The notes under the pieces: model-generated
What the model saw: the letters and a program-made list of their open reading frames with translations, nothing else
What the model was told of the DNA's origin: nothing
The model's database searches: none
Translations under genes and position numbers: made by a program
Shown here: piece after piece, positions 1 to 64,000 of the stretch
Layout of the letters: the number at the start of each line of letters is the position of its first letter
Numbering within the stretch: the stretch's first letter is position 1
Source: Diaphorobacter aerolatus
Lineage (GTDB): Bacteria > Pseudomonadota > Gammaproteobacteria > Burkholderiales > Burkholderiaceae_C
Reading direction: 5' to 3'
Length of the DNA: 64,000 nt
Assembly: GCF_014489535.1 (NCBI RefSeq)
Contig: NZ_CP060783.1
Location: 1,240,001-1,304,000 of the forward strand

Positions 1-200
1 GCCCCTTGGGCGACCATCCAGTAACCGAATTGCCACTGTCCGATGATCCACGTCAGATCACGCACGAACCAGACCGCGCCAAAAGTGACCAGCACCCAGA
101 CGAACAAAAGCCCGGCCTTGAGCCACAAGTGCCGGGCGTCGTGCATATCGGGTGGAAAGGGAACCCCCACCTGCTCGTCATTCTCTGAATGGGGCAGCAC
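1..200 (-). CDS. DUF4212 small subunit of a sodium/solute symporter (partial)
   Basis: This is the 5' part of a gene that runs off the left edge. Read from a GTG at 200 it encodes about 66 residues: a short hydrophilic start, one membrane segment (roughly LLFVWVLVTFGAVWFV), and the motif FGYWMVAQG, where the second segment would begin. That pattern fits the DUF4212 family, small membrane proteins encoded next to, and thought to work with, acetate-type sodium/solute symporters. An AAAGGG lies about 10 bases before the GTG; an in-frame ATG at 143 is a poorer start because it would cut into the conserved beginning. It follows ppsA on the same strand after 25 bases. The family call is from memory of its motifs, and the symporter partner would lie outside the window. 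Confidence 0.6.
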   Translation of the reverse strand, partial: MLPHSENDEQVGVPFPPDMHDARHLWLKAGLLFVWVLVTFGAVWFVRDLTWIIGQWQFGYWMVAQG

Positions 201-225
201 GTGGACGAACCCTTTGCTTAAAGCC

Positions 226-2615
226 TCAGCCTGCGAGGTTCTGCCAGGTCGAAACCACACTGTCGGGATTCAGCGAAATCGACGAGATGCCCTGATCGGC
301 AAGCCACTTGGCGAAGTCCGGATGATCGCTGGGCCCTGACCGCAGATGCCCACGTACTTGCCCTGCTTCTTGCAGGCCTCGATGGCCATGCGCAGCAGCT
401 TCTGCAAGGCCGGATCGCGCTCGTCGAAATCTGCGGTCAGCAATTCGAGGCCGGAATCGCGGTCCAGACCGAGCGTGAGCTGCGTGAGGTCGTTCGAGCC
501 GATGGAGAAGCCGTCGAAGTATTCCAGAAACTCGTCTGCGAGCACGGCGTTCGAGGGAATCTCGCACATCATGATGATCTTCAGATCGTTCTCGCCGCGC
601 TTGAGGCCGTGCTCGGCCAGCAGTTGCGTCACACGGTCGGCCTGCTTGAGCGTGCGCACGAACGGCACCATCACCTGGATGTTGTTCAGTCCCATCTCGT
701 TGCGAACGCGCTTGATCGCCTCGCACTCCATCGCAAAGGCTTCGCCGAAGTCCTCGCTGATGTAGCGCAGCGCGCCGCGAAAGCCGAGCATCGGGTTCTC
801 TTCTTCGGGCTCGTAGCGGCTGCCGCCGATCAGCTTGCGGTATTCGTTGGACTTGAAATCCGACAGACGCACGATGACCGGCTTGGGCCAGAAAGCGGCG
901 GCAATCGTCGCCACGCCTTCGGCCACCTTGTCCACGTAGAACGCGCGCGGCGAGGCATGGCCACGGGCCACGGACTCGACGGCCTTCTTGAGATCGGCGT
1001 CGACGGCCGGGTAGTCGAGGATGGCCTTGGGATGCACGCCAATGTTGTTGTTGATGATGAATTCAAGACGCGCCAGCCCCACCCCTTCGTTGGGCAGTTG
1101 CGCAAAGTCGAACGCGAGCTGCGGGTTGCCCACGTTCATCATGATCTTGGTGCTGATCTTGGGCATCACGCCGCGCTGCACTTCGGTGACTTCGGTTTCG
1201 AGCAGGCCATCGTAGATCTTGCCGGTGTCGCCCTCGGCGCAGCTCACGGTGACGAGCGTGCCCTCCTTGAGCAGCGAGGTCGCGTCGCCGCATCCCACCA
1301 CGGCGGGAATGCCCAGTTCACGCGCGATGATCGCCGCGTGGCAGGTACGACCGCCACGGTTGGTGACGATGGCGGAGGCGCGCTTCATCACCGGCTCCCA
1401 GTTGGGATCGGTCATGTCGGTCACGAGCACGTCGCCGGGCTGCACCTTGTCCATCTCGGCAATGTCGTTCACCAGACGCACCGGGCCGGTGCCGATCTTC
1501 TGACCGATGGCGCGGCCCTCGGCGATCACCGTGCCCGTGCCCTTGAGCTTGAAGCGCTGCTCGGCCTGGCCCTTGGACTGGCTCTTCACGGTCTCGGGAC
1601 GCGCCTGCAGGATGTAGAGCTGCCCATCGGTGCCGTCCTTGCCCCATTCGATATCCATCGGACGACCGTAGTGCTTCTCGATGATCAGCGCGTATCGGGC
1701 GAGTTGCTCGACGTCGGCGTCGGTCAGCGAATAGCGGTTGCGCAGTTCCGGTGCCACGTCGGTGGTCTTCACCAGCTTGCCTGAAGCGGCCTTTTCCTCG
1801 GCCGAGGCGAACACCATCTGGATCAGCTTGCTGCCCAGATTGCGGCGGATGACCGACTTGTTGCCAGCCTCGAGCATCGGCTTGTGCACATAGAACTCGT
1901 CGGGATTGACCGCGCCCTGCACCACCGTTTCGCCGAGACCATAGCTCGAGGTGATGAACACCACTTCCTCGAAGCCGGATTCGGTGTCGATGGTGAACAT
2001 CACGCCGGCTGCGCCGGTGTCCGAGCGCACCATGCGCTGCACGCCAGCCGACAGCGCGACCACGTCGTGTGCAAAACCCTTGTGAACGCGATACGAAATG
2101 GCGCGGTCGTTGTAGAGCGACGCAAACACTTCCTTCATCTTGTGCAGCACGTCTTCGATGCCGACCACGTTCAGAAAGGTTTCCTGCTGACCGGCAAACG
2201 AGGCGTCCGGAAGATCTTCGGCAGTGGCTGAGGAACGCACCGCAAAGCTCGCCTGCACGTTGCCTCCAGCGAGCGTCGCAAACGCATCGCGAACCGCCTT
2301 TTCAAGATCGGCTGGAAACGGCTGGCTTTCCATCCAGCCGCGAATCTCGGCACCGGCTGCGGCCAGGGCACGCACGTCGTCCACGTCGAGCGTCGCGAGC
2401 TTCTGGCTGATGCGGTCGGCCAGACCTTCGTGCTGCAGGAATTCGCGGAATGCGTGGGCGGTCGTGGCGAAACCTGTAGGCACGCGCACGCCGTCGGGCA
2501 GTTGGGAGATCATCTCGCCGAGCGAGGCGTTCTTGCCGCCTACGACCTCGACGTCGGTCATTCTCAGGTTCTCAAACGGAACGACCAGGGCGGTCGTTTC
2601 ATAGAGTGCAGACAT
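226..2615 (-). CDS. ppsA: phosphoenolpyruvate synthase, with an apparent frameshift near the 3' end
   Basis: Converts pyruvate, ATP and water to PEP, AMP and phosphate in gluconeogenesis. The frame shows the N-terminal ATP-binding domain (residues about 20-350), the swivelling phosphohistidine domain with the catalytic histidine in [15 protein letters not shown] (about residue 425), and the C-terminal PEP/pyruvate-binding barrel with [15 protein letters not shown]. The uninterrupted frame ends wrongly after [10 protein letters not shown]. The expected end ([14 protein letters not shown] ... [11 protein letters not shown]) is present in another frame down to a stop at 226. One missing base in the G/C run at 331-336 explains this, and restoring it gives 796 residues, the normal family length. 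It is divergent from ppsR, its regulator. I read the shift as a sequencing or assembly error. Confidence 0.93.
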
Positions 2616-2879
2616 GGGGAAGCTCCAGAGTTTAAAAACCGGTGCAGGCCCGCAGCACTCGTCGGCTCAATGGCCGGAATTGAGCGCGCGAAGCCGTTTC
2701 CCACATCGCCAGGCGAAGTGCTTTGATGTTCTGGTTGTGAAGCGCCAAGAAACAACATGGGAAGGAAATTGGGAATAATGGGGCATTGTAGGGCTCCGTC
2801 GACGGACGCGCGGAAAGCGGTTTCCCGGCCCGACAATGCGAACAGGTTTTCATTCCGGCGTTTTCAAGAATACTGAAAT

Positions 2880-3722
2880 ATGAGCTCTGCCCAGCGTGCA
2901 ATGCACACCCATACGATTTTCGTGATCTCCGACGGCACCGGCATCACCGCCGAGACTTTCGGCACGGCCATCATGGCCCAGTTCGAGACCAAGCCCCGCC
3001 TGATCCGCATTCCGTTCGTCGATTCAATTGACAAATGCCACCAGGCGGTCCGTCAGGTGAATCACGTTGCCGAAGTGGAAAACAAGAAGCCCATCGTCTT
3101 CACCACGCTCGTCAATCAGGAAATGCTGGATGTGATCGAGACCCAATGCAAGGGCAAGGTATTCGACATGTTCGGCACCTTCGTGCGTCCGCTGGAGATC
3201 GAACTCGGCCAGACCTCTCTGCACCGCGTGGGCCGTTTTGCCGACATCAGCGAGAGCAAGGAATACCTTGAGCGCATGGAGGCGATCAACTACACGCTCG
3301 CCCACGACGACGGCCAGACCCACAACGACCTGACCGGCGCCGACGTGATCCTCGTCGGCGTCAGCCGCAGCGGCAAGACCCCGACCAGCCTCTATCTGGC
3401 GATGCAGTTCGGCCTCAAGGTAGCCAACTACCCGCTGATCCCCGAAGATTTCGAACGCAAGCAACTACCGCCCGCGCTGGAGCCCTATCGCAAGAAACTG
3501 TTCGGCCTGACGATCGACCCCCAGCGCCTGTCCAGCATCCGCAACGAGCGCCGCCCCGACTCCAAATACGCCAGCCTGCAGAACTGCCGCTACGAGGTGG
3601 CCGAAGCCGAATCCATGATGCGCCGCTCAGGCATCGGCTGGCTGTCCAGCACCACCAAATCGATCGAAGAGATCGCAACGACGATCCTGCAGGAAGTGCT
3701 GCCGCAGCATTTGGGACACTGA
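2880..3722 (+). CDS. ppsR: PEP synthase regulatory protein (kinase/pyrophosphorylase)
   Basis: Bifunctional regulator of the DUF299 family. It inactivates PEP synthase by ADP-dependent phosphorylation of a threonine near the catalytic histidine, and reactivates it by phosphate-dependent pyrophosphorylysis. Visible features are the start motif [16 protein letters not shown] and the P-loop GVSRSGKTP at residues 160-168, with [19 protein letters not shown] sequence near the C-terminus. At 280 residues it has the usual length. The frame opens with ATG at 2880, but many relatives begin at the MHT seven codons later (2901). Neither start has a strong ribosome-binding site. It is divergent from ppsA, the normal arrangement for this target-regulator pair, with 264 bases between them holding both promoters. 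Confidence 0.92.
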
Positions 3723-3731
3723 ACTCATACC

Positions 3732-4577
3732 ATGAACGACGCGCAAACTGCTTTCAGCCATCGCCAGCAACCCGACATGTGGAACTTCGAGGCGCTGTAC
3801 ACGCGGCCTCCTGAACTCGACGGAGAAACGCTGCGCGCGGCACTCGCCGAACGGCTTGGTGACGTGGCTATAGTCTCGGACGGTGCGACGATTCTGCTCG
3901 CGTTGAACGACTACTGCGTGAATTACGCGGACAAAAAAGGCGTACCCAGCCAGATCGCCATCATGCAGGCAGACAAGCCGCTCGACCCAGCTCACTACGC
4001 CGAGGCCGCACAGCAGACCTGGGACTGGCCCGACAAGGATGCCGCGCTGGCTCAATGCCAGCATTCCGTGATGGTCACCGAACTCATGGGCCGCGGTCTC
4101 CAGATCGAAGACCGGCTCGAAATCCTCCAGGCCATCATGCATGTTGTCATCGAATGCAGTGATGTGAAGGCGATCTCCCAGACTCCTGCGCGCTGCCTGC
4201 TCAACCCCGAAACCTATCTGCAAAACCATGCGGATGGCTATGTCTACTACGGCCTGTTCAATCTGCGCTTTTTCAGCATCAGTAACGAGAACGGCGATAT
4301 GTTGATGGACAGCCTTGGACTAAGCGTTTTCGGCGTGCCCGACATGCAATGCCATTTCTGGGAACTCGACCCTACCGCCATGTCGCGCATGCTGTTCAAC
4401 TCCGCCGTCTACCTGATCCAGAACGGCGACGTCGTCGAAGACGGCCACACCCTTGCCGGCATCACGGAAGGCAGCAGATGGCGCTGCCAGCACGAAGACT
4501 CACTGGTCGCGCCCGAACGCATGGTGCTGGATGTGAATCCCGGTGCACCGTACGCTGCCGGCAATCGAGACAGCTAG
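3732..4577 (+). CDS. DUF4261 domain protein of unknown function
   Basis: A 281-residue soluble protein without signal peptide or membrane segments. The C-terminal half carries the conserved blocks GYVYYGLFNLRFF, MDSLGLSVFGVPDMQCHFWE, RWRCQHEDSLVAPERMVLD and VNPG, which I recognise as the DUF4261 pattern. No catalytic motif can be named and no function should be inferred. It starts 9 bases after the ppsR stop, so it is probably co-transcribed with it. Its stop faces the 3' end of ahpF, 44 bases away. Confidence 0.65.
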   Translation: MNDAQTAFSHRQQPDMWNFEALYTRPPELDGETLRAALAERLGDVAIVSDGATILLALNDYCVNYADKKGVPSQIAIMQADKPLDPAHYAEAAQQTWDWPDKDAALAQCQHSVMVTELMGRGLQIEDRLEILQAIMHVVIECSDVKAISQTPARCLLNPETYLQNHADGYVYYGLFNLRFFSISNENGDMLMDSLGLSVFGVPDMQCHFWELDPTAMSRMLFNSAVYLIQNGDVVEDGHTLAGITEGSRWRCQHEDSLVAPERMVLDVNPGAPYAAGNRDS

Positions 4578-4621
4578 GAAGCTCTGTACGAGAGTCCACA
4601 AGGCTGGCCGCACTCGCCCCA

Positions 4622-6178
4622 TCAATGCCGAATCAAATGATCAAACGCTGACAGCGCAGCCGTGGCGCCTGTGCCGGCGGCGATGATGATTTGTTTGTAC
4701 GGCACGTTGGTGCAATCTCCCGCACCGAACACGCCGGGCACGTTGGTGGCGCCCTTGGCGTCGATGACGATTTCGCCGAACTTGGTGAGGTCGACCGTGC
4801 CCTTGAGCCAGTCGGTGTTGGGCAGCAGGCCGATCTGCACGAAGATGCCTTCGAGTTCGATCGTGCGGATCTCGTCGTTGGTGCGGTTCTTGTACGTGAT
4901 GCCGTTGACCTTGGAGCCATCGCCGTTCACTTCGGTGGTCTGTGCGTTGAGGATCACGTCCACGTTCGGCAGGCTCGCGAGTTTCTTCTGCAGCACGGCG
5001 TCGGCCTTGAGTTCAGGGGCGAATTCCAGCACCGTCACGTGGGCAACGATACCGGCCAGGTCGATGGCGGCCTCGATACCGGAGTTGCCGCCACCAATCA
5101 CCGCAACGCGCTTGCCCTTGAAGAGCGGGCCGTCGCAGTGCGGGCAATAGGTGACGCCCTTGGTGCGATATTGTTCTTCGCCGGGAACGTTCATGTTTCT
5201 CCAGCGCGCACCGGTCGAGAGGATCACGGTCTTGCTCTTGAGCTTTGCGCCGTTTTCCAGTTCCACCTCGACCAGACCGCCTTCGGTCGGCGCAGGCTTC
5301 AAGGCCTTGGCGCGCTGCAAGTTCATGACCTGGACGTCGTAGTCGCCGACGTGTTGCTCCAGTGCGATGGCGAACTTCGGACCTTCGGTCTTGCTGACCG
5401 AGATGAAGTTCTCGATGTCCACGGTGTCGAGCACCTGGCCGCCAAAACGCTCGGCCGCAACGCCTGTGCGGATGCCCTTGCGCGCTGCATACACGGCAGC
5501 GGCCGCACCGGCGGGGCCACCGCCGACGACGAGCACTTCAAAAGGCTCCATCGCGTCGATCTTCGCGGCCACGCGGGCTTGGGCGCCGCTGTCGATCTTG
5601 GCGACGATCTCGGCGAGTTCCATGCGGCCCTGACCGAAGTTCTTGCCATTCAGGAACACGGTGGGCACGCCCATGATTTCGCGTTCCTTGATTTCATTCT
5701 GGAACACGGAGCCATCGATCGCGGTGTGGGTGATGCGTGGGTTCAGCACGCTCATCAGGTTGAGCGCCTGCACGACGTCTGGGCAGTTATGGCATGACAG
5801 CGAGTAGTACGTCTCGAAGTGGTACTCGCCGCTGAGGTTCTTCACCTGTTCGAGCAGATCGGCCGCTTCCTTCGAGGGATGGCCACCCACCTGAAGCAGC
5901 GCCAGCACCAGCGACGTGAATTCATGACCCAGCGGCACACCGGCGAAACGCACGCCCGTGTCCACGCCCGGGTTGGTGATCAGGAAAGAAGGCTTGCGCA
6001 CATCGGCGTCGTTCTTCTCGACCACGGTGATCTTGTCAGAAAGCGCCTTGATCTCGCCAAGGAGTTCGCGCACTTCCTTGGAGGTGGCTCCATCGTCGAG
6101 CGTGGCCACCAGTTCCACCGGACGCTGCAGGCGCTCCAGATAGGCTTTCAATTGGGTTTGAAGTGTGGTGTCGAGCAT
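4622..6178 (-). CDS. ahpF: alkyl hydroperoxide reductase subunit F
   Basis: NADH:peroxiredoxin oxidoreductase that recharges AhpC. It has the two-thioredoxin-fold N-terminal domain with redox pair CHNC ([13 protein letters not shown]), the FAD-binding [17 protein letters not shown], the disulfide motif TYCPHCDGP, and the NADH-binding [12 protein letters not shown] followed by the FAD-contacting [13 protein letters not shown]. Length is 518 residues, as in the E. coli protein. The start at 6178 ([10 protein letters not shown]) is set by AGAGGA just upstream. The frame stays open further upstream, but that extension is encoded by the repeat element at 6200-6368 and is not part of the protein. 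It lies downstream of ahpC on the same strand, separated by a terminator and the repeat. Confidence 0.96.
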
Positions 6179-6199
6179 GGAGATTCCTCTGAAAGTCTG

Positions 6200-6368
6200 G
6201 GCCTGTTCACACAACGCACGGGGATCGCGTTGTGCAATCTTGGGATGGGATGCAAGGCGCAGGCTCGAAGCAAGGTAGGTACCTTGCGAGAGACTGCAAC
6301 GCCGCAGACCGCCCAAGACTGCGCAACCCTTCGGGCTCGCGCGACCCTGTGCGTTGTGTGAACAGGCC
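6200..6368. repeat. MITE-like inverted-repeat element, copy 1 (169 bp)
   Basis: Bounded by 24-bp terminal inverted repeats beginning GGCCTGTTCACACAACG that match at 23 of 24 positions, flanked on both sides by CTG. Inside is a second inverted repeat, GTTGTGCA...TTGGG against CCCAAGACTGCGCAAC, and the near-palindrome GCAAGGTAGGTACCTTGC. It has no coding capacity of its own. A second, longer copy lies at 30541-30803. The copy sits between ahpC and ahpF. Confidence 0.85.
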
Positions 6369-6380
6369 CTGGTTTTGAAT

Positions 6381-6412
6381 AAAAAAAGCCCGGGCGCCAG
6401 GCACCCGGGCGT
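6381..6412 (-). terminator. rho-independent terminator after ahpC
   Basis: On the minus strand GCCCGGGTGCCTGGCGCCCG folds into a strong GC hairpin (arms GCCCGGG/CCCGGGC) followed by seven T. It lies 44 bases beyond the ahpC stop, so it should end or attenuate ahpC transcripts before ahpF and allow more AhpC than AhpF. Confidence 0.85.
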
Positions 6413-6456
6413 CTTCAACGTTTCAACTGTGTTGAGTGTGGCGGCTGGCTACCGGA

Positions 6457-7020
6457 TCAGATCTTGCCGACCAGATCGAGCGAAGGAGCCAGAGTCTTGG
6501 CGCCCTCTTCCCACTTGGCTGGGCAAACTTCACCAGGATGCGAAGCCACGTACTGTGCAGCCTTGATCTTGCGCATCATTTCTTCTGCATTGCGGCCAAT
6601 GCCTTCGGCAGTGATTTCGACGGACTGGATCACGCCCTGTGGGTCGATGATGAACGTACCGCGATTGGCCAGACCCTGGTCGGCGCGCAGCACTTCGAAG
6701 TTGTTGGAGATTTCCCAGGTCGGGTCACCAATCATGGTGTACTGGATCTTGGCGATGGTGTCGGATGCGTCGTGCCATGCCTTGTGCACGAAATGGGTGT
6801 CGGTGGACACCGAGAACACTTCCACGCCCAGCTTCTGCAACTCAGCATAGTGGTCGGCCACGTCACCCAGCTCTGTCGGGCACACGAATGTGAAGTCAGC
6901 GGGGTAGAAGAAGAACACGGCCCACTTGCCCAGAACGTCCTTTTCGGTGATGTCGATGAACTTGCCGTTCTTGAATGCGCTGGCCTTGAAAGGCTTGATG
7001 GTGGTGTTGATCACGGACAT
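6457..7020 (-). CDS. ahpC: alkyl hydroperoxide reductase subunit C (2-Cys peroxiredoxin)
   Basis: Thiol peroxidase that reduces H2O2 and organic hydroperoxides and is recharged by AhpF. The peroxidatic cysteine lies in [17 protein letters not shown] (about residue 47) and the resolving cysteine in [11 protein letters not shown] (about 166). At 187 residues it is full length and of the AhpC/Prx1 class. The start [16 protein letters not shown] is the family start, preceded by GGAAACAGCA. Regulation is probably by peroxide through OxyR. A partial OxyR-like half-site (ATAG followed by AT-rich spacing) lies near 7157 on the minus strand, but I would not assign a site from it. Confidence 0.97.
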
Positions 7021-7055
7021 TGCTGTTTCCTTTTCGGTTGGTTGGTTGAGTGATT

Positions 7056-7075
7056 ATTGATTGATTGATTGATTG
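7056..7075. repeat. tetranucleotide repeat (ATTG)5 in the ahpC leader
   Basis: Five perfect ATTG units lie about 36-55 bases upstream of the ahpC start, next to a short GTTG run at 7037-7048. The repeat is non-coding and would fall in the 5' untranslated region or spacer. A related ATTGACTG stretch follows bfr at 7893-7908. Confidence 0.8.
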
Positions 7076-7420
7076 GCTAAGAACAGACTCGAGTTTAGGC
7101 TCAAGCACTTGATTAATCCAATGAATTGACTTGATGACTTCGATTTACGAAAACTATTAACCTGAAGGCTTGCGCTGGCCTCCGGGCAACGGCTGCAAGG
7201 CCAGCCGATCCATCAGTTGCAGCCCATCCATGGAATTTTCAAGCATACGGGGAGACGCATTCACGCACTGGCTGGAATGTCATGAAATTTTGTGAGTTGC
7301 GAAATCATTTGCGAACGCAACTCAACATCACACGCAGCCATACCGCGCGCGAATGGGCATTGTCTTGCATCGGCAAGATTCGTTCGTGACAATGCGCGCA
7401 TTGAACAACAGGAGTACCCC
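7076..7420. promoter_or_regulatory. divergent ahpC / bfr intergenic region
   Basis: About 345 bases without a credible gene separate the divergent ahpC and bfr genes and must hold both promoters. The segment 7080-7160 is AT-rich relative to its surroundings, as expected near the ahpC promoter. I could not place -35/-10 boxes or an OxyR or Fur site with confidence. An open frame from 7292 is only an upstream extension of bfr. Confidence 0.5.
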
Positions 7421-7897
7421 ATGCAAGGCGACCCACAAGTGATTGCGCACCTGCAAGCGCAACTGAAGAACGAGCTTACGGCCATCAACCAGTACTTCCT
7501 GCACTACCGCATGCTCAAGCACTGGGGCTTCGACAAGTTGGCCAAGAAGGAATATGACGAGTCGATTGGCGAAATGAAGCACGCGGACAAGATCATGGAC
7601 CGCATTTTCATGCTCGACGGCCTGCCCAATCTGCAGGATCTTGCCAAGCTGCAGGTCGGCGAGGACGTGCCGGAAATCCTCGAATGCGACCTGCGCAGCG
7701 AGCGCGGCGCGCAGGCCACGATCAAGGACGGCATCGCCCACTGCGAAGCCGTGCGCGACTACGTTTCGCGCGATCTGCTTCAGGAAATTCTGGAGGATAC
7801 GGAAGAGCACATCGACTTCCTCGAAACCCAGATCGATCTGGTGGACAAGGTCGGCGTGCAGAACTATCTGCAATCGATGATGGGCGAGACTGACTGA
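7421..7897 (+). CDS. bfr: bacterioferritin
   Basis: Iron-storage ferritin with a di-iron ferroxidase centre and haem bound between subunits. Ligand residues are recognisable: Glu in LKNELTAINQYFLHYR, Glu and His in EMKHADKIMDRI, the haem-ligand methionine next to it (DKIMDRIFMLDG), and the second half of the di-iron site in EDTEEHIDFLE. The length of 158 residues is standard. The start at 7421 (MQGDPQVIAHLQ) follows CAGGAGTACCCC, a good ribosome-binding site. The frame is open 43 codons further upstream, but that sequence has no family similarity. A terminator follows at 7934. Confidence 0.96.
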   Translation: MQGDPQVIAHLQAQLKNELTAINQYFLHYRMLKHWGFDKLAKKEYDESIGEMKHADKIMDRIFMLDGLPNLQDLAKLQVGEDVPEILECDLRSERGAQATIKDGIAHCEAVRDYVSRDLLQEILEDTEEHIDFLETQIDLVDKVGVQNYLQSMMGETD

Positions 7898-7933
7898 TTG
7901 ATTGACTGACGAGTCCGCTCTACCCGGTTCGAC

Positions 7934-7958
7934 GCGCCTCCAGGAGAGGCGCTTTTTT
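7934..7958 (+). terminator. rho-independent terminator after bfr
   Basis: Hairpin GCGCCTC-CAGGA-GAGGCGC followed by six T, starting 36 bases after the bfr stop. It sits in the gap facing the convergent FUSC gene. Confidence 0.9.
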
Positions 7959-7973
7959 GTGTCTCAAGTCCGC

Positions 7974-10196
7974 TTATTTTGCACCGTCACTCGCAAGCGC
8001 AAGCTCTGCCGTCACCTGCCGCAGCGGCGCTATCTGGCGGCAGATCAGCGCGAGCTGGTTGAGCTGCACGCGCAGCAGCCCCGGGGCCGATTCGGCATGG
8101 TCTTCGAGCGTGCTGATCACCGCCTCGCAGCCTGCATCGTCGGCCAGCGCGGTCTCGAACATTCCATGCGCGCGCAGCGCTGACGCGATGGTGTTGAATG
8201 CGTTCACCGCCAGCTCGCCCGATGAGAGCAATACCGCATCCTGCGCCGCGCCGCCGAGCTTGCCGCGATGCGCGCCAAGTGCCGAGACATAGTTGAGCAA
8301 GCTGTGCGAGCGCACCAGCACGCGCTGCCCCCACCGCACATTGCGACGCGCCCAGTAGGGCTCCTGCATGAGCTGATTGAACGAATTCGACAGCGCGGCA
8401 TCGGCGTCGTGCGCGTTGCGGCGCGCGACGCGGTAGTCCAGATCGTCGTCCTTGCCCTGCGCGTACTGCGAAAGAATCTCGCGCAGATAGGCCGCATTCG
8501 CCGCCACGGCGTTGGCGGCAGCGACGTTCAGGCGACGGCCCTGCCAGTCGGGTAGTACCAGCAGCATGGCGACGGCGGAAATCACGCTGCCCACCAGCGT
8601 ATCGATCAGGCGCGGTGCAATCAGCTCGTAGGCCGCGCCGGTGGTCTGGTTGAAGCACATCAGCACCATCAGCGTGATGGCGGCGGTGCCGATCACATAG
8701 CGTTGATTGCGCGTGATGAAGAACACCACGCCGGCACCTACGGCGATCAGCGCCTGCGTCGCGAGCCCCGGAAACAGCTTGAGCAAGGCCCAGCCGACGA
8801 GCAGGCCGAGCACCGTTCCGATGATGCGCTCGAAGACGCGGGTGATGGTCGCGCCATACGTTGCCTGGCAAACGAAGAGCGTGGTCAGCAGGATCCAGTG
8901 ACCATGCTCCGGATCGGTCATCTGCATCGCCAGACAGCCCGCCGCGAGCGCCGCCGACAGCCGCACCGCATGGCGCAGCAGTGGTGATCGCCAATGGAAC
9001 TGGCGAGTGATGCGCGACCAGGCATCGCCCAGCGTGCGGGCCGAGGCGTCGAACAGCGTCACGTCGCCAAGCCAGGCCGTATCAAGCGGGCCGGTGGCCA
9101 GCGTGAGCTGCGCATCCAGCGTCGTGAGATTGCGCGACAACGCCCGCAGGGAATGCAGCGGGCGCAGCCAGTGCGCTCGATTCTGCTGCTCCAGATACGT
9201 GATTGCTGCGTCGAGATCAGCAATGGCCTGCGCCACTTCCACGCCGCGCGTGAACGCCTCGTGCGCACGCAGCGCCTCGGCGAGGCGCGCGCAGGTCACG
9301 CCCTGTAGCGCAAGCACGCGCTGGCAGCGGTACAGCACGTCGCTGTGAAACAGTTCATCGGCCCAGTCGTTGTAGAGATAGTGCGATGAGCTGGCTCGCT
9401 CGTGAATGTCCTGCGCGAGAAAGTACAGGTTCAGGCAACGCAGCAGCTCGCCCTGCGGCGCGCGGCCCGCCTGCATGCGGCTCAGCAATCGCTCCTTCAT
9501 CACGTTGAGCACGGCCACGACGCGGCCATTGGCCTGTGCAAGTCCGATGCGCCGCTGCTGCACATCCACGCCGCGCACCGGCTCGAACAGGCTGGCCTTG
9601 AGCTGGAGATAGCCGCTGAGTTCGGCATAAAGTTGCGCAAGCCCGATGCGCAGCGGCCGCAGCGCAAACGCCATCTTCCAGAGCACCGACAGCAGGCCGT
9701 ACCAGGCAGCGCCGGTGAGCAAAAGCACCGGGACAAGATGCGCCTCGGGTTGCGACTGCGAAGGCGGTTGTCGGGTCGCGCCCACGCTCATCGCCGTATA
9801 CAGCGCCAGAATCACCGACGCTGTGGACACCGCACGGTAGCCCTCGCCCACCGCGCCGAGCATGGTGAGCGCTAACGTGAAACCACACAGCGCGAGCGCA
9901 AAAAGCAGGGGCGACTGAACCACGGCCTCGATGCTGAAGGACACCAGCGCGAAGCCGCACAGTGTGATCACCAGCGTGCGCAGACGACCGCGCCAGTTGT
10001 CGTCGGTCTCGGCGAGCGCACTGGCGATCACGCCGAGAAACAGCGGCACCAGCCATGGCATGTGACCGCTGCTCCAGCACCACCACATCGCGCCGCCAAG
10101 CGCCAGCGCCACGGGCACCGCCTGGAGCGATGCCTCGTACACGCGCAGGCGATGCAGCCAGCCGCTCAGCGCCAAATCACGTCCCCGCAACTGCAT
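7974..10196 (-). CDS. YccS-type FUSC family inner-membrane protein
   Basis: A 740-residue integral membrane protein of the FUSC (fusaric-acid-resistance/aromatic-acid exporter-like) superfamily, close to YccS. It has two clusters of hydrophobic segments: residues about 25-170 (AVPVALALGGAMWWCW ... MPWLVPLFLGVIASALAE), and a second set at about 405-530 starting AVRLSAALAAGCLAM with HWILLTTLFVCQATYGATITR. A large soluble helical region lies between them and another at the C-terminus. This duplicated layout and length match YccS. The transported substrate is unknown. It is convergent with bfr and downstream of ppc on the same strand after a 51-base gap. Confidence 0.82.
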   Translation of the reverse strand: MQLRGRDLALSGWLHRLRVYEASLQAVPVALALGGAMWWCWSSGHMPWLVPLFLGVIASALAETDDNWRGRLRTLVITLCGFALVSFSIEAVVQSPLLFALALCGFTLALTMLGAVGEGYRAVSTASVILALYTAMSVGATRQPPSQSQPEAHLVPVLLLTGAAWYGLLSVLWKMAFALRPLRIGLAQLYAELSGYLQLKASLFEPVRGVDVQQRRIGLAQANGRVVAVLNVMKERLLSRMQAGRAPQGELLRCLNLYFLAQDIHERASSSHYLYNDWADELFHSDVLYRCQRVLALQGVTCARLAEALRAHEAFTRGVEVAQAIADLDAAITYLEQQNRAHWLRPLHSLRALSRNLTTLDAQLTLATGPLDTAWLGDVTLFDASARTLGDAWSRITRQFHWRSPLLRHAVRLSAALAAGCLAMQMTDPEHGHWILLTTLFVCQATYGATITRVFERIIGTVLGLLVGWALLKLFPGLATQALIAVGAGVVFFITRNQRYVIGTAAITLMVLMCFNQTTGAAYELIAPRLIDTLVGSVISAVAMLLVLPDWQGRRLNVAAANAVAANAAYLREILSQYAQGKDDDLDYRVARRNAHDADAALSNSFNQLMQEPYWARRNVRWGQRVLVRSHSLLNYVSALGAHRGKLGGAAQDAVLLSSGELAVNAFNTIASALRAHGMFETALADDAGCEAVISTLEDHAESAPGLLRVQLNQLALICRQIAPLRQVTAELALASDGAK

Positions 10197-10247
10197 GATC
10201 TATCGGTTCCAGCCACTCGAAAAAACAGTCGCGGATGATGCACGCAA

Positions 10248-13093
10248 TCAGCCGGTGTTGCGCAGCGCGGCGGCAATACCGTTAATGGAAATCTGGATAC
10301 CCGTCTTCACGCGGTCATCGCCCTGCCCCAGACGCCAGCGCCGGATCAACTCGACCTGTAGGTGATGCAGCGGATCGATGTAGGGAAAGCGGTGGCGGAT
10401 CGAACGCGCAAGCGCCGAGTTGTGCGCAAGCCGCTGCCTGTCACCGGTGATGCGTACCAGCGCGTCGGAGGTGCGCTGCCATTCGGCCTCGATGGCACCG
10501 AACACCTTCTTGCGCAGCCGCGCATCGCCCACAAGTTCGCTGTAGCGGGACGCCAGCGCCATGTCGCTCTTGGCGAGCACCATGTCCATGTTGGAGAGCA
10601 GCGTGCGAAAAAACGGCCACTGGCGGTACATCTTCTGCAACAGCGCGAGCTGCGCCTTGGGATCCTTGCCAGGGGCCTTGATGAACGCGTCGACGGCGGC
10701 GCCGAACCCGTACCAGCCTGGAAGCGTCAGGCGGCACTGCCCCAACTGAAACCCCAGGGAATCGCGCGCAAATCCTCGATCTTCTGCGTTGCCTTGCGCG
10801 ATGCGGGACGCGAGCCGATGTTCATTTCGGCGATTTCGCGAATCGGTGTGGCGCTGAAGAAATAGTCGGTAAAGCCCGGTGTGTCGAACACCAGCGCGCG
10901 GTAGGCTCCCATGCTGGCCCGCGAGAGCTGTTCGGCGGTATCCAGAAATATTCGGGTGGCCGGCTTCGTGGGCTGCAGCAAGGTGGCCTCAAGCGTCGCG
11001 GCAACCAGGGTTTCCAGATTGCGTCGGCCGATCTCGGGATTGGCGTATTTGGAGGCAATCACCTCGCCCTGCTCGGTCAGACGTATCTGTCCACGCACGG
11101 TGCCCGGCGGCTGCGCCAGAATCGCCTGATAGCTGGGGCCACCGCCGCGGCCCACGGTGCCGCCACGGCCATGGAACATGCGCAACTGGATTTGCGCGCC
11201 GTGCCGGGCCGCGTTGAGTACGTCGAACAAGGCGACCAGCGCGATCTCGGCGCGATACAGCTCCCAACTGCTGGTGAAGATGCCGCCATCCTTGTTGCTG
11301 TCGCTGTAGCCGAGCATGATGTCCTGCTCGGCGCCACTCGCGCGCACCAGCGCGGCATAGCCCGGCAGCGCATACAGCTCGCGCATGATGGGCGCGGCAT
11401 TGCGCAGGTCTTCGATGGTCTCGAACAGCGGCACGACGATGAGATCGGCGCGCCCGCCCTGATCGAGCGTGCCCTGCATCAGCCCGACTTCCTTTTGCAG
11501 CAGCAGCACCTCGAGCATGTCGCTCACGGTCTCGGTGTGGCTGATGATGTAGTGGCGGATCGCATCGTTGCCGTAGCGCTTGCGCATCGCGAGTGCCGCC
11601 TCGAAGATAGCGATCTCGTCGGCCGTGTGGTCGGAGTACGTCGCCCCCATGACACGCAGCGAGCGCGCATCCGACAGCAACTGCATCAACAGCGTGCGGC
11701 GCTCGGGTTCGCTCAGCGCACAGTAGTCAGGTGCGATGCGCGCCGTCGCCAGCAGCTCGGCGACGACGCGCTCATGCTGGTCGGAGCTTTGGCGCAGATC
11801 GACCGTCGCGAGGTGAAAACCGAAAACTTCCACCGCGCGGATCAGCGGGCGCAGGCGTTGTTGCGCCATGGCCGACGCCTTGTGCGACAGCAGCGATGAT
11901 TCGATCACGCGCAGGTCGGCGAGAAACTCTTCGGCGTTCAGATACGGGTTCTGGGGCGCTACCGCGTGGCGCGCCGCTTCGCCGCCGGCAAGCGACTTGA
12001 GCGTTGCCGCCAGACGCGCATAAATGCCCGTGAGCGCACGGCGATAGGGCTCGTCGGCGCGGTGTTCGCTGGTGTCGGGAGAGCGGTCGGCCAGCGCCAG
12101 CATCGGCAGCGGAATGTGCACCAGGTTGGAAGACAGCGACAGCTCGCGCCCGAGGTTGTGCACCTCCGTCAGATAGTGCCGCAGCGCCACCTCGGACTGC
12201 CGCTTGAGCGCCAGCGCAAGCGTCGCGGCGCTGACGTTCGGATTGCCGTCGCGGTCGCCGCCGATCCACTGGCCCATGCGCAGAAAGCTGGCCACGTGCT
12301 GATGGCCCAGCTCGCGCTCCAGCTCCGCATAGATGCGCGGAATCTCGCGAAGAAAGGTGTATTCGTAGTAGGACAGCGCGTTCTCGATCTCGTCGGCCAC
12401 CGTGAGCTTGGAGTAGCGCAGCAGCCGCGTCTGCCAGAGTTGGGCGACGCGCGCGCGCAGTTGCGCCTCGTTGGCAGCCAGTTCGCGCGGCGTGATCGGG
12501 TCCTTCGCGCTGTTGTAGAGCTGCGCGCGCAGGGCGATCTCTTCGCGCTCGGTGAGCAGATCGGCGATCTCGCGCTCGGAATCCAGAATGCTCTTGCGCT
12601 GCACCTCGGTCGGATGCGCGGTGAGCACCGGAGATACGTAGCTCCTGGCAAGCGACTGCGCGACGGCGCGCGGTGCAATCCCGGCCCAGCGCAGTCGCGC
12701 GAGCGCCACTTCGATGCTGCCTTCCTGCGCGCTGCCCGCGCGCTCGTGAATCTCGCGGCGACGGATGTGGTGGCGGTCTTCGGCCAGGTTGGCCAGATGG
12801 CTGAAATAGGTGAACGCGCGGATCACGCTCACCGTCTGGTCGCCCGTCAGCCCCTTGAGCAGCTTCTTGAGCGCCCTGTCCGCCTCCTGATCCGCGTCGC
12901 GGCGAAACGCGACCGAGAGCTTGCGGATCTGCTCGACGAGGTCGTATGCGGCCACACCTTCCTGCTCGCGGATCACATCGCCCAGAATGCGCCCAAGCAG
13001 GCGAATGTCCTGAATCAGCGGCAGATCCTTGTCGGTCTTGCGCACGGCGGGAGCATTGGCGGAGGCATCGGATTTGCGAGCGGATGCGGACAT
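10248..13093 (-). CDS. ppc: phosphoenolpyruvate carboxylase, with an apparent frameshift near the 3' end
   Basis: Anaplerotic enzyme making oxaloacetate from PEP and bicarbonate. Catalytic motifs are [11 protein letters not shown] (catalytic histidine), [16 protein letters not shown] and [14 protein letters not shown], and the protein ends in the invariant ...RNTG. The main frame ends prematurely after IPWGFSWG, while [13 protein letters not shown] and the last 160 residues lie in another frame. One missing base at about 10739 (expected GG before CCCC) accounts for this. Restored, the gene encodes 948 residues. The start at 13093 (MSASARKSD) has AGGAGTG upstream; an ATG at 13135 is less likely. 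Divergent from hemC. Confidence 0.93.
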
Positions 13094-13271
13094 GCGGAAG
13101 GTCACTCCTGAACTTTGGGACGATGAGGGCGGCATCTGTATCGCGCCATGACACGCCTGATCAAATCAACCGCACCAGAATCTACTGGTACTGTAGGAAA
13201 CTGCTGCAACGCAACATGCTAGCATCCCCGAGCGCCCGTTCAGGGCGCACACGATCGAATACGTCATCGCC

Positions 13272-14213
13272 ATGAAAATAGTTCCCACGCAGTCCTCTCC
13301 CTTTGTGATCGCCACACGCGAAAGTCGCCTTGCCATGTGGCAGGCCGAGCATGTCCAGGCCCTGCTGCGCAATGCCGGGTACAGCATCGAGCTGCTGGGC
13401 ATGACCACCAAGGGCGACCAGATTCTGGACCGCACGCTCGCCAAGGTTGGTGGCAAGGGGCTGTTCGTGAAAGAGCTTGAACTGGCCCTCGAAGAAGGCC
13501 GCGCCGATCTCGCCGTGCATTCGCTCAAGGACGTTCCGATGGAGCTGCCCGCCGGTTTCGAGCTGGCCTGCGTGATGGAACGCGAAGACCCGCGCGATGC
13601 CTTTGTCTCGCCACACCACGCCACGCTGGCCGATCTGCCGCAGGGCGCGGTGGTCGGCACGTCGAGCCTGCGCCGCCAGGTGCTGTTGCAGGCACTGCGC
13701 CCCGATCTCAAGATCGAGCCGCTGCGCGGCAACCTCGACACACGGCTGCGCAAGCTCGATGAGGGCCAGTACGCGGCCATCGTGCTTGCCGCAGCGGGAC
13801 TGAAACGCCTGGGGCTTGAGGACCGCATACGCCACGCGTTCGAGCCCGGGGAAATGTTGCCCTCCGCCGGTCAGGGCGCGCTCGGCATCGAGATTCGCGC
13901 CGGGCGCGACGATCTCAAGCAGGCGCTCGCGCCGCTGGCGCACACACCCACCTGGTTGACCGTGACGGCCGAGCGCGCGGTGAGCCGCGCCATGGGCGGC
14001 AGTTGCTCGGTGCCACTGGCAGCGCATGGCCGCTGGTCGGGTAACACGCTGCGCATCGACGCGGCCTGGGGCGATGTGGAAGGCAAGACCTCGCTGATCC
14101 GCGCCACGGCTGAATCGGATGGCGTGAGCGATCTGGCATCGGCCGATGCGCTCGGGGTTGCCGTTGCCGCCAAACTCAAGGCGGCGGGCGCAAGAGTCAG
14201 CACCGCGTCCTGA
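13272..14213 (+). CDS. hemC: porphobilinogen deaminase (hydroxymethylbilane synthase)
   Basis: Polymerises four porphobilinogens to hydroxymethylbilane in haem synthesis. Conserved blocks are [16 protein letters not shown] near the start, [18 protein letters not shown] (substrate-binding arginines), [23 protein letters not shown], and [12 protein letters not shown] with the cysteine that carries the dipyrromethane cofactor. Length of 313 residues is normal. It heads the hemC-hemD-hemX-hemY operon, with hemD starting 7 bases after its stop, and is divergent from ppc. Confidence 0.97.
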
Positions 14214-14220
14214 GCGCGCA

Positions 14221-15015
14221 ATGACACGCGTTCTGATCACCCGCCCCTCGCCCGAAGCCGAGCGGTGGGCAGAGCAACTGCGCGCGCAGCACATCGATGC
14301 CGCCGCCCTGCCCCTGCTTCGCATCGCCGCCGTGCGCGATCCGCAATTACAGGCGGCGCTTGCACACGCCCGCTCGCGACTTCATGCATTCCATGCGCTC
14401 ATGTTCGTCAGCGGGAACGCGGCGGCGGCTTTTTTCGCGGACGCTGCGGCGCTGACTCCGGGTGATGTTGCTGGCAGCCTGCCGCGTTTCTGGTCTCCCG
14501 GCCCGGGCACGGCGCGCGCACTGGAACAGGCGGGCGTGCCCGCGAGTCGGATCGACGGCCCGGCGCAGGATTCCGGGCAGTTCGATTCGGAAAGCCTCTG
14601 GCTCGCCGTCGGCCCACAGATCGGGGCGGGCAAGCGCGTGCTCATCGTGCGCGGCGCCAATGCCCGCGAGACCAGGGGCGGCAACGGACGCGACTGGCTG
14701 GCCGCGCAAATCACCGGCGCTGGCGGGGAGGTGGAATTCGTTGCCGCCTACGAGCGCCGCGGCACCTCGCTCGCTCCAGAGGACAAAGACCTTGCGCGGT
14801 GTGCGGCCTCGGACGGCACACTGTGGTTTTTCAGCAGTTCCGAGGCCATCGAGAATCTCGCGCGCGAATTGCCGCAAACATGCTGGGACAAGGCCCGCGC
14901 GCTGGTCACCCATCCACGCATCGCCGATACCGCCCGTGCAGCCGGGTTCGGCTACGTAAGTGAGTGCCGCCCTACACTACAGGAAGTGATAGCGTCGATA
15001 AAATCAACAATATGA
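14221..15015 (+). CDS. hemD: uroporphyrinogen-III synthase
   Basis: Cyclises hydroxymethylbilane to uroporphyrinogen III with inversion of ring D. The 264-residue protein starts VLITRPSPEAERWAEQL, the typical HemD start, and keeps the two-lobe pattern with LMFVSGNAAAAFF in the first lobe, VLIVRGANARE in the linker region, and WFFSSSEAIENL in the second. This family has few invariant residues, so identification also leans on position between hemC and hemX. Its stop overlaps the hemX start by 4 bases (ATGA). Confidence 0.92.
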   Translation: MTRVLITRPSPEAERWAEQLRAQHIDAAALPLLRIAAVRDPQLQAALAHARSRLHAFHALMFVSGNAAAAFFADAAALTPGDVAGSLPRFWSPGPGTARALEQAGVPASRIDGPAQDSGQFDSESLWLAVGPQIGAGKRVLIVRGANARETRGGNGRDWLAAQITGAGGEVEFVAAYERRGTSLAPEDKDLARCAASDGTLWFFSSSEAIENLARELPQTCWDKARALVTHPRIADTARAAGFGYVSECRPTLQEVIASIKSTI

Positions 15016-16151
15016 GCCTCGAGCCCCAACACACAATCCACGAAGAGACGACGGAAAGCGCGGCGATGTCGGCCAGAGCCCCGGCCGCAGCGGCGCCAGC
15101 CGCCACGCCCGTGCCAGGCGCGAGCAACAACGGCAATGGCTCTCGCCTGCTTGTCACCGCCATCGGACTGGTGGCCGTCGCTGGCCTCGTGAGCAGCGTC
15201 ATGCTGTGGCAGAAGCTCTCCAATATTCAGGAACAACTGGCCCGCCAGACCGCCGACTCGGGCGCTCAGGCCATTGAGGCCCGCACCATGGCCCGCGAGG
15301 CCGCCGATGTGGCGCGCGACACCTCCGCGCGCCTGACGGTCACTGAAACCCGCGTCGGCGAGGTGGCGCTTCAGCGCACCCAGCTCGAAGAGCTGATGCA
15401 GAGTCTTTCGCGCTCGCGTGACGAAAATCTGGTGGTGGACATCGAATCGGGCCTGCGTCTGGCGCTGCAGCAGTCGCAGCTCACCGGCAGTATCGAGCCC
15501 GTCGTTGCCGCCCTCAAAAGCGCCGATCAGCGCATCGAACGTGCGGCCCAGCCGCGCCTCGCACCGGTGCAACGCGCCATCGCGCATGATCTGGACCTGA
15601 TCGGAAAATCCGCCGTGACCGACACCTCGGGCCTATTGGGCCGCGTGGACGATCTCACGCGCCAGGTCGATGAAATTCCGCTACTCAATGCCGTCGTGCC
15701 CGCATCCACCATGCGCCAGCGCAACGCCCATGCGCGCTCCGCCGCCGAGCCGCCTGCTCCGGTCGATCCGGACGAACCGCGCTGGAAGACCATGCTCGGC
15801 AACACCTGGGAGGCCATCACCGCCGAGGCGCGCGGACTGGTGCGCGTGAGCCGCATCGACCAGCCCGACGCGGTGCTGATAGCGCCTCAGCAGGCCTATT
15901 TTCTGCGCGAGAACCTCAAGCTCTCGCTACTGAACGCGCGCCTTGGCATTCTCTCGCGCCGCATGGACTCCGCCCGTCTCGATCTGAACAATGCGCGCAC
16001 CGCGCTGGTCAAATATTTCGACCCCGAATCGCGCTACACGCAGCGCGCCATCGACACCATCTCGCAGTTGCAGTCCAACATGCAGGGGCTTGAACTGCCG
16101 CGTCTGGACGAGAGCTTCACGGCACTCGCCACCGCTGCGGCGGGCCGATGA
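15012..16151 (+). CDS. hemX: HemX-like membrane protein
   Basis: A 379-residue protein with an N-terminal cytoplasmic stretch rich in Ala/Pro, one membrane anchor (LLVTAIGLVAVAGLVSSVML, residues about 46-66), then a coiled coil (IQEQLARQTADSGAQAIEAR onward) and a periplasmic helical domain. Despite the old label uroporphyrin-III C-methyltransferase, it has no methyltransferase motifs. Its role beside haem synthesis is unsettled. The start at 15012 uses the ATGA overlap with hemD. Just after the stop is a GAT/GAC-rich stretch (16151-16172) that in another frame would read as an acidic tail. A missed base near 16147 is therefore possible but unproven. Confidence 0.85.
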   Translation: MSLEPQHTIHEETTESAAMSARAPAAAAPAATPVPGASNNGNGSRLLVTAIGLVAVAGLVSSVMLWQKLSNIQEQLARQTADSGAQAIEARTMAREAADVARDTSARLTVTETRVGEVALQRTQLEELMQSLSRSRDENLVVDIESGLRLALQQSQLTGSIEPVVAALKSADQRIERAAQPRLAPVQRAIAHDLDLIGKSAVTDTSGLLGRVDDLTRQVDEIPLLNAVVPASTMRQRNAHARSAAEPPAPVDPDEPRWKTMLGNTWEAITAEARGLVRVSRIDQPDAVLIAPQQAYFLRENLKLSLLNARLGILSRRMDSARLDLNNARTALVKYFDPESRYTQRAIDTISQLQSNMQGLELPRLDESFTALATAAAGR

Positions 16152-16201
16152 TGACGATGACGACGACGAGTAAGCCGACGATGAACGGAAAGCCCTGACC
16201 C

Positions 16202-17484
16202 ATGCGCGCAGCTCTCTGGCTCCTGGCCCTGTTTGGTGTCGCCGTGGCGGTTGCCCTGTTTGCAGGCAACAACCACGGCACAGTGACGCTGTTCTGGCCG
16301 CCCTACCGGGTGGATCTCTCGCTCAATGCGGTCTTGCTGCTGCTGTTCGGTAGTTTTGCGATTCTGTATGGAGCGCTGCGGGGCACGGCAACGCTGCTTG
16401 CGCTGCCCAGTCGCGCGCGCCGCTGGCGTTTGCAGCAAAAGGAACGCGCCATGCACGCCTCGCTGCTGGACGCCATGTCGCAACTGCTCGCGGGCCGCTT
16501 CCTGCGCGCACGCAAAGCCGCCGAATCCGCCATTGCGCAGGAAAGCGATCTGTCGCACACGCTTCCCGTTCCGCACGGCCTCCAACTGCGCACGCTCTCG
16601 CACATCGTCGCTGCCGAAAGCTCGCACGCCCTGCAGGATCGTCCCACGCGCGAAGCGCATCTGCAGCAGGCGCTCGACTCGATTCCGGCGAATCCGTCCA
16701 CATCCGAACAGGAACTGCGCGATGGTGCGCAAATGCGCGCCGCGCGCTGGTCGCTCGACGAACGCGATGCCAACGCAGCACTCGACCGCATGGCCTCGCT
16801 GCCCGCCGGGGCCGCGCGCCGCACGCTGGCCCTGCGCGCCAAACTCAAGGCATCGCGCATGGCGCATCTCACGCAGGAAGCACTCGACACCGCGCGCCTG
16901 CTCGGCAAACACCGCGCGTTCTCACCCGCCGCCGCCGAAAGCATCGTGCGTAGCCTCGCGGTCGAATTGATCAACGACGCCCACGACCCCGCGCAATTGC
17001 AGCGCGCGTGGATGACGCTCGACACCAATGAGCGCGCCATGCCCGAACTCGCGATCCACGCCGCCCGCCGACTCGCGGAACTCGAAGGCGACCCGGCGCA
17101 GGTGCGTCAATGGCTGCTGCCCGTGTGGGAGCTCATGGCCGATCCCCATCAACGCCAGCCATTGAGCGACCCTCAGGCCCGCAAGCTGATCCAGGTGCTC
17201 GAATCCAACCTGAGCGGCATCGACGCGACCTGGCTTGCGCGCATCGAAAGCGCCCAGCAAGCCAATCCCCGGGACGCGCGTCTGCAATACCTGTCGGCCG
17301 TAGCCTGCCTGCACCTCGAACTCTGGGCAAGGCCCAGCAACTGTTCACCCAGGCCGCCCCCAAGCTCACCGACAACAAACTGCGCGCCAGCGCATGGCGC
17401 TTCCTCGCCGAACTCGCCGAACACCGCAACGACGAACCCGCCGCAGCCGAAGCCTGGAAACAGGCCGCCATCGCCGCACTCTAA
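16202..17484 (+). CDS. hemY: HemY-like TPR membrane protein, with an apparent frameshift
   Basis: Proteobacterial HemY (not the Gram-positive protoporphyrinogen oxidase), a membrane-anchored tetratricopeptide protein proposed to act late in haem synthesis. It starts MRAALWLLALFGVAVAVALF, followed by NNHGTVTLFWPPYRVDLSLN and a second membrane segment VLLLLFGSFAILYGAL, then TPR-like helices. The open frame goes wrong after HLELW. The expected continuation GKAQQLFTQAAPKLTD ... AEAWKQAAIAAL follows in another frame and stops at 17484. A missing G in the run at 17325-17327 explains this, and restored length is 427 residues. Last gene of the hem operon. Confidence 0.88.
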
Positions 17485-17643
17485 TCAGTCACTCCGCTTC
17501 TCGCGAAGTCGCGAGATGCCCTCGGTACGAGCGAAGCAAGATGCCCCGTCGAGGGCAGTCCCGGCCTCTCCCCTCAGAATCGCGAAAACGCAGTGTGAAA
17601 ACACGCGTCCCTCACCCCATCCCCTTCACCAAATACCCCAACA

Positions 17644-19680
17644 TCACAGCCCCACCAACACCCCCATGAACACATCCCACCGCTGCCTGCGCATGTAATA
17701 CAAAACAATCACCGCAATCATCGCGAAGATGGTGATCAGCCGGTTGTGCAGAATCGATCCCATCACGAAGCAGATCACCATCTGCATCCAGTAAGTCCCC
17801 AACCGACCCGCAGGCTTGTCCTTCGATGCGCCTTGATCGTCGCGCCCGGCAGCATCGTCGAAGCTAAACCGCCCGCTCGCATTACCCTGATCTTCCTGCC
17901 GCGAGGAACCCGATTGCGGCCCACGCCCGAAATGCGAATCGGACGAAGAGCGCCGGTTTGACGAAGCCCCCGAAGCGGAGGACGCGCCATGGCGCGCAAG
18001 CTGCCGCGCCTCGCGGCGTTGCAAATCCGTCTGCTCAAGCACCGGCTCCAATGCCGCCGCCGGTTGCCACCAGGGCTCGCCATTCGTGCGAACCGGTGCC
18101 CGCCCAGCCGCTGCAAGCGCGCGAAACGACGCGGGTGACGATGAACTCGCCGACCGCTGGTCCTGGCGACTCGCCGCAAGCAGGGCATCGTTGGCCCGGT
18201 CGAGCGGACTGCGCATGAGTTGCTGGGCATCGGCGAGCAATTGCCTGCCCTGACGCGCATTGATCTGGTGCACGAACTGTGCGAGGCCCAGCAACTGCGA
18301 AGGCTGGGCCTGCTGTCCCTGCCAATGCGCTTGCGTGGAGGTGCTTGCATCCGCAGCAGATCGGGACGCCCGATGCAAGGCGGCGCGCAGCCTGCGGCGC
18401 GTTTTTCTGGATACGCTGGGCGATGGCCCGTTGACCACGAGACCCGTGACCTCCTGACGCCGCCCCTTGCGCATCACACGTTCCTTGTCGGGATGGGGTG
18501 TGAAGCCCTCGTCGCGCAGAATCCAGCGCACGCGGCCAAGCAGCTTGCCGACATGGTCGCGCGCCGCCTCGCCCGAAGCGGAGAACGTGAGATCGTCGGC
18601 ATAGCGGGTGTAGACAAAACCGAGTTGTCGGGCCAGCCCCTGCAAGCGCCGGTCCATGCGACGACACAGCAGATTGGTGACCATGGGGCTGGTCGGCGCG
18701 CCCTGCGGCAGCACCCGCTCGCGCGCCTTGCCGCCAACGAACAGGCGCTCGCCATCGACCTGCCAGGCCTGCGCGCGGTTTTCACTGCACAGCAGCGCGA
18801 GCACCGTGGCGACACCCTCGCCATAGCCCAGTTGGCGGAACACGCCCTTGATGCGGGCAAACGCAATGCTGGGGAAGAAATCCTTCACGTCGAGATTGAT
18901 CACCACGTCCTGCCCCGCGTGCGGAGCGGCGTTGCTGATGATCGACCGACCGGCCAGAAAACCGTGCGCGGCCTCGTGCGCCGGAATCTTGTTCAACACG
19001 TTATCAAGCACCCAATACTGCGCGCGTTTCAGGCGCGGCATGGGTGCGGAAATCAGGCGCTCGCCACCGGTTTTCTTGGGCAGTGTGAACGAGTGGTAAT
19101 GATGGGTGCGCGCGACCTCGCGATGAAAGCTCAGAAACCGCAGTTCCGCGACGCTCACGCCCATGGACTCGGCCAGTTGTGCGGCGCTGCTCAATGCGGG
19201 CAGGCCATGGCGAGCCAGACGCGGTAGATCCGGAATCGCCCGATCACGCGTGCGTCTCGACGTCTGTTCCTGCTCCTGCTGCGTGAGCGGCCCGTCCACC
19301 AGAGCCGCCGATACGCCAGGACCGAGATATCCCACATGCGATGCGCGCCTCGCATGCCAGGCAAGCGCGCGTTCATGGCGTTTTTTCGCCTGTTCGCGTT
19401 TGGTCGTCTCGCGCTTTTCCCGCGCATTCTTCATGCGTTGCTTGCGCATCTCGCGCAGCGCGCGCTCGGGGTCGCGCCGCACACCCAACTGCTGGTTCAG
19501 CTCACTGAGTTCGCGTTGCAGCTCGCCTTCGCGATGAATCAGTTCCGCCGCGAGTTGCGGCTGCCCTTCTGCCTTGGGCCAGAAACCCAGCCGCTGCATC
19601 TCGTCAAGAATGACTTCCTGCTTGCTCGACTGGGCGATGCGTTCGTAGATTTCCGCGCGAGTGGGTTGCGGATTGCTCAT
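17644..19680 (-). CDS. retron-type reverse transcriptase with a C-terminal membrane extension
   Basis: The reverse transcriptase of a retron, which would copy the adjacent non-coding RNA into multicopy single-stranded DNA. The 678-residue protein has an N-terminal charged coiled coil (about 50-110), then the RT domain with the retron NAxxH motif (NAAPH, 250-254), FPSI, PQGAPTSP (325-332), catalytic YADD (360-363) and the VTG motif (411-413). NAxxH and VTG separate retron RTs from group II intron RTs. The domain ends near 480. Beyond it is a Ser/Gly-rich linker and two predicted membrane helices (about 630-678), unusual for a retron RT. It follows the ncRNA, SWIM and HEAT genes on the same strand. 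Confidence 0.9.
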   Translation of the reverse strand: MSNPQPTRAEIYERIAQSSKQEVILDEMQRLGFWPKAEGQPQLAAELIHREGELQRELSELNQQLGVRRDPERALREMRKQRMKNAREKRETTKREQAKKRHERALAWHARRASHVGYLGPGVSAALVDGPLTQQEQEQTSRRTRDRAIPDLPRLARHGLPALSSAAQLAESMGVSVAELRFLSFHREVARTHHYHSFTLPKKTGGERLISAPMPRLKRAQYWVLDNVLNKIPAHEAAHGFLAGRSIISNAAPHAGQDVVINLDVKDFFPSIAFARIKGVFRQLGYGEGVATVLALLCSENRAQAWQVDGERLFVGGKARERVLPQGAPTSPMVTNLLCRRMDRRLQGLARQLGFVYTRYADDLTFSASGEAARDHVGKLLGRVRWILRDEGFTPHPDKERVMRKGRRQEVTGLVVNGPSPSVSRKTRRRLRAALHRASRSAADASTSTQAHWQGQQAQPSQLLGLAQFVHQINARQGRQLLADAQQLMRSPLDRANDALLAASRQDQRSASSSSPASFRALAAAGRAPVRTNGEPWWQPAAALEPVLEQTDLQRREARQLARHGASSASGASSNRRSSSDSHFGRGPQSGSSRQEDQGNASGRFSFDDAAGRDDQGASKDKPAGRLGTYWMQMVICFVMGSILHNRLITIFAMIAVIVLYYMRRQRWDVFMGVLVGL

Positions 19681-19767
19681 GCTTCACCTCCGATGTTTGA
19701 AGGTGCAGCCCGCGAACGAAGTGAAGCAGAAGAAAAGGAGAAAGAGAAAAGACAACGAGAAAAAAAG

Positions 19768-20005
19768 GATGGAGCAGCGCGCTTCTCGTCGAAGAGCCTG
19801 AAAGGCTCACGGACGGGAGCTGTTCGCTCGACGCCACCCCGCCACGGTAGTGCAGCTTCGCTTGTAGCAAGCCACTCAGGAAATGCACTACCGTGGCTGG
19901 GGTGGCACAGTGAAAACGGCGCCCGTGATGCATGAAACGGCAGTTCACATGGGCGGCGAAACACCACCCGGATTGCAAGAGCCTGCGCGTTGAATCTGCT
20001 CCATC
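19768..20005 (-). ncRNA. candidate retron msr-msd RNA
   Basis: This lies in the 357-base gap between the SWIM gene and the RT gene, read on the minus strand. The outer ends are a perfect 10-bp inverted repeat, GATGGAGCAG (19996-20005) with CTGCTCCATC (19768-19777), in the place of the a1/a2 repeats that close a retron RNA. Inside, the first third has a small hairpin GGGTGGTGTTTCGCCGCCC typical of an msr. The second part has the long msd-like hairpin at 19833-19906. About 90 bases then lead to the RT start. The branching guanosine and the exact cDNA ends cannot be fixed by eye. Confidence 0.75.
19833..19906 (-). repeat. long inverted repeat, putative msd hairpin
   Basis: Arms GCCACCCC-GCCACGGTAG-TGCA (19833-19854) and TGCACTACCGTGGC-T-GGGGTGGC (19884-19906) pair over about 22 bp with one bulged base, leaving a 29-base loop that itself can pair weakly. 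This is the strongest hairpin in the ncRNA interval and the likely reverse-transcribed part. Confidence 0.8.
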
Positions 20006-20037
20006 AAAAAGGAGTTTAGTGCAATTGGTCAGAAAAC

Positions 20038-21765
20038 TCACGCGATTTCTCCCTGCTTTTCAAGGGATGTGGAAACTATCGTGCGGCGATGCGCGTCGAG
20101 CGCATCCTGGGCAGCCAGCCGCAGCGCCACGATGTGCTGGCAAGGACCTCGGTACAAGCGGTTTTGCTGGAAAAAATTGCAGGTACAGCGCGCATCCGTC
20201 ATGTGATCGTCGGCAGTGAGTTCCAACTGCGTTTCAAACCAGCGCTTGTCACCATTGCCGCGCGAAATCCGTCCCGTCACGCGGGTAAAACCGTCCGCAA
20301 AATCAATCTGCGGCACCGCCACCGCACCGCTACGGATCAGATTGAGCGCGGCTTCCTCTTCGGGCGATGCGGGCACCATGCGCTGTTCGGCGCTAAGCGG
20401 CTCGCGCAGCAGCTCGCGCCACGCATAGCGTTCGGCCGACAGGTCATATACCGCGCGGCCCGCGTTCATCCAGCTCGTCATGCAGGCATGGACCTGCGCG
20501 ATGGAAAGTCCCGTCATCGCGGCGAGTTCCTGCGCACTGGCCTGCCAGCAAGATTGCAAGGCCTTACCGACCGCATCGATGTCCGCATCCTTTACATCGG
20601 CCTGGGGTGCCATCAGATGAAAACGCGCGCTTGCGGCCCAGTCATTGGCGCTCCAGCCGGAAAGGCCGAGCGTGACGGTCACGAGCCCCATGTCGATCAC
20701 CCAGAAGCTCGGCATGCCGGTGCCAAGCAAATGCACACGCACGCGCGTGGCCTGTGAGATCAGCCGCTCCAGCGTCAGCAGACGCCGGCGTCCCCAGATG
20801 CGTATGGTCCGCGCCGGTGTGGACGCTGGCCCCAGCAACTGCGAACGCTTGGTCTGAAGGCGCTTCTCCCACGGCTCGAACACGATGCACGGTGCGGCAT
20901 CGGGCGCCAATTCAAACCGCATCGCGCGCGGGCCATGTTTTTCGCGCTGGGATCGCAGTTGCGCGCAGATGTTGAACACATCCATGGGATGCAGATCGAT
21001 CACGGTCGCGGGCAGTGCCATGGCGCTCGACACCTGCAGAAAACCGCGCAACCAGCTATCGGGCAGCTCGATCTTTTCCTCGCGCAGACCCGGATCATCG
21101 CCGGTGCGCACGTCAAAGCCCGAAGGATCGAGTTGCAGCCGCGTGTCCTTGTAGTTGCGGATCTTCTGGAATTCTTCGTAAAGACTTGCCGAGTAGTCGA
21201 TGTTGGTCGTGCCGCAGATCATTTCGCCCGCATGCTCGAACGCCGCGTGCTGGATGCTGACCGAGCAGTAACTGGACTCGTCCTGGCTGAACGCCTCGAA
21301 CAGCAGGCGGTCGGGATGCACGGTGATCACGGGATCGAGCACGTACCAGAGATCGCGGTTGTTCTGGTAGAGCCAATCGAAATATTGGCGCTGCGCCCGA
21401 TAGAACGGGCTCAGCACCTTGGCCTTGCTCTCGCGCAGGCGCCTGAGTTCGACCGTGATCTCCTTGGCACGCTCGCGGATATGGCCCGTATCGGCCATGA
21501 AACCGGCGAGCAGTTGCGACTCGTGCTCGGCCAGCCACTGGCGGTAAGCGGTCTTGTCGCGACCACGCGTGCGCATGTCGCTCACCACCACATCGTGCAG
21601 CGCAGACAGGCCTTCGCGCACCTGCAGATAAGCGAGCCCGTCGCGTCTCAGAATGCCGTCAAAGCGCGTGGGTGGCCTGAGCAGATCGGGCGCAAACGAA
21701 AATGATTGCGAGGCCGCCGTGTCGCTGACCTGTGTCGCACCGTAGTACTGGTATTTGAATTCCAT
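20038..21765 (-). CDS. winged-helix / SWIM zinc-finger protein (retron accessory, WHSWIM type)
   Basis: A 575-residue protein starting MEFKYQYYGATQVSD. Most of it is not a family I can name. Around residues 435-485 it has a winged-helix-like stretch (AQELAAMTGLSIAQVHACMT), and near the C-terminus a SWIM zinc finger of the CxC...CxH form (ARCTCNFFQQN...GPCQHIVAL), usually a nucleic-acid or protein binding module. It lies 8 bases after the HEAT-repeat gene and directly upstream of the ncRNA and RT, so the three genes and the RNA form one unit. This matches my recollection of type XIII retrons (ARM/HEAT protein plus WHSWIM protein). Its molecular action is unknown; an effector or sensor role is inference. 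Confidence 0.8.
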   Translation of the reverse strand: MEFKYQYYGATQVSDTAASQSFSFAPDLLRPPTRFDGILRRDGLAYLQVREGLSALHDVVVSDMRTRGRDKTAYRQWLAEHESQLLAGFMADTGHIRERAKEITVELRRLRESKAKVLSPFYRAQRQYFDWLYQNNRDLWYVLDPVITVHPDRLLFEAFSQDESSYCSVSIQHAAFEHAGEMICGTTNIDYSASLYEEFQKIRNYKDTRLQLDPSGFDVRTGDDPGLREEKIELPDSWLRGFLQVSSAMALPATVIDLHPMDVFNICAQLRSQREKHGPRAMRFELAPDAAPCIVFEPWEKRLQTKRSQLLGPASTPARTIRIWGRRRLLTLERLISQATRVRVHLLGTGMPSFWVIDMGLVTVTLGLSGWSANDWAASARFHLMAPQADVKDADIDAVGKALQSCWQASAQELAAMTGLSIAQVHACMTSWMNAGRAVYDLSAERYAWRELLREPLSAEQRMVPASPEEEAALNLIRSGAVAVPQIDFADGFTRVTGRISRGNGDKRWFETQLELTADDHMTDARCTCNFFQQNRLYRGPCQHIVALRLAAQDALDAHRRTIVSTSLEKQGEIA

Positions 21766-21773
21766 GGCTGACC

Positions 21774-24700
21774 TCAGATGACGGACGTTGCCGGGCCGCT
21801 TGCGCGGTGCTCGACGGCGACCGGCTGCATGAAACTCTGCGCAAGCGCAGGGTGGCGCCCGGCGATGTCGCGCAGGCCCGCTACATAGTCCGGCTGATCG
21901 GCGAGACTCGCGCTCACCACCTGCCGCGCAAAGATGCCGGCCACCACGCTCGCCGTGTCCGGTGAGTCGAGTTGCGTGCGCAAAAACGCGAGCACCCGCG
22001 TCTTGCTCGCGCGGGCGCGGTGCACCTGGCTGAGCACCGCAAGAAAATAAGGCTGTAGTTCCTGAAGCCGCGCCGCACGGTCGCGCGGTGATTCGTCGGG
22101 CAGGCTCAAAAGCCACTGGGTGACGAACAATTGCACACTGGTACTCGGGTGTTGCGACAGCCGCGTGAGGCACATGCTCGCCTCGGGAGCGGTCATGCGC
22201 TGCGTGAGCCGCTGGCGGCCAAGCGCCTGCACCCAGACCTGCGGATGGTCCACCCAGGCAATCAGCAGTTCGGGAGACAGTGCCGATGCCGGCAGGCGTT
22301 CGCCAAACAATGTGCGCGCGTATTCCTGCGTATCGGCAAAACGCGCGTCGGCCAGCGTCAGCAACTGCTCGGCCTGCGCGGGCGTGGTCTGCCCGATGGG
22401 TGCAAGCAGCGTGTCCAGGCTCCGTCGGCTGCGCGCGCGCACGTCGGTATCCGCGTGTCGTGCGAGCGTGGCCCACTGGCGCAGGCTGTAGGCCTCGTCG
22501 CCGAGCGACTGCAAGGCCCACGCACCGTAACGCTGCGCTCCGCTTGCACGCGCCTGCAACGCCCGCCATGCGCCCGAGGCATCGCGCGCGGGCGCCGCGT
22601 CGCGCAGCGGCCCGGTCAGCAGCGCAAGCGCATCGTCGTAGGCGCCCTCGCCCTCCTCGGCACGAAACAGCACGTCATGCAGGCGCTCGGCGATGCGCGC
22701 GTTGCAGCGCGAGTCCTGCGCCAGGCGCGTGATGATTGGCTTGACGGCCTCGCGCAATTCACGGTGCGGCGAGACGGCAAACTCCGCGAGCACGTCGGCT
22801 TGTTCGTAGAGCAAGTCGTCCGGCAGGCTGCCCAGCAGGCGAATGCCACAGGCCACGCGCGCGGGCTCGTCGGCTGCGAGCAATGCGCGCAACGAGCTTG
22901 CGGGCAGCGTCTGCAATGCGGTTGGATGAACCAGCAGCCAGGCTGTGGCGATCTGCACCAGCGGCGTGAGCGAATGCTCGAGCAGGCGTTGAAGCGGCAG
23001 TGGCGGCACGCTGGCCGCCGACCTCGCGAGCGGCGCGTTCTCGCTCAACAGCGAAACGATGTTGTCGCGGATTTCAGGAAGCGCCGGGTTGGCGTCGTCG
23101 ATCGTGGGCAGCACGGCCAGCAGGGCCAGCGCGACCGCCGCGCCATCGGCAAACGACAGCAGTGCAACGCCTTGCGTGCGAAGCACAGCCGCTGGCGAAA
23201 TCAGCAGCGACGCCACCAGATCCGCATCACCGGCGGCACCGATCCGGTCGCGCGACAGCCAGGCGCTCAGGTAGTCCGCCGCAGGCCCGTCGCCGCATTG
23301 CGCCAGCACCATGAGCCACGGCCTGAGGGACTGCATGTCGCGCACGTCGGCCATGTGCCTTTGCACCACCTCGAGCCCGAGCGCGGCGGCGGGCGCATAG
23401 CGTTGACGCAGCAGCGGCGCAATCTGCGAAGCGTCCTGCGTATGCAGAAAATCCCGCTGATCGCTCAGTGCGCGCGTGAACGACCACAGCAGCAGCTCGG
23501 AACGCACCTGCCCCACCAGTTGCAGCAAGCGCTGCGGGTGCGCGTTCCACATCTGCGCCAGGCCGTCCACACGGTTGGCAGGCAACTGCTCCAGGTTCAA
23601 CGGCGCGTTGACACGAAAACTCCACGCGCGATGCGAGGCGAGCAGGCCACTCCACTCGGGCAGCACCAGTCGTGCGGCCAGCAACCAGTGCATTTCGGGC
23701 AAGGCTCCGGCGCGGGTTGCGGGCTGCTCGCCGCACAGCTCGTCCATGCGTTTCAACAACGCCACGGCCAGCGCCGGAGCCTCGCTGTGCTCCACCGCCG
23801 CGAGCCGCCGCAGATGACGCCAGCCACGCAGGCGCATGTAGAGCACGGTCTCGCGGTGAAACTGCGCGAACGCGCCTTTCGGCCCGTCGAAGCGCGCATG
23901 CAGCACGGCCAGCGTTTCGTGATCGTGCCGCCACTCCGCGCGTTTGTAGATGCGCTTGATCGCGGGCCACAGGTCGCCGCCCGGATCGACGCTCGCCATC
24001 AGTTCGCGCGCCGTTTGCGCCATCGCATCGTCAAAACAACCGAGTTCATCGGTGTGCAGCAGCGCCAGCGCGTCGCCGGACATCTCTCGATTCTTTCGCC
24101 GTGACCGGCCGTCCATCGCGGCTTGCCCGCCCTGATCGGCAAGTAACTGCCGTGTCGATTCGAGCGCGGTGATGCGCTCGTCGGGACCGAGCAACGCGAG
24201 CCATGCCTGGCGCGCCAGATCGCGCGTCGCGCCGCTGCGCCCGCGCTCCGACAACGCCTGCATCGCAACCGCCGCTCCGCCGTCACGCAGACGCCCGATG
24301 AGGTAGGCCAGGCAGTAGTCGAGCAGATCGTCACCGGTTTCAAGCAGCGCAATCAGGCGCGGAACCTGCGCATGAAGCAACTGCTGGGCCGCGCCGCCGC
24401 GCGCCGGATCGGCATATTCCGCGAGCCGCCAGATCAGCCGCCCTTGCTGCCCGGCAGACATGCGCCGCCAGGCATTGCCATCGAGCCTCGCGCACAGCAC
24501 GGCAATCGCCCGCGCCTGCGCCGATGATTCGGGTTGCGCGGTGGGCTCCGGCGCTGCGGCCATACGTTCGAAGGTGGCAACCTCATCGAAACCCTGCCTT
24601 GATTTCAGCACCTCGCCCGCCGCGAGCCGCTGCTGAAGATAGTTCACCGCCCGCTGCCGCGCCAGCTCGAGCGTGACGGGCATGGGCGTGAGCGTGCTTT

Positions 24701-24869
24701 CGTCCACCTGCGTGGCCAGCCCCGCCTTGAGATGCGTGGTCTGCAGCGTGACCACATGGCGCGCAGATGAATCCATCCCCGGTTGATCCAGCGCCACCAC
24801 GCGCAGCGTGCTGATGCGTTCGTTGGCACCCTGGATTCTGGACAGTACGGCTTGGGCGAGGAGATTCAT
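21774..24869 (-). CDS. large HEAT/ARM-repeat protein (retron accessory)
   Basis: A 1031-residue, soluble, all-helical protein with many degenerate Ala/Leu-rich helix pairs (for example LADQPDYVAGLRDIAGRHPAL, LRALLAADEPARVACGIRLL, LVDHPQVWVQALGRQRL-like blocks), the look of HEAT/armadillo repeats. No enzyme motif, signal peptide or membrane segment is visible. It is the first gene of the retron operon; the SWIM gene follows after 8 bases. In type XIII retrons, as I recall them, an ARM/HEAT protein of this kind accompanies the RT and may act as sensor, scaffold or effector. The promoter should lie in 24870-25174, shared with the divergent VOC gene. Confidence 0.78.
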   Translation of the reverse strand: MNLLAQAVLSRIQGANERISTLRVVALDQPGMDSSARHVVTLQTTHLKAGLATQVDESTLTPMPVTLELARQRAVNYLQQRLAAGEVLKSRQGFDEVATFERMAAAPEPTAQPESSAQARAIAVLCARLDGNAWRRMSAGQQGRLIWRLAEYADPARGGAAQQLLHAQVPRLIALLETGDDLLDYCLAYLIGRLRDGGAAVAMQALSERGRSGATRDLARQAWLALLGPDERITALESTRQLLADQGGQAAMDGRSRRKNREMSGDALALLHTDELGCFDDAMAQTARELMASVDPGGDLWPAIKRIYKRAEWRHDHETLAVLHARFDGPKGAFAQFHRETVLYMRLRGWRHLRRLAAVEHSEAPALAVALLKRMDELCGEQPATRAGALPEMHWLLAARLVLPEWSGLLASHRAWSFRVNAPLNLEQLPANRVDGLAQMWNAHPQRLLQLVGQVRSELLLWSFTRALSDQRDFLHTQDASQIAPLLRQRYAPAAALGLEVVQRHMADVRDMQSLRPWLMVLAQCGDGPAADYLSAWLSRDRIGAAGDADLVASLLISPAAVLRTQGVALLSFADGAAVALALLAVLPTIDDANPALPEIRDNIVSLLSENAPLARSAASVPPLPLQRLLEHSLTPLVQIATAWLLVHPTALQTLPASSLRALLAADEPARVACGIRLLGSLPDDLLYEQADVLAEFAVSPHRELREAVKPIITRLAQDSRCNARIAERLHDVLFRAEEGEGAYDDALALLTGPLRDAAPARDASGAWRALQARASGAQRYGAWALQSLGDEAYSLRQWATLARHADTDVRARSRRSLDTLLAPIGQTTPAQAEQLLTLADARFADTQEYARTLFGERLPASALSPELLIAWVDHPQVWVQALGRQRLTQRMTAPEASMCLTRLSQHPSTSVQLFVTQWLLSLPDESPRDRAARLQELQPYFLAVLSQVHRARASKTRVLAFLRTQLDSPDTASVVAGIFARQVVSASLADQPDYVAGLRDIAGRHPALAQSFMQPVAVEHRASGPATSVI

Positions 24870-25174
24870 GCAGCAGGCATCGGGTGGATGTAAACGAGGG
24901 CTGATAAAGAAATCTGCCTATCGATCACGATGTCGGTCAAGAAAACTAGCTTCGAGTGTAGAGCACCTTGGCCGGCGCTTTGTAGTAGCTGCGCCAGCAC
25001 ACCCCACTGGATCGTCTGACAAACATCTCCAGCGAATCGATAGAAAAGTCTGATCTGAAACAAATGCACCGCATGCACCCTCAAGCAAGATCAAGCACTG
25101 CCAATTACCTTATTTCGTTTAGGTAAATTAATTACGCATAATAAAACCACATTCCTTTCTCTCAGGAGACTTCC
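24870..25174. promoter_or_regulatory. divergent promoter region between retron operon and VOC gene
   Basis: Non-coding, 305 bases, and clearly more AT-rich than the flanking genes, especially 25100-25160. The VOC gene has a good ribosome-binding site (CAGGAGACTTCC before its ATG). An inverted repeat TTACCT-N10-AGGTAA lies at 25105-25126. I see no tRNA, repeat or att-like sequence that would mark an edge of the retron locus. Confidence 0.55.
25105..25126. promoter_or_regulatory. operator-like palindrome upstream of the VOC gene
   Basis: Perfect 6-bp arms TTACCT and AGGTAA separated by 10 bases, ending 48 bases before the VOC start. Size and position suit a dimeric repressor or activator site; the regulator is unknown. 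Confidence 0.35.
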
Positions 25175-25801
25175 ATGAGCGCAATTCCCTCCGCAGCAAC
25201 CCGCGCAAACCTGCCCTCCCCCGCCACCATCCAGCAGTTGCACCACTACGCCTACAAGGCGCGCGACGCCGAGGAGACGCGGCATTTCTATGAAGACATT
25301 CTTGGCCTACCGCTCTATCACATCATCCAGAGCGACTACGTCCCCTCCACCGGCGAGTACTGCCCGTACACGCATTTCTTCTTCCGGCTCAACGACGGCT
25401 CGTTCATCGCGTTCTTCGACATCGGCGACGATGAAAAGCCGCTGCCCTCGCCCAATACGCCGCCGTGGGTGAACCACATCGCCTTTCGCGTGGATACGGT
25501 CGCGGATCTCGAAGCCACGAAGGCGCGGCTTCAGGCGCATGGCATCGAGGTGCTCGGCATCACCGACCACCACATCTTCAAGAGCATCTATTTCTTCGAC
25601 CCGAATGGAATCCGGCTCGAACTGTCGGCGCAGCTCGCGGGCGAGGCGCTGATGGCGCGCGAGAGCCGCACCGCCCACGCGCGTCTGGCGGAATGGACCG
25701 AGCGCAAGCAGCAGTGGCGCAAGGAACGCGCTGCGGGAAAGGTCACGGAATCCCTCAAGCCGGGCACCAATGACCGACCCGAATTCGTGCCCGGCAGTTG
25801 A
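25175..25801 (+). CDS. VOC family (glyoxalase/dioxygenase fold) protein
   Basis: A 208-residue member of the vicinal oxygen chelate superfamily. The first beta-alpha-beta module carries the metal-ligand-type histidine in LHHYAYKARDAEETRHFYEDIL, and the second has VNHIAFRV and ends with FFDPNGIRLEL, the usual Glu ligand region. The last 50 residues are charged and helical. The superfamily covers lyases, dioxygenases and resistance proteins, so substrate and reaction cannot be assigned. It is divergent from the retron operon and 139 bases upstream of valS. Confidence 0.8.
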   Translation: MSAIPSAATRANLPSPATIQQLHHYAYKARDAEETRHFYEDILGLPLYHIIQSDYVPSTGEYCPYTHFFFRLNDGSFIAFFDIGDDEKPLPSPNTPPWVNHIAFRVDTVADLEATKARLQAHGIEVLGITDHHIFKSIYFFDPNGIRLELSAQLAGEALMARESRTAHARLAEWTERKQQWRKERAAGKVTESLKPGTNDRPEFVPGS

Positions 25802-25940
25802 ATCCCGCAGATTCCGCACGCACGAGCGGCTCAATATGAGGTGAGCGCGGAGCCGAGGCGCGAAACGAATAAAATGGAACGAACCCTCCGACCATTGCCC
25901 CAACGGCATCCCACGGGATGCCGTTTTTCATTGCATTGCC

Positions 25941-28849
25941 ATGAGCGACGACAACAAAATTTCACAACCGGGCCTCGACAGCCTTTCCAAATCGTTCGAA
26001 CCCGCAGCCATCGAGGCCCAATGGGGTCCCGAGTGGGAAAAGCGCGGCTATGGCAACGCGGGCTACCGTGGCACCGGCGCGCCGAATGCGGAGTCCGTCG
26101 CCGAGCACCGCAACTTCTCCATCCAGTTGCCGCCCCCAACGTGACCGGCACGCTGCACATGGGCCACGCGTTCAACCAGACGATCATGGATTCCCTCACG
26201 CGCTACTACCGCATGAAGGGCTACAACACCGCGTGGGTGCCGGGCACCGACCACGCAGGCATTGCCACGCAGATCGTGGTCGAGCGCCAGTTGCAAGACC
26301 AGGGCGTGAGCCGCCATGACCTCGGCCGCGAGAAGTTCACGGAAAAGGTCTGGGAGTGGAAGGAAAAAAGCGGCAACACCATCACCACGCAGATGCGCCG
26401 CATGGGCGACAGCGTGGACTGGAGCCGCGAATACTTCACCATGGACGACAAGCTCTCCAGGGTGGTGAACGAGACCTTTGTGCGCCTGTTCGAGCAGGGC
26501 CTGATCTACCGCGGCAAACGTCTCGTGAACTGGGACCCGAAGCTGCAATCGGCGGTGTCCGATCTGGAAGTCGAAAACGAGCAGAAGGACGGCTCGCTGT
26601 GGCATATCGCCTATCCGCTGTCGGATGGATCGGGCCAGTTGGTGGTTGCCACGACGCGCCCCGAAACCATGCTCGGCGACGTGGCCGTGATGGTGCATCC
26701 CGAAGACGAGCGCTACCAGCATCTGATCGGCAAGACCGTGACGCTGCCGCTCGTGGGCCGCGAGATTCCGATCATCGCCGACGACTACGTGGACCGTGAA
26801 TTCGGCACCGGCGTGGTGAAAGTCACGCCCGCGCACGACAACAACGATTACCAGGTCGGCCAGCGCCACGGGCTGCCGATGATCGGCGTGCTCACGCTGG
26901 CGGCCACCATCAACGAAAACGCGCCCGAGAAATATCGCGGCATGGATCGCTTCGTGGCACGCAAGGCCATCGTGGCCGATCTCGAAGCCGCCGGGCTGAT
27001 GGTCGAGATCAAGAAGCACAAGCTGATGGTGCCGATCTGCACGCGCACCGGCCAGGTGATCGAGCCGATGCTGACCGACCAGTGGTTTGTGGCGATGACC
27101 AAGGTCGGCGAAGGCGACCCGACCGGCAAGTCCATCGCCGCCAAGGCCATCGACGCGGTGGCGAGCGGTCAGGTGCAGTTCGTGCCCGAGAACTGGGTGA
27201 ACACCTACAACCAGTGGATGAACAACATCCAGGACTGGTGCATCTCGCGCCAGCTCTGGTGGGGTCATCAGATCCCCGCATGGTATGACGAGAACGGCAA
27301 CTGCATCGTCGCGCGCAACGAGGCCGAAGCGCAGGCCAAGGCACCTGGAAAGAAGCTCACGCGCGACCCCGACGTGCTCGACACCTGGTACTCATCGGCA
27401 CTCGTGCCGTTCAGCACCATGGGCTGGCCCGAGCAAGGCGAAGCCGCCGACTCGGACTACAACCTGTACCTGCCCTCGTCGGTGCTGGTGACGGGCTACG
27501 ACATCATCTTCTTCTGGGTTGCCCGGATGATCATGATGAGCACGCACTTCACGGGGCGCGTGCCGTTCAAGCATGTCTACATGCACGGTCTGGTGCTCGA
27601 TGCGCACGGCAAGAAGATGTCCAAGTCCGAAGGCAATGTGCTGGACCCGGTCGATCTGATCGACGGCATCACGCTGGAGCCACTGCTTGAAAAACGCACG
27701 CAGGGCCTGCGCCGCCCAGAGACCGCGCCGACGGTCCGCAAGAACACGCAGAAGGAATTTCCGGACGGCATTCCGGCCTACGGCGCCGACGCTCTGCGCT
27801 TCACGTTTGCCGCACTGGCGTCGCTTGGCCGCTCGATCAACTTCGACTCCAAGCGCTGCGAGGGCTACCGCAACTTCTGCAACAAGCTCTGGAACGCCAG
27901 CCGCTTCGTGCTGATGAACTGCGAGGGCCATGACTGCGGCCTGCAGGAACACACCAAGGAGCAGTGCCAGCCCGGTGGCGAATTCGAAGGCTATATGCAC
28001 TTCAGCCAGCCTGATCGCTGGATCTCGTCGCAATTGCAGAAGGTCGAGGCCGAGGTCGCCAAGGGCTTTGCCGAGTACCGTCTCGACAACGTCGCGAACA
28101 CGATCTATGAATTCGTGTGGAACGAGTTCTGCGACTGGTATCTCGAAATCGCCAAGGTGCAGATCCAGAACGGCAACGAGGCGCAGCAACGCGCCACGCG
28201 CCGCACGCTGATCCGCACGCTCGAAGCCATCCTGCGTCTCGCGCATCCGATCATTCCGTTCGTGACCGAAGCGCTCTGGCAAAAGGTCGCGCCGGTTGCG
28301 GGCCTGCCGGGCGAGTCGGTGTCGATTGCCCGCTATCCGGAGGCGCAACCAGCAAAGATCGACGAGGCGGCGATTGCCTACGTGGGCCGCATCAAGCAGA
28401 TGGTCGATTCCTGCCGCACGCTGCGCGGCGAGATGGGAGTGTCGCCCGCACAGCGCCTGCCGCTGCTTGCCGTGGCAGGCTCGGCCGCCGATGCGCAGTT
28501 CCTGCGCGACAACGCCGCCGTGCTGCAAAACCTCGCCAAGCTCAGCGAAGCGAAGGTGTTCGAAGACGAATCCGCATGGGCCGCCGAAGCGCAGAACGCG
28601 CCAGTCGCGGTGGTCGGCGATGCGCGTCTGGCGATGTTCGTGGAAGTCGACGTGGCCGCCGAAAAGGCCCGCCTGTCCAAGGAGGCAACGCGCCTCGAAG
28701 GCGAAATCGCCAGCTCCGAAAAGAAGCTCGGCAACGAGGCCTTCGTCGCCAAGGCGCCAGCCGCCGTGCTGGAGCAGGAACGCGCCCGGGTGTCCGAGAA
28801 GAGTGCGACACTCGCACGCATCAAGGAACAACTGGCGCGTCTGGGTTGA
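25941..28849 (+). CDS. valS: valyl-tRNA synthetase, with an apparent frameshift near the 5' end
   Basis: Charges tRNA-Val. After the start [20 protein letters not shown] comes [20 protein letters not shown], the HIGH-type signature. It is followed by the large editing domain, [18 protein letters not shown], the KMSKS loop ([14 protein letters not shown]), the anticodon-binding domain and a C-terminal coiled coil (from about 900: [20 protein letters not shown]). The frame breaks inside LPPP: the run CCCCC at 26133-26137 lacks one C needed to read on into [10 protein letters not shown]. Restored length is 969 residues. ATG at 25941 matches the family start. A frame from 25841 that crosses the break is only the wrong-frame upstream sequence. 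Confidence 0.94.
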
Positions 28850-28887
28850 GCCCGGTCGCTGGTGTCATTTTTGGAATCGACGAACTC

Positions 28888-29775
28888 ATGAGCAATCACA
28901 CGCGCGTGCGCAAGGCCGTTTTTCCCGTCGCTGGTCTCGGCACCCGATTTCTGCCCGCCACCAAGGCCTCGCCGAAGGAGATGCTGCCGGTGGTGGACAA
29001 GCCCTTGATCCAGTACGCCGTGGAAGAGGCCTACGAAGCCGGTATCCGCGACATGATCTTCGTGACCGGTCGCAGCAAGCGCGCCATCGAAGATCATTTC
29101 GACACCGCTTACGAGCTTGAAAACGAGCTCGAAAACGCGGGCAAGGAAGCCATGCTCGATCTGGTGCGCAGCATCAGCCCGCCCGACATGAACTGCCTGT
29201 TCGTGCGCCAGCCGCGCTCCTTGGGACTGGGCCACGCCGTGCTTTGTGCCGAACCTCTGGTTGGCAACGACCCGTTTGCCGTGCTGCTGGCCGATGATTT
29301 GATGCGCGGTGAACCCGGTGGTCCCGGCGTGATGAAGCAGATGACCACCGCGTTTCACAAGCAGGGCCGCTCATTGCTCGCCGTGCAGGAAGTCCCGCTC
29401 GAACAAACCAGGCGCTACGGCATCGTCAAGGGCGAGCCCGCCGGTGGCCCGCTGATGCGCATCGATGAAATCGTGGAAAAGCCCACGCCAGAAACAGCCC
29501 CGTCGCGCATGGGCGTGGCTGGCCGCTACGTGCTGACGCCCGCCATCTTTGAAGAGCTGCGCACGCAGCCCAAGGGTGCCGGTGGCGAAATCCAGTTGAC
29601 GGACGCAATCGGTCGCCTGATGTCGTCCGAGACCGTGTACGCGTTCCAGTATGTAGGCCGTCGCTACGACTGCGGCAGCAAGGAAGGGTTTCTCGAAGCC
29701 ACCGTCGATCTGGCCTTGCAGCACCCCGACGTGGGATCGAGCTTTCGCGAATATCTGAAGACGCTGAGCCTCTGA
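28888..29775 (+). CDS. galU: UTP--glucose-1-phosphate uridylyltransferase
   Basis: Makes UDP-glucose for cell-surface polysaccharide and sugar-nucleotide synthesis. The nucleotide-binding start [45 protein letters not shown] and [10 protein letters not shown] are all diagnostic of bacterial GalU. Length 295 residues is standard. It starts 38 bases after valS. A longer open frame upstream is the valS antiframe and not part of the gene. Confidence 0.95.
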
Positions 29776-30540
29776 TTCCGTCTGCGTGCACATCCATCGC
29801 CTCATGACGAATGCACGCCGTCATGAGGCGAATTTCTTTGCGCCCGCCACGCACAGCACGACCGCAATCGTCACCACCAGCATCGCCGCACTCACGGCCT
29901 CATCCAGCAAACTGGCCGCGAGCGCCAGGCCAAAGAACGGTTGCAGCAACTGCAATTGCCCCACCGCTGCTATTCCGCCCTGTGCGAGCCCGCGATACCA
30001 GAACACAAAACCCAGAAACATGCTGAACAAAGCCACATAACCTAGAGCGAGCCAGCCCGGCCCACTCACGTCCTGGAGCGGATGATCGGGCCAGAACCAC
30101 AACACGGCGGCAATCATCAGCGGCAGCGACAACACCAGCGCCCAGGAGATCACCTGCCAACCACCGAGTGAGCGCGCAAGACGCCCTCCTTCGGCGTAGC
30201 CAAGACCACAGAGCGCAATCGCCAGCAGCATGAAGGTGTCGCCGAGCGGCGCGGCGCTCACGCCTTCACGCAGTGCGAAGCCCGCCACCAGCGCGCTGCC
30301 GATCAACGAGAACACCCAGAAGGCCGGTCGTGGCCGCTCGCCGCCACGCAGCACTCCGAAAATCGCCGTGGAGAGCGGCAACAGCCCGATGAACACGATG
30401 GAGTGCGCCGAGGTCACGTGCTGCAGCGCGAGAGCCGTGAGCAGCGGAAAACCCACAACCACACCGATTGCCACCACCGCGAGCGAAATCCACTGCGAAC
30501 GCTGCGGCCACGCTTGCCTGCGCCACAACAGGATGGCTAG

Positions 30541-30803
30541 GGCCTGTTCACACAACGCACGGGGATCGCGTTGTGCAGTCTTGGGATGGGATGCAAGGCG
30601 CAGGCTCGAAGCAAGGTAGGTACCTTGCGAGAGACTGCAACGCCGCAGACCGCCCAAGACTGCACAACCCTTCGGGCAAGCCAGGCAGGGCCGCCCCTGC
30701 GGCGTTGCATTCCTTGCGCGGGTGCCTACCCGCGCGGCGTCATGCGCCTAGCATGAGCGGTCCTGTCTGGCTTGCGCGACCCCGTGGGTTGTGTGAACAG
30801 GCC
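30541..30803. mobile_element. MITE-like inverted-repeat element, copy 2 (263 bp, with nested insert)
   Basis: Same element as 6200-6368: 24-bp terminal inverted repeats (GGCCTGTTCACACAACG..., 23 of 24 matching) and the same internal inverted repeats, here a perfect GTTGTGCAGTCTTGGG with CCCAAGACTGCACAAC. It is flanked by a direct CTAG duplication (30537-30540 and 30804-30807), which fits the YTAR target used by IS5-group elements. It carries no transposase, so movement would need one supplied in trans. About 95 bp at 30677-30774 are absent from copy 1. Confidence 0.85.
30677..30774. repeat. palindromic sequence nested inside the second MITE-like element
   Basis: Present only in copy 2. It is bounded by CAAGCCAGGCAGG and CCTGTCTGGCTTG (12 of 13 paired), with further short GC palindromes inside such as GCGCGGGT...ACCCGCGC. 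It looks like a smaller repeat inserted in the larger one. Confidence 0.6.
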
Positions 30804-31080
30804 CTAGAGCCAGCAGCCCCGCAATCGCGGCACGCGCCACGGTGAGAAACATCGGATCGAAATCCCGCAATGCGAGCCGCGTCGCGGGCAGTGAACCGCT
30901 GAAGATCACTACGCCCAAAAGGCCGTTCCACCAACCATCCGAACTTGAATTTTTGCCTACCGCCAACACCATTGCATGCCCTCAAAAAAAGATCGCCCGC
31001 CTCAAAATCACGGCTGCTCCGGATGTTAATTTCATGATTCAATACAATCAAAATATTGTCATGGATACACTCATCACACA

Positions 31081-32406
31081 ATGGCAGATGCTCGCTACAA
31101 GGTCCTGGTAGACCACTTCGCGCAAGAAATCCGCAGCGGTCGGCTTGCCGCAGGCACGCGCCTACCCACGCATCGCAGGCTTGCCGGTCAACGCGGGATA
31201 GCGCTGGTCACCGCCACGCGCGTCTATGCCGAATTGCAGGCCATGGGCCTCGTGAGTGGCGAAGCCGGGCGCGGCACCTTCGTGAAGGATTTGTCGCTGC
31301 CGCTCGGCCTCGGTGTGGACTACCCTGCACAGGCACCGGATCATGCCGATCTCACGTTCAACAGCCCCGTCGTCGCGGGTCAGACCGCATTGCTGCGTAC
31401 CGCATTGCGCCGCTTGGCGAACTCGGGTGATCTGGAATCGCTGCTTCACTACCAGCCCCATGCGGGCAGGCCGCATGATCGAAGCGTCCTGGCCACACAT
31501 CTGCAATCGCGCGGCCTCGCGGTGGATGCATCTCGCCTGCTGTTCGTCGATGGCGCGCAGCACGGCCTCACTGTCACGGCCATGAGCCTGCTTCAACCGG
31601 GGGACGTGGTTGCGGTCGATGCGCTCACCTACCCCGGCTTCAAATTGCTCGCGCAATCGCTGCGCCTTGAACTTCTGCCGATCCCGGCCTCGGGCAACGG
31701 ACCTGATCTCAACGCGCTCGAGACCGTCTGCGCACGCCGCAAGGTGCGCGCCATCTATGCCATGCCGACACTGCACAATCCGCTCGGCTGGGTACTGAGC
31801 CTGACACGCCGACAGCGACTGGTCTCCATCGCCCGCAAACACGGTCTGCTGATCATCGAGGACGCCGCCTACGCGTTTCTGGCCGACGCTCCACCGCCGC
31901 CACTGGCCGCGTTGGCACCCGAAATCACGGTCTATGTCAGCGCCCTATCCAAGAGCATTGCGACGGGCCTGCGCGTCGGCTTCATCGCCGCGCCCGCACC
32001 GATGGTGCACGCCCTTGAGCGCGGCATCCGCGCCACCACCTGGAACACGGCGGCCATCATGACCACGCTCGGTTGCCGCTGGCTCGTAGACGGCACCATC
32101 CACAAGCTCGAACGCGACAAACGTATCGATGCCACCGCTCGTCAGGCCATCGTGAGTGAAGTGTTTGCGGGAATGCGGCTGATCCGCCACCCGCATTCCT
32201 ACTACGTGTGGATACCGCTTGGTGAGGATCTGCGCGCCGATCAGGTCGCAAGCTCGCTGCTGAACCAGCGCATCGCGGTATCAACCGCCGAGCCCTACGC
32301 GACTACCGCTTCCGTGCCGCATGCCCTACGCCTTGCGTTAGGCTCCATGCCGCTCGCTCAATTGCGCGCGGCGCTCGCGGGCGTGCGCGACGCGATTGCG
32401 TACTGA
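31081..32406 (+). CDS. MocR/PdxR-type regulator (GntR HTH plus aminotransferase domain)
   Basis: A 441-residue chimera. An N-terminal GntR winged helix-turn-helix (residues 1-75: GRLAAGTRLPTHRRLAGQRG, TRVYAELQAMGLV, GRGTFV) is joined to a fold-type I aminotransferase-like domain that binds pyridoxal phosphate. The candidate Schiff-base lysine is in SALSKSIATGLRVGF, and DAAYAFLAD carries the pyridine-binding aspartate region. Such proteins act as ligand-responsive activators or repressors, often of a divergent EamA transporter, exactly the gene found here, 108 bases away. That target is interrupted by a MITE-like element. Confidence 0.9.
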   Translation: MADARYKVLVDHFAQEIRSGRLAAGTRLPTHRRLAGQRGIALVTATRVYAELQAMGLVSGEAGRGTFVKDLSLPLGLGVDYPAQAPDHADLTFNSPVVAGQTALLRTALRRLANSGDLESLLHYQPHAGRPHDRSVLATHLQSRGLAVDASRLLFVDGAQHGLTVTAMSLLQPGDVVAVDALTYPGFKLLAQSLRLELLPIPASGNGPDLNALETVCARRKVRAIYAMPTLHNPLGWVLSLTRRQRLVSIARKHGLLIIEDAAYAFLADAPPPPLAALAPEITVYVSALSKSIATGLRVGFIAAPAPMVHALERGIRATTWNTAAIMTTLGCRWLVDGTIHKLERDKRIDATARQAIVSEVFAGMRLIRHPHSYYVWIPLGEDLRADQVASSLLNQRIAVSTAEPYATTASVPHALRLALGSMPLAQLRAALAGVRDAIAY

Positions 32407-32448
32407 CGCTGACTGAACCTGCGCCTGCTCAACCTGTCTTTCTCTCGA

Positions 32449-32682
32449 TCAACGGCGCTTGAGCACGTGGATGAATTCGTCACCCACGGTCTGCTGTTCG
32501 ACCAGTTCGTTGCCCGTCTGCTTGGCAAACGCCTGGAAATCCCGGATTGAGCCGGTGTCGGTAGACACCACCTTGAGCAACTGACCGCTCGCGAGCTCCG
32601 CCAGCGCCTTCTTCGCGCGCAGAATCGGCAGCGGGCAGTTCAGGCCACGGGTATCGATTTCCTTGTCTACTTGCATATCCAT
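32449..32682 (-). CDS. TusA/SirA-family sulfur carrier protein
   Basis: A 77-residue protein with the family signature DTRGLNCPLPILRAKKAL. The cysteine of the CPxP motif carries persulfide sulfur in tRNA 2-thiouridylation and other sulfur transfers. Close relatives include YeeD-like proteins, so TusA itself is likely but not certain. ATG at 32682 (MDMQVDKE) or 32676 are both possible. It is followed by the MocR gene in convergent orientation and preceded by a Nudix gene on the same strand. Confidence 0.85.
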   Translation of the reverse strand: MDMQVDKEIDTRGLNCPLPILRAKKALAELASGQLLKVVSTDTGSIRDFQAFAKQTGNELVEQQTVGDEFIHVLKRR

Positions 32683-32713
32683 TCACTCTATGTCTGACTT
32701 GCTTGCTCGATGC

Positions 32714-33280
32714 TCAGTTGGACGGCGGCGAGTCCAGCCCGCGACGGCGCTCGGCATTCTCTTCTTCAGTGAAGAACACCGGCTCGTAGCCGCGTGACTT
32801 GAGCCAGTCCGCCAGCGCATAACCCGTACCGGCGGGCCAGCATTTGAGTTCGCCCAGATTGACGAAGCGATAGTCCACCAACTCGGGCGAGAGCTTGACC
32901 TCGCCTTCGGCGACCACATGGTAGGCAATGATCACCTGATTCATGCGCAGGAATTCGTATGCACCCACGATGGAGCAACTGCGCACGTCAAGGTTGGTTT
33001 CCTCCTTGACCTCGCGTGCAACGCCCTCCTGCGGTGACTCGCCCGCTTCCATGAACCCGGTGATCAGCGCAAACATCCTCGGCGGCCAGGCCGCGTTGCG
33101 CGCGAGCAGTACCTGCCCGTTCACCTCGACGATGGCCGCGAGCACCGGCGTCGGATTGTTCCAATGCGTCCAGCCACATGCGGGGCAGCGCAGCCGCTCG
33201 ACCTCACCGCTGTCTTCCAGCAAAATCGTGGGCTCAAGCAATGTCGCGCAATGGGGGCAAAAGCGTGTCTCGTGGTGCAT
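32714..33280 (-). CDS. Nudix hydrolase with zinc ribbon (NudC-like)
   Basis: A 188-residue hydrolase of a nucleoside diphosphate linked to another moiety. An N-terminal zinc ribbon (CPHC at 8-11, CPAC near 34-37) precedes the Nudix box GFMEAGESPQEGVAREVKEE, which has the metal-binding REVKEE core. The ribbon-plus-Nudix layout resembles NAD pyrophosphatase NudC, but the protein is shorter and lacks that enzyme's N-terminal domain, so the substrate is open. Neighbours are tusA downstream and cysM upstream, all on the minus strand. Confidence 0.87.
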   Translation of the reverse strand: MHHETRFCPHCATLLEPTILLEDSGEVERLRCPACGWTHWNNPTPVLAAIVEVNGQVLLARNAAWPPRMFALITGFMEAGESPQEGVAREVKEETNLDVRSCSIVGAYEFLRMNQVIIAYHVVAEGEVKLSPELVDYRFVNLGELKCWPAGTGYALADWLKSRGYEPVFFTEEENAERRRGLDSPPSN

Positions 33281-33354
33281 ATTGTTGTTGTCGGTTTTTA
33301 TTGAAAGGTGGCCCGAGTGAATGGCCAGCGGCGAAGCGCAGAGCTAACGCTCGC

Positions 33355-34260
33355 CTACGCCGGAAAAACGCCCGTGGACAGATAGCGGTCGCCGCGATCA
33401 CACACCACGAACACGATGGTCGCATTCTCTTCGCGCTCTGAAATCTGCTGCGCCACCACGCATGCGCCAGCCGCGGAAATGCCGCCAAAGATACCTTCTT
33501 CGCGCGCTAGGCGACGCGCCATGTCCTCGGCGTCGTTCTGCGTCACATACACCAGCTCATCAACGAGCGATGCATCGTAAATCTTGGGCAGGTATTCGTC
33601 GGGCCACTTGCGAATCCCCGGAATGCGCGAACCCTCCGTCGGCTGCGCGCCGACGATCTTCACATTCGGGTTCTTTTCCTTCAGAAATCTGGACACGCCA
33701 GTGATCGTGCCCGTCGTGCCCATCGCACTCACGAAATGCGTGATGCGGCCACCGGTTTGCTCCCATAGCTCAGGGCCGGTGCCCTCGTAGTGCGAACGCG
33801 GATTGTCGGCATTGGCAAACTGGTCCAGCACCACGCCCTTGCCCTGGCTGACCATCGTATCCGCGAGATCGCGGGCGTATTCCATGCCGCCGCTTTTGGG
33901 CGTGAGAATCAACTCGGCGCCGTAGGCCTTCATCGTCTGCGCGCGCTCGATCGACAGATCCTCCGGCATGATCAACACCATCCGATAACCCTTGATCGCC
34001 GCCGCCATCGCCAACGCAATCCCGGTGTTACCCGAAGTCGCTTCGATCAGCGTGTCTCCGGGCTTGATCTCGCCACGCTCCTCGGCCCGCCGAATCATCG
34101 ACACCGCAGGCCGATCCTTGACCGAGCCCGCAGGATTGTTGCCCTCCAGCTTCCCCAAAATCACATTGCCGCGCGCGGCACTCTGTTGGGCTCCGATACG
34201 CTGCAAGGCAACCAGTGGAGTGTTCCCGATTGCGTCCTCGATGGTGGGGTAGGAATTCAT
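33355..34260 (-). CDS. cysM: cysteine synthase B (O-acetylserine sulfhydrylase)
   Basis: PLP enzyme making cysteine from O-acetylserine and sulfide or thiosulfate. Motifs are IEDAIGNTPLVALQRI, the PLP lysine in NPAGSVKDRPA, ATSGNTGIALAMAAA (substrate loop), GTTGTITGVSRFLKE for PLP phosphate binding, and EEGIFGGISAAGACV. It ends at about 301 residues, typical of CysM, and the short NPAGSVKDR form favours CysM over CysK. The start at 34260 (MNSYPTIEDAIG) is favoured over an ATG 8 codons upstream. The tRNA-Leu fragment marking the integration site lies 53 bases upstream on the other strand. Confidence 0.92.
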   Translation of the reverse strand: MNSYPTIEDAIGNTPLVALQRIGAQQSAARGNVILGKLEGNNPAGSVKDRPAVSMIRRAEERGEIKPGDTLIEATSGNTGIALAMAAAIKGYRMVLIMPEDLSIERAQTMKAYGAELILTPKSGGMEYARDLADTMVSQGKGVVLDQFANADNPRSHYEGTGPELWEQTGGRITHFVSAMGTTGTITGVSRFLKEKNPNVKIVGAQPTEGSRIPGIRKWPDEYLPKIYDASLVDELVYVTQNDAEDMARRLAREEGIFGGISAAGACVVAQQISEREENATIVFVVCDRGDRYLSTGVFPA

Positions 34261-34313
34261 ACCCAATACTGTGCCATAATTCATGTCTTCGCGAGTTCAC
34301 GCACCCAACAATA

Positions 34314-34353
34314 GCCCGAGTGGTGGAATTGGTAGACGCAGCGGACTCAAAAA
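34314..34353 (+). pseudogene. truncated tRNA-Leu(CAA), 5' part only
   Basis: GCCCGAG acceptor strand, a Leu-type D arm (GGTGGAATTGGTAGACGC) and the start of an anticodon arm, CGGA-CTCAAAA. The sequence then diverges: TCCGC, needed to close the anticodon stem, the variable arm, T arm and acceptor end are all missing. The break is at the 3' side of the anticodon loop. It looks like the resident chromosomal gene, cut by integration of the element that follows. Confidence 0.8.
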
Positions 34354-34539
34354 TAGGGACTTCTACGTAGTTCTTGCTTGAGGTCACTGCCTGCCAAGCC
34401 GCATGGGACAAGGGATTGAGTGATAAATCGCCTCTTGATCGAGATGCCTGCATTTCGAGCCAGGAGTCAGCTAGGAGCCAGGACGATGCAAGCTGGCTCC
34501 CAGTGAGGAGTAGATAGTTGAAGTAGCATCGTGCGTCAT
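34354..34539. other. 186-bp segment between the truncated and the intron-bearing tRNA-Leu
   Basis: No gene or tRNA 3' half is recognisable here. The only structure is an 8-bp inverted repeat GGAGCCAG (34474-34481) with CTGGCTCC (34493-34500). If the element integrated at the anticodon loop, this is its outermost sequence, possibly att-flanking DNA. It should also contain the promoter for the following tRNA gene, though no clear -35/-10 is visible. Confidence 0.4.
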
Positions 34540-34860
34540 GCCCGAGTGGTGAAATTGGTAGACGCAGGGGACTCAGACCAAATTTGAGCCCTCCGGGGAA
34601 ACCCCAGAGGTGAAGCCCGTCAAACTCGGCGAAGGCCCTGGACGCAAGTCCGAGCTAATACCGAGCCAAGCCCTGGAGCCGAAAGGCTCCTCGGAAGGTG
34701 TAGAGAGCAGACGGCGGGCACCTACGGCCGAAAGGCTATGGTGAAGGCGTGCTCCAGCCCACGAACGCCGTTTCTTCGGAGACGGCGGCGGCGAAAGCCG
34801 AAGTGGGAAGAAAATCCCCCGCCGCAAGGCGTGCCGGTTCGATTCCGGCCTCGGGCACCA
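34540..34860 (+). tRNA. tRNA-Leu(CAA) interrupted by a group I intron
   Basis: The exons 34540-34574 and 34811-34860 join to an 85-nt class II tRNA. It has acceptor GCCCGAG/CTCGGGC, discriminator A with encoded CCA, anticodon stem GGGGA/TCCCC around loop CTCAAAA (anticodon CAA, reading UUG), variable arm CGCC-GCAA-GGCG, and T arm GCCGG-TTCGATT-CCGGC. The anticodon is split after its first base, C34, by the 236-nt intron, the same insertion point as in cyanobacterial tRNA-Leu(UAA). It differs from the truncated copy at 34314 in several bases (GGGGA against CGGA), so it is not simply the other half of the same gene. Confidence 0.93.
34575..34810 (+). ncRNA. group I (IC3-like) self-splicing intron in tRNA-Leu
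   Basis: The 236-nt intron ends in G. Core elements align with the known Azoarcus tRNA-Ile intron: P (GTCAAACTCGGCGAAGG, 34619-34635), Q (CCGAGCCAAGC from 34661), R (GGTGTAGAGAGCAGACGG near 34697) and S (GGTGAAGGCGTGCTCCAG near 34740). P7 pairs GAGCA (34705-34709) with TGCTC (34750-34754), where Azoarcus has GACUA/UAGUC, a compensatory change that supports real structure. Other helices: P2 with GGGG/CCCC, P4 CTCGG/CCGAG, P5 GGAC-GCAA-GTCC, P6 GGAGCC-GAAA-GGCTCC. P1 would pair exon CTC with GAG at 34586-34588. No homing endonuclease is encoded. Confidence 0.93.
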
Positions 34861-34868
34861 ATTCAAGA

Positions 34869-34898
34869 GCCGCCTCTGTCAAGCAGAGGCGGCTTTTT
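34869..34898 (+). terminator. rho-independent terminator after tRNA-Leu
   Basis: Perfect 10-bp stem GCCGCCTCTG/CAGAGGCGGC with a 5-base loop and five T, starting 9 bases after the tRNA CCA end. The DUF2274 gene of the opposite strand stops inside its loop, so it may act on both sides. Confidence 0.88.
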
Positions 34899-35121
34899 CG
34901 TTCTTGGTCTGCGTGCGCTTGAATCCTCGATCCCCCGCCATGAAGGTTTCCAGCATGTACGGGATCAGCATCGTGGCATCGACCGCCTCCCCATACGCCT
35001 GCGCGTACAGCGCGGCATAGCGGTCAAGGTCGGCTTTCAGGCTGACCGAGCACGCAAAGGTTAGCTTCGTGGACTCCAGCTTGGGCAGCGGCCCCAGCCG
35101 CAATTTCTTCGTCGTGCTCAT
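34879..35121 (-). CDS. DUF2274 small protein at the end of the trb operon
   Basis: An 80-residue protein (MSTTKKLRLGPLPKLESTKL), hydrophilic with a helix-rich middle (KADLDRYAALYAQAYGEAVD) and a basic tail. I recognise it as the DUF2274 protein that regularly follows trbI in Tn4371-type elements; its function is unknown. Its ATG overlaps the reconstructed trbI stop (ATGA), which implies translational coupling. Its stop lies in the loop of the terminator at 34869. Confidence 0.8.
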   Translation of the reverse strand: MSTTKKLRLGPLPKLESTKLTFACSVSLKADLDRYAALYAQAYGEAVDATMLIPYMLETFMAGDRGFKRTQTKNEKAASA

Positions 35122-36378
35122 CGCATCGCCCCCGCTGGAAGAACATCGGCTGGTACGGTCGCAACACCAGATCGCGGTTGACGATGATCCGCACCGGCAG
35201 GCCCGGCCGCTCCGTCAAGGTCGGCTGAATGTTCATGTTGCGCCGGGTCATCTCCTGGCCGACCTGATTGATGCTGTCCTGCGCGCTGTCGCGCCCGGCA
35301 ATCACGATGCGGTTGCCGTTCTGCCGGTTCTCCGGCGCGGCCAGCTCCGCGCCCACGCCCAGCAGTGTCGTCAGCGCCGCACCGGCAAAGACGCGATCCC
35401 AGTGCCAATCGACGCCATCCTCCAGGCCGGAGTAGCCGGCCGGGTCGGCGCCCGCGAGGTTGTCGAGCTTCAGCGAAGACGTATCCGGCAAGATAATGCG
35501 GTTCCACACCACCTGCACGCGGCTCTGCCCATAGCTCATCTGGCTGTTGTACTTGCCCATGAGGCGCGAGCCCTGAGGGATCAACAGAAACTTGCCCGTG
35601 GCCGAGTCGTAGACCGGCTCCGTCACCGTGCCAATCACGTCGCCCGGCAGGTCCGACTTGATGCCTGTCACCAGCGCCCCGGCGATCACCGTCCCGGCCA
35701 TCATCTGGTACGGCGAGGCTGGCATTTGCAGATTGCCAGAATTGCGGGTTTCCGTAGAACCGCCTTTCAGGAAAGCCTCTTTCTGGTCTTGCCGGTTCTG
35801 CACGGCGGTCGGGTCGGCAGGCTGGGCAGCCGTCGAGGCCGGCCCAGCGGCCAGCGGGTCGAAGCCCGCCAAGGTCGATGCCGGGCCAGCCGCTTGCGCA
35901 GTCGCTGGCGCTGCGGTCTTGCCGGGCGTACCAGAATGGAAGAACACCGAGGAAGCCGCTGCCGCTTCGGCTTCCTTGCGCCGAGCGTCCTCCGGGTCGT
36001 GGCCCGGTGGCGCATACGTGGGTGTCACCGGCTGCTGCGCCTTCACGATGGCAGGGCCGAGATCGCCCGGCAGCGGCGGCCCCAGCTCCGGCACCTTCCG
36101 CAGCTTGGAGTAATCCGAAGGCAGGCCATCCAGCCCCTCGGACTTCGAGACGCGATCCACGTTGTAAAGCTCGGTCTGCTCGCCTGCGCCGCGCCGATGT
36201 GGCTGCAATGACCAGATCGTGGCCCTAGCACGGCGACCGACAGGCCGCCCGTGAGCATGGCCAAGGTGCGCCGATTCAGGCGTGTGACCGGGCGCGGCTG
36301 GGCGCGCAGCGCCACCGCCTCGGGCGCGACCTTGCCCGCCTGTGGCGTGCCAAGATCGCGAGTGTCGTCCTGGCTCAT
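35118..36378 (-). CDS. trbI: TrbI/VirB10-like conjugal transfer protein, with two apparent frameshifts
   Basis: Inner-membrane-anchored core-complex protein of the mating-pair channel. From MSQDDTRDLGTPQAGKV it has one membrane segment (LAMLTGGLSVAVLGATIW, about 41-58), a Pro/Ala-rich periplasmic linker, and the conserved VirB10 barrel (SPYQMMAGTVIAGALVTGI, LLIPQGSRLMGKYNSQ, GLEDGVDWHWDRVFAGAALT, IIVNRDLVLRPYQPMFFQRG). A missing G at 36223-36225 breaks the frame inside the membrane segment. A second missing base in the C run at 35129-35133 breaks it just before the end; restoring it gives ...RGAMR and a stop overlapping the DUF2274 start. Restored length is about 420 residues. Confidence 0.88.
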
Positions 36379-36380
36379 GG

Positions 36381-37373
36381 TCAGTTCCTCCGCGTGCCAC
36401 CGGAAACGCCATCGGTGCGCTCGATCCGCACCACATCGCCCTTGTCTCCGCCCAGGCGCAGTTCGGCCGCACCGAACAGGCGATCCACGATGTAATACGG
36501 CGACCGAAAACGGTAGTTCACCAACTGCCCGTCGCCCTGCGCGCCGATGACGAACAGCGGCGGCAGCTCGCCCTGCGCGATGCCCGGCGGGAACTGGATG
36601 TAGACCTTCCCGCCGTCATCGAAGGCGCGCAGCGGCTTCCACGGCGGATTGCTGCCGCTGACCGCGTAGCGGAAGCGGATCTTCTCCAGCGACAGGCCGC
36701 TATCGACCGGCGCGACGGCGCTGGCCGCTTGCGCCTGGCGCTGCAGGGCCAGCATCTTGTCCTTCGGGTACTCCCAGGACAACGACGCCATCCACGTCTT
36801 CTCGGTCGAAGTCAGCTCCAGCAGGTAGGTGCGCCGGCTGGTGGTGATGACTAGGTTGGTCTTCAACCCCGAGCGGATCGGTTTGACCATCACATTGACG
36901 CGCAGCGCATCGCCGCTGCCGCTCGACGTGTCCCCGACGATCCAGCGAACCGTGTCGCCAGCAGCCACCGTCACCAGCTCCTCACCAGGCTGGAGCGCGA
37001 TCACCGTCACGCGGCCCACGGCCGCATAGACCTGATACAGCGCGCCATCTGTGAAGGGCCACACTTGAATCGCGTTGACGTAGCCCTCGCGCGTGGGCGC
37101 AATACGCGCCTCGGCGTTGGCGCGAGACACGCGCACGGTTTCATCGGCGGGTTCTGCGACGGACTTGGCATCCGGCACAGGTTTCATCTGCGCTGGCATC
37201 GGCAGCACCTGCGGCACAGCCACTACCTCCACAGGCGTAGGCGGCTCCGGCAGCGGCTGGGCCTGCACCGGCTCATCGAGCGAGATGGACGGCGGCGGCT
37301 TGCCCTGCGTAGCGCAGCCCGTGAGGGCAAGCAGCATGATCGGCAAGGCGGATTTACGGAAAAGATCATTCAT
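36381..37373 (-). CDS. trbG: TrbG/VirB9-like conjugal transfer lipoprotein
   Basis: A 330-residue periplasmic/outer-membrane core-complex component. It begins with a lipoprotein signal peptide ending LLALTGCATQG (lipobox LTGC), followed by a Pro-rich stretch, then the VirB9 fold: GYVNAIQVWPFTDGALYQVY, GEELVTVAAGDTVRWIVGD, LVITTSRRTYLLEL and, at the C-terminus, KVYIQFPPGIAQGELPPLF with NYRFRSPYYIVDRLF. The start at 37373 (MNDLFRKSALP) overlaps the trbF stop (ATGA). An ATG 13 codons upstream lacks this coupling and the signal-peptide position. Confidence 0.92.
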   Translation of the reverse strand: MNDLFRKSALPIMLLALTGCATQGKPPPSISLDEPVQAQPLPEPPTPVEVVAVPQVLPMPAQMKPVPDAKSVAEPADETVRVSRANAEARIAPTREGYVNAIQVWPFTDGALYQVYAAVGRVTVIALQPGEELVTVAAGDTVRWIVGDTSSGSGDALRVNVMVKPIRSGLKTNLVITTSRRTYLLELTSTEKTWMASLSWEYPKDKMLALQRQAQAASAVAPVDSGLSLEKIRFRYAVSGSNPPWKPLRAFDDGGKVYIQFPPGIAQGELPPLFVIGAQGDGQLVNYRFRSPYYIVDRLFGAAELRLGGDKGDVVRIERTDGVSGGTRRN

Positions 37374-38074
37374 GGTTTTGCTCCTTCGTTCGCTTCCAGT
37401 TCGCGGCTCCACGACAGCCCGTTGGCGTAGATGCCCAGGGGGTTTTTGCGCACGCGCTGCTCGGTGCGCGGCGTCTGCTGCACGATGGACACCACGGCGT
37501 TCCAGCGTTCGGTGCGATCCAGCGCGCCGTTGACGAAGCGCGTCTCCGTCCAGCGCACGTTGAACGACGTGTCGCTGGCGCGGGTCACGCTGCTGATCTG
37601 CACCGTCACCGACTCCTTGCCGATACGCGCGAACGGATCGTTCACGCGGGCGTACTCGTTGAGCACCACGGCGCCTTTGTCGGTCGTGTAGTCATAGGCA
37701 TCGAGCCAGTTCTGCCGCACCACGATGGGGTCGATGGACAGCGAGCGCACCAGACCGATGAAGCGGCCGAGGTGGTAAGCAATCTGCGCATCGCTGGGCC
37801 GGTACGGCGTGGCCGCTTCGCCGACAGCGCGCACCTGACCCGAGTTGTCCACCTCGATGACGTAGGGGGTGACGATGGACTGCGCGGAACGCCAGACCAG
37901 GCCACCGGCCATCAGTACGGCCAAAGTGAGGCAGCCGAAGGCCATGAACCGCCAGTTCTTCGCCTGTACGCGGGCCGAGCCGATGCGCTCGTCCCAGGCC
38001 TGGGCGGCGGATTGGTACGGGGTAGCAGGCTGCGGTGTGTTGGCATAGCGCACCTGCGGTCTTTTGAATCGCAT
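37370..38074 (-). CDS. trbF: TrbF/VirB8-like conjugal transfer protein
   Basis: A 234-residue bitopic inner-membrane protein that nucleates the secretion-channel assembly. After a cytoplasmic N-terminus (RFKRPQVRYANTPQPATPYQ) comes a membrane segment (WRFMAFGCLTLAVLMAGGLV, about 42-61), then the periplasmic VirB8-like domain with VTPYVIEVDNSGQVRAVG, AYHLGRFIGLVRSLSIDP and SFNVRWTETRFVNGAL. It ends with KNPLGIYANGLSWSREL. It lies between trbL (18-base gap) and trbG (4-base overlap). Confidence 0.93.
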   Translation of the reverse strand: MRFKRPQVRYANTPQPATPYQSAAQAWDERIGSARVQAKNWRFMAFGCLTLAVLMAGGLVWRSAQSIVTPYVIEVDNSGQVRAVGEAATPYRPSDAQIAYHLGRFIGLVRSLSIDPIVVRQNWLDAYDYTTDKGAVVLNEYARVNDPFARIGKESVTVQISSVTRASDTSFNVRWTETRFVNGALDRTERWNAVVSIVQQTPRTEQRVRKNPLGIYANGLSWSRELEANEGAKP

Positions 38075-38092
38075 GGGAGTTCTCCTTCAAGA

Positions 38093-39427
38093 TCAGGAAT
38101 CGGAATCACGCAGGCTTGGCCCCTGGCTGGAGCTGCCGCCGTCGCCGCCGCGCAGCGTGTGGGCGGCGGTCGTCGCGGCATGGGTGAGTTGCTGCCTGCG
38201 GTGCAGGCGCTTGGCCCAGGCGGGTTGTTCGGCAGACGGAGCCGATCCGCTAGCGTCAGGGTCGGCGTGCGCGGCGCCGGAGGCCGGCGCGTCATCGGGC
38301 CGAAAGGCCGCCGCCATGCGTTCCTTCATCGACCGCGCCCCATCGGCGACTTTCTGCCCGGCCGCCTGCGCGCCGGTCTTGGCAACATTGCCCACGCCGG
38401 CGGCGGCACCCTTCAGGCCGCCACCGGCCGAAGTGGAGCCCGCCTGGTACGTCGACTTGGCGCTGCTGGCGGTCGATGCCATCGAGCGGGCGGCGGCGGG
38501 TGCCATGCGTGCCCCGGCCGCCACTGCGCTTCCGACGCCGGTAGCCGCGGCACCGACCGCCACGGCGGTTCCGGCTGCGCCGATGGCAGCACCGGCCATC
38601 GCGCCCGCGCCGAGCTGTGGCCCACCGGACACCAAGCCTGTCGCAATGCCCGGCCCAAAGATGCCCAGGGCCAGCATGGACAATGAGGCCAGCATGATGA
38701 CCAGCGCCTGGTCGATGGACGGCTCGGAACCGGGCGGTATCCTGAATTCGGCGAACAGCCCTGAGCCGATACCCACGACGACGGCGAGCACCAGCACCTT
38801 GATGCCCGAGGACACCACGTTGCCCAGCACCTTCTCGGCCATAAACGCTGTCTTGTTCCAGAGGGCAAACGGCACCAGCACGAAGCCCGCCAGCGTGGTC
38901 AGCTTGAACTCGATCAACGTGACGAAGAGTTGCACCGCCAGCACGAAGAAGCTGACGATGACCACCAGCCAAGCGAGAAATAGCACGACGATGGGCGCGA
39001 TGTGGATGAAGACCTCCGGGAAGCCCGCCATCTCCCGGATCTGGTCGAGGATGGGCGCCGCTGCGTCGATACCGGCCTTGGCCAACCGTCCCGGCTGCAG
39101 GAAGTTGCCCATGCTCAAGGTCGAGCCGCTGGCCGTCAGGCCCAGCCCGGCGAATGAGCGGAACAGGATGCCCGCCAGGGTGTTGAAATTGCCGATGATG
39201 TAGGCGAAGGCACCCACGTACAGCACCTTGCGGATCAGCTTGGCGATCACGTCCTCGCCCTGGCCGGTGGCATGCCCCATCGCCCAGAACAGCCCGGCGA
39301 GCGTCATGTCGATGACGATCAACGTTGCGGTCAGGAACGCCACCTCGCCATGCAACAGTCCGAAGCCCGAGTCGATGTAGCGCGAGAAGATGTCGAGGAA
39401 GCGGTCAATGACCGAAACGTCGTTCAT
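38093..39427 (-). CDS. trbL: TrbL/VirB6-like polytopic conjugal transfer protein
   Basis: A 444-residue inner-membrane protein with at least six hydrophobic segments. These include VAFLTATLIVIDMTLAGLFW, VLYVGAFAYIIGNFNTLAGI, IVVLFLAWLVVIVSFFVLAV and GIKVLVLAVVVGIGSGLF; a long Ala/Gly-rich, low-complexity cytoplasmic or periplasmic tail follows (AMAGAAIGAAGTAVAVGAAA onward). This layout is typical of TrbL, the proposed inner-membrane channel of the type IV secretion system. The tail composition is variable among relatives. It lies 12 bases after trbJ. Confidence 0.92.
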   Translation of the reverse strand: MNDVSVIDRFLDIFSRYIDSGFGLLHGEVAFLTATLIVIDMTLAGLFWAMGHATGQGEDVIAKLIRKVLYVGAFAYIIGNFNTLAGILFRSFAGLGLTASGSTLSMGNFLQPGRLAKAGIDAAAPILDQIREMAGFPEVFIHIAPIVVLFLAWLVVIVSFFVLAVQLFVTLIEFKLTTLAGFVLVPFALWNKTAFMAEKVLGNVVSSGIKVLVLAVVVGIGSGLFAEFRIPPGSEPSIDQALVIMLASLSMLALGIFGPGIATGLVSGGPQLGAGAMAGAAIGAAGTAVAVGAAATGVGSAVAAGARMAPAAARSMASTASSAKSTYQAGSTSAGGGLKGAAAGVGNVAKTGAQAAGQKVADGARSMKERMAAAFRPDDAPASGAAHADPDASGSAPSAEQPAWAKRLHRRQQLTHAATTAAHTLRGGDGGSSSQGPSLRDSDS

Positions 39428-39439
39428 GGCCTGGCTCCG

Positions 39440-40168
39440 TCAACGACTGTAGAAATCGACGGACCGCGGCGTGTACGGCGTGCCCTCACCCAGGAAGCGC
39501 CGGTTCACCTCGCGGCCCCGCTCCACGGCGGCGGCCTGCCGCGCCAGTTCCAGCGAGCCCGCGCGATCCTGCGTGATCTGCAGCCGCTGCGTTTGGATCG
39601 ACTGCTTGGCCTGCAGGGCCAGCAACTGGTTCGTGGCCTGCATCGCCTGCAAAGCGCCCACCGCCGATTGGCTCTTGCCCACGAGGTCGGCCAGCACGCC
39701 TTCGTCGTCGCTCAGGTTCTGCGATGCCTGAGCCTGCATCTGCATGGTGGTCTGCAGGCCATCGAGCGTGTTCTTCCAGCGTTCCTGCGCGTCGCGGTAC
39801 ATCTGGTTGCCGCTCACGGTGGCGGCGTATTGCTCGGGGTACAGGCGCTGGAATTCCCGATCCAGATTCGTCACGTCATAGGCCAAGCCCTTGGCCTGCG
39901 CGATCAGCCGCTGGGTGGTCGCCAGATTGGCGCGCAGCTGGCCGACCACGCTGGATGGCAGACTGGCCAGGTTGCGCGCCTGGTTGATGAGCATCTGCGC
40001 TTCGTTCTGGAGCTGCTTGATCTGGTTGTTGATCTGCTCCAGCGTGCGGATCGCGGTCAGCGTGTTCTGCACGAGGTTCGTGGGGTCGATCACGACCCAT
40101 TGCGCCTGCACGGCGGTAGCGGTGCAAAGCATGGCCGCGACGGCGGCGGCGAGAAGACGCTTTTTCAT
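39440..40168 (-). CDS. trbJ: TrbJ/VirB5-like conjugal transfer protein
   Basis: A 242-residue periplasmic protein with a clear signal peptide (MKKRLLAAAVAAMLCTATAV, cleavage after VQA), followed by WVVIDPTNLVQNTLTAIRTL and long helices rich in Gln/Ala. VirB5-like proteins are minor pilus-tip components. The start at 40168 overlaps the trbE stop (ATGA). A longer frame upstream is trbE in another frame. Confidence 0.92.
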   Translation of the reverse strand: MKKRLLAAAVAAMLCTATAVQAQWVVIDPTNLVQNTLTAIRTLEQINNQIKQLQNEAQMLINQARNLASLPSSVVGQLRANLATTQRLIAQAKGLAYDVTNLDREFQRLYPEQYAATVSGNQMYRDAQERWKNTLDGLQTTMQMQAQASQNLSDDEGVLADLVGKSQSAVGALQAMQATNQLLALQAKQSIQTQRLQITQDRAGSLELARQAAAVERGREVNRRFLGEGTPYTPRSVDFYSR

Positions 40169-42602
40169 GATGGGTTCTCCTGGAGATGGGTGGACGGGAA
40201 CGAGGACAGCAGGTCGGCGGCCCAATTCAGGCCGCGATGGCGCAGCCACGCGGCTACGAACGGGGTGGAAGCGGATGAAGCGGCAGCGAGCACCGCGTCG
40301 ATGTCGCGCTGGTCTTGCGGCGTGGACGTGCCCGCAAAGGCCAGCGTCGCGGCGCCCAGGTCGAGGTCGAACAGGCGGTTGCCGAGTCGGGATTGGTAGT
40401 AGTAGTCGCGCTTGGGCTGCGCGGTCGCCACGATCTCGATCTGGCGCGAGTTCAGCCCGAAGCCTTCGTAGATAACCCTGATCTGCGGCTCGGTCGCCTG
40501 TGGGTTGGGCAGGAAGATGCGGCTCGCGCAGCTCTCGATGATTGCGGGCGCGATGCTCGAATCCTTGATGTCCGCCAGGCTCTGCGTGGCGAAGATGACG
40601 CTCACGTTCTTCTTGCGCAGCGTCTTGAGCCATTGGCGGATGCGCGCCGCAAACACCGGGTCATCGAGGAACAGCCACGCTTCATCGAGGATCAGCAGCG
40701 TGGGCGCACCGTCGAAGCGTTCATCGAAGCGCGCAAAGAGGTAATGCAGCACGGCCATGACGGCGGCCTTGCTGTGCATCAGTTCCTCCATCTCGAAGCA
40801 CTGCACGGAGCCGGCGCCCAGGCGATCCGAATCCGCATCCAGCAGCTTGCCGTGGGCGCCGCCCAGCACGTACGGCGCGAGCGCCTGGCGCAGCGCATTC
40901 GATTGCAGCAGCACCGACAGGCCGGTCATCGTGCGCTGCTCCACCGGCGCACCGGCGAGACTGCCGAGCGCCGACCAGATGGCGGCCTTCTCTTCGGGGC
41001 CGACGGCTACACCCTCATGCCGCAAGCGCCCTTCGATCCATTCGGCGGCCCAGGTGCGGTAGCCCTCGCGGTCGATGCGGGCGAGAGGCTGAAACGCGAT
41101 CTCGCCATCCATCCCGAGGTCGTAGTGCTCGCCACCCAGCCCGAGGATGGTGGCGCGCATCGAGCGTCCCATGTCGAAGGCAAAGATGCGCGAGCCGCGA
41201 TAGCGCCGAAACTGCATCGCCAATGTGGCGAGCAGCACCGACTTGCCCATGCCCGTAGGACCAGCCACCAGCGTGTGGCCCACGTCGCCGATGTGCGTCA
41301 CCAGCCGGAACGGCGTCGCGCCCTCAGTGCGCGTGACGATCAGCGGCGGGCCGTCGAGGTGCGCGTTCTTCTCCGGCCCGGCCCATACCGCCGACACCGG
41401 CATCAGGTGCGCCAGGTTCAACGTGGAGACAATGGGCTGGCGCACGTTCGCGTAGGCATGACCCGGAATGGACGACAGCCACGCATCCACGGCGTTGAGC
41501 GTTTCGGGGATGGTGACGAAGCCACGCCCCTGGATGACGCGCTCCACCCTGCGCAGCTTCTCGTCGGCCACGGCGGCATCCGCGTCCATGACGGTGACGG
41601 TCGCTGTCACGTAGCCGAAGGCCACTTGATCGCTGCCCAGCTCCTGCAAGGCGGCATCGGCATCGGTGGCCTTGTTGCTGGCGTCGGTATCGACCAGCGG
41701 GCTTTCTTGCTGGAAGATCGTCTCGCGCAGCAGCGCGATGACGTTCTTGCGCTTGGCGAACCACTGGCGGCGCAAGCGCCCCAACTCCCGTTCCGCCTCG
41801 GATTTGTCGAGGCACAGAAAGCGCGTGCTCCAGCGATACCCAAATCCCAGGCGGTTGAGGTCGTCCAGAATCCCCGGCCAGGTCGAGGTCGGGAAACCGC
41901 GCACCGTCGCCACGCGCAGATGCTGGTCGCCCAGCATCGGTGCCAGGCCGCCGATCAGCGGCGCGTCGGCTAGCAGAGCGTCGAGGTGGAATGGCACCTC
42001 GGGCACGCCCACGCGGTAACGCCGCGTTGAAACGGTGGCATGCAGGTAGGTCAGCGTCTGGCTGTCATCGAGCCAGACGATCTCCGGCATCACGCCATCG
42101 AGCAGGTCAAAGATGCGATCCGTCTCCGCGACGAAGGCAGTTAGGCGCTCGCGCCAATCCACGCCTTCGGTGGGTCGGTTCTCATAGAGCAGCCCTGCTG
42201 CGCGGGCGCGCGACTCCTCGGCCGGCAGGTACACCAGCGTGAGGTGGTAGCCACTCTCGAAATGGTTGCCCGAGTCCTCGAAGGCGGCGCGGCGCTCCTC
42301 GTCCACCAGCCAGGACAGCGGCTCAGGAAACTCCGAGTGCGGGTAGCTGGCCGCGGGCCGGCGCTCGGCTTCGATGAACAGCGCCCAGCCCGAGCTCAGG
42401 CGGCGCAGCGCGTTGTTCAGCCGCGCCGACGTGGAGATCAACTCGCCCTGCGTCGCGCTGTCGAGGTCAGGCCCCGAAAGCGCGCCGTGCGCTGGAAGGC
42501 GCCATCCTTGTTCAGCACGACGCCCGGCGCGATCAGCCCGGCCCAAGGCAGCCAGTCGGCCAGCAGCGCCGGCCGCTGGCGGTATTCGGCAAGGTTCAGC
42601 AT
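40165..42602 (-). CDS. trbE: TrbE/VirB4-like ATPase, with an apparent frameshift near the 5' end
   Basis: The large ATPase that powers pilus assembly and transfer. It starts MLNLAEYRQRPALLADWLPW. Walker A is GPTGMGKSVLLATL (about residue 450) and Walker B is TLLILDEAWLFLDDP, with the VirB4 C-terminal signature VIFATQSLADI between later motifs. The frame breaks after FQRTARFRG: a missing base at 42470-42471 must be restored to read PDLDSATQGELIST. Restored length is 812 residues. It lies 10 bases after trbD and overlaps trbJ by 4 bases. Confidence 0.93.
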
Positions 42603-42612
42603 GGCATTCCCC

Positions 42613-42897
42613 TCACACGTCCAGCAGCGGCCGGTGCTTGATGTGGCGCGCGAAGACCTGCATGAACTGCGGATCGACACGCGCACCCCAGACCGCCAGC
42701 GCATGGCCGGCGATCCAGAGCACCACGCCCGGAATCCACAGTTGCAGGCCCAAGCCCACGGCGGCGGCCAAGGTGCCATTGGCAATCGCCACTGTGCGCG
42801 GCGCGCCGCCCAGCAGGATCGGCTCGGTCAGCGAGCGATGCAGGGGCACCTCGAAACCTGGAGCGAACCCCTGCACGCCATCGTGGGCCGCGTTCAT
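42613..42897 (-). CDS. trbD: TrbD/VirB3-like conjugal transfer protein
   Basis: A 94-residue protein with a short N-terminus (FEVPLHRSLTEPILLGGAPR, the VirB3 signature) and two closely spaced membrane segments (ANGTLAAAVGLGLQLWIPGV and VLWIAGHALAVWGA). It works with the VirB4-type ATPase at the inner membrane. Its ATG overlaps the trbC stop. Confidence 0.92.
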   Translation of the reverse strand: MNAAHDGVQGFAPGFEVPLHRSLTEPILLGGAPRTVAIANGTLAAAVGLGLQLWIPGVVLWIAGHALAVWGARVDPQFMQVFARHIKHRPLLDV

Positions 42898-43286
42898 ACG
42901 ACGGCCCCGCCCGAGAAGCTGAAGAACGACAGGAAGAACGAGGACGCGGCAAACGCGATCGACAGACCGAAGACGATCTGGATCAGCTTGCGGAACCCGC
43001 CCGAGGTATCGCCGAAGGCCAGCGCCAGGCCCGTGGCGATGATGATGATGACCGCGATGATCCGGGCCACCGGACCCTGGATCGACTCCAGGATGGATTG
43101 CAGCGGCCCCTCCCAGGGCATCGAGGAACCTGCGGCCTGCGCGGTGCCTGCGAGCAGCAGCATCAGCGCCGCGAGCATCAGACCCTGCAGGGCCGGGCGC
43201 GCCAAGCCATCCAGCCGCGCGGGGTGGCAGCGCAGGGCAAGCGGGTTTACAGAAATACGGAAAGCAGGAACGATCATCTGCGTCAT
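42894..43286 (-). CDS. trbC: TrbC/VirB2-like pilin
   Basis: A 130-residue pre-pilin. A long signal region ends LMLLLAGTAQAAGSSMPWEG (cleavage after AQA). The mature part has two hydrophobic helices (ARIIAVIIIIATGLALAFGD and LIQIVFGLSIAFAASSFFLS) separated by the loop GDTSGGFRK. This is the VirB2/TrbC pattern of the major pilus subunit. It overlaps trbB and trbD by 4 bases each. Confidence 0.93.
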   Translation of the reverse strand: MTQMIVPAFRISVNPLALRCHPARLDGLARPALQGLMLAALMLLLAGTAQAAGSSMPWEGPLQSILESIQGPVARIIAVIIIIATGLALAFGDTSGGFRKLIQIVFGLSIAFAASSFFLSFFSFSGGAVV

Positions 43287-44319
43287 GGCAGTTCTCCAGG
43301 TTGATCAGGGGACACGGAAGAAAGGTCGGACTGCGGCAGCAGCTCCGGGAATGGAGCCTCCAGCGCATCCGCCAGTTGGTAGCCCGAGCCGTCGAAGCCG
43401 ACGACCCGAGCGATGCTCTCGATGCGGCGCTTGCGTCCGCGCCCGGCAATGTGGATGACCACGTTGACCGCTTCCGCGATCAGCGCACGGGGCGGGTTCA
43501 CCGCCACTTCGAGAATCAGTTGCTCCAGGCGCAGCAGCGCGCCCAGCGCGGAGCCGGCGTGGATCGTGGCGATGCCGCCGGGGTGGCCGGTGCCCAGACC
43601 TTGATGAGATCCAGTGCCTCGGCGCCGCGCACCTCGCCGACGACCACACGATCCGGGCGCAGGCGCATGGACGAACGCACCAGCTCGGTCATGGACACGA
43701 CGCCCTGGCGCGTGCGCAGCGGTACGTGATCGCGCGCCGCGCATTGCAGCTCCACCGTGTCTTCGAGCACCAGCACGCGGTCGCCCGTGGCGGCGATTTC
43801 GGCCAGCAGCGCATTCGCCAAGGTGGTCTTGCCGGTGCTGGTGCCGCCCGCGATCAGGATGTTCTGGCGCTCGCGCACGGCGCGCACCAGCAAACCAGCC
43901 TGTGCGGCGGTCATCATCCCGTCCTCGATGTAGCGCGACAGCGGGATCACACCAAAGGCACGCTTGCGCAAGGCGAAGGCTGGCCCCGGTGCAGCGGGCG
44001 GCAGGATGCCCTCGAAGCGTTCGCCGGTCTCGGGCAGCTCTGCCGTCAAAAGCGGCTGGCCGCGATGCACCTCGGCGCCGACGTGGGCGGCCACGAGACG
44101 GATGATGCGTTCGCCATCAGCCTCGGACAGCTCCTCGCCCATCGGGGCGCGGCCCGTGGACAGACGATCCACCCAGAGCGTGCGGTCGGGGTTGAGCATG
44201 ATTTCCACCACGTCCGGGTCTTCGAGCGCGGCGGCGATCAGCGGCCCCATGGCCGTGCGTAGCATCTGAATGCGGCGATCCAGCGAGGTGGCCGTGAAGG
44301 AGGAAAGAACGGCGCTCAT
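43283..44319 (-). CDS. trbB: TrbB/VirB11-like ATPase, with an apparent frameshift
   Basis: Hexameric traffic ATPase of the secretion system. Motifs are VVEIMLNPDRTLWVDRL, Walker A GGTSTGKTTLANALL, DRVLVLEDTVELQC, RPDRVVVGEVRGAEALDLI (Walker B region) and GHPGGIATIHAGSALGALLR (His box). The frame breaks after LIKVW: a missing G in the run at 43593-43595 must be restored to read GTGHPGG and then to the stop at 43283. Restored length is 345 residues. It starts inside the stop of the CopG-like gene (ATGA). Confidence 0.93.
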
Positions 44320-44780
44320 AAGGCACGCTCCTGGGCATCTGCAGCGGCCGCCGCGCCCTCCGATCGCGTCGGATCGGGGTGCAGTTCCTCCACCACATCC
44401 CGCACCAGGCTGCGCCCGCGCAGCAAATGCCGTCCGAGCTGTTCGACGAACTGCTCGAAGCGGGCCTTGCCCTGGGCGCGAGCGGCGTCCTGATGGGCCT
44501 CGGGCACGGGCGTGCTCACAGTGAGGAAATAGCGGATGAACAGCGCCAATGTTTCGATGGCAATGTTCTGGTCGCGCTCCAGACGCTCGGCGTGGCGCGA
44601 CAGGCGATCCAGTCGCTTGGCAATCGCCGCCTCGCGCTGGTCGGCCGCATCGGGCGACAGCCAGGAGGCCAGGGCCGCCGCGACGATGCTGGACTTGGAC
44701 ACGCCCTTCTTGGCGGCCAGTTCATCGAGCCGCTTGCTGTGCTCCGGCTGGATGAACACATTGAGGCGGTGTTGGGTCAT
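44316..44780 (-). CDS. CopG-type ribbon-helix-helix regulator of the trb operon
   Basis: A 154-residue protein whose N-terminus (RLNVFIQPEHSKRLDELAAK KGVSKSSIVAAALASWL) reads as a ribbon-helix-helix DNA-binding domain. A long charged helical C-terminal part follows. The same small gene sits between traG and trbB in Tn4371-type elements and may autoregulate the transfer operon; this role is inferred. It overlaps traG and trbB by 4 bases each. Confidence 0.85.
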   Translation of the reverse strand: MTQHRLNVFIQPEHSKRLDELAAKKGVSKSSIVAAALASWLSPDAADQREAAIAKRLDRLSRHAERLERDQNIAIETLALFIRYFLTVSTPVPEAHQDAARAQGKARFEQFVEQLGRHLLRGRSLVRDVVEELHPDPTRSEGAAAAADAQERAL

Positions 44781-46777
44781 AGGTCGATTCCGTCGTCAGG
44801 GTCAAGGGAAGCCAGCCGGGCCGTGCGCTGCAGGGCCGGGTCGAGCTGGCGAGGAAGGGGAAGCTGCATGTCATCGTCATCGAGCAGCCCGAGGTCGGCT
44901 GCAGGCGCAGCCAGGTCGGGGTCGTAGGCGGCGGCTTCGGAGAGTTCGGGTTGGCGACGCGGGCCGCCGTCGTCAGCGGCAGAGGGGAAGCCTTCAACGG
45001 CTTCGGTTGCAGGCGCCACCGGAACGGGAGGAACCGTCAGCCCGCTCCAGTCGTCGGGCCGTAAGGGAGGCACGTCGGCGTAGCGCCCCGCAACGAGTAC
45101 AGGAGGCGGCAGCACGCGCCGCTGGAAGTTCGCGTCAGAGTAGTAGCGCAGCTTCTTGGCCTTGATCGGCGCGACGCTGGAAACCATCACCACCGCCTCA
45201 TCGGGCGGCAGCTGCATCACCTCGCCCGGCGTGAGCAGCGGGCGGGCGGTTTCTTGTCTCGACACCATTAGGTGCCCCAGCCACGGTGCGAGTCGATGTC
45301 CCGCGTAGTTGCGCTGCGCGCGCAGCTCGGTAGCGGTGCCAAGGGTTTCGGAAATCCGCTTGGCCGTGCGCTCGTCGTTGGTGGCGAACGTCACGCGCAC
45401 ATGGCAGTTGTCGAGGATGGAATGGTTCTGGCCGTAGGCTTTGTCGATCTGATTGAGCGACTGCGCGATCAGGAAGCTGCGGATGCCGTAGCCCGCCATG
45501 AAGGCCAGCGCCGTCTCGAAGAAGTCCAGGCGCCCAAGCGCCGGGAATTCATCGAGCATCAGCAACAGCTTGTGACGGCGCTGGATGCCATCGCTGCCAT
45601 CGAGTGATTCCGTCAGCCGCCGCCCGATTTGGTTGAGGATCAGGCGGATCAGCGGTTTGGTGCGGCTGATGTCCGAAGGCGGCACCACGAGATACAGCGA
45701 CACGGGATGCTCGGCCGCGATCAGGTCGGCAATGCGCCAGTCGCAGCGCGAGGTGACTTCGGCCACCGTGGGGTCTCGGTACAGGCCGAGGAATGACATG
45801 GCGGTGCTCAACACGCCGGAACGCTCGTTGTCCGATTTGTTCAGGACTTCACGCGCTGCCGATGCCACCACCAGATGCGGTCCATCGCCGATGTGCGGCG
45901 TGGTCATCATCCGATGCAGGGTAAGCTCGAAGGGACAGGCCGGGTCGCTGAGGAAGTTGGCGACACCGCGCAGCGTCTTGTCTTCGCCTGCGTAGAGCAC
46001 ATGCAGGATGGCCCCAACCAGCAGCGCATGCGAGGTCTTCTCCCAATGGTTGCGCCGCTCCAGTGCTCCTTCGGGATCGACCAGAATGTCTGCGATGTTC
46101 TGCACGTCGCGCACTTCGTGCGCGCCGCGCCTCACCTCCAGCAGCGGGTTGTAGGCCGCCGACTTCGCATCGGTCGGGTTGAACAGCAGGCAGTGCGAGA
46201 AGCGCGAGCGCCAGCCAGCGGTGATGCTCCAGTTCTCGCCCTTGATGTCGTGAATGACGGCCGATGCGGGCCAGCTCAACAAGGTGGGCACCACTAGGCC
46301 CACGCCCTTGCCCGAGCGGGTAGGCGCGAAGGTCAGAACATGCTCCGGGCCTTCGTGCCGCAGGTACTGCTGGCGATGCAGGCCAAGGAATACGCCCGCA
46401 GACCGGTCAAGACTCGCCTTGTGGATGTCCTCCGCATTGGCCCAGCGCGCCGTGCCGTAGGTCGTGACCAGCTTGGACTGGCGCGAGCGCCAGATCGACA
46501 TGCCGACGGCAACCACCACCGCGATCAGGCCGCTGCCTGCGGCAATGGCACCGCCCACGTCGAATACATGCGGCGCGTAGGCGTCGAAGAAGAACCACCA
46601 CTCGAACAGGCGCCAGGGGTGATAGACCGGCGTGCCGAGGAAATCGAACCAGGGCGAACCCAGGCGTAGCTGGTAGCCCAGCGCCGCTGCTGTCCATTGC
46701 GTGGCGCTCCATACGCCAGCGATCACGATGCCGAAGACAACGGCAATCTGACCGAACAGCACGTTCGTTCCTTGCAT
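44777..46777 (-). CDS. traG: TraG/VirD4-like type IV coupling protein
   Basis: The ATPase that delivers the relaxase-DNA complex to the channel. Two N-terminal membrane segments (VLFGQIAVVFGIVIAGVW and GGAIAAGSGLIAVVVAVGMS) precede YGTARWANAEDI, Walker A APTRSGKGVGLVVPTL, VIHDIKGENW, Walker B LLLMLDEFPALGRLDFFE and FLIAQSLNQIDKAYG. The C-terminal tail is acidic (GLLDDDDMQLPLP). Length is 666 residues from the ATG at 46777 (MQGTNVLFG), which has GGGAGG upstream; a 17-codon longer frame has no such site. First gene of the transfer operon as seen here. Confidence 0.94.
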   Translation of the reverse strand: MQGTNVLFGQIAVVFGIVIAGVWSATQWTAAALGYQLRLGSPWFDFLGTPVYHPWRLFEWWFFFDAYAPHVFDVGGAIAAGSGLIAVVVAVGMSIWRSRQSKLVTTYGTARWANAEDIHKASLDRSAGVFLGLHRQQYLRHEGPEHVLTFAPTRSGKGVGLVVPTLLSWPASAVIHDIKGENWSITAGWRSRFSHCLLFNPTDAKSAAYNPLLEVRRGAHEVRDVQNIADILVDPEGALERRNHWEKTSHALLVGAILHVLYAGEDKTLRGVANFLSDPACPFELTLHRMMTTPHIGDGPHLVVASAAREVLNKSDNERSGVLSTAMSFLGLYRDPTVAEVTSRCDWRIADLIAAEHPVSLYLVVPPSDISRTKPLIRLILNQIGRRLTESLDGSDGIQRRHKLLLMLDEFPALGRLDFFETALAFMAGYGIRSFLIAQSLNQIDKAYGQNHSILDNCHVRVTFATNDERTAKRISETLGTATELRAQRNYAGHRLAPWLGHLMVSRQETARPLLTPGEVMQLPPDEAVVMVSSVAPIKAKKLRYYSDANFQRRVLPPPVLVAGRYADVPPLRPDDWSGLTVPPVPVAPATEAVEGFPSAADDGGPRRQPELSEAAAYDPDLAAPAADLGLLDDDDMQLPLPRQLDPALQRTARLASLDPDDGIDL

Positions 46778-46791
46778 TGGCCAACCTCCCG

Positions 46792-46815
46792 CTACGGCAC
46801 AGGGACATGCCGTAG
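46792..46815. promoter_or_regulatory. inverted repeat upstream of traG
   Basis: Perfect 8-bp arms CTACGGCA/TGCCGTAG with an 8-base spacer, 15 bases before the traG start. It could be an operator for the transfer operon, perhaps for the CopG-like protein, or a leader hairpin. No T run follows. Confidence 0.4.
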
Positions 46816-46909
46816 TGCCGAGGATCAAGGCGAGCGTGCAGGTCGGTCAAAGACCGTTATAGCGGGGATTCAGGCCAAAATGGCCAGACTTCTTGCTGTG
46901 GCGAAGGCA

Positions 46910-46943
46910 ATAAAAATGCCGCATGCGCGAGCGCGCTGCGGCG
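46910..46943 (-). terminator. terminator after the EexN-type gene
   Basis: On the minus strand GCCGCA...TGCGGC closes a GC-rich hairpin (inner arms GCGCGCTCGCGC) followed by ATTTTTATT. It lies about 50 bases after the stop at 46995 and would separate that gene from traG. Confidence 0.7.
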
Positions 46944-46994
46944 TGATGAGGTAACAGCAAGAACTCTGTCGCGGCCAGGCGACGGCGCGGGGCG

Positions 46995-47222
46995 CTATTT
47001 GGATTGCTGTTCCGGCCGATCGCCGAAGAAACGCCGGTTGGCGGCTTCGGCCGCACGGCGGCAGAGTTCTTCTCCTGCCTTCGCGCGGTCTTCCTTGCAC
47101 AGGCGCTGGACTTCTTTGAGGCGCTCGGGATGGGCAACGAGGAAGTCCACGGTTTCCGTCGGTTGGGATGGTCCACAGCCCGTCAGTGCGGCAACCATCA
47201 GCAGCGGCAGGAATCGGGTCAT
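46995..47222 (-). CDS. EexN-like small lipoprotein (putative entry exclusion)
   Basis: A 75-residue protein with a lipoprotein signal (MTRFLPLLMVAALTGCGPSQ, lipobox LTGC). It is followed by TETVDFLVAHPERLKEVQRL, CKEDRAKAGEELCRRAAEAA and NRRFFGD. Two further cysteines and the (D/E)RAK...C...A..A pattern match EexN-type lipoproteins encoded with type IV secretion systems, where they are thought to reduce uptake of the same element. ATG at 47222 begins the signal peptide; the longer frame upstream has no sense. It lies between the LysR gene and traG. Confidence 0.8.
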   Translation of the reverse strand: MTRFLPLLMVAALTGCGPSQPTETVDFLVAHPERLKEVQRLCKEDRAKAGEELCRRAAEAANRRFFGDRPEQQSK

Positions 47223-47247
47223 GGCTTGGGTCCTTTCAGCAGGTGGA

Positions 47248-48174
47248 TCAGGAGTCCTCGGCGGCGCTGGAGCCATCCGCCGAATCAATGGAGGCCACTC
47301 GTTCGATGAACCGGGCCAGCATTTCGGAGGGCTCCACGTCACGGTGCAGCAGATACGTGGCCAGCATCTGCGGCTTGCCCGCCAAGCGCCGGGCCACAAC
47401 ACCTGGCCCACGGCCGGATGCAATGTGCGCGGCGCCCGCCAAACCGAGCGCCAATCCGGCTGAGACCAAGGTCATCATCACCTCATAGGACGCCACGCGC
47501 TGGGCGATCAGTGGCTGTTGCTCGTAGCGCTGCAAAACGCGATCAACTTGGCGTGCATGGCCTTCGCATATCGCCGGATCGCATAGCGCCAGCGGATAGC
47601 GCAACACTTCTTCCAACGGCACGTGCTTGTGGGCCAGAACAGGATGGCGAGCTGGGACCGCCACCATCAGTTCGTCTTCCCATGCAGGCCTGACCACAAT
47701 GCCGTCGCCCACCTCTTCGGCCATCGAAAAGCCGACGTCATACAGGTCATCGTGCAGACCCTTGATCTGTTGATCCAACGGCACCTCAAATAGCCGAACA
47801 TCAATCTCTGGATCTTCCGCTCGGCACTGTGCCAGCAGCGTCGGCATTCGCGAGGGCGTGATGCCATCGGACAAAGCGATGCGCAACTGTCGCTGAAACC
47901 CACTGGCGGCGGACTTGACGCCGTCACACGCCTGTTTCAGAGCTTCGAAGATTCGCGGCACCCGCTCCAGGAATGCCATTCCGGCAAAGGTCAGGCGGGT
48001 GCTTCGCGTGGTTCGCGTGAACAGTTGCGCCCCGAGCTCTTCCTCTATCTCCTTGATGGTGCGCGACAAAGGGGACTGATCGATGTGCAGCTTTTCCGCT
48101 GCGCGGCCGAAGTGAAGTTCTTCGGCCACCGCTATAAAGCAACGTAAATGCCGAAGCTCCATGGTGTATCTCAT
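47248..48174 (-). CDS. LysR-family transcriptional regulator
   Basis: A 308-residue regulator. The N-terminal winged helix ([40 protein letters not shown]) is followed by a substrate-binding domain of two lobes starting near [16 protein letters not shown] LysR gene beside traG is common in Tn4371-type elements. It could control the transfer genes or the neighbouring etf genes that start 5 bases downstream of its 5' end; its target is not known. Start at 48174 or at MELR, 48162. Confidence 0.9.
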
Positions 48175-48179
48175 CCAAT

Positions 48180-49124
48180 TTAAAAGGCCTTGACGAATTC
48201 CGGCACAACTGCGAAAAGGTCCGCCTCCAGCCCGTAGTCGGCCACGCTGAAGATCGGGGCCTCGGGGTCCTTGTTGATCGCCACGATCACCTTGGAGTCC
48301 TTCATGCCGGCCAGGTGCTGGATGGCGCCCGAGATGCCGGCGGCAATGTACAACTGCGGCGCGACGATCTTGCCCGTCTGGCCCACTTGCAGGTCGTTGG
48401 GGGCGTAGCCCGCATCCACGGCAGCACGGCTGGCGCCGATGGCAGCGCCCAGCTTGTCGGCCAGGGGGGTGATGACTTCGTCGAACTTTTCCTTGCTGCC
48501 CAGCGCACGGCCACCAGACACGATGATCTTGGCGGCGGTGAGTTCGGGGCGGTCGCTCTTGGCGATCTCGCTGCCCACGTAGCTGCTCTTGCCAGCGTCG
48601 GCGGCCGCAGCAGCGGTTTCGACAGCGGCGCTGCCACCCGTGGCGGCGGCGGCGTCAAAGCCGGTGGTGCGCACGGTGATGACCTTCACGGCATCAGCAG
48701 ACTGCACGGTGGCGATGGCGTTGCCGGCGTAGATGGGGCGCTCGAAGGTATCGGCGGAGATGACCTTGGTGATGTCGCTGATCTGGGCGACGTCGAGCTT
48801 GGCAGCCACGCGCGGGGCCACGTTCTTGCCGCTGGCGGTGGCGGGGAACAGGATGTGGCTGTAGTTGCCGGCACCACTGCCATGGAGTGCCAGCACCTGG
48901 GCGGCCACGTTCTCGGCGAGGCCGTGGGCCAGGCTGGCGCCGTCGGCGTGGATGACCTTGGCAACGCCGGCGATCTGGCTGGCTTGCTGTGCGGCAGCGC
49001 CGGCGTTGTGGCCGGCCACCAGCACGTGCACGTCGCCGCCGCAGGCTGCGGCGGCCGTCACGGTGTTGAGCGTCGCGCCCTTGATGGTCGCGTTGTCGTG
49101 TTCAGCGATTACGAGTACGGTCAT
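48180..49124 (-). CDS. etfA: electron transfer flavoprotein alpha subunit
   Basis: FAD-binding subunit that passes electrons from acyl-CoA dehydrogenases to ETF:quinone oxidoreductase. The 314-residue protein begins [20 protein letters not shown] and contains [16 protein letters not shown], the FAD-binding [20 protein letters not shown] and [20 protein letters not shown], ending [20 protein letters not shown]. It lies one base after etfB and upstream of the LysR gene. A housekeeping copy may exist elsewhere; here it serves the adjacent dehydrogenase genes. Confidence 0.95.
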
Positions 49125-49125
49125 G

Positions 49126-49875
49126 TCAGATCACCTTCGCTTCGTTCTTGAGTTTCTCGACCAGGGCGGCCACGTCGGCCACCTTCACGCCGGCGCCGCG
49201 CTTGGCGGGTTCGCTGACCTTCAAGTTCTTCAGGCGCGGGGCCACGTCCACGCCGAGGTCTTCGGGCTTGACGGTGTCCAGCGGCTTTTTCTTGGCCTTC
49301 ATGATGTTGGGCAGCGTGACGTAGCGCGGCTCGTTCAGGCGCAGGTCGGCGGTGATGACGGCGGGCAGCGTAAGGCTGAGGGTTTCCAGGCCGCCGTCCA
49401 CTTCGCGGGTCACGGCTGCCTTGTCGCCGGCGATCTCGACCTTGGAGGCGAAGGTGGCTTGCGGCAGGTCGGCCAGCGCCGCCAGCATCTGGCCGGTCTG
49501 GTTGCAGTCGTCGTCGATGGCCTGCTTGCCCAGGATCACGAGGCCGGGCTGTTCATTGTCGATCAGGGCCTTGAGCAGCTTAGCCACGGCCAGCGGCTGC
49601 AGTTCTTCATTGGTCTCGACCAGGATGCCGCGGTCGGCACCGATGGCCATGGCGGTGCGCAGCGTCTCCTGGCATTGGGACACGCCGCACGAGACGGCGA
49701 CGATCTCCGTTGCCGCGCCTTTCTCCTTGAGCCGCACAGCCTCTTCGACGGCAATCTCGTCGAAGGGGTTCATGCTCATTTTGACATTGGCGATGTCCAC
49801 GCCGCTGCCATCGCTCTGGACGCGGACCTTGACGTTGTAGTCAACCACCCGCTTGACGGGAACCAGGATTTTCAT
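49126..49875 (-). CDS. etfB: electron transfer flavoprotein beta subunit
   Basis: AMP-binding partner of EtfA. The 249-residue protein starts [19 protein letters not shown] and carries [58 protein letters not shown] and the C-terminal signature [17 protein letters not shown]. The ATG at 49875 follows AAAGGAAACCCTCCC; an ATG 8 codons upstream is not needed. The gene lies 24 bases after the acyl-CoA dehydrogenase at 49900. Confidence 0.95.
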
Positions 49876-49899
49876 GGGAGGGTTTCCTTTCAGGATCAT

Positions 49900-51680
49900 T
49901 CAGAGTTGATCATCCGCCAGGGCCAGCGTGCTGGCGGCGCCGCCCGTGACGATGTCGCGCAACATCGGCGCCTGCACTAGGACATGCGCTGCGTAGTGGC
50001 TGGCCGTGGCACGCTTGGCGCCGAGAAAGCCCGCATCGCCAGATCTCGCCGCGAGTTGCGCAGTGGCGGCTTCGGCCATGCGCGCCGACAGCCAGCCGCC
50101 GATCACCGTGCCCGCCAGCCGCAAGAAGGGCACGGCGCCCGCCGCGCACTGCGCGGGTTGGTCGTCGTGGGCCAGCAGCCAGTCGGCCGCGTCCCCCAGC
50201 GCACGCGCCGAAGCCGCTAACACGCCGCCGATCTGCGCCAGCGCGGCATCGGGCATCTCGGCCAACCGGCGCGCATCGCCGTCGATGCGGCCCAGCAGTG
50301 CCTTCAGCGTGCGCCCGCCCTCGCGCGCCAGCTTGCGGCCAATCAGGTCGTTGGCCTGGATGCCCGTCGTGCCTTCGTAGATGGTCGTGATGCGCGCGTC
50401 GCGCAAGTGCTGTGAGGCGCCGGTTTCCTCGACGTAACCCATGCCGCCATGCACCTGCACACCATCGGACGTGATGCCCTGTGCGCTGTCGGTGCACCAG
50501 CCCTTGACCACCGGGATCAGCAGGCCGACCAGGGCCAGCGCCTGCTCGCGCTCTTGCGCGTCGGCGTGGCCTGCGGCGCGGTCCATCTGGCCGGCGCAGA
50601 AATAGGCCAATGCGCGCATGGCCTCGGTGCGGGCCTTCATGTCCATCAGCATGCGCCGCACGTCCGGGTGGCCGGCGATGGTGGTGCTGCCGCTGAGCAG
50701 TGGCTTGCCCTGCACCCGCTCCAGCGCGTAGGCGCGTGCGCGCTGGTAGGCGCGCTCGGCGATGCCCACGCCTTCAAGGCCGACGTTCAGCCGCGCATGG
50801 TTCATCATCGTGAACATGCAGGCCAGCCCCTGGTTCGGCTCGCCGACCAGGTAGCCGATCGCGCCCCGCAGTCGCCAAAGCTCATCGACGCCGTGGGGCT
50901 GCCGTGGATGCCCATCTTGTGCTCGATGGAGGTGCAGGCCAGGTCGTTGCGTTCGCCCAGGGAGCCGTCGTCGTTGACCAGGTACTTCGGGCACAGGAAC
51001 AGCGAGATGCCTTTCACGCCGGGCGGTGCATCGGGCAGGCGCGCCAGCACGAGGTGGACGATGTTCTCGGCCATGTCGTGCTCGCCCCAGGTGATGAAGA
51101 TCTTGTTTCCGCTGACGCGGTAATGGTCGCCTTCGGGCACGGCGCGACTGCGCAGCGCGGCCAAGTCGGAGCCTGCTTGGGGCTCGGTGAGGTTCATGGT
51201 GCCGGTCCAGCGGCCCGCGACCATGGGCTCCAGGAAGCGGCGCTTGAGTGCGTCGCTGCCATGGTGCGCAATGGCTTCCACCGCGCCCAGCGTGAGCATC
51301 TGGCACAGGCTGAACGCGAGGTTGGACGACTTCCACATCTCCAGCACGGCTGTGGACACCAGCGTGGGCAGGCCCTGGCCGCCCCATTCGGTGGCAGCGG
51401 GCATGCCGTTCCAGCCGTTCTCGCAGAAGCTGGCCCAGGCTTCGCGAAAGCCATCGGCTGGCGTGACCTGGCCGTCGTGCCAGCGCGCGCCCTGCACGTC
51501 GCCGGTGCGGTTCAGCGGATCAAGCACGCCGGTGGCGTAGTGGGCAGCCTCCTGCAGGATGGCCTCGACCAGGTCGGGCGTGGTTTCTTCATGGCCCGGC
51601 TGGGCACAGATCGCATCCAGGCCTCCGACTTCCTTCATCGTGAACAGCATGTCGCGCAAGGGCGCGGCGTAGGTAGACAT
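49900..51680 (-). CDS. acyl-CoA dehydrogenase (large, DmdC-like architecture), with an apparent frameshift
   Basis: Flavoprotein that forms an alpha-beta double bond in an acyl-CoA and hands electrons to ETF. The restored 593-residue protein has the long form: an extra N-terminal helix (YAAPLRDMLFTMKEVGG), the core with MNLTEPQAGSDLAALRSRA and KIFITWGEHDM, catalytic IYEGTTGIQANDLIGRKL, and a C-terminal extra domain, as in 3-methylmercaptopropionyl-CoA dehydrogenase-type enzymes. The frame breaks after SFGDCG: a missing base in the C run at 50864-50867 must be restored to read GAIGYLVGEPNQG. The substrate is not predictable. First gene of the block leading to etfB-etfA. Confidence 0.88.
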
Positions 51681-51837
51681 TGCTTACTCCTCTTTGTGGG
51701 TTCAACCCGTCTGCCCCATAGGGCATACATCCATGCATGACCCTACCCACCAGGACAAGGCCCGGTCGATCAACCGCTTCAGGGCGGCTGAATTTCTCAG
51801 GCGGCTTACGACGCGATTAGTTGGTATGACAAGATTT

Positions 51838-52539
51838 CTAGAAGCCGCTGAAGCGTGTGAAGTTCTCGACCGGCTCACGCTCGGTGCGCACGCGGTTCAC
51901 CACGGCCGCCGGGTCGGCATAGCCCAGTGCCATGCCGCACAGGACCATCTGCCCGTCCGGGATTTGCAGGGCTTCAGCCAGAAGGCGCGGGTAAAGGGTC
52001 CACGCCATCTGCGAACAGGTATCCAGGCCTCGTGCGCGGGCCGCCAGCATGATGTTCTGTAAGAACATCCCGTAGTCCACCCAACTGCTCTGCACCATGC
52101 GCCGGTCCAAGGTGAAGATCAAACCGACCGGCGCATCGAAGAAGGCAAAGTTGCGTGCATGTTGAGCGCGCATGGCATCCGTATCTCCCTTGGAGATTCC
52201 GACTGCGGCATAAAGAGCGAAACCGCACCGACGCCGCCTGGTCAGGTAGGGCTCGAAGAACTCGGCCGGGTAGATGTCGTATTCGGACTGGTGCTCTCCC
52301 TCTTCATGGTGAAAGGCGTGCAATACACGGTCGCATAGGCGCTTCCTCGCCTCGCCCGCCACGGCAATGACATGCCACGGCTGGGTGTTGGTGCCACTGG
52401 GCGCGCTGGCTGCCACCGACAGAATCTGGGCCACCGCTTCTTGCGACACCGGGGTCGGCAGAAAGGCGCGCACGGAACGACGTTCGCGCATCACCGCATC
52501 AATCAGCATGTTGCGCAAAGGCACGGCGCAGACAGACAT
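51838..52539 (-). CDS. nitroreductase-family FMN oxidoreductase
   Basis: A 233-residue NAD(P)H:FMN oxidoreductase. The FMN-phosphate-binding RRSVRAFLPTPVSQEAVAQI and SVAASAPSGTNTQPWHVIAV at the N-terminus and MFLQNIMLAARARGLDTCSQ in the middle match the nitroreductase family. Members reduce nitroaromatics, quinones or enones, so the natural substrate is open. It stands alone on the minus strand with 157 bases to the acyl-CoA dehydrogenase downstream; upstream is the repeat-bearing region shared with an AraC gene. Confidence 0.9.
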   Translation of the reverse strand: MSVCAVPLRNMLIDAVMRERRSVRAFLPTPVSQEAVAQILSVAASAPSGTNTQPWHVIAVAGEARKRLCDRVLHAFHHEEGEHQSEYDIYPAEFFEPYLTRRRRCGFALYAAVGISKGDTDAMRAQHARNFAFFDAPVGLIFTLDRRMVQSSWVDYGMFLQNIMLAARARGLDTCSQMAWTLYPRLLAEALQIPDGQMVLCGMALGYADPAAVVNRVRTEREPVENFTRFSGF

Positions 52540-52684
52540 TCACTCTCTCCTGGTTGCTGGGCTATTCGGGTGAGCACACCGACATGCCGTTGCCGAAGAA
52601 GCATTCATGCGAATGCATCGATGCCGAACGTCCACGGGTCGTCCCTGGGTGTGCTACCAAGCGGTATTCTGGGCACTCGGCACA

Positions 52685-52750
52685 TACGCGTCTTGCCCGC
52701 CAGTGCATGGCGAGTTGACTTTGTATGCACAAGGCAAAATCCGGTTGACC
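52685..52750. repeat. left arm of a long imperfect inverted repeat flanking araC-SDR-araC
   Basis: About 65 bases beginning CGCGTCTTGCCCGCCAGTGC recur in reverse orientation at 55895-55965, with the first 25 bases identical and most later differences transitions. Weaker similarity continues about 19 bases further out. It lies in the 294-base gap between the nitroreductase gene and the first araC gene, which otherwise holds no gene. Confidence 0.75.
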
Positions 52751-52833
52751 GCAGCCGGACGCTACATCGTTAGCGGGCCGTTTTCTTGGTGTAATTTCGG
52801 ATTCAGCGCCAGCTATCGTTGCTCCCTTTGACC

Positions 52834-53862
52834 ATGTTGAAACCCGTCGTCACTGTTCCTGTTTTTGCCGTGCATGGCCTGCTCGACGGCGCGCGCAGCA
52901 AAGGACTGGCCACCGAGTCCTGGCTGGATGGCGTTCTGGCGCAGGCCCGCATCGCCGAGTCGCTGCTGCATCTGGAGCAGTCGCGTGTGACCATAGAGCA
53001 ATACATCGCACTCTTCAGTGCCGTGAAGAACAGCTTGGACGACGAATGCCTAGGCCATCTACACGGTCGGCCGTTGCGCTGCGGCAGCTTTGCGCTGATG
53101 GCTCGCTCTACGCTCGGGGCCAAGACGCTGGCAGCCGCCTTGCAGCGCGTGAGTGCATCCTTCGCCCTGCTGCAGGACGACGTGGCGCTTGTGCCCGTCT
53201 CTGATGGCTTGCTCAAGGGTGCTGCTCTGGACGTGCGCCACGCCCTGGGCAAACATTCAGACTTCCTGCACGGGCTGCTGTTGCGCGTTTTCTGGCGTCT
53301 GCTGGTATGGCTGCACGGCGGCCGACTGGTGCCCAGAGGGCTCGATTTTGCCTTCGAGCCACCGCCGCGTGCCGCAGACTATGCCCAAATCTTCTCGGGC
53401 ACGTTGCGGTTCGGGCAGGCGCGGTCGGCGGTCTGGTTCGAGGCATCCGCATTCACGCAGCCGATGCGCCGTGACACCGCCGCGCTCCAGACCTTTTTGC
53501 GTGCCACACCGGGCAACCTGATCGGCCCGCGTCTAATCGAGCGGACAGCCAGCGCGCGGGTGCGCGCGCTATTGCAGCAAGCGTGCCCGGAGTGGCCCGA
53601 TCTGACTGTCGCCGCGCAGCGCTTGCACATGTCGGTCAGCGCACTGCAGCGGCATCTGGCCGTGGAGGGCAAGTCCTTTCAGGTGCTGAAGGACGAGTTA
53701 CGGCGCGACATGGCGATCGTTCGGTTGACCAGCACCGATGCCGCGCTGAGCGCCATCGCCGCCGAGTTGGGGTTCGCCGACGGCACCGCCTTCCAGCGGG
53801 CCTTCAAGTCATGGACCGGCAGCACGCCAGGCGTCTATCGTTCGCGCACCCAAAAAACGTAG
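52834..53862 (+). CDS. AraC-family regulator with arabinose-binding-type N-terminal domain
   Basis: A 342-residue regulator. The N-terminal two thirds (VFAVHGLLDGARSKGLATES onward) follow the OruR/ArgR-like AraC ligand-binding pattern. The C-terminal helix-turn-helix pair includes LTVAAQRLHMSVSALQRHLA and AIAAELGFADGTAFQRAFKSW followed by TGSTPGVYRSR. Start at 52834 (MLKPVVTVPVF), with TTGCTCCCTTTGACC before it; an ATG 5 codons upstream is possible. It ends 22 bases before the convergent short-chain dehydrogenase. Confidence 0.9.
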   Translation: MLKPVVTVPVFAVHGLLDGARSKGLATESWLDGVLAQARIAESLLHLEQSRVTIEQYIALFSAVKNSLDDECLGHLHGRPLRCGSFALMARSTLGAKTLAAALQRVSASFALLQDDVALVPVSDGLLKGAALDVRHALGKHSDFLHGLLLRVFWRLLVWLHGGRLVPRGLDFAFEPPPRAADYAQIFSGTLRFGQARSAVWFEASAFTQPMRRDTAALQTFLRATPGNLIGPRLIERTASARVRALLQQACPEWPDLTVAAQRLHMSVSALQRHLAVEGKSFQVLKDELRRDMAIVRLTSTDAALSAIAAELGFADGTAFQRAFKSWTGSTPGVYRSRTQKT

Positions 53863-53884
53863 CGCTGCTTCGACGCGGTCGCAC

Positions 53885-54658
53885 TCAAAGCGACGAGCAC
53901 AGATGCCCGCCATCCACTGGCACGCAGGCGCCGGTCATCCACGACCCGGCCTCGGTCGCGAACAGCAGGAACAGACCGTTGAGCTCCTCCGGCTTACCCA
54001 GGCGGCGCATCGGGATGCGCTTGATAAGCGCCTTGCCATGGTCGGTATCCCACATGGCATCGGTCATCTCGGTGTCGATGTAGCCCGGCTCGATGGCATT
54101 GACGCGAATGCCGTGGCGCGCCCATTCGAGCGCCAGGCTCTTGGTCATGTGCACGACTGCAGCCTTGGACGTGGCATACAGCATGGCGCCCGGCATCACG
54201 CGTTCGCCCAGGATCGATGCGATGTTGATGACTGAGCCTCCCCGCCCCGCATCCACCCAGCGCTGCGCGGCACGCGCGGCCACCAGCCACACGCCGCGCA
54301 CGTTGGTCTCCATCAGCGAGTCGAAGTCGGACACAGGCAGCGTGAGCGACAAGGCGTCGTTGGAAGCCCCGGCGTTGTTAACCACCACGTCGAGGATGGT
54401 GCCCGAGGCGTCTATCTCGGCGAAGGCGTCGTCGATGGACTGCTCGGAAGCCACATCCATTTCCAGCACCGTGACCTGAGGCGAACCGAGCTTTTCGAGT
54501 TCCTGGGCGAGTTTGTCGAGCCGCGCCTTGCGCCGCGCCCCAATCACTACCTTGGCCTTGCAACCAGCAGCCAGCCGAGCGAAGTTCTCGCCCAGGCCCG
54601 ACGAGGCCCCCGTGACCAGCACCCGCTTGCCTGCCAGCATTGCACCCAGATCCATCAT
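53885..54658 (-). CDS. short-chain dehydrogenase/reductase
   Basis: A 257-residue classical SDR. Cofactor motif VLVTGASSGLGENFARLA, NNAG (VVVNNAGASNDALS), catalytic Ser in VINIASILGE and YATSK (Tyr and Lys), and C-terminal ...WMTGACVPVDGGHL. The Arg-rich stretch GARRKARLDKL after beta-2 suggests NADP preference. Whether it acts on hydroxyacyl-CoA, a steroid-like alcohol or another carbonyl cannot be told. It is flanked by two AraC regulators: convergent with the first, divergent from the second, which is the better candidate to control it. Confidence 0.9.
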   Translation of the reverse strand: MMDLGAMLAGKRVLVTGASSGLGENFARLAAGCKAKVVIGARRKARLDKLAQELEKLGSPQVTVLEMDVASEQSIDDAFAEIDASGTILDVVVNNAGASNDALSLTLPVSDFDSLMETNVRGVWLVAARAAQRWVDAGRGGSVINIASILGERVMPGAMLYATSKAAVVHMTKSLALEWARHGIRVNAIEPGYIDTEMTDAMWDTDHGKALIKRIPMRRLGKPEELNGLFLLFATEAGSWMTGACVPVDGGHLCSSL

Positions 54659-54940
54659 CGTCTCCTTGCATCTTCAGTTCGCCGTCGATGCCGGGAGGTT
54701 AGCGCAGGGCCGCTCGGCTGCGGGGTTGCCTCGCTCCCCATCCGTCGAAAGAGGTGCCTTGTCAGTTGATCGAGACCATCCGTCATTGCCGCGCCAAGCA
54801 CCGCTGCCTACGATTGCCTGTATGCCTTGGGTACCCTGAGCGCCGCACGAAAGCACGCCACGGTGTCGACGCTCCGGTCCCGATGGGCTGCGGCGTCTGG
54901 GGGCAGATTCAGGAGACGACAAGTGCTGCAACAGTCACCC

Positions 54941-55972
54941 ATGGAATGGTCCATCGACCATGCGCCCATCGAGGGCAGGATAGATGCGACGGAAGCGATC
55001 CTCAAGGACTCCTTCCAGCGCTGGAGTCTTTCCTCCCCGGCGAAGCCTGCTGCATTCCAGGCGAAGTTGCGGCGACACGAACTCGCCGGAGCCTCCTTGG
55101 TATGCACCGTGACCGGTGCTTGCGTCGAGCAGTCTCCTCCTGGACATTCGTCATTCGACGATGAGTTCTGCCTGGGGCTGCAGCTGAACCTGAGCGGCCG
55201 AGTACAGTTGCAGCAGTGGGACACGCCAATCTGCGAGGGCGACATGTTCCTCTGGCGTACCGATCAGCGGCAAGACTATGAGGTGCTGGAACGAACCCAC
55301 AGCGTGTCGTTGATGATTCCCTGGCAGCTCATGCGCGAGCATCTACCGGGCCGCAAGCAGCCGCCCGCAGCCTGCCGCATTGACAGTCACACAGGCGTGG
55401 GCTCACTGCTCAGCCAACACCTGATGGGGTTGGCAAAGGAGATCGGCGCCGTGCCGCCCTCCGCCCACGTCGCCCTTTGCCGCACGGTGATCGGGCTTCT
55501 GGACATTGCGCTGCCAGAGCCGGAGAGCGCCACTCGATTCACGGCCATGGCCGCGTTGCGCGAACGAGTACTTGCCTACATCGCCCAGCATTTTCAAGAG
55601 GATGACCTGAGTCCGGCACGCATCGCCGCGGCGCACGGTATTTCACTGCGTTACCTTCATGCGCTGTTTGCGCAGGGCGATACCACGGTGGTCGGCCACA
55701 TCCTGGAAAGCCGATTGCAAGCGTGCTGGCGGACACTCGTTGACCCGGTCTGCCGGCATCTGCAGGTCTCGGCGATCGCCTTTCACTGGGGCTTCAACTC
55801 CACCAGCCATTTCTGCCGCGCATTCAAACAACGCTTTGGAGTGTCGCCCAGCGATGCACGCGGCATGACTGCTCACGGCTCCGCCATCGGCCCGGTCGAG
55901 TCAGCCGGGCTTTCCCTTGCACACGCAAAGTCAACTTGCCATGCACTGGCGGGCAAGACGCGCACGGGCTGA
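54941..55972 (+). CDS. AraC-family regulator, FeaR-like
   Basis: A 343-residue regulator. The N-terminal part (LQLNLSGRVQLQQWDTPICEG, MFLWRTDQRQDYEVL) resembles the AraC-binding-like domain of FeaR-type activators. The C-terminal helix-turn-helix pair has LSPARIAAAHGISLRYLHAL and ISAIAFHWGFNSTSHFCRAF-type sequence (VSAIAFHWGFNSTSHFCRAF). The start at 54941 (MEWSIDHAPIEG) is preferred over 54827. The last 30 or so residues after SPSDARG are encoded by the right arm of the inverted repeat at 55895, so the natural C-terminus may be a fusion with repeat sequence. Divergent from the SDR gene. Confidence 0.87.
   Translation: MEWSIDHAPIEGRIDATEAILKDSFQRWSLSSPAKPAAFQAKLRRHELAGASLVCTVTGACVEQSPPGHSSFDDEFCLGLQLNLSGRVQLQQWDTPICEGDMFLWRTDQRQDYEVLERTHSVSLMIPWQLMREHLPGRKQPPAACRIDSHTGVGSLLSQHLMGLAKEIGAVPPSAHVALCRTVIGLLDIALPEPESATRFTAMAALRERVLAYIAQHFQEDDLSPARIAAAHGISLRYLHALFAQGDTTVVGHILESRLQACWRTLVDPVCRHLQVSAIAFHWGFNSTSHFCRAFKQRFGVSPSDARGMTAHGSAIGPVESAGLSLAHAKSTCHALAGKTRTG
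55895..55965. repeat. right arm of the inverted repeat flanking araC-SDR-araC
   Basis: Reverse complement of 52685-52750 with about 85 percent identity by eye; the block GCCATGCACTGGCGGGCAAG is the best conserved. It overlaps the 3' end of the second araC gene and lies about 155 bases upstream of the acyl-CoA dehydrogenase operon. Confidence 0.75.
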
Positions 55973-56119
55973 ATGCCGACCATATGCCCTGGACAGACTG
56001 AGAACGCAGAGATTCGACGCTTCGCCCGCCCCGTTGTGGGTATGCGGGCATGACCCGGGGCCGCATCGCTGGCCAAGTTTTCAAACCTTCATCGTACAAA
56101 CCTTCTGAGGAGCGCTCCC

Positions 56120-57264
56120 ATGCTGCCGCAATTGCACCGTCAACCCTGGATGGACAGCGACATCGAGACCTTTCGCGACCAGGTGCGCCGCTACATCGCC
56201 GCCGAGATGGCTCCGCACCTGCCCGCTTGGCGCGAACAGGGCTACGTCCCGCGCGAGACCTGGCGGCCCTTCGGCGAGATGGGGTTCATGCTGCCCGAAA
56301 TGCCCGAAGCCTACGGCGGCACCGGGGCCAGCATTGCCTACCAGCTGGTGGTACAGGATGAGTTGACCAGAGCGGAAATGCCCAACAACGTCCAGGTGAA
56401 CAGCATCGCTGCGCACTACATCATGGACTACGGCACCGAGGAGCAGAAGCAGCGCTGGCTGCCCAAGCTGAGCAGCGGCGAGATGCTGCTCGGCATTGCG
56501 ATGACCGAACCCGGCTGCGGGACGGACCTCAAGGCCATCGCCACCCGCGCGCGCCGTGATGGCGACCACTACGTGATCGACGGTGCCAAGACCTTCATCA
56601 CCAACGGCTACACCTGCAATCTGCTGATTGTGGTCGCACGCACCGGCGAGGCGGGCAGCCGAGGCCTTTCGCTGATCGTGGTGGAGACCGAGAACCTGCC
56701 AGGGTTCCGCGTGGGCCGCCTGCTCGACAAGATCGGCCTGCATGCGTCGGACACCGCCGAACTCTTCTTCGACGGGGTGCGCGTGCCGGTCGATCAAGTC
56801 CTGGGGGCGTCGAAGGGCTTGGTTTCAAGCAGTTGATGGGCCAGTTGCCCTACGAACGCATGACCATCGCCGTGCCTGCGGCGGCCATCATCGACCGGGC
56901 CCTGGAACTCACCGTCGAATACACGAAGGAGCGCAAGATTTTCGGCGCACCGCTGTTCGAGATGCAGACCACGCGCCACAAGCTGGCCGAGATCGCCACC
57001 ACCGCTCACGTGGTGCGCACCTTCGTCAACGACTGCATCCAGCGGCTGCTGGACGGAAAGCTCGACGCCGAAGCCGCGTACATGGCCAAGTGGTGGTGCA
57101 GCGAGCAGCAGTGCCGCGTGGTGGACGAGTGCCTGCAGATGTTCGGCGGCTACGGCTACATGTACGAATACCCGATCGCGCGCATGTACACCACCTCGCG
57201 CGTGCAGAAGATCTACGGCGGCGCGAACGAGGTCATGAAAGAACTGATTGCGAGGAAGCTGTGA
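56120..57264 (+). CDS. acyl-CoA dehydrogenase, long-chain (LCAD) type, with an apparent frameshift
   Basis: First gene of the plus-strand catabolic operon. The restored 381-residue protein has LGIAMTEPGCGTDLKAIATR, KTFITNGYTCNLLIVVAR and VDQVLGASKGLGFKQLMGQL. The catalytic glutamate is probably that of LPYERM, the position used by long-chain and isovaleryl-CoA dehydrogenases, because the usual C-terminal site reads IYGGANEVMKELIARKL (Gly, not Glu). The frame breaks at 56820-56822, where one G is missing between TTGG and TTTC. ATG at 56120 follows GAGGAGCGCTCCC. The stop overlaps the next gene's GTG start. Confidence 0.9.
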
Positions 57265-58328
57265 ACGCCTCGCACATGCTGCAAAAGCCACTGCACGGCG
57301 TCCGTGTGGTGGAGTTCGAAGGGATCGGGCCGGGCCCGCTGGCCGCCATGATGCTGGCCGACATGGGTGCCGAGGTGATTGCGCTGACACGGGCCGAGCA
57401 GGCCGCCGGGGCGCAGCCGCTGGGCGGGGCGGCGGCCAACCCGCTGCACCGGGGCAAGACGGTCGAGATCACCGACCTGAAGTCGCCCGGCGGCAAGGCG
57501 CGCGCCCTGGATCTGATCGGCCAGTCCGACGTTCTGATCGAAGGCTTTCGCCCCGGCGTGATGGAACGGCTGGGGTTCGGCCCCGCCGAATGCGCGGCGC
57601 GCAACCCCAAGCTGGTCTATGGCCGGATGACGGGCTGGGGCCAGGACGGCCCGCTCTCCCGGGCCGCTGGCCACGACCTGAACTACGTGGCGCTGACGGG
57701 CCTGCTGTCGCTGTCGGCCCGCAAGGGGCAGATGCCCATCGTGCCGCCCTCGGTGCTCGGGGACGCGGCCGGGGCGCTGGGCATGGCCTTCGGTGTCGCC
57801 TGCGCGCTGGTCGATGCGCGCGGTAACGGTAGGGGCAGTGGCCGCGGCCGGGTCGTGGATGCCGCCATCATCGACATCGTGGCCATGATGGGCACGCTGG
57901 TGCATTGGATTCGCGCCAATGGGCAGATCGACGGCACGAAGCCGAGCCCGTTTCACGATTCGCCGTTCTATGACGTGTACGCCTGTGCCGACGGCGGCTT
58001 CATCAGCCTCGCGGTGGTGGAGCCCGCGTTCCACGCACTGCTGCTGTCGAAGCTGGGCCTGACGGACGTGAACCCTGCCGACCAGTACGACACGACGACG
58101 TGGCCAGCGCTGAAGGAGCGCATTGCGGCCCTCATCCGCAGCCAACCCAGGGCGCACTGGTGCGCGTTGCTCGAAGGCAGCGACGCCTGCTTCGCGCCCG
58201 TGCTCAGCCTGGCCGAGGCGGCGCGGCATCCGCACAACGCGGCACGGGGTATCTACCAGACCACCCCCTCCGGCGCCATCGAGGCGGCCCCGGCCCCACG
58301 GTTCCAGGCACTCAACGCAACCACATAG
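57261..58328 (+). CDS. alpha-methylacyl-CoA racemase-like CaiB/BaiF family protein
   Basis: A 355-residue class III CoA-transferase-fold protein. GIGPGPLAAMMLADMGAEVI at the N-terminus, GRMTGWGQDGPLSRAAGHDL with NYVALTGLL, and VVDAAIIDIVAMMGTL match alpha-methylacyl-CoA racemases. His of GHDLNY and Asp of VVDAA correspond to the racemase His/Asp pair. Epimerising 2-methylacyl-CoAs would let the (S)-specific dehydrogenase upstream act on both isomers. It could instead be a CoA-transferase. GTG at 57261 overlaps the acd stop (GTGA); an ATG at 57276 is the alternative. Confidence 0.82.
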   Translation: MNASHMLQKPLHGVRVVEFEGIGPGPLAAMMLADMGAEVIALTRAEQAAGAQPLGGAAANPLHRGKTVEITDLKSPGGKARALDLIGQSDVLIEGFRPGVMERLGFGPAECAARNPKLVYGRMTGWGQDGPLSRAAGHDLNYVALTGLLSLSARKGQMPIVPPSVLGDAAGALGMAFGVACALVDARGNGRGSGRGRVVDAAIIDIVAMMGTLVHWIRANGQIDGTKPSPFHDSPFYDVYACADGGFISLAVVEPAFHALLLSKLGLTDVNPADQYDTTTWPALKERIAALIRSQPRAHWCALLEGSDACFAPVLSLAEAARHPHNAARGIYQTTPSGAIEAAPAPRFQALNATT

Positions 58329-58339
58329 GAGACCAGAGA

Positions 58340-60007
58340 ATGACCAACACCACCAAGATCGTGCGCGGCTGCCCGTCTACCTCGGGCAACGACCGCCAGC
58401 TCAACACCACGACGCTCATCCGGCACGCCGCGCGCACCCACGGAGACCAGGAGATCGTCTACCGCACGCCCGATGGCGGCTGGGACCGCTACACCTATGC
58501 CGACTGCTACGCGCGCGTCTGCCGCAGCGCCAATGCGCTGCGCGCGCTCGGTGTCGAACCTGGCGACCGGGTCGGCATCCTGGACTGGAACAGCCGACGC
58601 CATTTCGAGCTGTACTGGTCCATCCCTGGCCTGGGCGCGGTCATGCTGCAGATGAACCTGCGCCTGGGCGCCGAAGACCTGGGCTACGTGGTCGGCCACA
58701 GCCAAGTGTCCTACGTATGCGTGGACGAATCATTGCTGCCCATCGCCGAATCCGTCGCGGCGAATTCGCCCCAGATCAAGGGCTGGATCGTCATGACCGA
58801 CAAGCCGCTGGACCAGATTAAGACCACGCTGAAACCGCTGCTGCACTACGAAGACCTGCTGGCCGCCGCCGACCCCAAGATCGACTGGCCCGAGATCGAC
58901 GAAACCTCGGCCTACAGCGCCTGCTACACCACCGGCACCACGGGCAAGCCCAAGGGCGTGTACTACTCGCACCGCTGCATCTACCTGCACTCCACGGGCA
59001 TGGCCACCAATCTGGGCATGACGCTGAGCGACTGCGTGATGCTCATCACGCCCATGTTCCACGGGCAATGCTGGGGCCTGCCGCAGGCCGCCACGCTGCT
59101 GGGCGACAAGATCGTGCTGCCGGGCCGCTATGTCGCCGAGGACACCAAGCCCCTGGTTGACGCCATGATCGCCGAGGGCGTGACGGTCGCCAACGGCGCA
59201 CCGGCCATCTTTCAGCCCATGCTGCAGTACATCGAAACGATGCCGGTCAAGCCGGACTTCAGCAGCATGCGCATGCTGTCCGGCGCCTCCGAGCCGCCGC
59301 TGTCGATGATGATCGGTTTCTACAAACTCACCGGTGCCGAGGTGGTCCACGGCTACGGTGCCACCGAAGCCACGACGCTGGTGACCATGAACCGCCTCAA
59401 GTCCACGCTCAAGAAGCGCCTGACCGAGGAAGAGCGCTGGAACCTCAAGCGCAAGCAGGGTCTGGTGCTGACCGGGGTGGACATCCGCATCCTCGATGCC
59501 GATGACAAGGACTTGCCGCATGACGGAAAGTCGGCGGGCGAGATTTGCGTGCGCGGCCCCTGGATCACGGCCAGCTACCACGACATGCCCGATTCCGCAG
59601 ACCGCTTCCTGGAGGGTGGCTGGTGGCGCTCGGGCGATGTCGGCACGGTGGACGAGAACGGCTACCTCAAGGTCACCGACCGCATCAAGGACGTGATCAA
59701 GAGCGGCGGCGAATGGATTTCTTCCATCGACATGGAAAACCTGCTCATGGGCCACCCCGCCGTGCGCGACGCCGCCGTGGTCGGCGTTCCGCATCCGAAG
59801 TGGCAGGAGCGGCCGCTGGCCCTGGTGGTGCTCAAGCCCGGCCAGCAGGCGACCCAGGAACAACTGAAGGAGCACCTGGGCAGCGCCTTCGCCAAGTGGC
59901 AGTGGCCGGATCAGGTTCTGTTCGTCGAGGCCATCCCCAAGACCAGCGTCGGCAAGCTCGACAAGAAGCGCATACGCGTCGAGCAGGCAGACCGCTATTC
60001 CGCCTGA
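58340..60007 (+). CDS. acyl-CoA synthetase (AMP-forming)
   Basis: Activates a carboxylic acid to its CoA thioester with ATP. The 555-residue protein has the AMP-binding P-loop YTTGTTGKPKGVYYSHR, GYGATEATTL (A5), WWRSGDVGTVDENGYLKVTD and RIKDVIKSGGEWISS (A7-A8), and the catalytic lysine near the end (IPKTSVGKLDKKRIR). It belongs to the medium/long-chain fatty-acyl-CoA ligase group that also includes DmdB-type enzymes; the acid is not predictable. ATG at 58340 follows AGGAGACCAGAGA. It sits 11 bases after the racemase gene and probably starts the pathway. Confidence 0.92.
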   Translation: MTNTTKIVRGCPSTSGNDRQLNTTTLIRHAARTHGDQEIVYRTPDGGWDRYTYADCYARVCRSANALRALGVEPGDRVGILDWNSRRHFELYWSIPGLGAVMLQMNLRLGAEDLGYVVGHSQVSYVCVDESLLPIAESVAANSPQIKGWIVMTDKPLDQIKTTLKPLLHYEDLLAAADPKIDWPEIDETSAYSACYTTGTTGKPKGVYYSHRCIYLHSTGMATNLGMTLSDCVMLITPMFHGQCWGLPQAATLLGDKIVLPGRYVAEDTKPLVDAMIAEGVTVANGAPAIFQPMLQYIETMPVKPDFSSMRMLSGASEPPLSMMIGFYKLTGAEVVHGYGATEATTLVTMNRLKSTLKKRLTEEERWNLKRKQGLVLTGVDIRILDADDKDLPHDGKSAGEICVRGPWITASYHDMPDSADRFLEGGWWRSGDVGTVDENGYLKVTDRIKDVIKSGGEWISSIDMENLLMGHPAVRDAAVVGVPHPKWQERPLALVVLKPGQQATQEQLKEHLGSAFAKWQWPDQVLFVEAIPKTSVGKLDKKRIRVEQADRYSA

Positions 60008-60050
60008 CACCCGCTTTGCATGACCCCCAGTTTCTTACCAGGAGAACCAC

Positions 60051-61231
60051 ATGAATGACCATGAACCCGTGATCGTCGGCGCGCTGCGCACCCCCGTGGG
60101 CAAGCGCGGCGGGCGCCTGCAAAAATGGCACCCCGTCGATCTGATGGCCGAGACGCTGCGCCAGCTGGTCGAACAGTCCGGCGTCAACCCCTCCGATCTG
60201 GACGACGTGATCGTCGGCTGTGTGCTGCAGTGGGACCAGCAGCATGGCAACCTGGCCCGCCATGCCGTGCTGGCGGCGGGGCTGCCCGAATCCGTCCCGG
60301 CTGTGACGGTGGACCGGCAATGCGGCTCCGGCCAGCAGGCGGTGAGTTTTGCCGTGCATGGCATCCAGGCGGGGGCCTACCAGCTGGCCATCGGCGGGGG
60401 GTGGAGTCGATGTCGCAGGCGCCGCTGCCGCCGTCGTTCAAGCCCGGCGCGCCGCTGGGCGCGCAATACAGCCCGCGCGAACTGGCGCGCTACCAGGACA
60501 ACCCGCTGATACCGCAAGGCGTTTCGTCGGAGTTGCTGAACTCGCGCTTCGGCCTGACCCGTGAAGTCCTGGATGCATCCGCCGTGCGCAGCCACAAGCG
60601 CGCCGCCGAGGCGATTCAGGCCGGTCGCATCAAGGATCAACTGGTGCATCTGACCGAGGACCCGGCCGACCCGAACAGCCCCGTCGTCGCCGCCGACGAG
60701 GGCGTGCGCGCCAACCCCGACCCCGAGAAGCTGGCCACGCTGAAAGCCGTGTTTGCCGCCAACGGCACCACCACCGCCGGCAACTCGTCGCAGATCAGCG
60801 ACGGCGCCGCCGCACTGCTGATCGCCAGCCGTGCCTATGCCAAAAAGCATGGCCTCAAGCCGCGTGCGCGCTTCGTCAGCACCGCCGTGGCCGCCGCCGA
60901 CCCGGTGATCCAGTTCACCGCCGTGCTCGACTCCACCCGCAAGGCATTGAAGGAATCGGGCCTGACCATCAACGACATCGACCTGTTCGAAGTCAACGAG
61001 GCTTTCGGCGGCGTGCCGCTGATGTTCCAGCAGGAATTCGGCATCCCGGACGACCGCCTGAATGTCAACGGCGGCTCGATGGCCATTGGCCATCCGCTGG
61101 GTTCCACCGGCGCGCGCATGCTCACCGACCTGCTGTACGAACTGGAGCGCCGGGGCGGCCGCTATGGCCTGCAAACCATCTGCGAGGCTTCGGGCACGGC
61201 CAACACCACCATCATCGAGCGGCTTGCATGA
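60051..61231 (+). CDS. thiolase (acetyl-CoA acyltransferase), with an apparent frameshift
   Basis: Cleaves a 3-ketoacyl-CoA with CoA to release acetyl- or propionyl-CoA. The nucleophilic cysteine is in VTVDRQCGSGQQA (Cys 91). The C-terminal part holds NGGSMAIGHPLGSTGARML (catalytic His) and ICEASGTANTTII with the second catalytic Cys. The frame breaks in the six-G run at 60396-60401: one more G reads AIGGGVESMSQAPLPP and through to the stop at 61231, giving 393 residues. It ends in a 4-base overlap with the enoyl-CoA hydratase start. Confidence 0.92.
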
Positions 61232-62028
61232 GCGGGGCCACCATGAGCGAAGCCAGTGAAGTGCTCGTCAGCCGTGACGGCGCCGTCGTCACCCTGACCA
61301 TCAACCGCCCGCGTGCGAAGAACAGCCTGAACCGCGCGGTGTTCGATGGCCTGTCCGCACAGCTTGCGCAACTGCGCGACGACGATGTCGTGCGGGTCGT
61401 CGTCATCACCGGCGCCGAGGGCGTGTTTTGCGCGGGCGCCGACATCACGGCCTTTGAAGTGCTGCGCGCCGCGCCGCTGCTGGGCGACCGCTCGGCGACC
61501 GGCTGGGACTTCTTTGCGGCGCTGGGGCGCTTCCCCAAGCCCGTCATCGCGGCGGTGGAAAAGGTCGCGCTGGGCGGCGGCACGGAACTGGCGCTGGCCT
61601 GCGACATCGTGATCGCGGGCGAGTCCGCCAAGTTCGGCGTGCCGGAAGTCAAGCTGGGCGCCATCCCCGGTGCGGGCGGCACCCAGCGCTTGATTCATGC
61701 CATCGGCAAGTCCAAAGCCATGGCGCTGTTGCTGACCGGCGATTTCATGGATGCCCGCAAGGCTTGCGACGTCGGCATCGTCGCCGAAGTGACGGCGGAC
61801 GGCCAGGCCCTGCCGACGGCGTTGGCGATGGCCAGCCGGATTGCGGCCAATTCGCCGCTGGCCGTGGCGCTGGCCAAGGATGCGGCCCTGGCCAGCTTTG
61901 AAACCCCGCTCGCGCAGGGCCTGGAGCATGAGAAGCGCAATTTCGTTGTCGCTTTGCGTTCGGCCGACAACCTGGAAGGGCAAGCGGCATTCCTGGGCAA
62001 GCGCACCCCCAAATTCACCGGCCAATAA
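61228..62028 (+). CDS. enoyl-CoA hydratase/isomerase family protein
   Basis: A 266-residue crotonase-fold enzyme. The oxyanion-hole loops are FCAGADITAFE and VEKVALGGGTELALACDI. Both hydratase glutamates are in place: the Glu of GGGTELAL and the Glu of FGVPEVKLGAIPGAGGTQRL. That pair argues for hydration of a trans-2-enoyl-CoA rather than isomerase or dehalogenase chemistry. ATG at 61228 overlaps the thiolase stop (ATGA); a second ATG at 61243 is possible. Confidence 0.92.
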   Translation: MSGATMSEASEVLVSRDGAVVTLTINRPRAKNSLNRAVFDGLSAQLAQLRDDDVVRVVVITGAEGVFCAGADITAFEVLRAAPLLGDRSATGWDFFAALGRFPKPVIAAVEKVALGGGTELALACDIVIAGESAKFGVPEVKLGAIPGAGGTQRLIHAIGKSKAMALLLTGDFMDARKACDVGIVAEVTADGQALPTALAMASRIAANSPLAVALAKDAALASFETPLAQGLEHEKRNFVVALRSADNLEGQAAFLGKRTPKFTGQ

Positions 62029-62057
62029 CGCCTGTCTGTCATCTTCAAGGAAAAACC

Positions 62058-62839
62058 ATGCAACTCAATTCCGGCATTTCTGCCGTCATCACCGGGGGGC
62101 TTCCGGCCTGGGGGCCGCCACGGCCCGGCGTTTGGCCAGCCATGGCGTCAAGGTCGCCATCTTCGACATGAACGAAGCCGTCGGCCAGGCGTTGGCCAGC
62201 GAGCTTGGCGGCGTTTACTGCAACGTGGACGTAACGTCCGAGGAGCAGGTGGACGCAGCCTTCGCCAAGGCCCGCGCCGCGATCGGGCAGGAACGCGTTT
62301 TGGTCAACTGCGCCGGCACGGCCGACGCCGTCAAGACTGTCAGCCGCGATCGGAAAACGGGTGAGATCCGCCCGAGTGCGGTGGATCGCTTCAACCGCAT
62401 CGTGCAGATCAACCTGGTGGGCACGTTCCGCTGCATTGCCAAATCGACGGCGGGCATGCTGGCGCTGGAACCGCTGGCCGACGGCGACCGCGGCGTCGTG
62501 GTCAACACCGCTTCGGCCGCTGCGGTGGACGGCCAGGTCGGCCAGGCCAGCTATGCCGCCAGCAAGGCCGCCGTCATGGGCATGACCTTGCCGATCGCAC
62601 GCGACCTGATGGACGAAGGCGTTCGCGTCAACACCATCCTGCCGGGGATCTTCGGCACCCCCTTGCTGCTGGCCCTGCCGGACAACGTCAAGCAAGCGCT
62701 GGCGGCCAGCGTGCCCTTTCCCAAGCGTTTGGGCGACCCCGATGAATTCGCGCAGGCCGTCGAGTTTCTGGTCACTTGCGGCTACATGAACGCCGAGTCC
62801 ATCCGCGTGGATGGGGCCCTCCGCATGGCGCCGCGCTGA
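62058..62839 (+). CDS. HSD10-like 3-hydroxyacyl-CoA dehydrogenase (SDR), with an apparent frameshift
   Basis: A 260-residue SDR (restored) that resembles mammalian type 2 3-hydroxyacyl-CoA dehydrogenase (HSD17B10), a broad enzyme for branched acyl-CoAs and steroids. It starts MQLNSGISAVITGG; the glycine motif TGGASGLGAATA is obtained only after adding one G to the run at 62094-62099. Further: NRIVQINLVGTFRCIAKSTA, VVNTASAAAVDGQVGQ, YAASK, and the HSD10-like end LVTCGYMNAESIRVDGAL. It completes the beta-oxidation set: dehydrogenase, hydratase, hydroxyacyl dehydrogenase, thiolase. Confidence 0.9.
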
Positions 62840-62986
62840 CGCCTTGAACCCTCGAAGAGCTGCGCATGATGTCGTCAACCCGAGAAAGCCGCGCGACGGG
62901 AGCCTGGAATGTCAGGGGGCCGGCCACGGGTGACTGCAAGTCATGGCGTGATGTCGATCCGCAGCTCGCCAGGAGCGTCATTCGCC

Positions 62987-63718
62987 ATGATTGACCTGCA
63001 TTACGCACCGACACCCAACGGCTGGAAGATCTCCATCCTGCTTGAGGAACTCGGACTTCCCTATACGGTGACTCCGGTCAACATCCGCGCTGGCGAGCAA
63101 TTCAAGCCGGAATTTCTGGCGATCAGCCCGAACAACCGCATTCCGGCCATAGTGGACCATGCGCCGCTCGACGGCGGCGGCCCGCTTTCGGTGTTCGAGA
63201 CCGGCGCCATCCTGGTCTATCTGGCCCAGAAAACCAACCGCTTCCTGCCCACGGATCTGCGCGGCTTCACCCAAACCATGCAATGGGTGATGTGGCAGGT
63301 GAGCGGACTGGGGCCCATGCTCGGCCAGCATGGTCACTTTGCGCTGTATGCGCAGGAAAAGATCGCCTACGCGATCGAGCGTTACCGCGACGAAGCGGCG
63401 CGGCTGTATCGCGTGCTCGATACCCAGCTCGGCAAGACCGGCGCCTATGTCGCCGGCGCCGAGTACGGCATCGCCGACATCGCCTGCTTTCCCTGGGCCA
63501 TGACCCACAAGGCGCAAGGCTTCACGCTCGACGATTTTCCCCACATCAAGCGCTGGTACGCCAGCGTGCGCGCCCGGCCGCAAGTGCAGGCGGGACTGGC
63601 GGTCGGCAAATTCGAGAAGGAGCCGCTGGACGACGAAGCAAGAAAGAACATGTTCGGCCAGAAGGCCAAGGAGATGGCACACCGCATGTCGCCCAACAAC
63701 CAGCGAGAAACACCATGA
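62987..63718 (+). CDS. glutathione S-transferase, YfcG/YghU (nu) type
   Basis: A 243-residue GST. The N-terminal thioredoxin fold begins IDLHYAPTPNGWKISILLEE, the Asn-Gly start typical of YfcG/YghU disulfide-bond reductases, with NNRIPAIVDH and FETGAILVYLAQ for glutathione binding. The C-terminal helical domain includes YGIADIACFPWAMTHK. In catabolic operons such GSTs may cleave glutathione adducts or protect thiols. Start at 62987, with AGGAG 11 bases upstream; the frame is open 26 codons earlier. Its stop overlaps the next start (ATGA). Confidence 0.88.
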   Translation: MIDLHYAPTPNGWKISILLEELGLPYTVTPVNIRAGEQFKPEFLAISPNNRIPAIVDHAPLDGGGPLSVFETGAILVYLAQKTNRFLPTDLRGFTQTMQWVMWQVSGLGPMLGQHGHFALYAQEKIAYAIERYRDEAARLYRVLDTQLGKTGAYVAGAEYGIADIACFPWAMTHKAQGFTLDDFPHIKRWYASVRARPQVQAGLAVGKFEKEPLDDEARKNMFGQKAKEMAHRMSPNNQRETP

Positions 63719-64000
63719 TCGAATTCTTCTTCGACTGCTCCAGCCCCTGGACCTATCTCGCCTTCCACAACATCCAGCCGCTCGCCGACGAACTGGGCGT
63801 CGAGGTCACATGGCGGCCCATCCTGGTCGGCGGCATCTTCAACACGATCAATCCGACCGTCTACGCCTCGCGCGAGACGCCGGTGCCGCAGAAGGCCCGC
63901 TACCTGAAAAAGGATCTGGCAGATTGGGCCCGCTCGACGGGGCTTGCGATCAAGATGCCGCCGACGGTGTTTCCCGTCAACAGCGTGAAGGCGATGCGCG
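63715..64000 (+). CDS. 2-hydroxychromene-2-carboxylate isomerase family protein (partial)
   Basis: The 5' part, about 95 residues, of a DsbA/kappa-GST-fold protein that runs off the right edge. MIEFFFDCSSPWTYLAFHNI is the family start, with the active-site Ser in DCSSPWTY, followed by WRPILVGGIFNTIN and KDLADWARSTGL, then PPTVFPVNSVKAMR. Family members use glutathione to isomerise 2-hydroxychromene-2-carboxylate in naphthalene pathways, but many act on unknown substrates. Translationally coupled to the GST gene by an ATGA overlap. Confidence 0.88.
   Translation, partial: MIEFFFDCSSPWTYLAFHNIQPLADELGVEVTWRPILVGGIFNTINPTVYASRETPVPQKARYLKKDLADWARSTGLAIKMPPTVFPVNSVKAMR

Follow-up and report, generated by a model that had tools for sequence, protein, structure and literature searches.

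A conjugative element that splits its host tRNA-Leu(CAA) gene carries a replacement that a group I intron may hide from integration

We found in the window, by which we mean the whole 64,000-nucleotide stretch of Diaphorobacter aerolatus DNA that was analysed, the left part of an integrative and conjugative element that splits the only tRNA-Leu(CAA) gene detected in the host and carries a replacement for it, and the predicted self-splicing intron in this replacement likely hides it from the element's own integrase. The host gene is cut in two, a sister genome has the empty site, both ends of the element carry the core CTCAAAA, the replacement gene and the fold of its intron are there to be observed, and the lineage of the integrase matches the isotype of the tRNA. 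Beyond this case the evidence leans, with less assurance, towards a wider pattern in which integrative elements of Pseudomonadota would destroy their target tRNA gene, supply a spare of the same isotype and mask its core with a self-splicing intron, or else with a changed loop or stem; in some hosts all UUR leucine tRNA would depend on splicing.

Results

The host gene and the element that splits it

The host tRNA-Leu(CAA) gene is split at the anticodon loop by a 66.8-kb element. Its 5' half lies at 34314-34352 on the plus strand, with a 36-nt copy of the tRNA 5' half at 34314, 226 bp upstream of the spare gene; it was recognised as a 94% repeat of the 5' exon of the spare and by comparison with a genome of the same genus (G018). 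A 51-nt copy of the 3' half lies 66.8 kb away, at positions 1341161-1341211 of the host contig (G000:C1). The same-genus genome has one intact, intronless tRNA-Leu(CAA) gene, equal to the near half joined to the far half, and this gene stands beside the same PALP family gene (PF00291 in Pfam) that is the chromosomal neighbour on the left of the element here (33355-34284, minus strand) and that adjoins intact tRNA-Leu(CAA) in other genomes. Among the best 30 loci from a search of 100 family genomes, 23 were intact, 3 were split, including that of the window, and 4 were neither.

Comparison of attL with attR gave CTCAAAA, the whole anticodon loop, as the sequence common to both ends in nine of nine genomes. 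The attL core is at 34346-34352 (plus strand) and the matching attR at G000:C1 1341158-1341164, outside the window. In each of the nine genomes attL passes from CTCAAAA into sequence that is not tRNA, as attR does on its left, and integration therefore leaves the target gene in two parts. No further Leu(CAA) gene was found in the genome of the window by RF00005, by ARAGORN on class II loci or by sequence patterns; the RF00005 list skipped an intact Leu(UAA) gene found by another search and is therefore incomplete when used alone. A single GACTCAAAATC match elsewhere in the genome was considered as a Leu(CAA) gene and rejected, being not a tRNA.

The earlier note on this DNA had placed the intron-bearing gene at the border of a conjugative element, which was right to within 187 bp: the spare lies inside the left end, behind a left arm of that length (34353-34539, defined by position and similar in length in all nine genomes), and the trb/traG operon follows. 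The operon genes, all on the minus strand, encode TrbI (35024-36472; PF03743, 3.3e-60), TrbG/CagX (36381-37412; PF03524), TrbF/VirB8 (37370-38074; PF04335), TrbL (38093-39427; PF04610), a TrbE-like ATPase (40165-42546; PF19044 and PF03135), a TrbB-like ATPase (T2SSE, 43516-44319; PF00437) and the TraG coupling protein (44777-46828; PF02534, with NF010450 above its cut-off). The element thus has conjugative type IV secretion genes and a coupling protein, and also a gene (L038, 6272-8611, minus strand) that matches PF11843 (DUF3363) at 9.5e-147 and NF041267 (RlxS) at 527 bits, below the cut-off of 850. A tyrosine integrase of 450 amino acids (PF00589) is encoded at the right end, and att repeats are present at both ends. 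The cargo comprises acyl-CoA and CoA-transferase catabolism and ABC transport (window 47248-64000, L038 and L039). We take Tn4371-like to be the family name for integrative and conjugative elements of this kind. A DUF1016/YhcG nuclease gene adjoins the integrase of the element, and the host genome encodes a second integrase, 63% identical, at G000:C1 3102017-3103186.

The spare gene and its group I intron

The sequence at 34540-34860 reads as a complete class II tRNA-Leu(CAA) gene with a 236-nt insert (34575-34810) after C34, which matches the earlier description of complete exons around an insert at this position. The 5' exon (34540-34574) ends in C34, and the 3' exon (34811-34860), which encodes CCA, matches the displaced host 3' half (G000:C1 1341161-1341211) with 98% identity; both exons and the intron are on the plus strand. 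The intron divides the anticodon loop as CTC/AAAA (the slash marks the intron), and its 3' end, ...GTGGGAAG/AAAA, carries the terminal G that had also been noticed. ARAGORN in intron mode called a tRNA-Leu(CAA) with a 236-nt intron exactly at 34540-34860 and folded the exons without the intron as tRNA-Leu(CAA). Default ARAGORN found zero tRNA in the window, and Rfam at the gathering threshold gave zero matches there. A terminator-like hairpin lies 3' of the spare (34865-34897, plus strand) in a consensus scan, and such a scan of 34150-34950 found no sigma-70-type promoter; one idea is that the spare may be expressed from the putative host tRNA promoter directly upstream.

The covariance search suggested for this intron came out in part: RF00028 matches it over model positions 1-253, at a score of 18.8 bits (E 0.031 on 901 bases) where the gathering score is 50, a detection threshold that lies outside the definition of a group I intron. 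None of 14 related loci reached the gathering score either. Because the score was below gathering, we argued the fold from a comparison of relatives, which BLAST and a search by IUPAC pattern had found. An alignment of 30 introns had 97.3% of its cells paired in a 61-pair group I structure, against 80.0% in shuffles, with 0 of 500 as high, and slid controls of the alignment gave 30-47%. Changes on both sides were seen in 40 of the 61 pairs. The P3-P8 core is present with the P7 pseudoknot, and P7, formed here by GAGCA (34705-34709) and TGCTC (34750-34754) on the plus strand, is paired in 100% of the 30 sequences; the compensated changes reported for it hold up, since 3 of its 5 pairs have changed on both sides and the variants are mostly GACTA/TAGTC, GAGCA/TGCTC, GACTT/AAGTC or GACTG/CAGTC. 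The intron-mode call and the covariation in 30 relatives thus bear out a tRNA-Leu(CAA) gene interrupted by a group I intron, predicted to be self-splicing.

A U-G pair at the 5' splice site is the usual rule for group I introns, and C-G is unusual there. The U-G pair, usual though not universal, is absent from this intron. The internal guide GAG is at 34586-34588 (plus strand), where alignment and counts pair G34586 with C34, and it is kept in 16 of 16 rows with C34 when repeat fetches of the same loci are counted, which agrees with the C-G pair that had been read from the single sequence.

The pattern of tRNA-Leu with this intron matched at least 119 stretches in genome contigs and at least 119 in viral contigs. 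Among the matches listed there were 212 distinct parsed copies, of which 198 read CTT/AAAA (Leu UAA), 5 CTC/AAAA (Leu CAA) and 9 otherwise. Since tRNA-Leu(UAA) genes across Pseudomonadota hold close relatives of the intron, and split tRNA halves adjoin some of these, the CAA form appears to be a rare variant of a common arrangement. In a FastTree tree of 117 introns, the CAA introns formed two groups, with moderate support, inside a clade with UAA introns.

Two other observations concern the wider family. The viral matches are IMG/VR contigs (L174-L292), some of them near other tRNA-Leu-like sequences. The E. coli plasmid pE2855-3 (L007) has, at 2995-3293 and near aac(3)-IId, a complete tRNA-Leu(UAA) gene interrupted by a group I intron from the same family, and no split tRNA half was seen upstream of it; 646 of 20,395 E. 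coli records (624 of 5,426 genomes) held a 60-80% match to the query.

A survey selected on the integrase

An attL-only pattern searched over 369 genomes of the class matched in three genomes (that of the window, one with an intron starting with A and one with a chance match), which was too thin, and we therefore sampled by the integrase and not by the intron. Of 299 family genomes, 35 had a match to the integrase of the window at E<=1e-60, and 30 loci were read. The 3' half next to the integrase was of Leu(CAA) at 9 loci (84-100% identity) and of Leu(UAA) at 6 (66-67%), and 15 loci (at most 64%) had neither. All nine genomes with a close integrase (clade 1) had a split Leu(CAA) gene together with an intron-bearing Leu(CAA) spare, and 7 of 8 genomes with integrases 66-67% identical had intron-bearing Leu(UAA) spares.

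A list of uninterrupted 5' halves for the 15 tRNA-Leu genomes held 25 entries from 14 genomes; 15 of these halves were split (9 CAA and 6 UAA) and 10 were intact, and by exact pattern the intact genes were always of an isotype that was not split in the same genome. A seventh genome (G518) has the Leu(UAA) half split, with ambiguous bases. Intron-bearing spares were found at 16 places in 14 of the 15 genomes, 9 of them Leu(CAA) and 7 Leu(UAA), each of the isotype of the split gene; none was seen in the remaining genome (G497), a draft of 240 contigs with 87% completeness. In two genomes, G489 and G592, two elements have split the Leu(UAA) and the Leu(CAA) gene, and an intron spare accompanies each. 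As a control we took 20 genomes with an integrase at most 64% identical only (integrase flank read in 15 of 20), where a search with the intron-bearing gene of the window at E<=1e-12 found an intron spare in 1 (G514), a match to the 50-nt 3' exon only in 13 and nothing in 6, at a threshold that a very diverged intron spare could escape. The difference between the integrase-selected and the control genomes gives a Fisher p of 9e-8 with relatedness ignored. Chance was rejected as an explanation, the covariation and the integrase-selected sample agreeing.

That the intron travels with the element, which the earlier note had inferred, is supported by the nine Leu(CAA) genomes: in all of them the intron tRNA and the split host half are 226-229 bp apart, the exons of the intron tRNA are identical across hosts while the split halves vary, and the same-genus genome has an intact, intronless gene. 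The spliced spare differs from the host target by 0-2 mismatches in 37 nt in nine of nine. Separately, in G541 displaced Leu(CAA) 3' halves occur 60 kb apart (C2, 347595 and 408088), as if from a tandem second element, and one intron spare only is listed; G661 has a second 66% integrase at 3137988-3139157.

A distant integrase lineage

A second integrase lineage (class C) gave no match to the integrase of the window at E 1e-4. It matches PHROG integrase families, as the integrase of the window does, and its own Pfam scores lie below the cut-offs. A search with it in 299 genomes of another family matched 41, and among the 30 of the 41 whose loci were read there were 18 with a split Leu(UAA), 9 with a split Leu(CAA) and 3 without a Leu half. 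In L120 and its kin the integrase lies between the split 5' half and the spare. Some of these tRNA genes lie up to about 8 kb from the integrase, and we infer that the more distant ones are also part of the element.

With a split Leu(UAA) the spare had an intron in 16 of 18 cases, no spare was located within about 10 kb in the other 2, and the class C stretches that were read showed no Leu(UAA) spare lacking an intron. With a split Leu(CAA), spares were located in 5 of 9 cases and not located in 4, and all five are without an intron, which indicates that the intron is not obligatory. Three of the five (L465, L446 and L454) have a changed loop, TTCAAAA, which fits the same need as masking by an intron would. 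The other two keep CTCAAAA: in L456 one stem pair differs from the host half, and in L457 the stem is different and the gene lies on the opposite strand. These two unchanged loops are at odds with a strict version of masking.

Discussion

We propose that the intron acts as a mask, in the following way. The integrase would recombine within the anticodon loop, and as element and target have only about 7 bases in common, integration leaves the gene unrestored. The spare would supply the lost tRNA after its predicted self-splicing. Without an intron, a spare nearly equal, once spliced, to the host target would itself be a target, a near-perfect attB inside the element. The intron would cut the core in the DNA and leave only from the RNA, so that the spare could escape its own and related integrases. 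The intron family may have its origin in Leu(UAA) genes, where the splice site has U-G; the Leu(CAA) lineage has C-G in its place. In G489 and G592, where both Leu genes are split, UUA and UUG decoding would need splicing if there is no other copy; other Leu copies were sought there by exact pattern, which a diverged copy could escape. Indirectly, this suggests that the intron family may splice in vivo.

Integrases and group I introns alike favour anticodon loops, and their shared position alone therefore proves nothing. The captured spare could simply have happened to carry a selfish group I intron that splices harmlessly and has no role against integrases. We think this unlikely, though it deserves serious weight: group I introns are known from bacterial tRNA genes where no integrase is involved (PMC3984707), viral contigs often carry this intron family, and the class C Leu(CAA) spares do without an intron, two of the five with the loop core kept. 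On the other side, no intact uninterrupted gene of the split isotype matched the pattern in any of the 15 integrase-selected genomes, class C showed no intronless Leu(UAA) spare in the stretches read, three of its five intronless Leu(CAA) spares have a changed loop, and two integrase lineages that are only distantly related show the association. The coexistence in G489 and G592 of two kinds of element with different isotype targets raises another thought, that the intron guards the spare against superinfection by other elements that use the same loop and not against its own integrase; PMC3293823 suggests that an added intron could help an integrated archaeal element by blocking further invasion. 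This is the same chemistry as self-protection, which the match between integrase and isotype fits at least as well, and as the explanation here we regard shielding against competitors as quite improbable.

The C-G pair departs from the usual U-G rule and might block splicing, leaving the gene as a relic, and PMC11915505 lends this some colour: the tmRNA group I introns with C at position -1, 15 listed exceptions, pair this C with A, unlike the C-G found here. However, exons and splice sites are unchanged in nine genomes, covariation shows that the fold is kept, two groups of the intron tree, moderately supported, have C-G, and no other Leu(CAA) gene was detected in the genome of the window; a dead copy is very unlikely. 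It is hardly credible that the intron-bearing gene is native to the host and the element landed beside it. The 98% identity between its 3' exon and the displaced host half might suggest so, but the same-genus genome has one intact intronless gene at the site, and it is the exons of the spare that stay constant across hosts while the split halves vary.

If masking of the spare from the element's own integrase is correct, a group I intron gains a concrete job, that of masking a recombination site in DNA with the RNA product left intact, and this would help explain the persistence of such introns in tRNA-Leu genes of mobile elements. The archaeal proposal that tRNA introns keep integrases away would become testable. 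Default tRNA annotation overlooks the spare gene and, with it, a sign of an island boundary.

Examples of bacterial tRNA group I introns are those of cyanobacterial tRNA-Leu(UAA), Azoarcus tRNA-Ile and Agrobacterium tRNA-Arg. The intron described here has the same fold, is short like them, and sits after nucleotide 34, presumably the same position as in cyanobacterial Leu(UAA), but its host gene is tRNA-Leu(CAA), its splice site has C-G, and it lies in an element-borne spare for the very gene that the element splits. Tn4371-like elements share the trb/traG operon, a gene for a DUF3363 protein that is a candidate RlxS-type relaxase, a tyrosine integrase at one end and catabolic cargo, and differ from the present element in its integration in the tRNA-Leu(CAA) anticodon loop and its intron spare. 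We found no account of an intron-bearing spare tRNA on an integrative element in the open-licence papers searched. It is plausible that known parts, namely group I introns in tRNA genes and islands that target tRNA genes, are newly combined here and that the intron has a new function.

The islands that Islander deals with restore their target gene (PMC4383910), and they resemble our element in their tyrosine integrase, in a crossover subsite at the anticodon loop and in a displaced tRNA fragment at one end. In contrast, in none of our nine genomes has a tRNA fragment from attP restored the target gene at one end; the split gene stays split, and a separate intron-bearing spare, invisible to default ARAGORN, is present. 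Protection of tRNA genes from integration by their introns has been proposed before, for archaea (Randau and Soell, as cited in PMC4390854; PMC3293823). According to PMC3293823, direct evidence for protection is lacking, the intron is inferred to have been brought by a mobile element, and it could protect this element from further invasion; of the earlier ideas that we met, this one comes closest. Common to the two cases is the proposal that integrases are kept from a site by an intron in the tRNA gene. In the archaeal element the intron arrived in attP and ended in the rebuilt host gene, whereas here a separate spare gene carries a group I intron, and its isotype is matched to the integrase lineage in many genomes.
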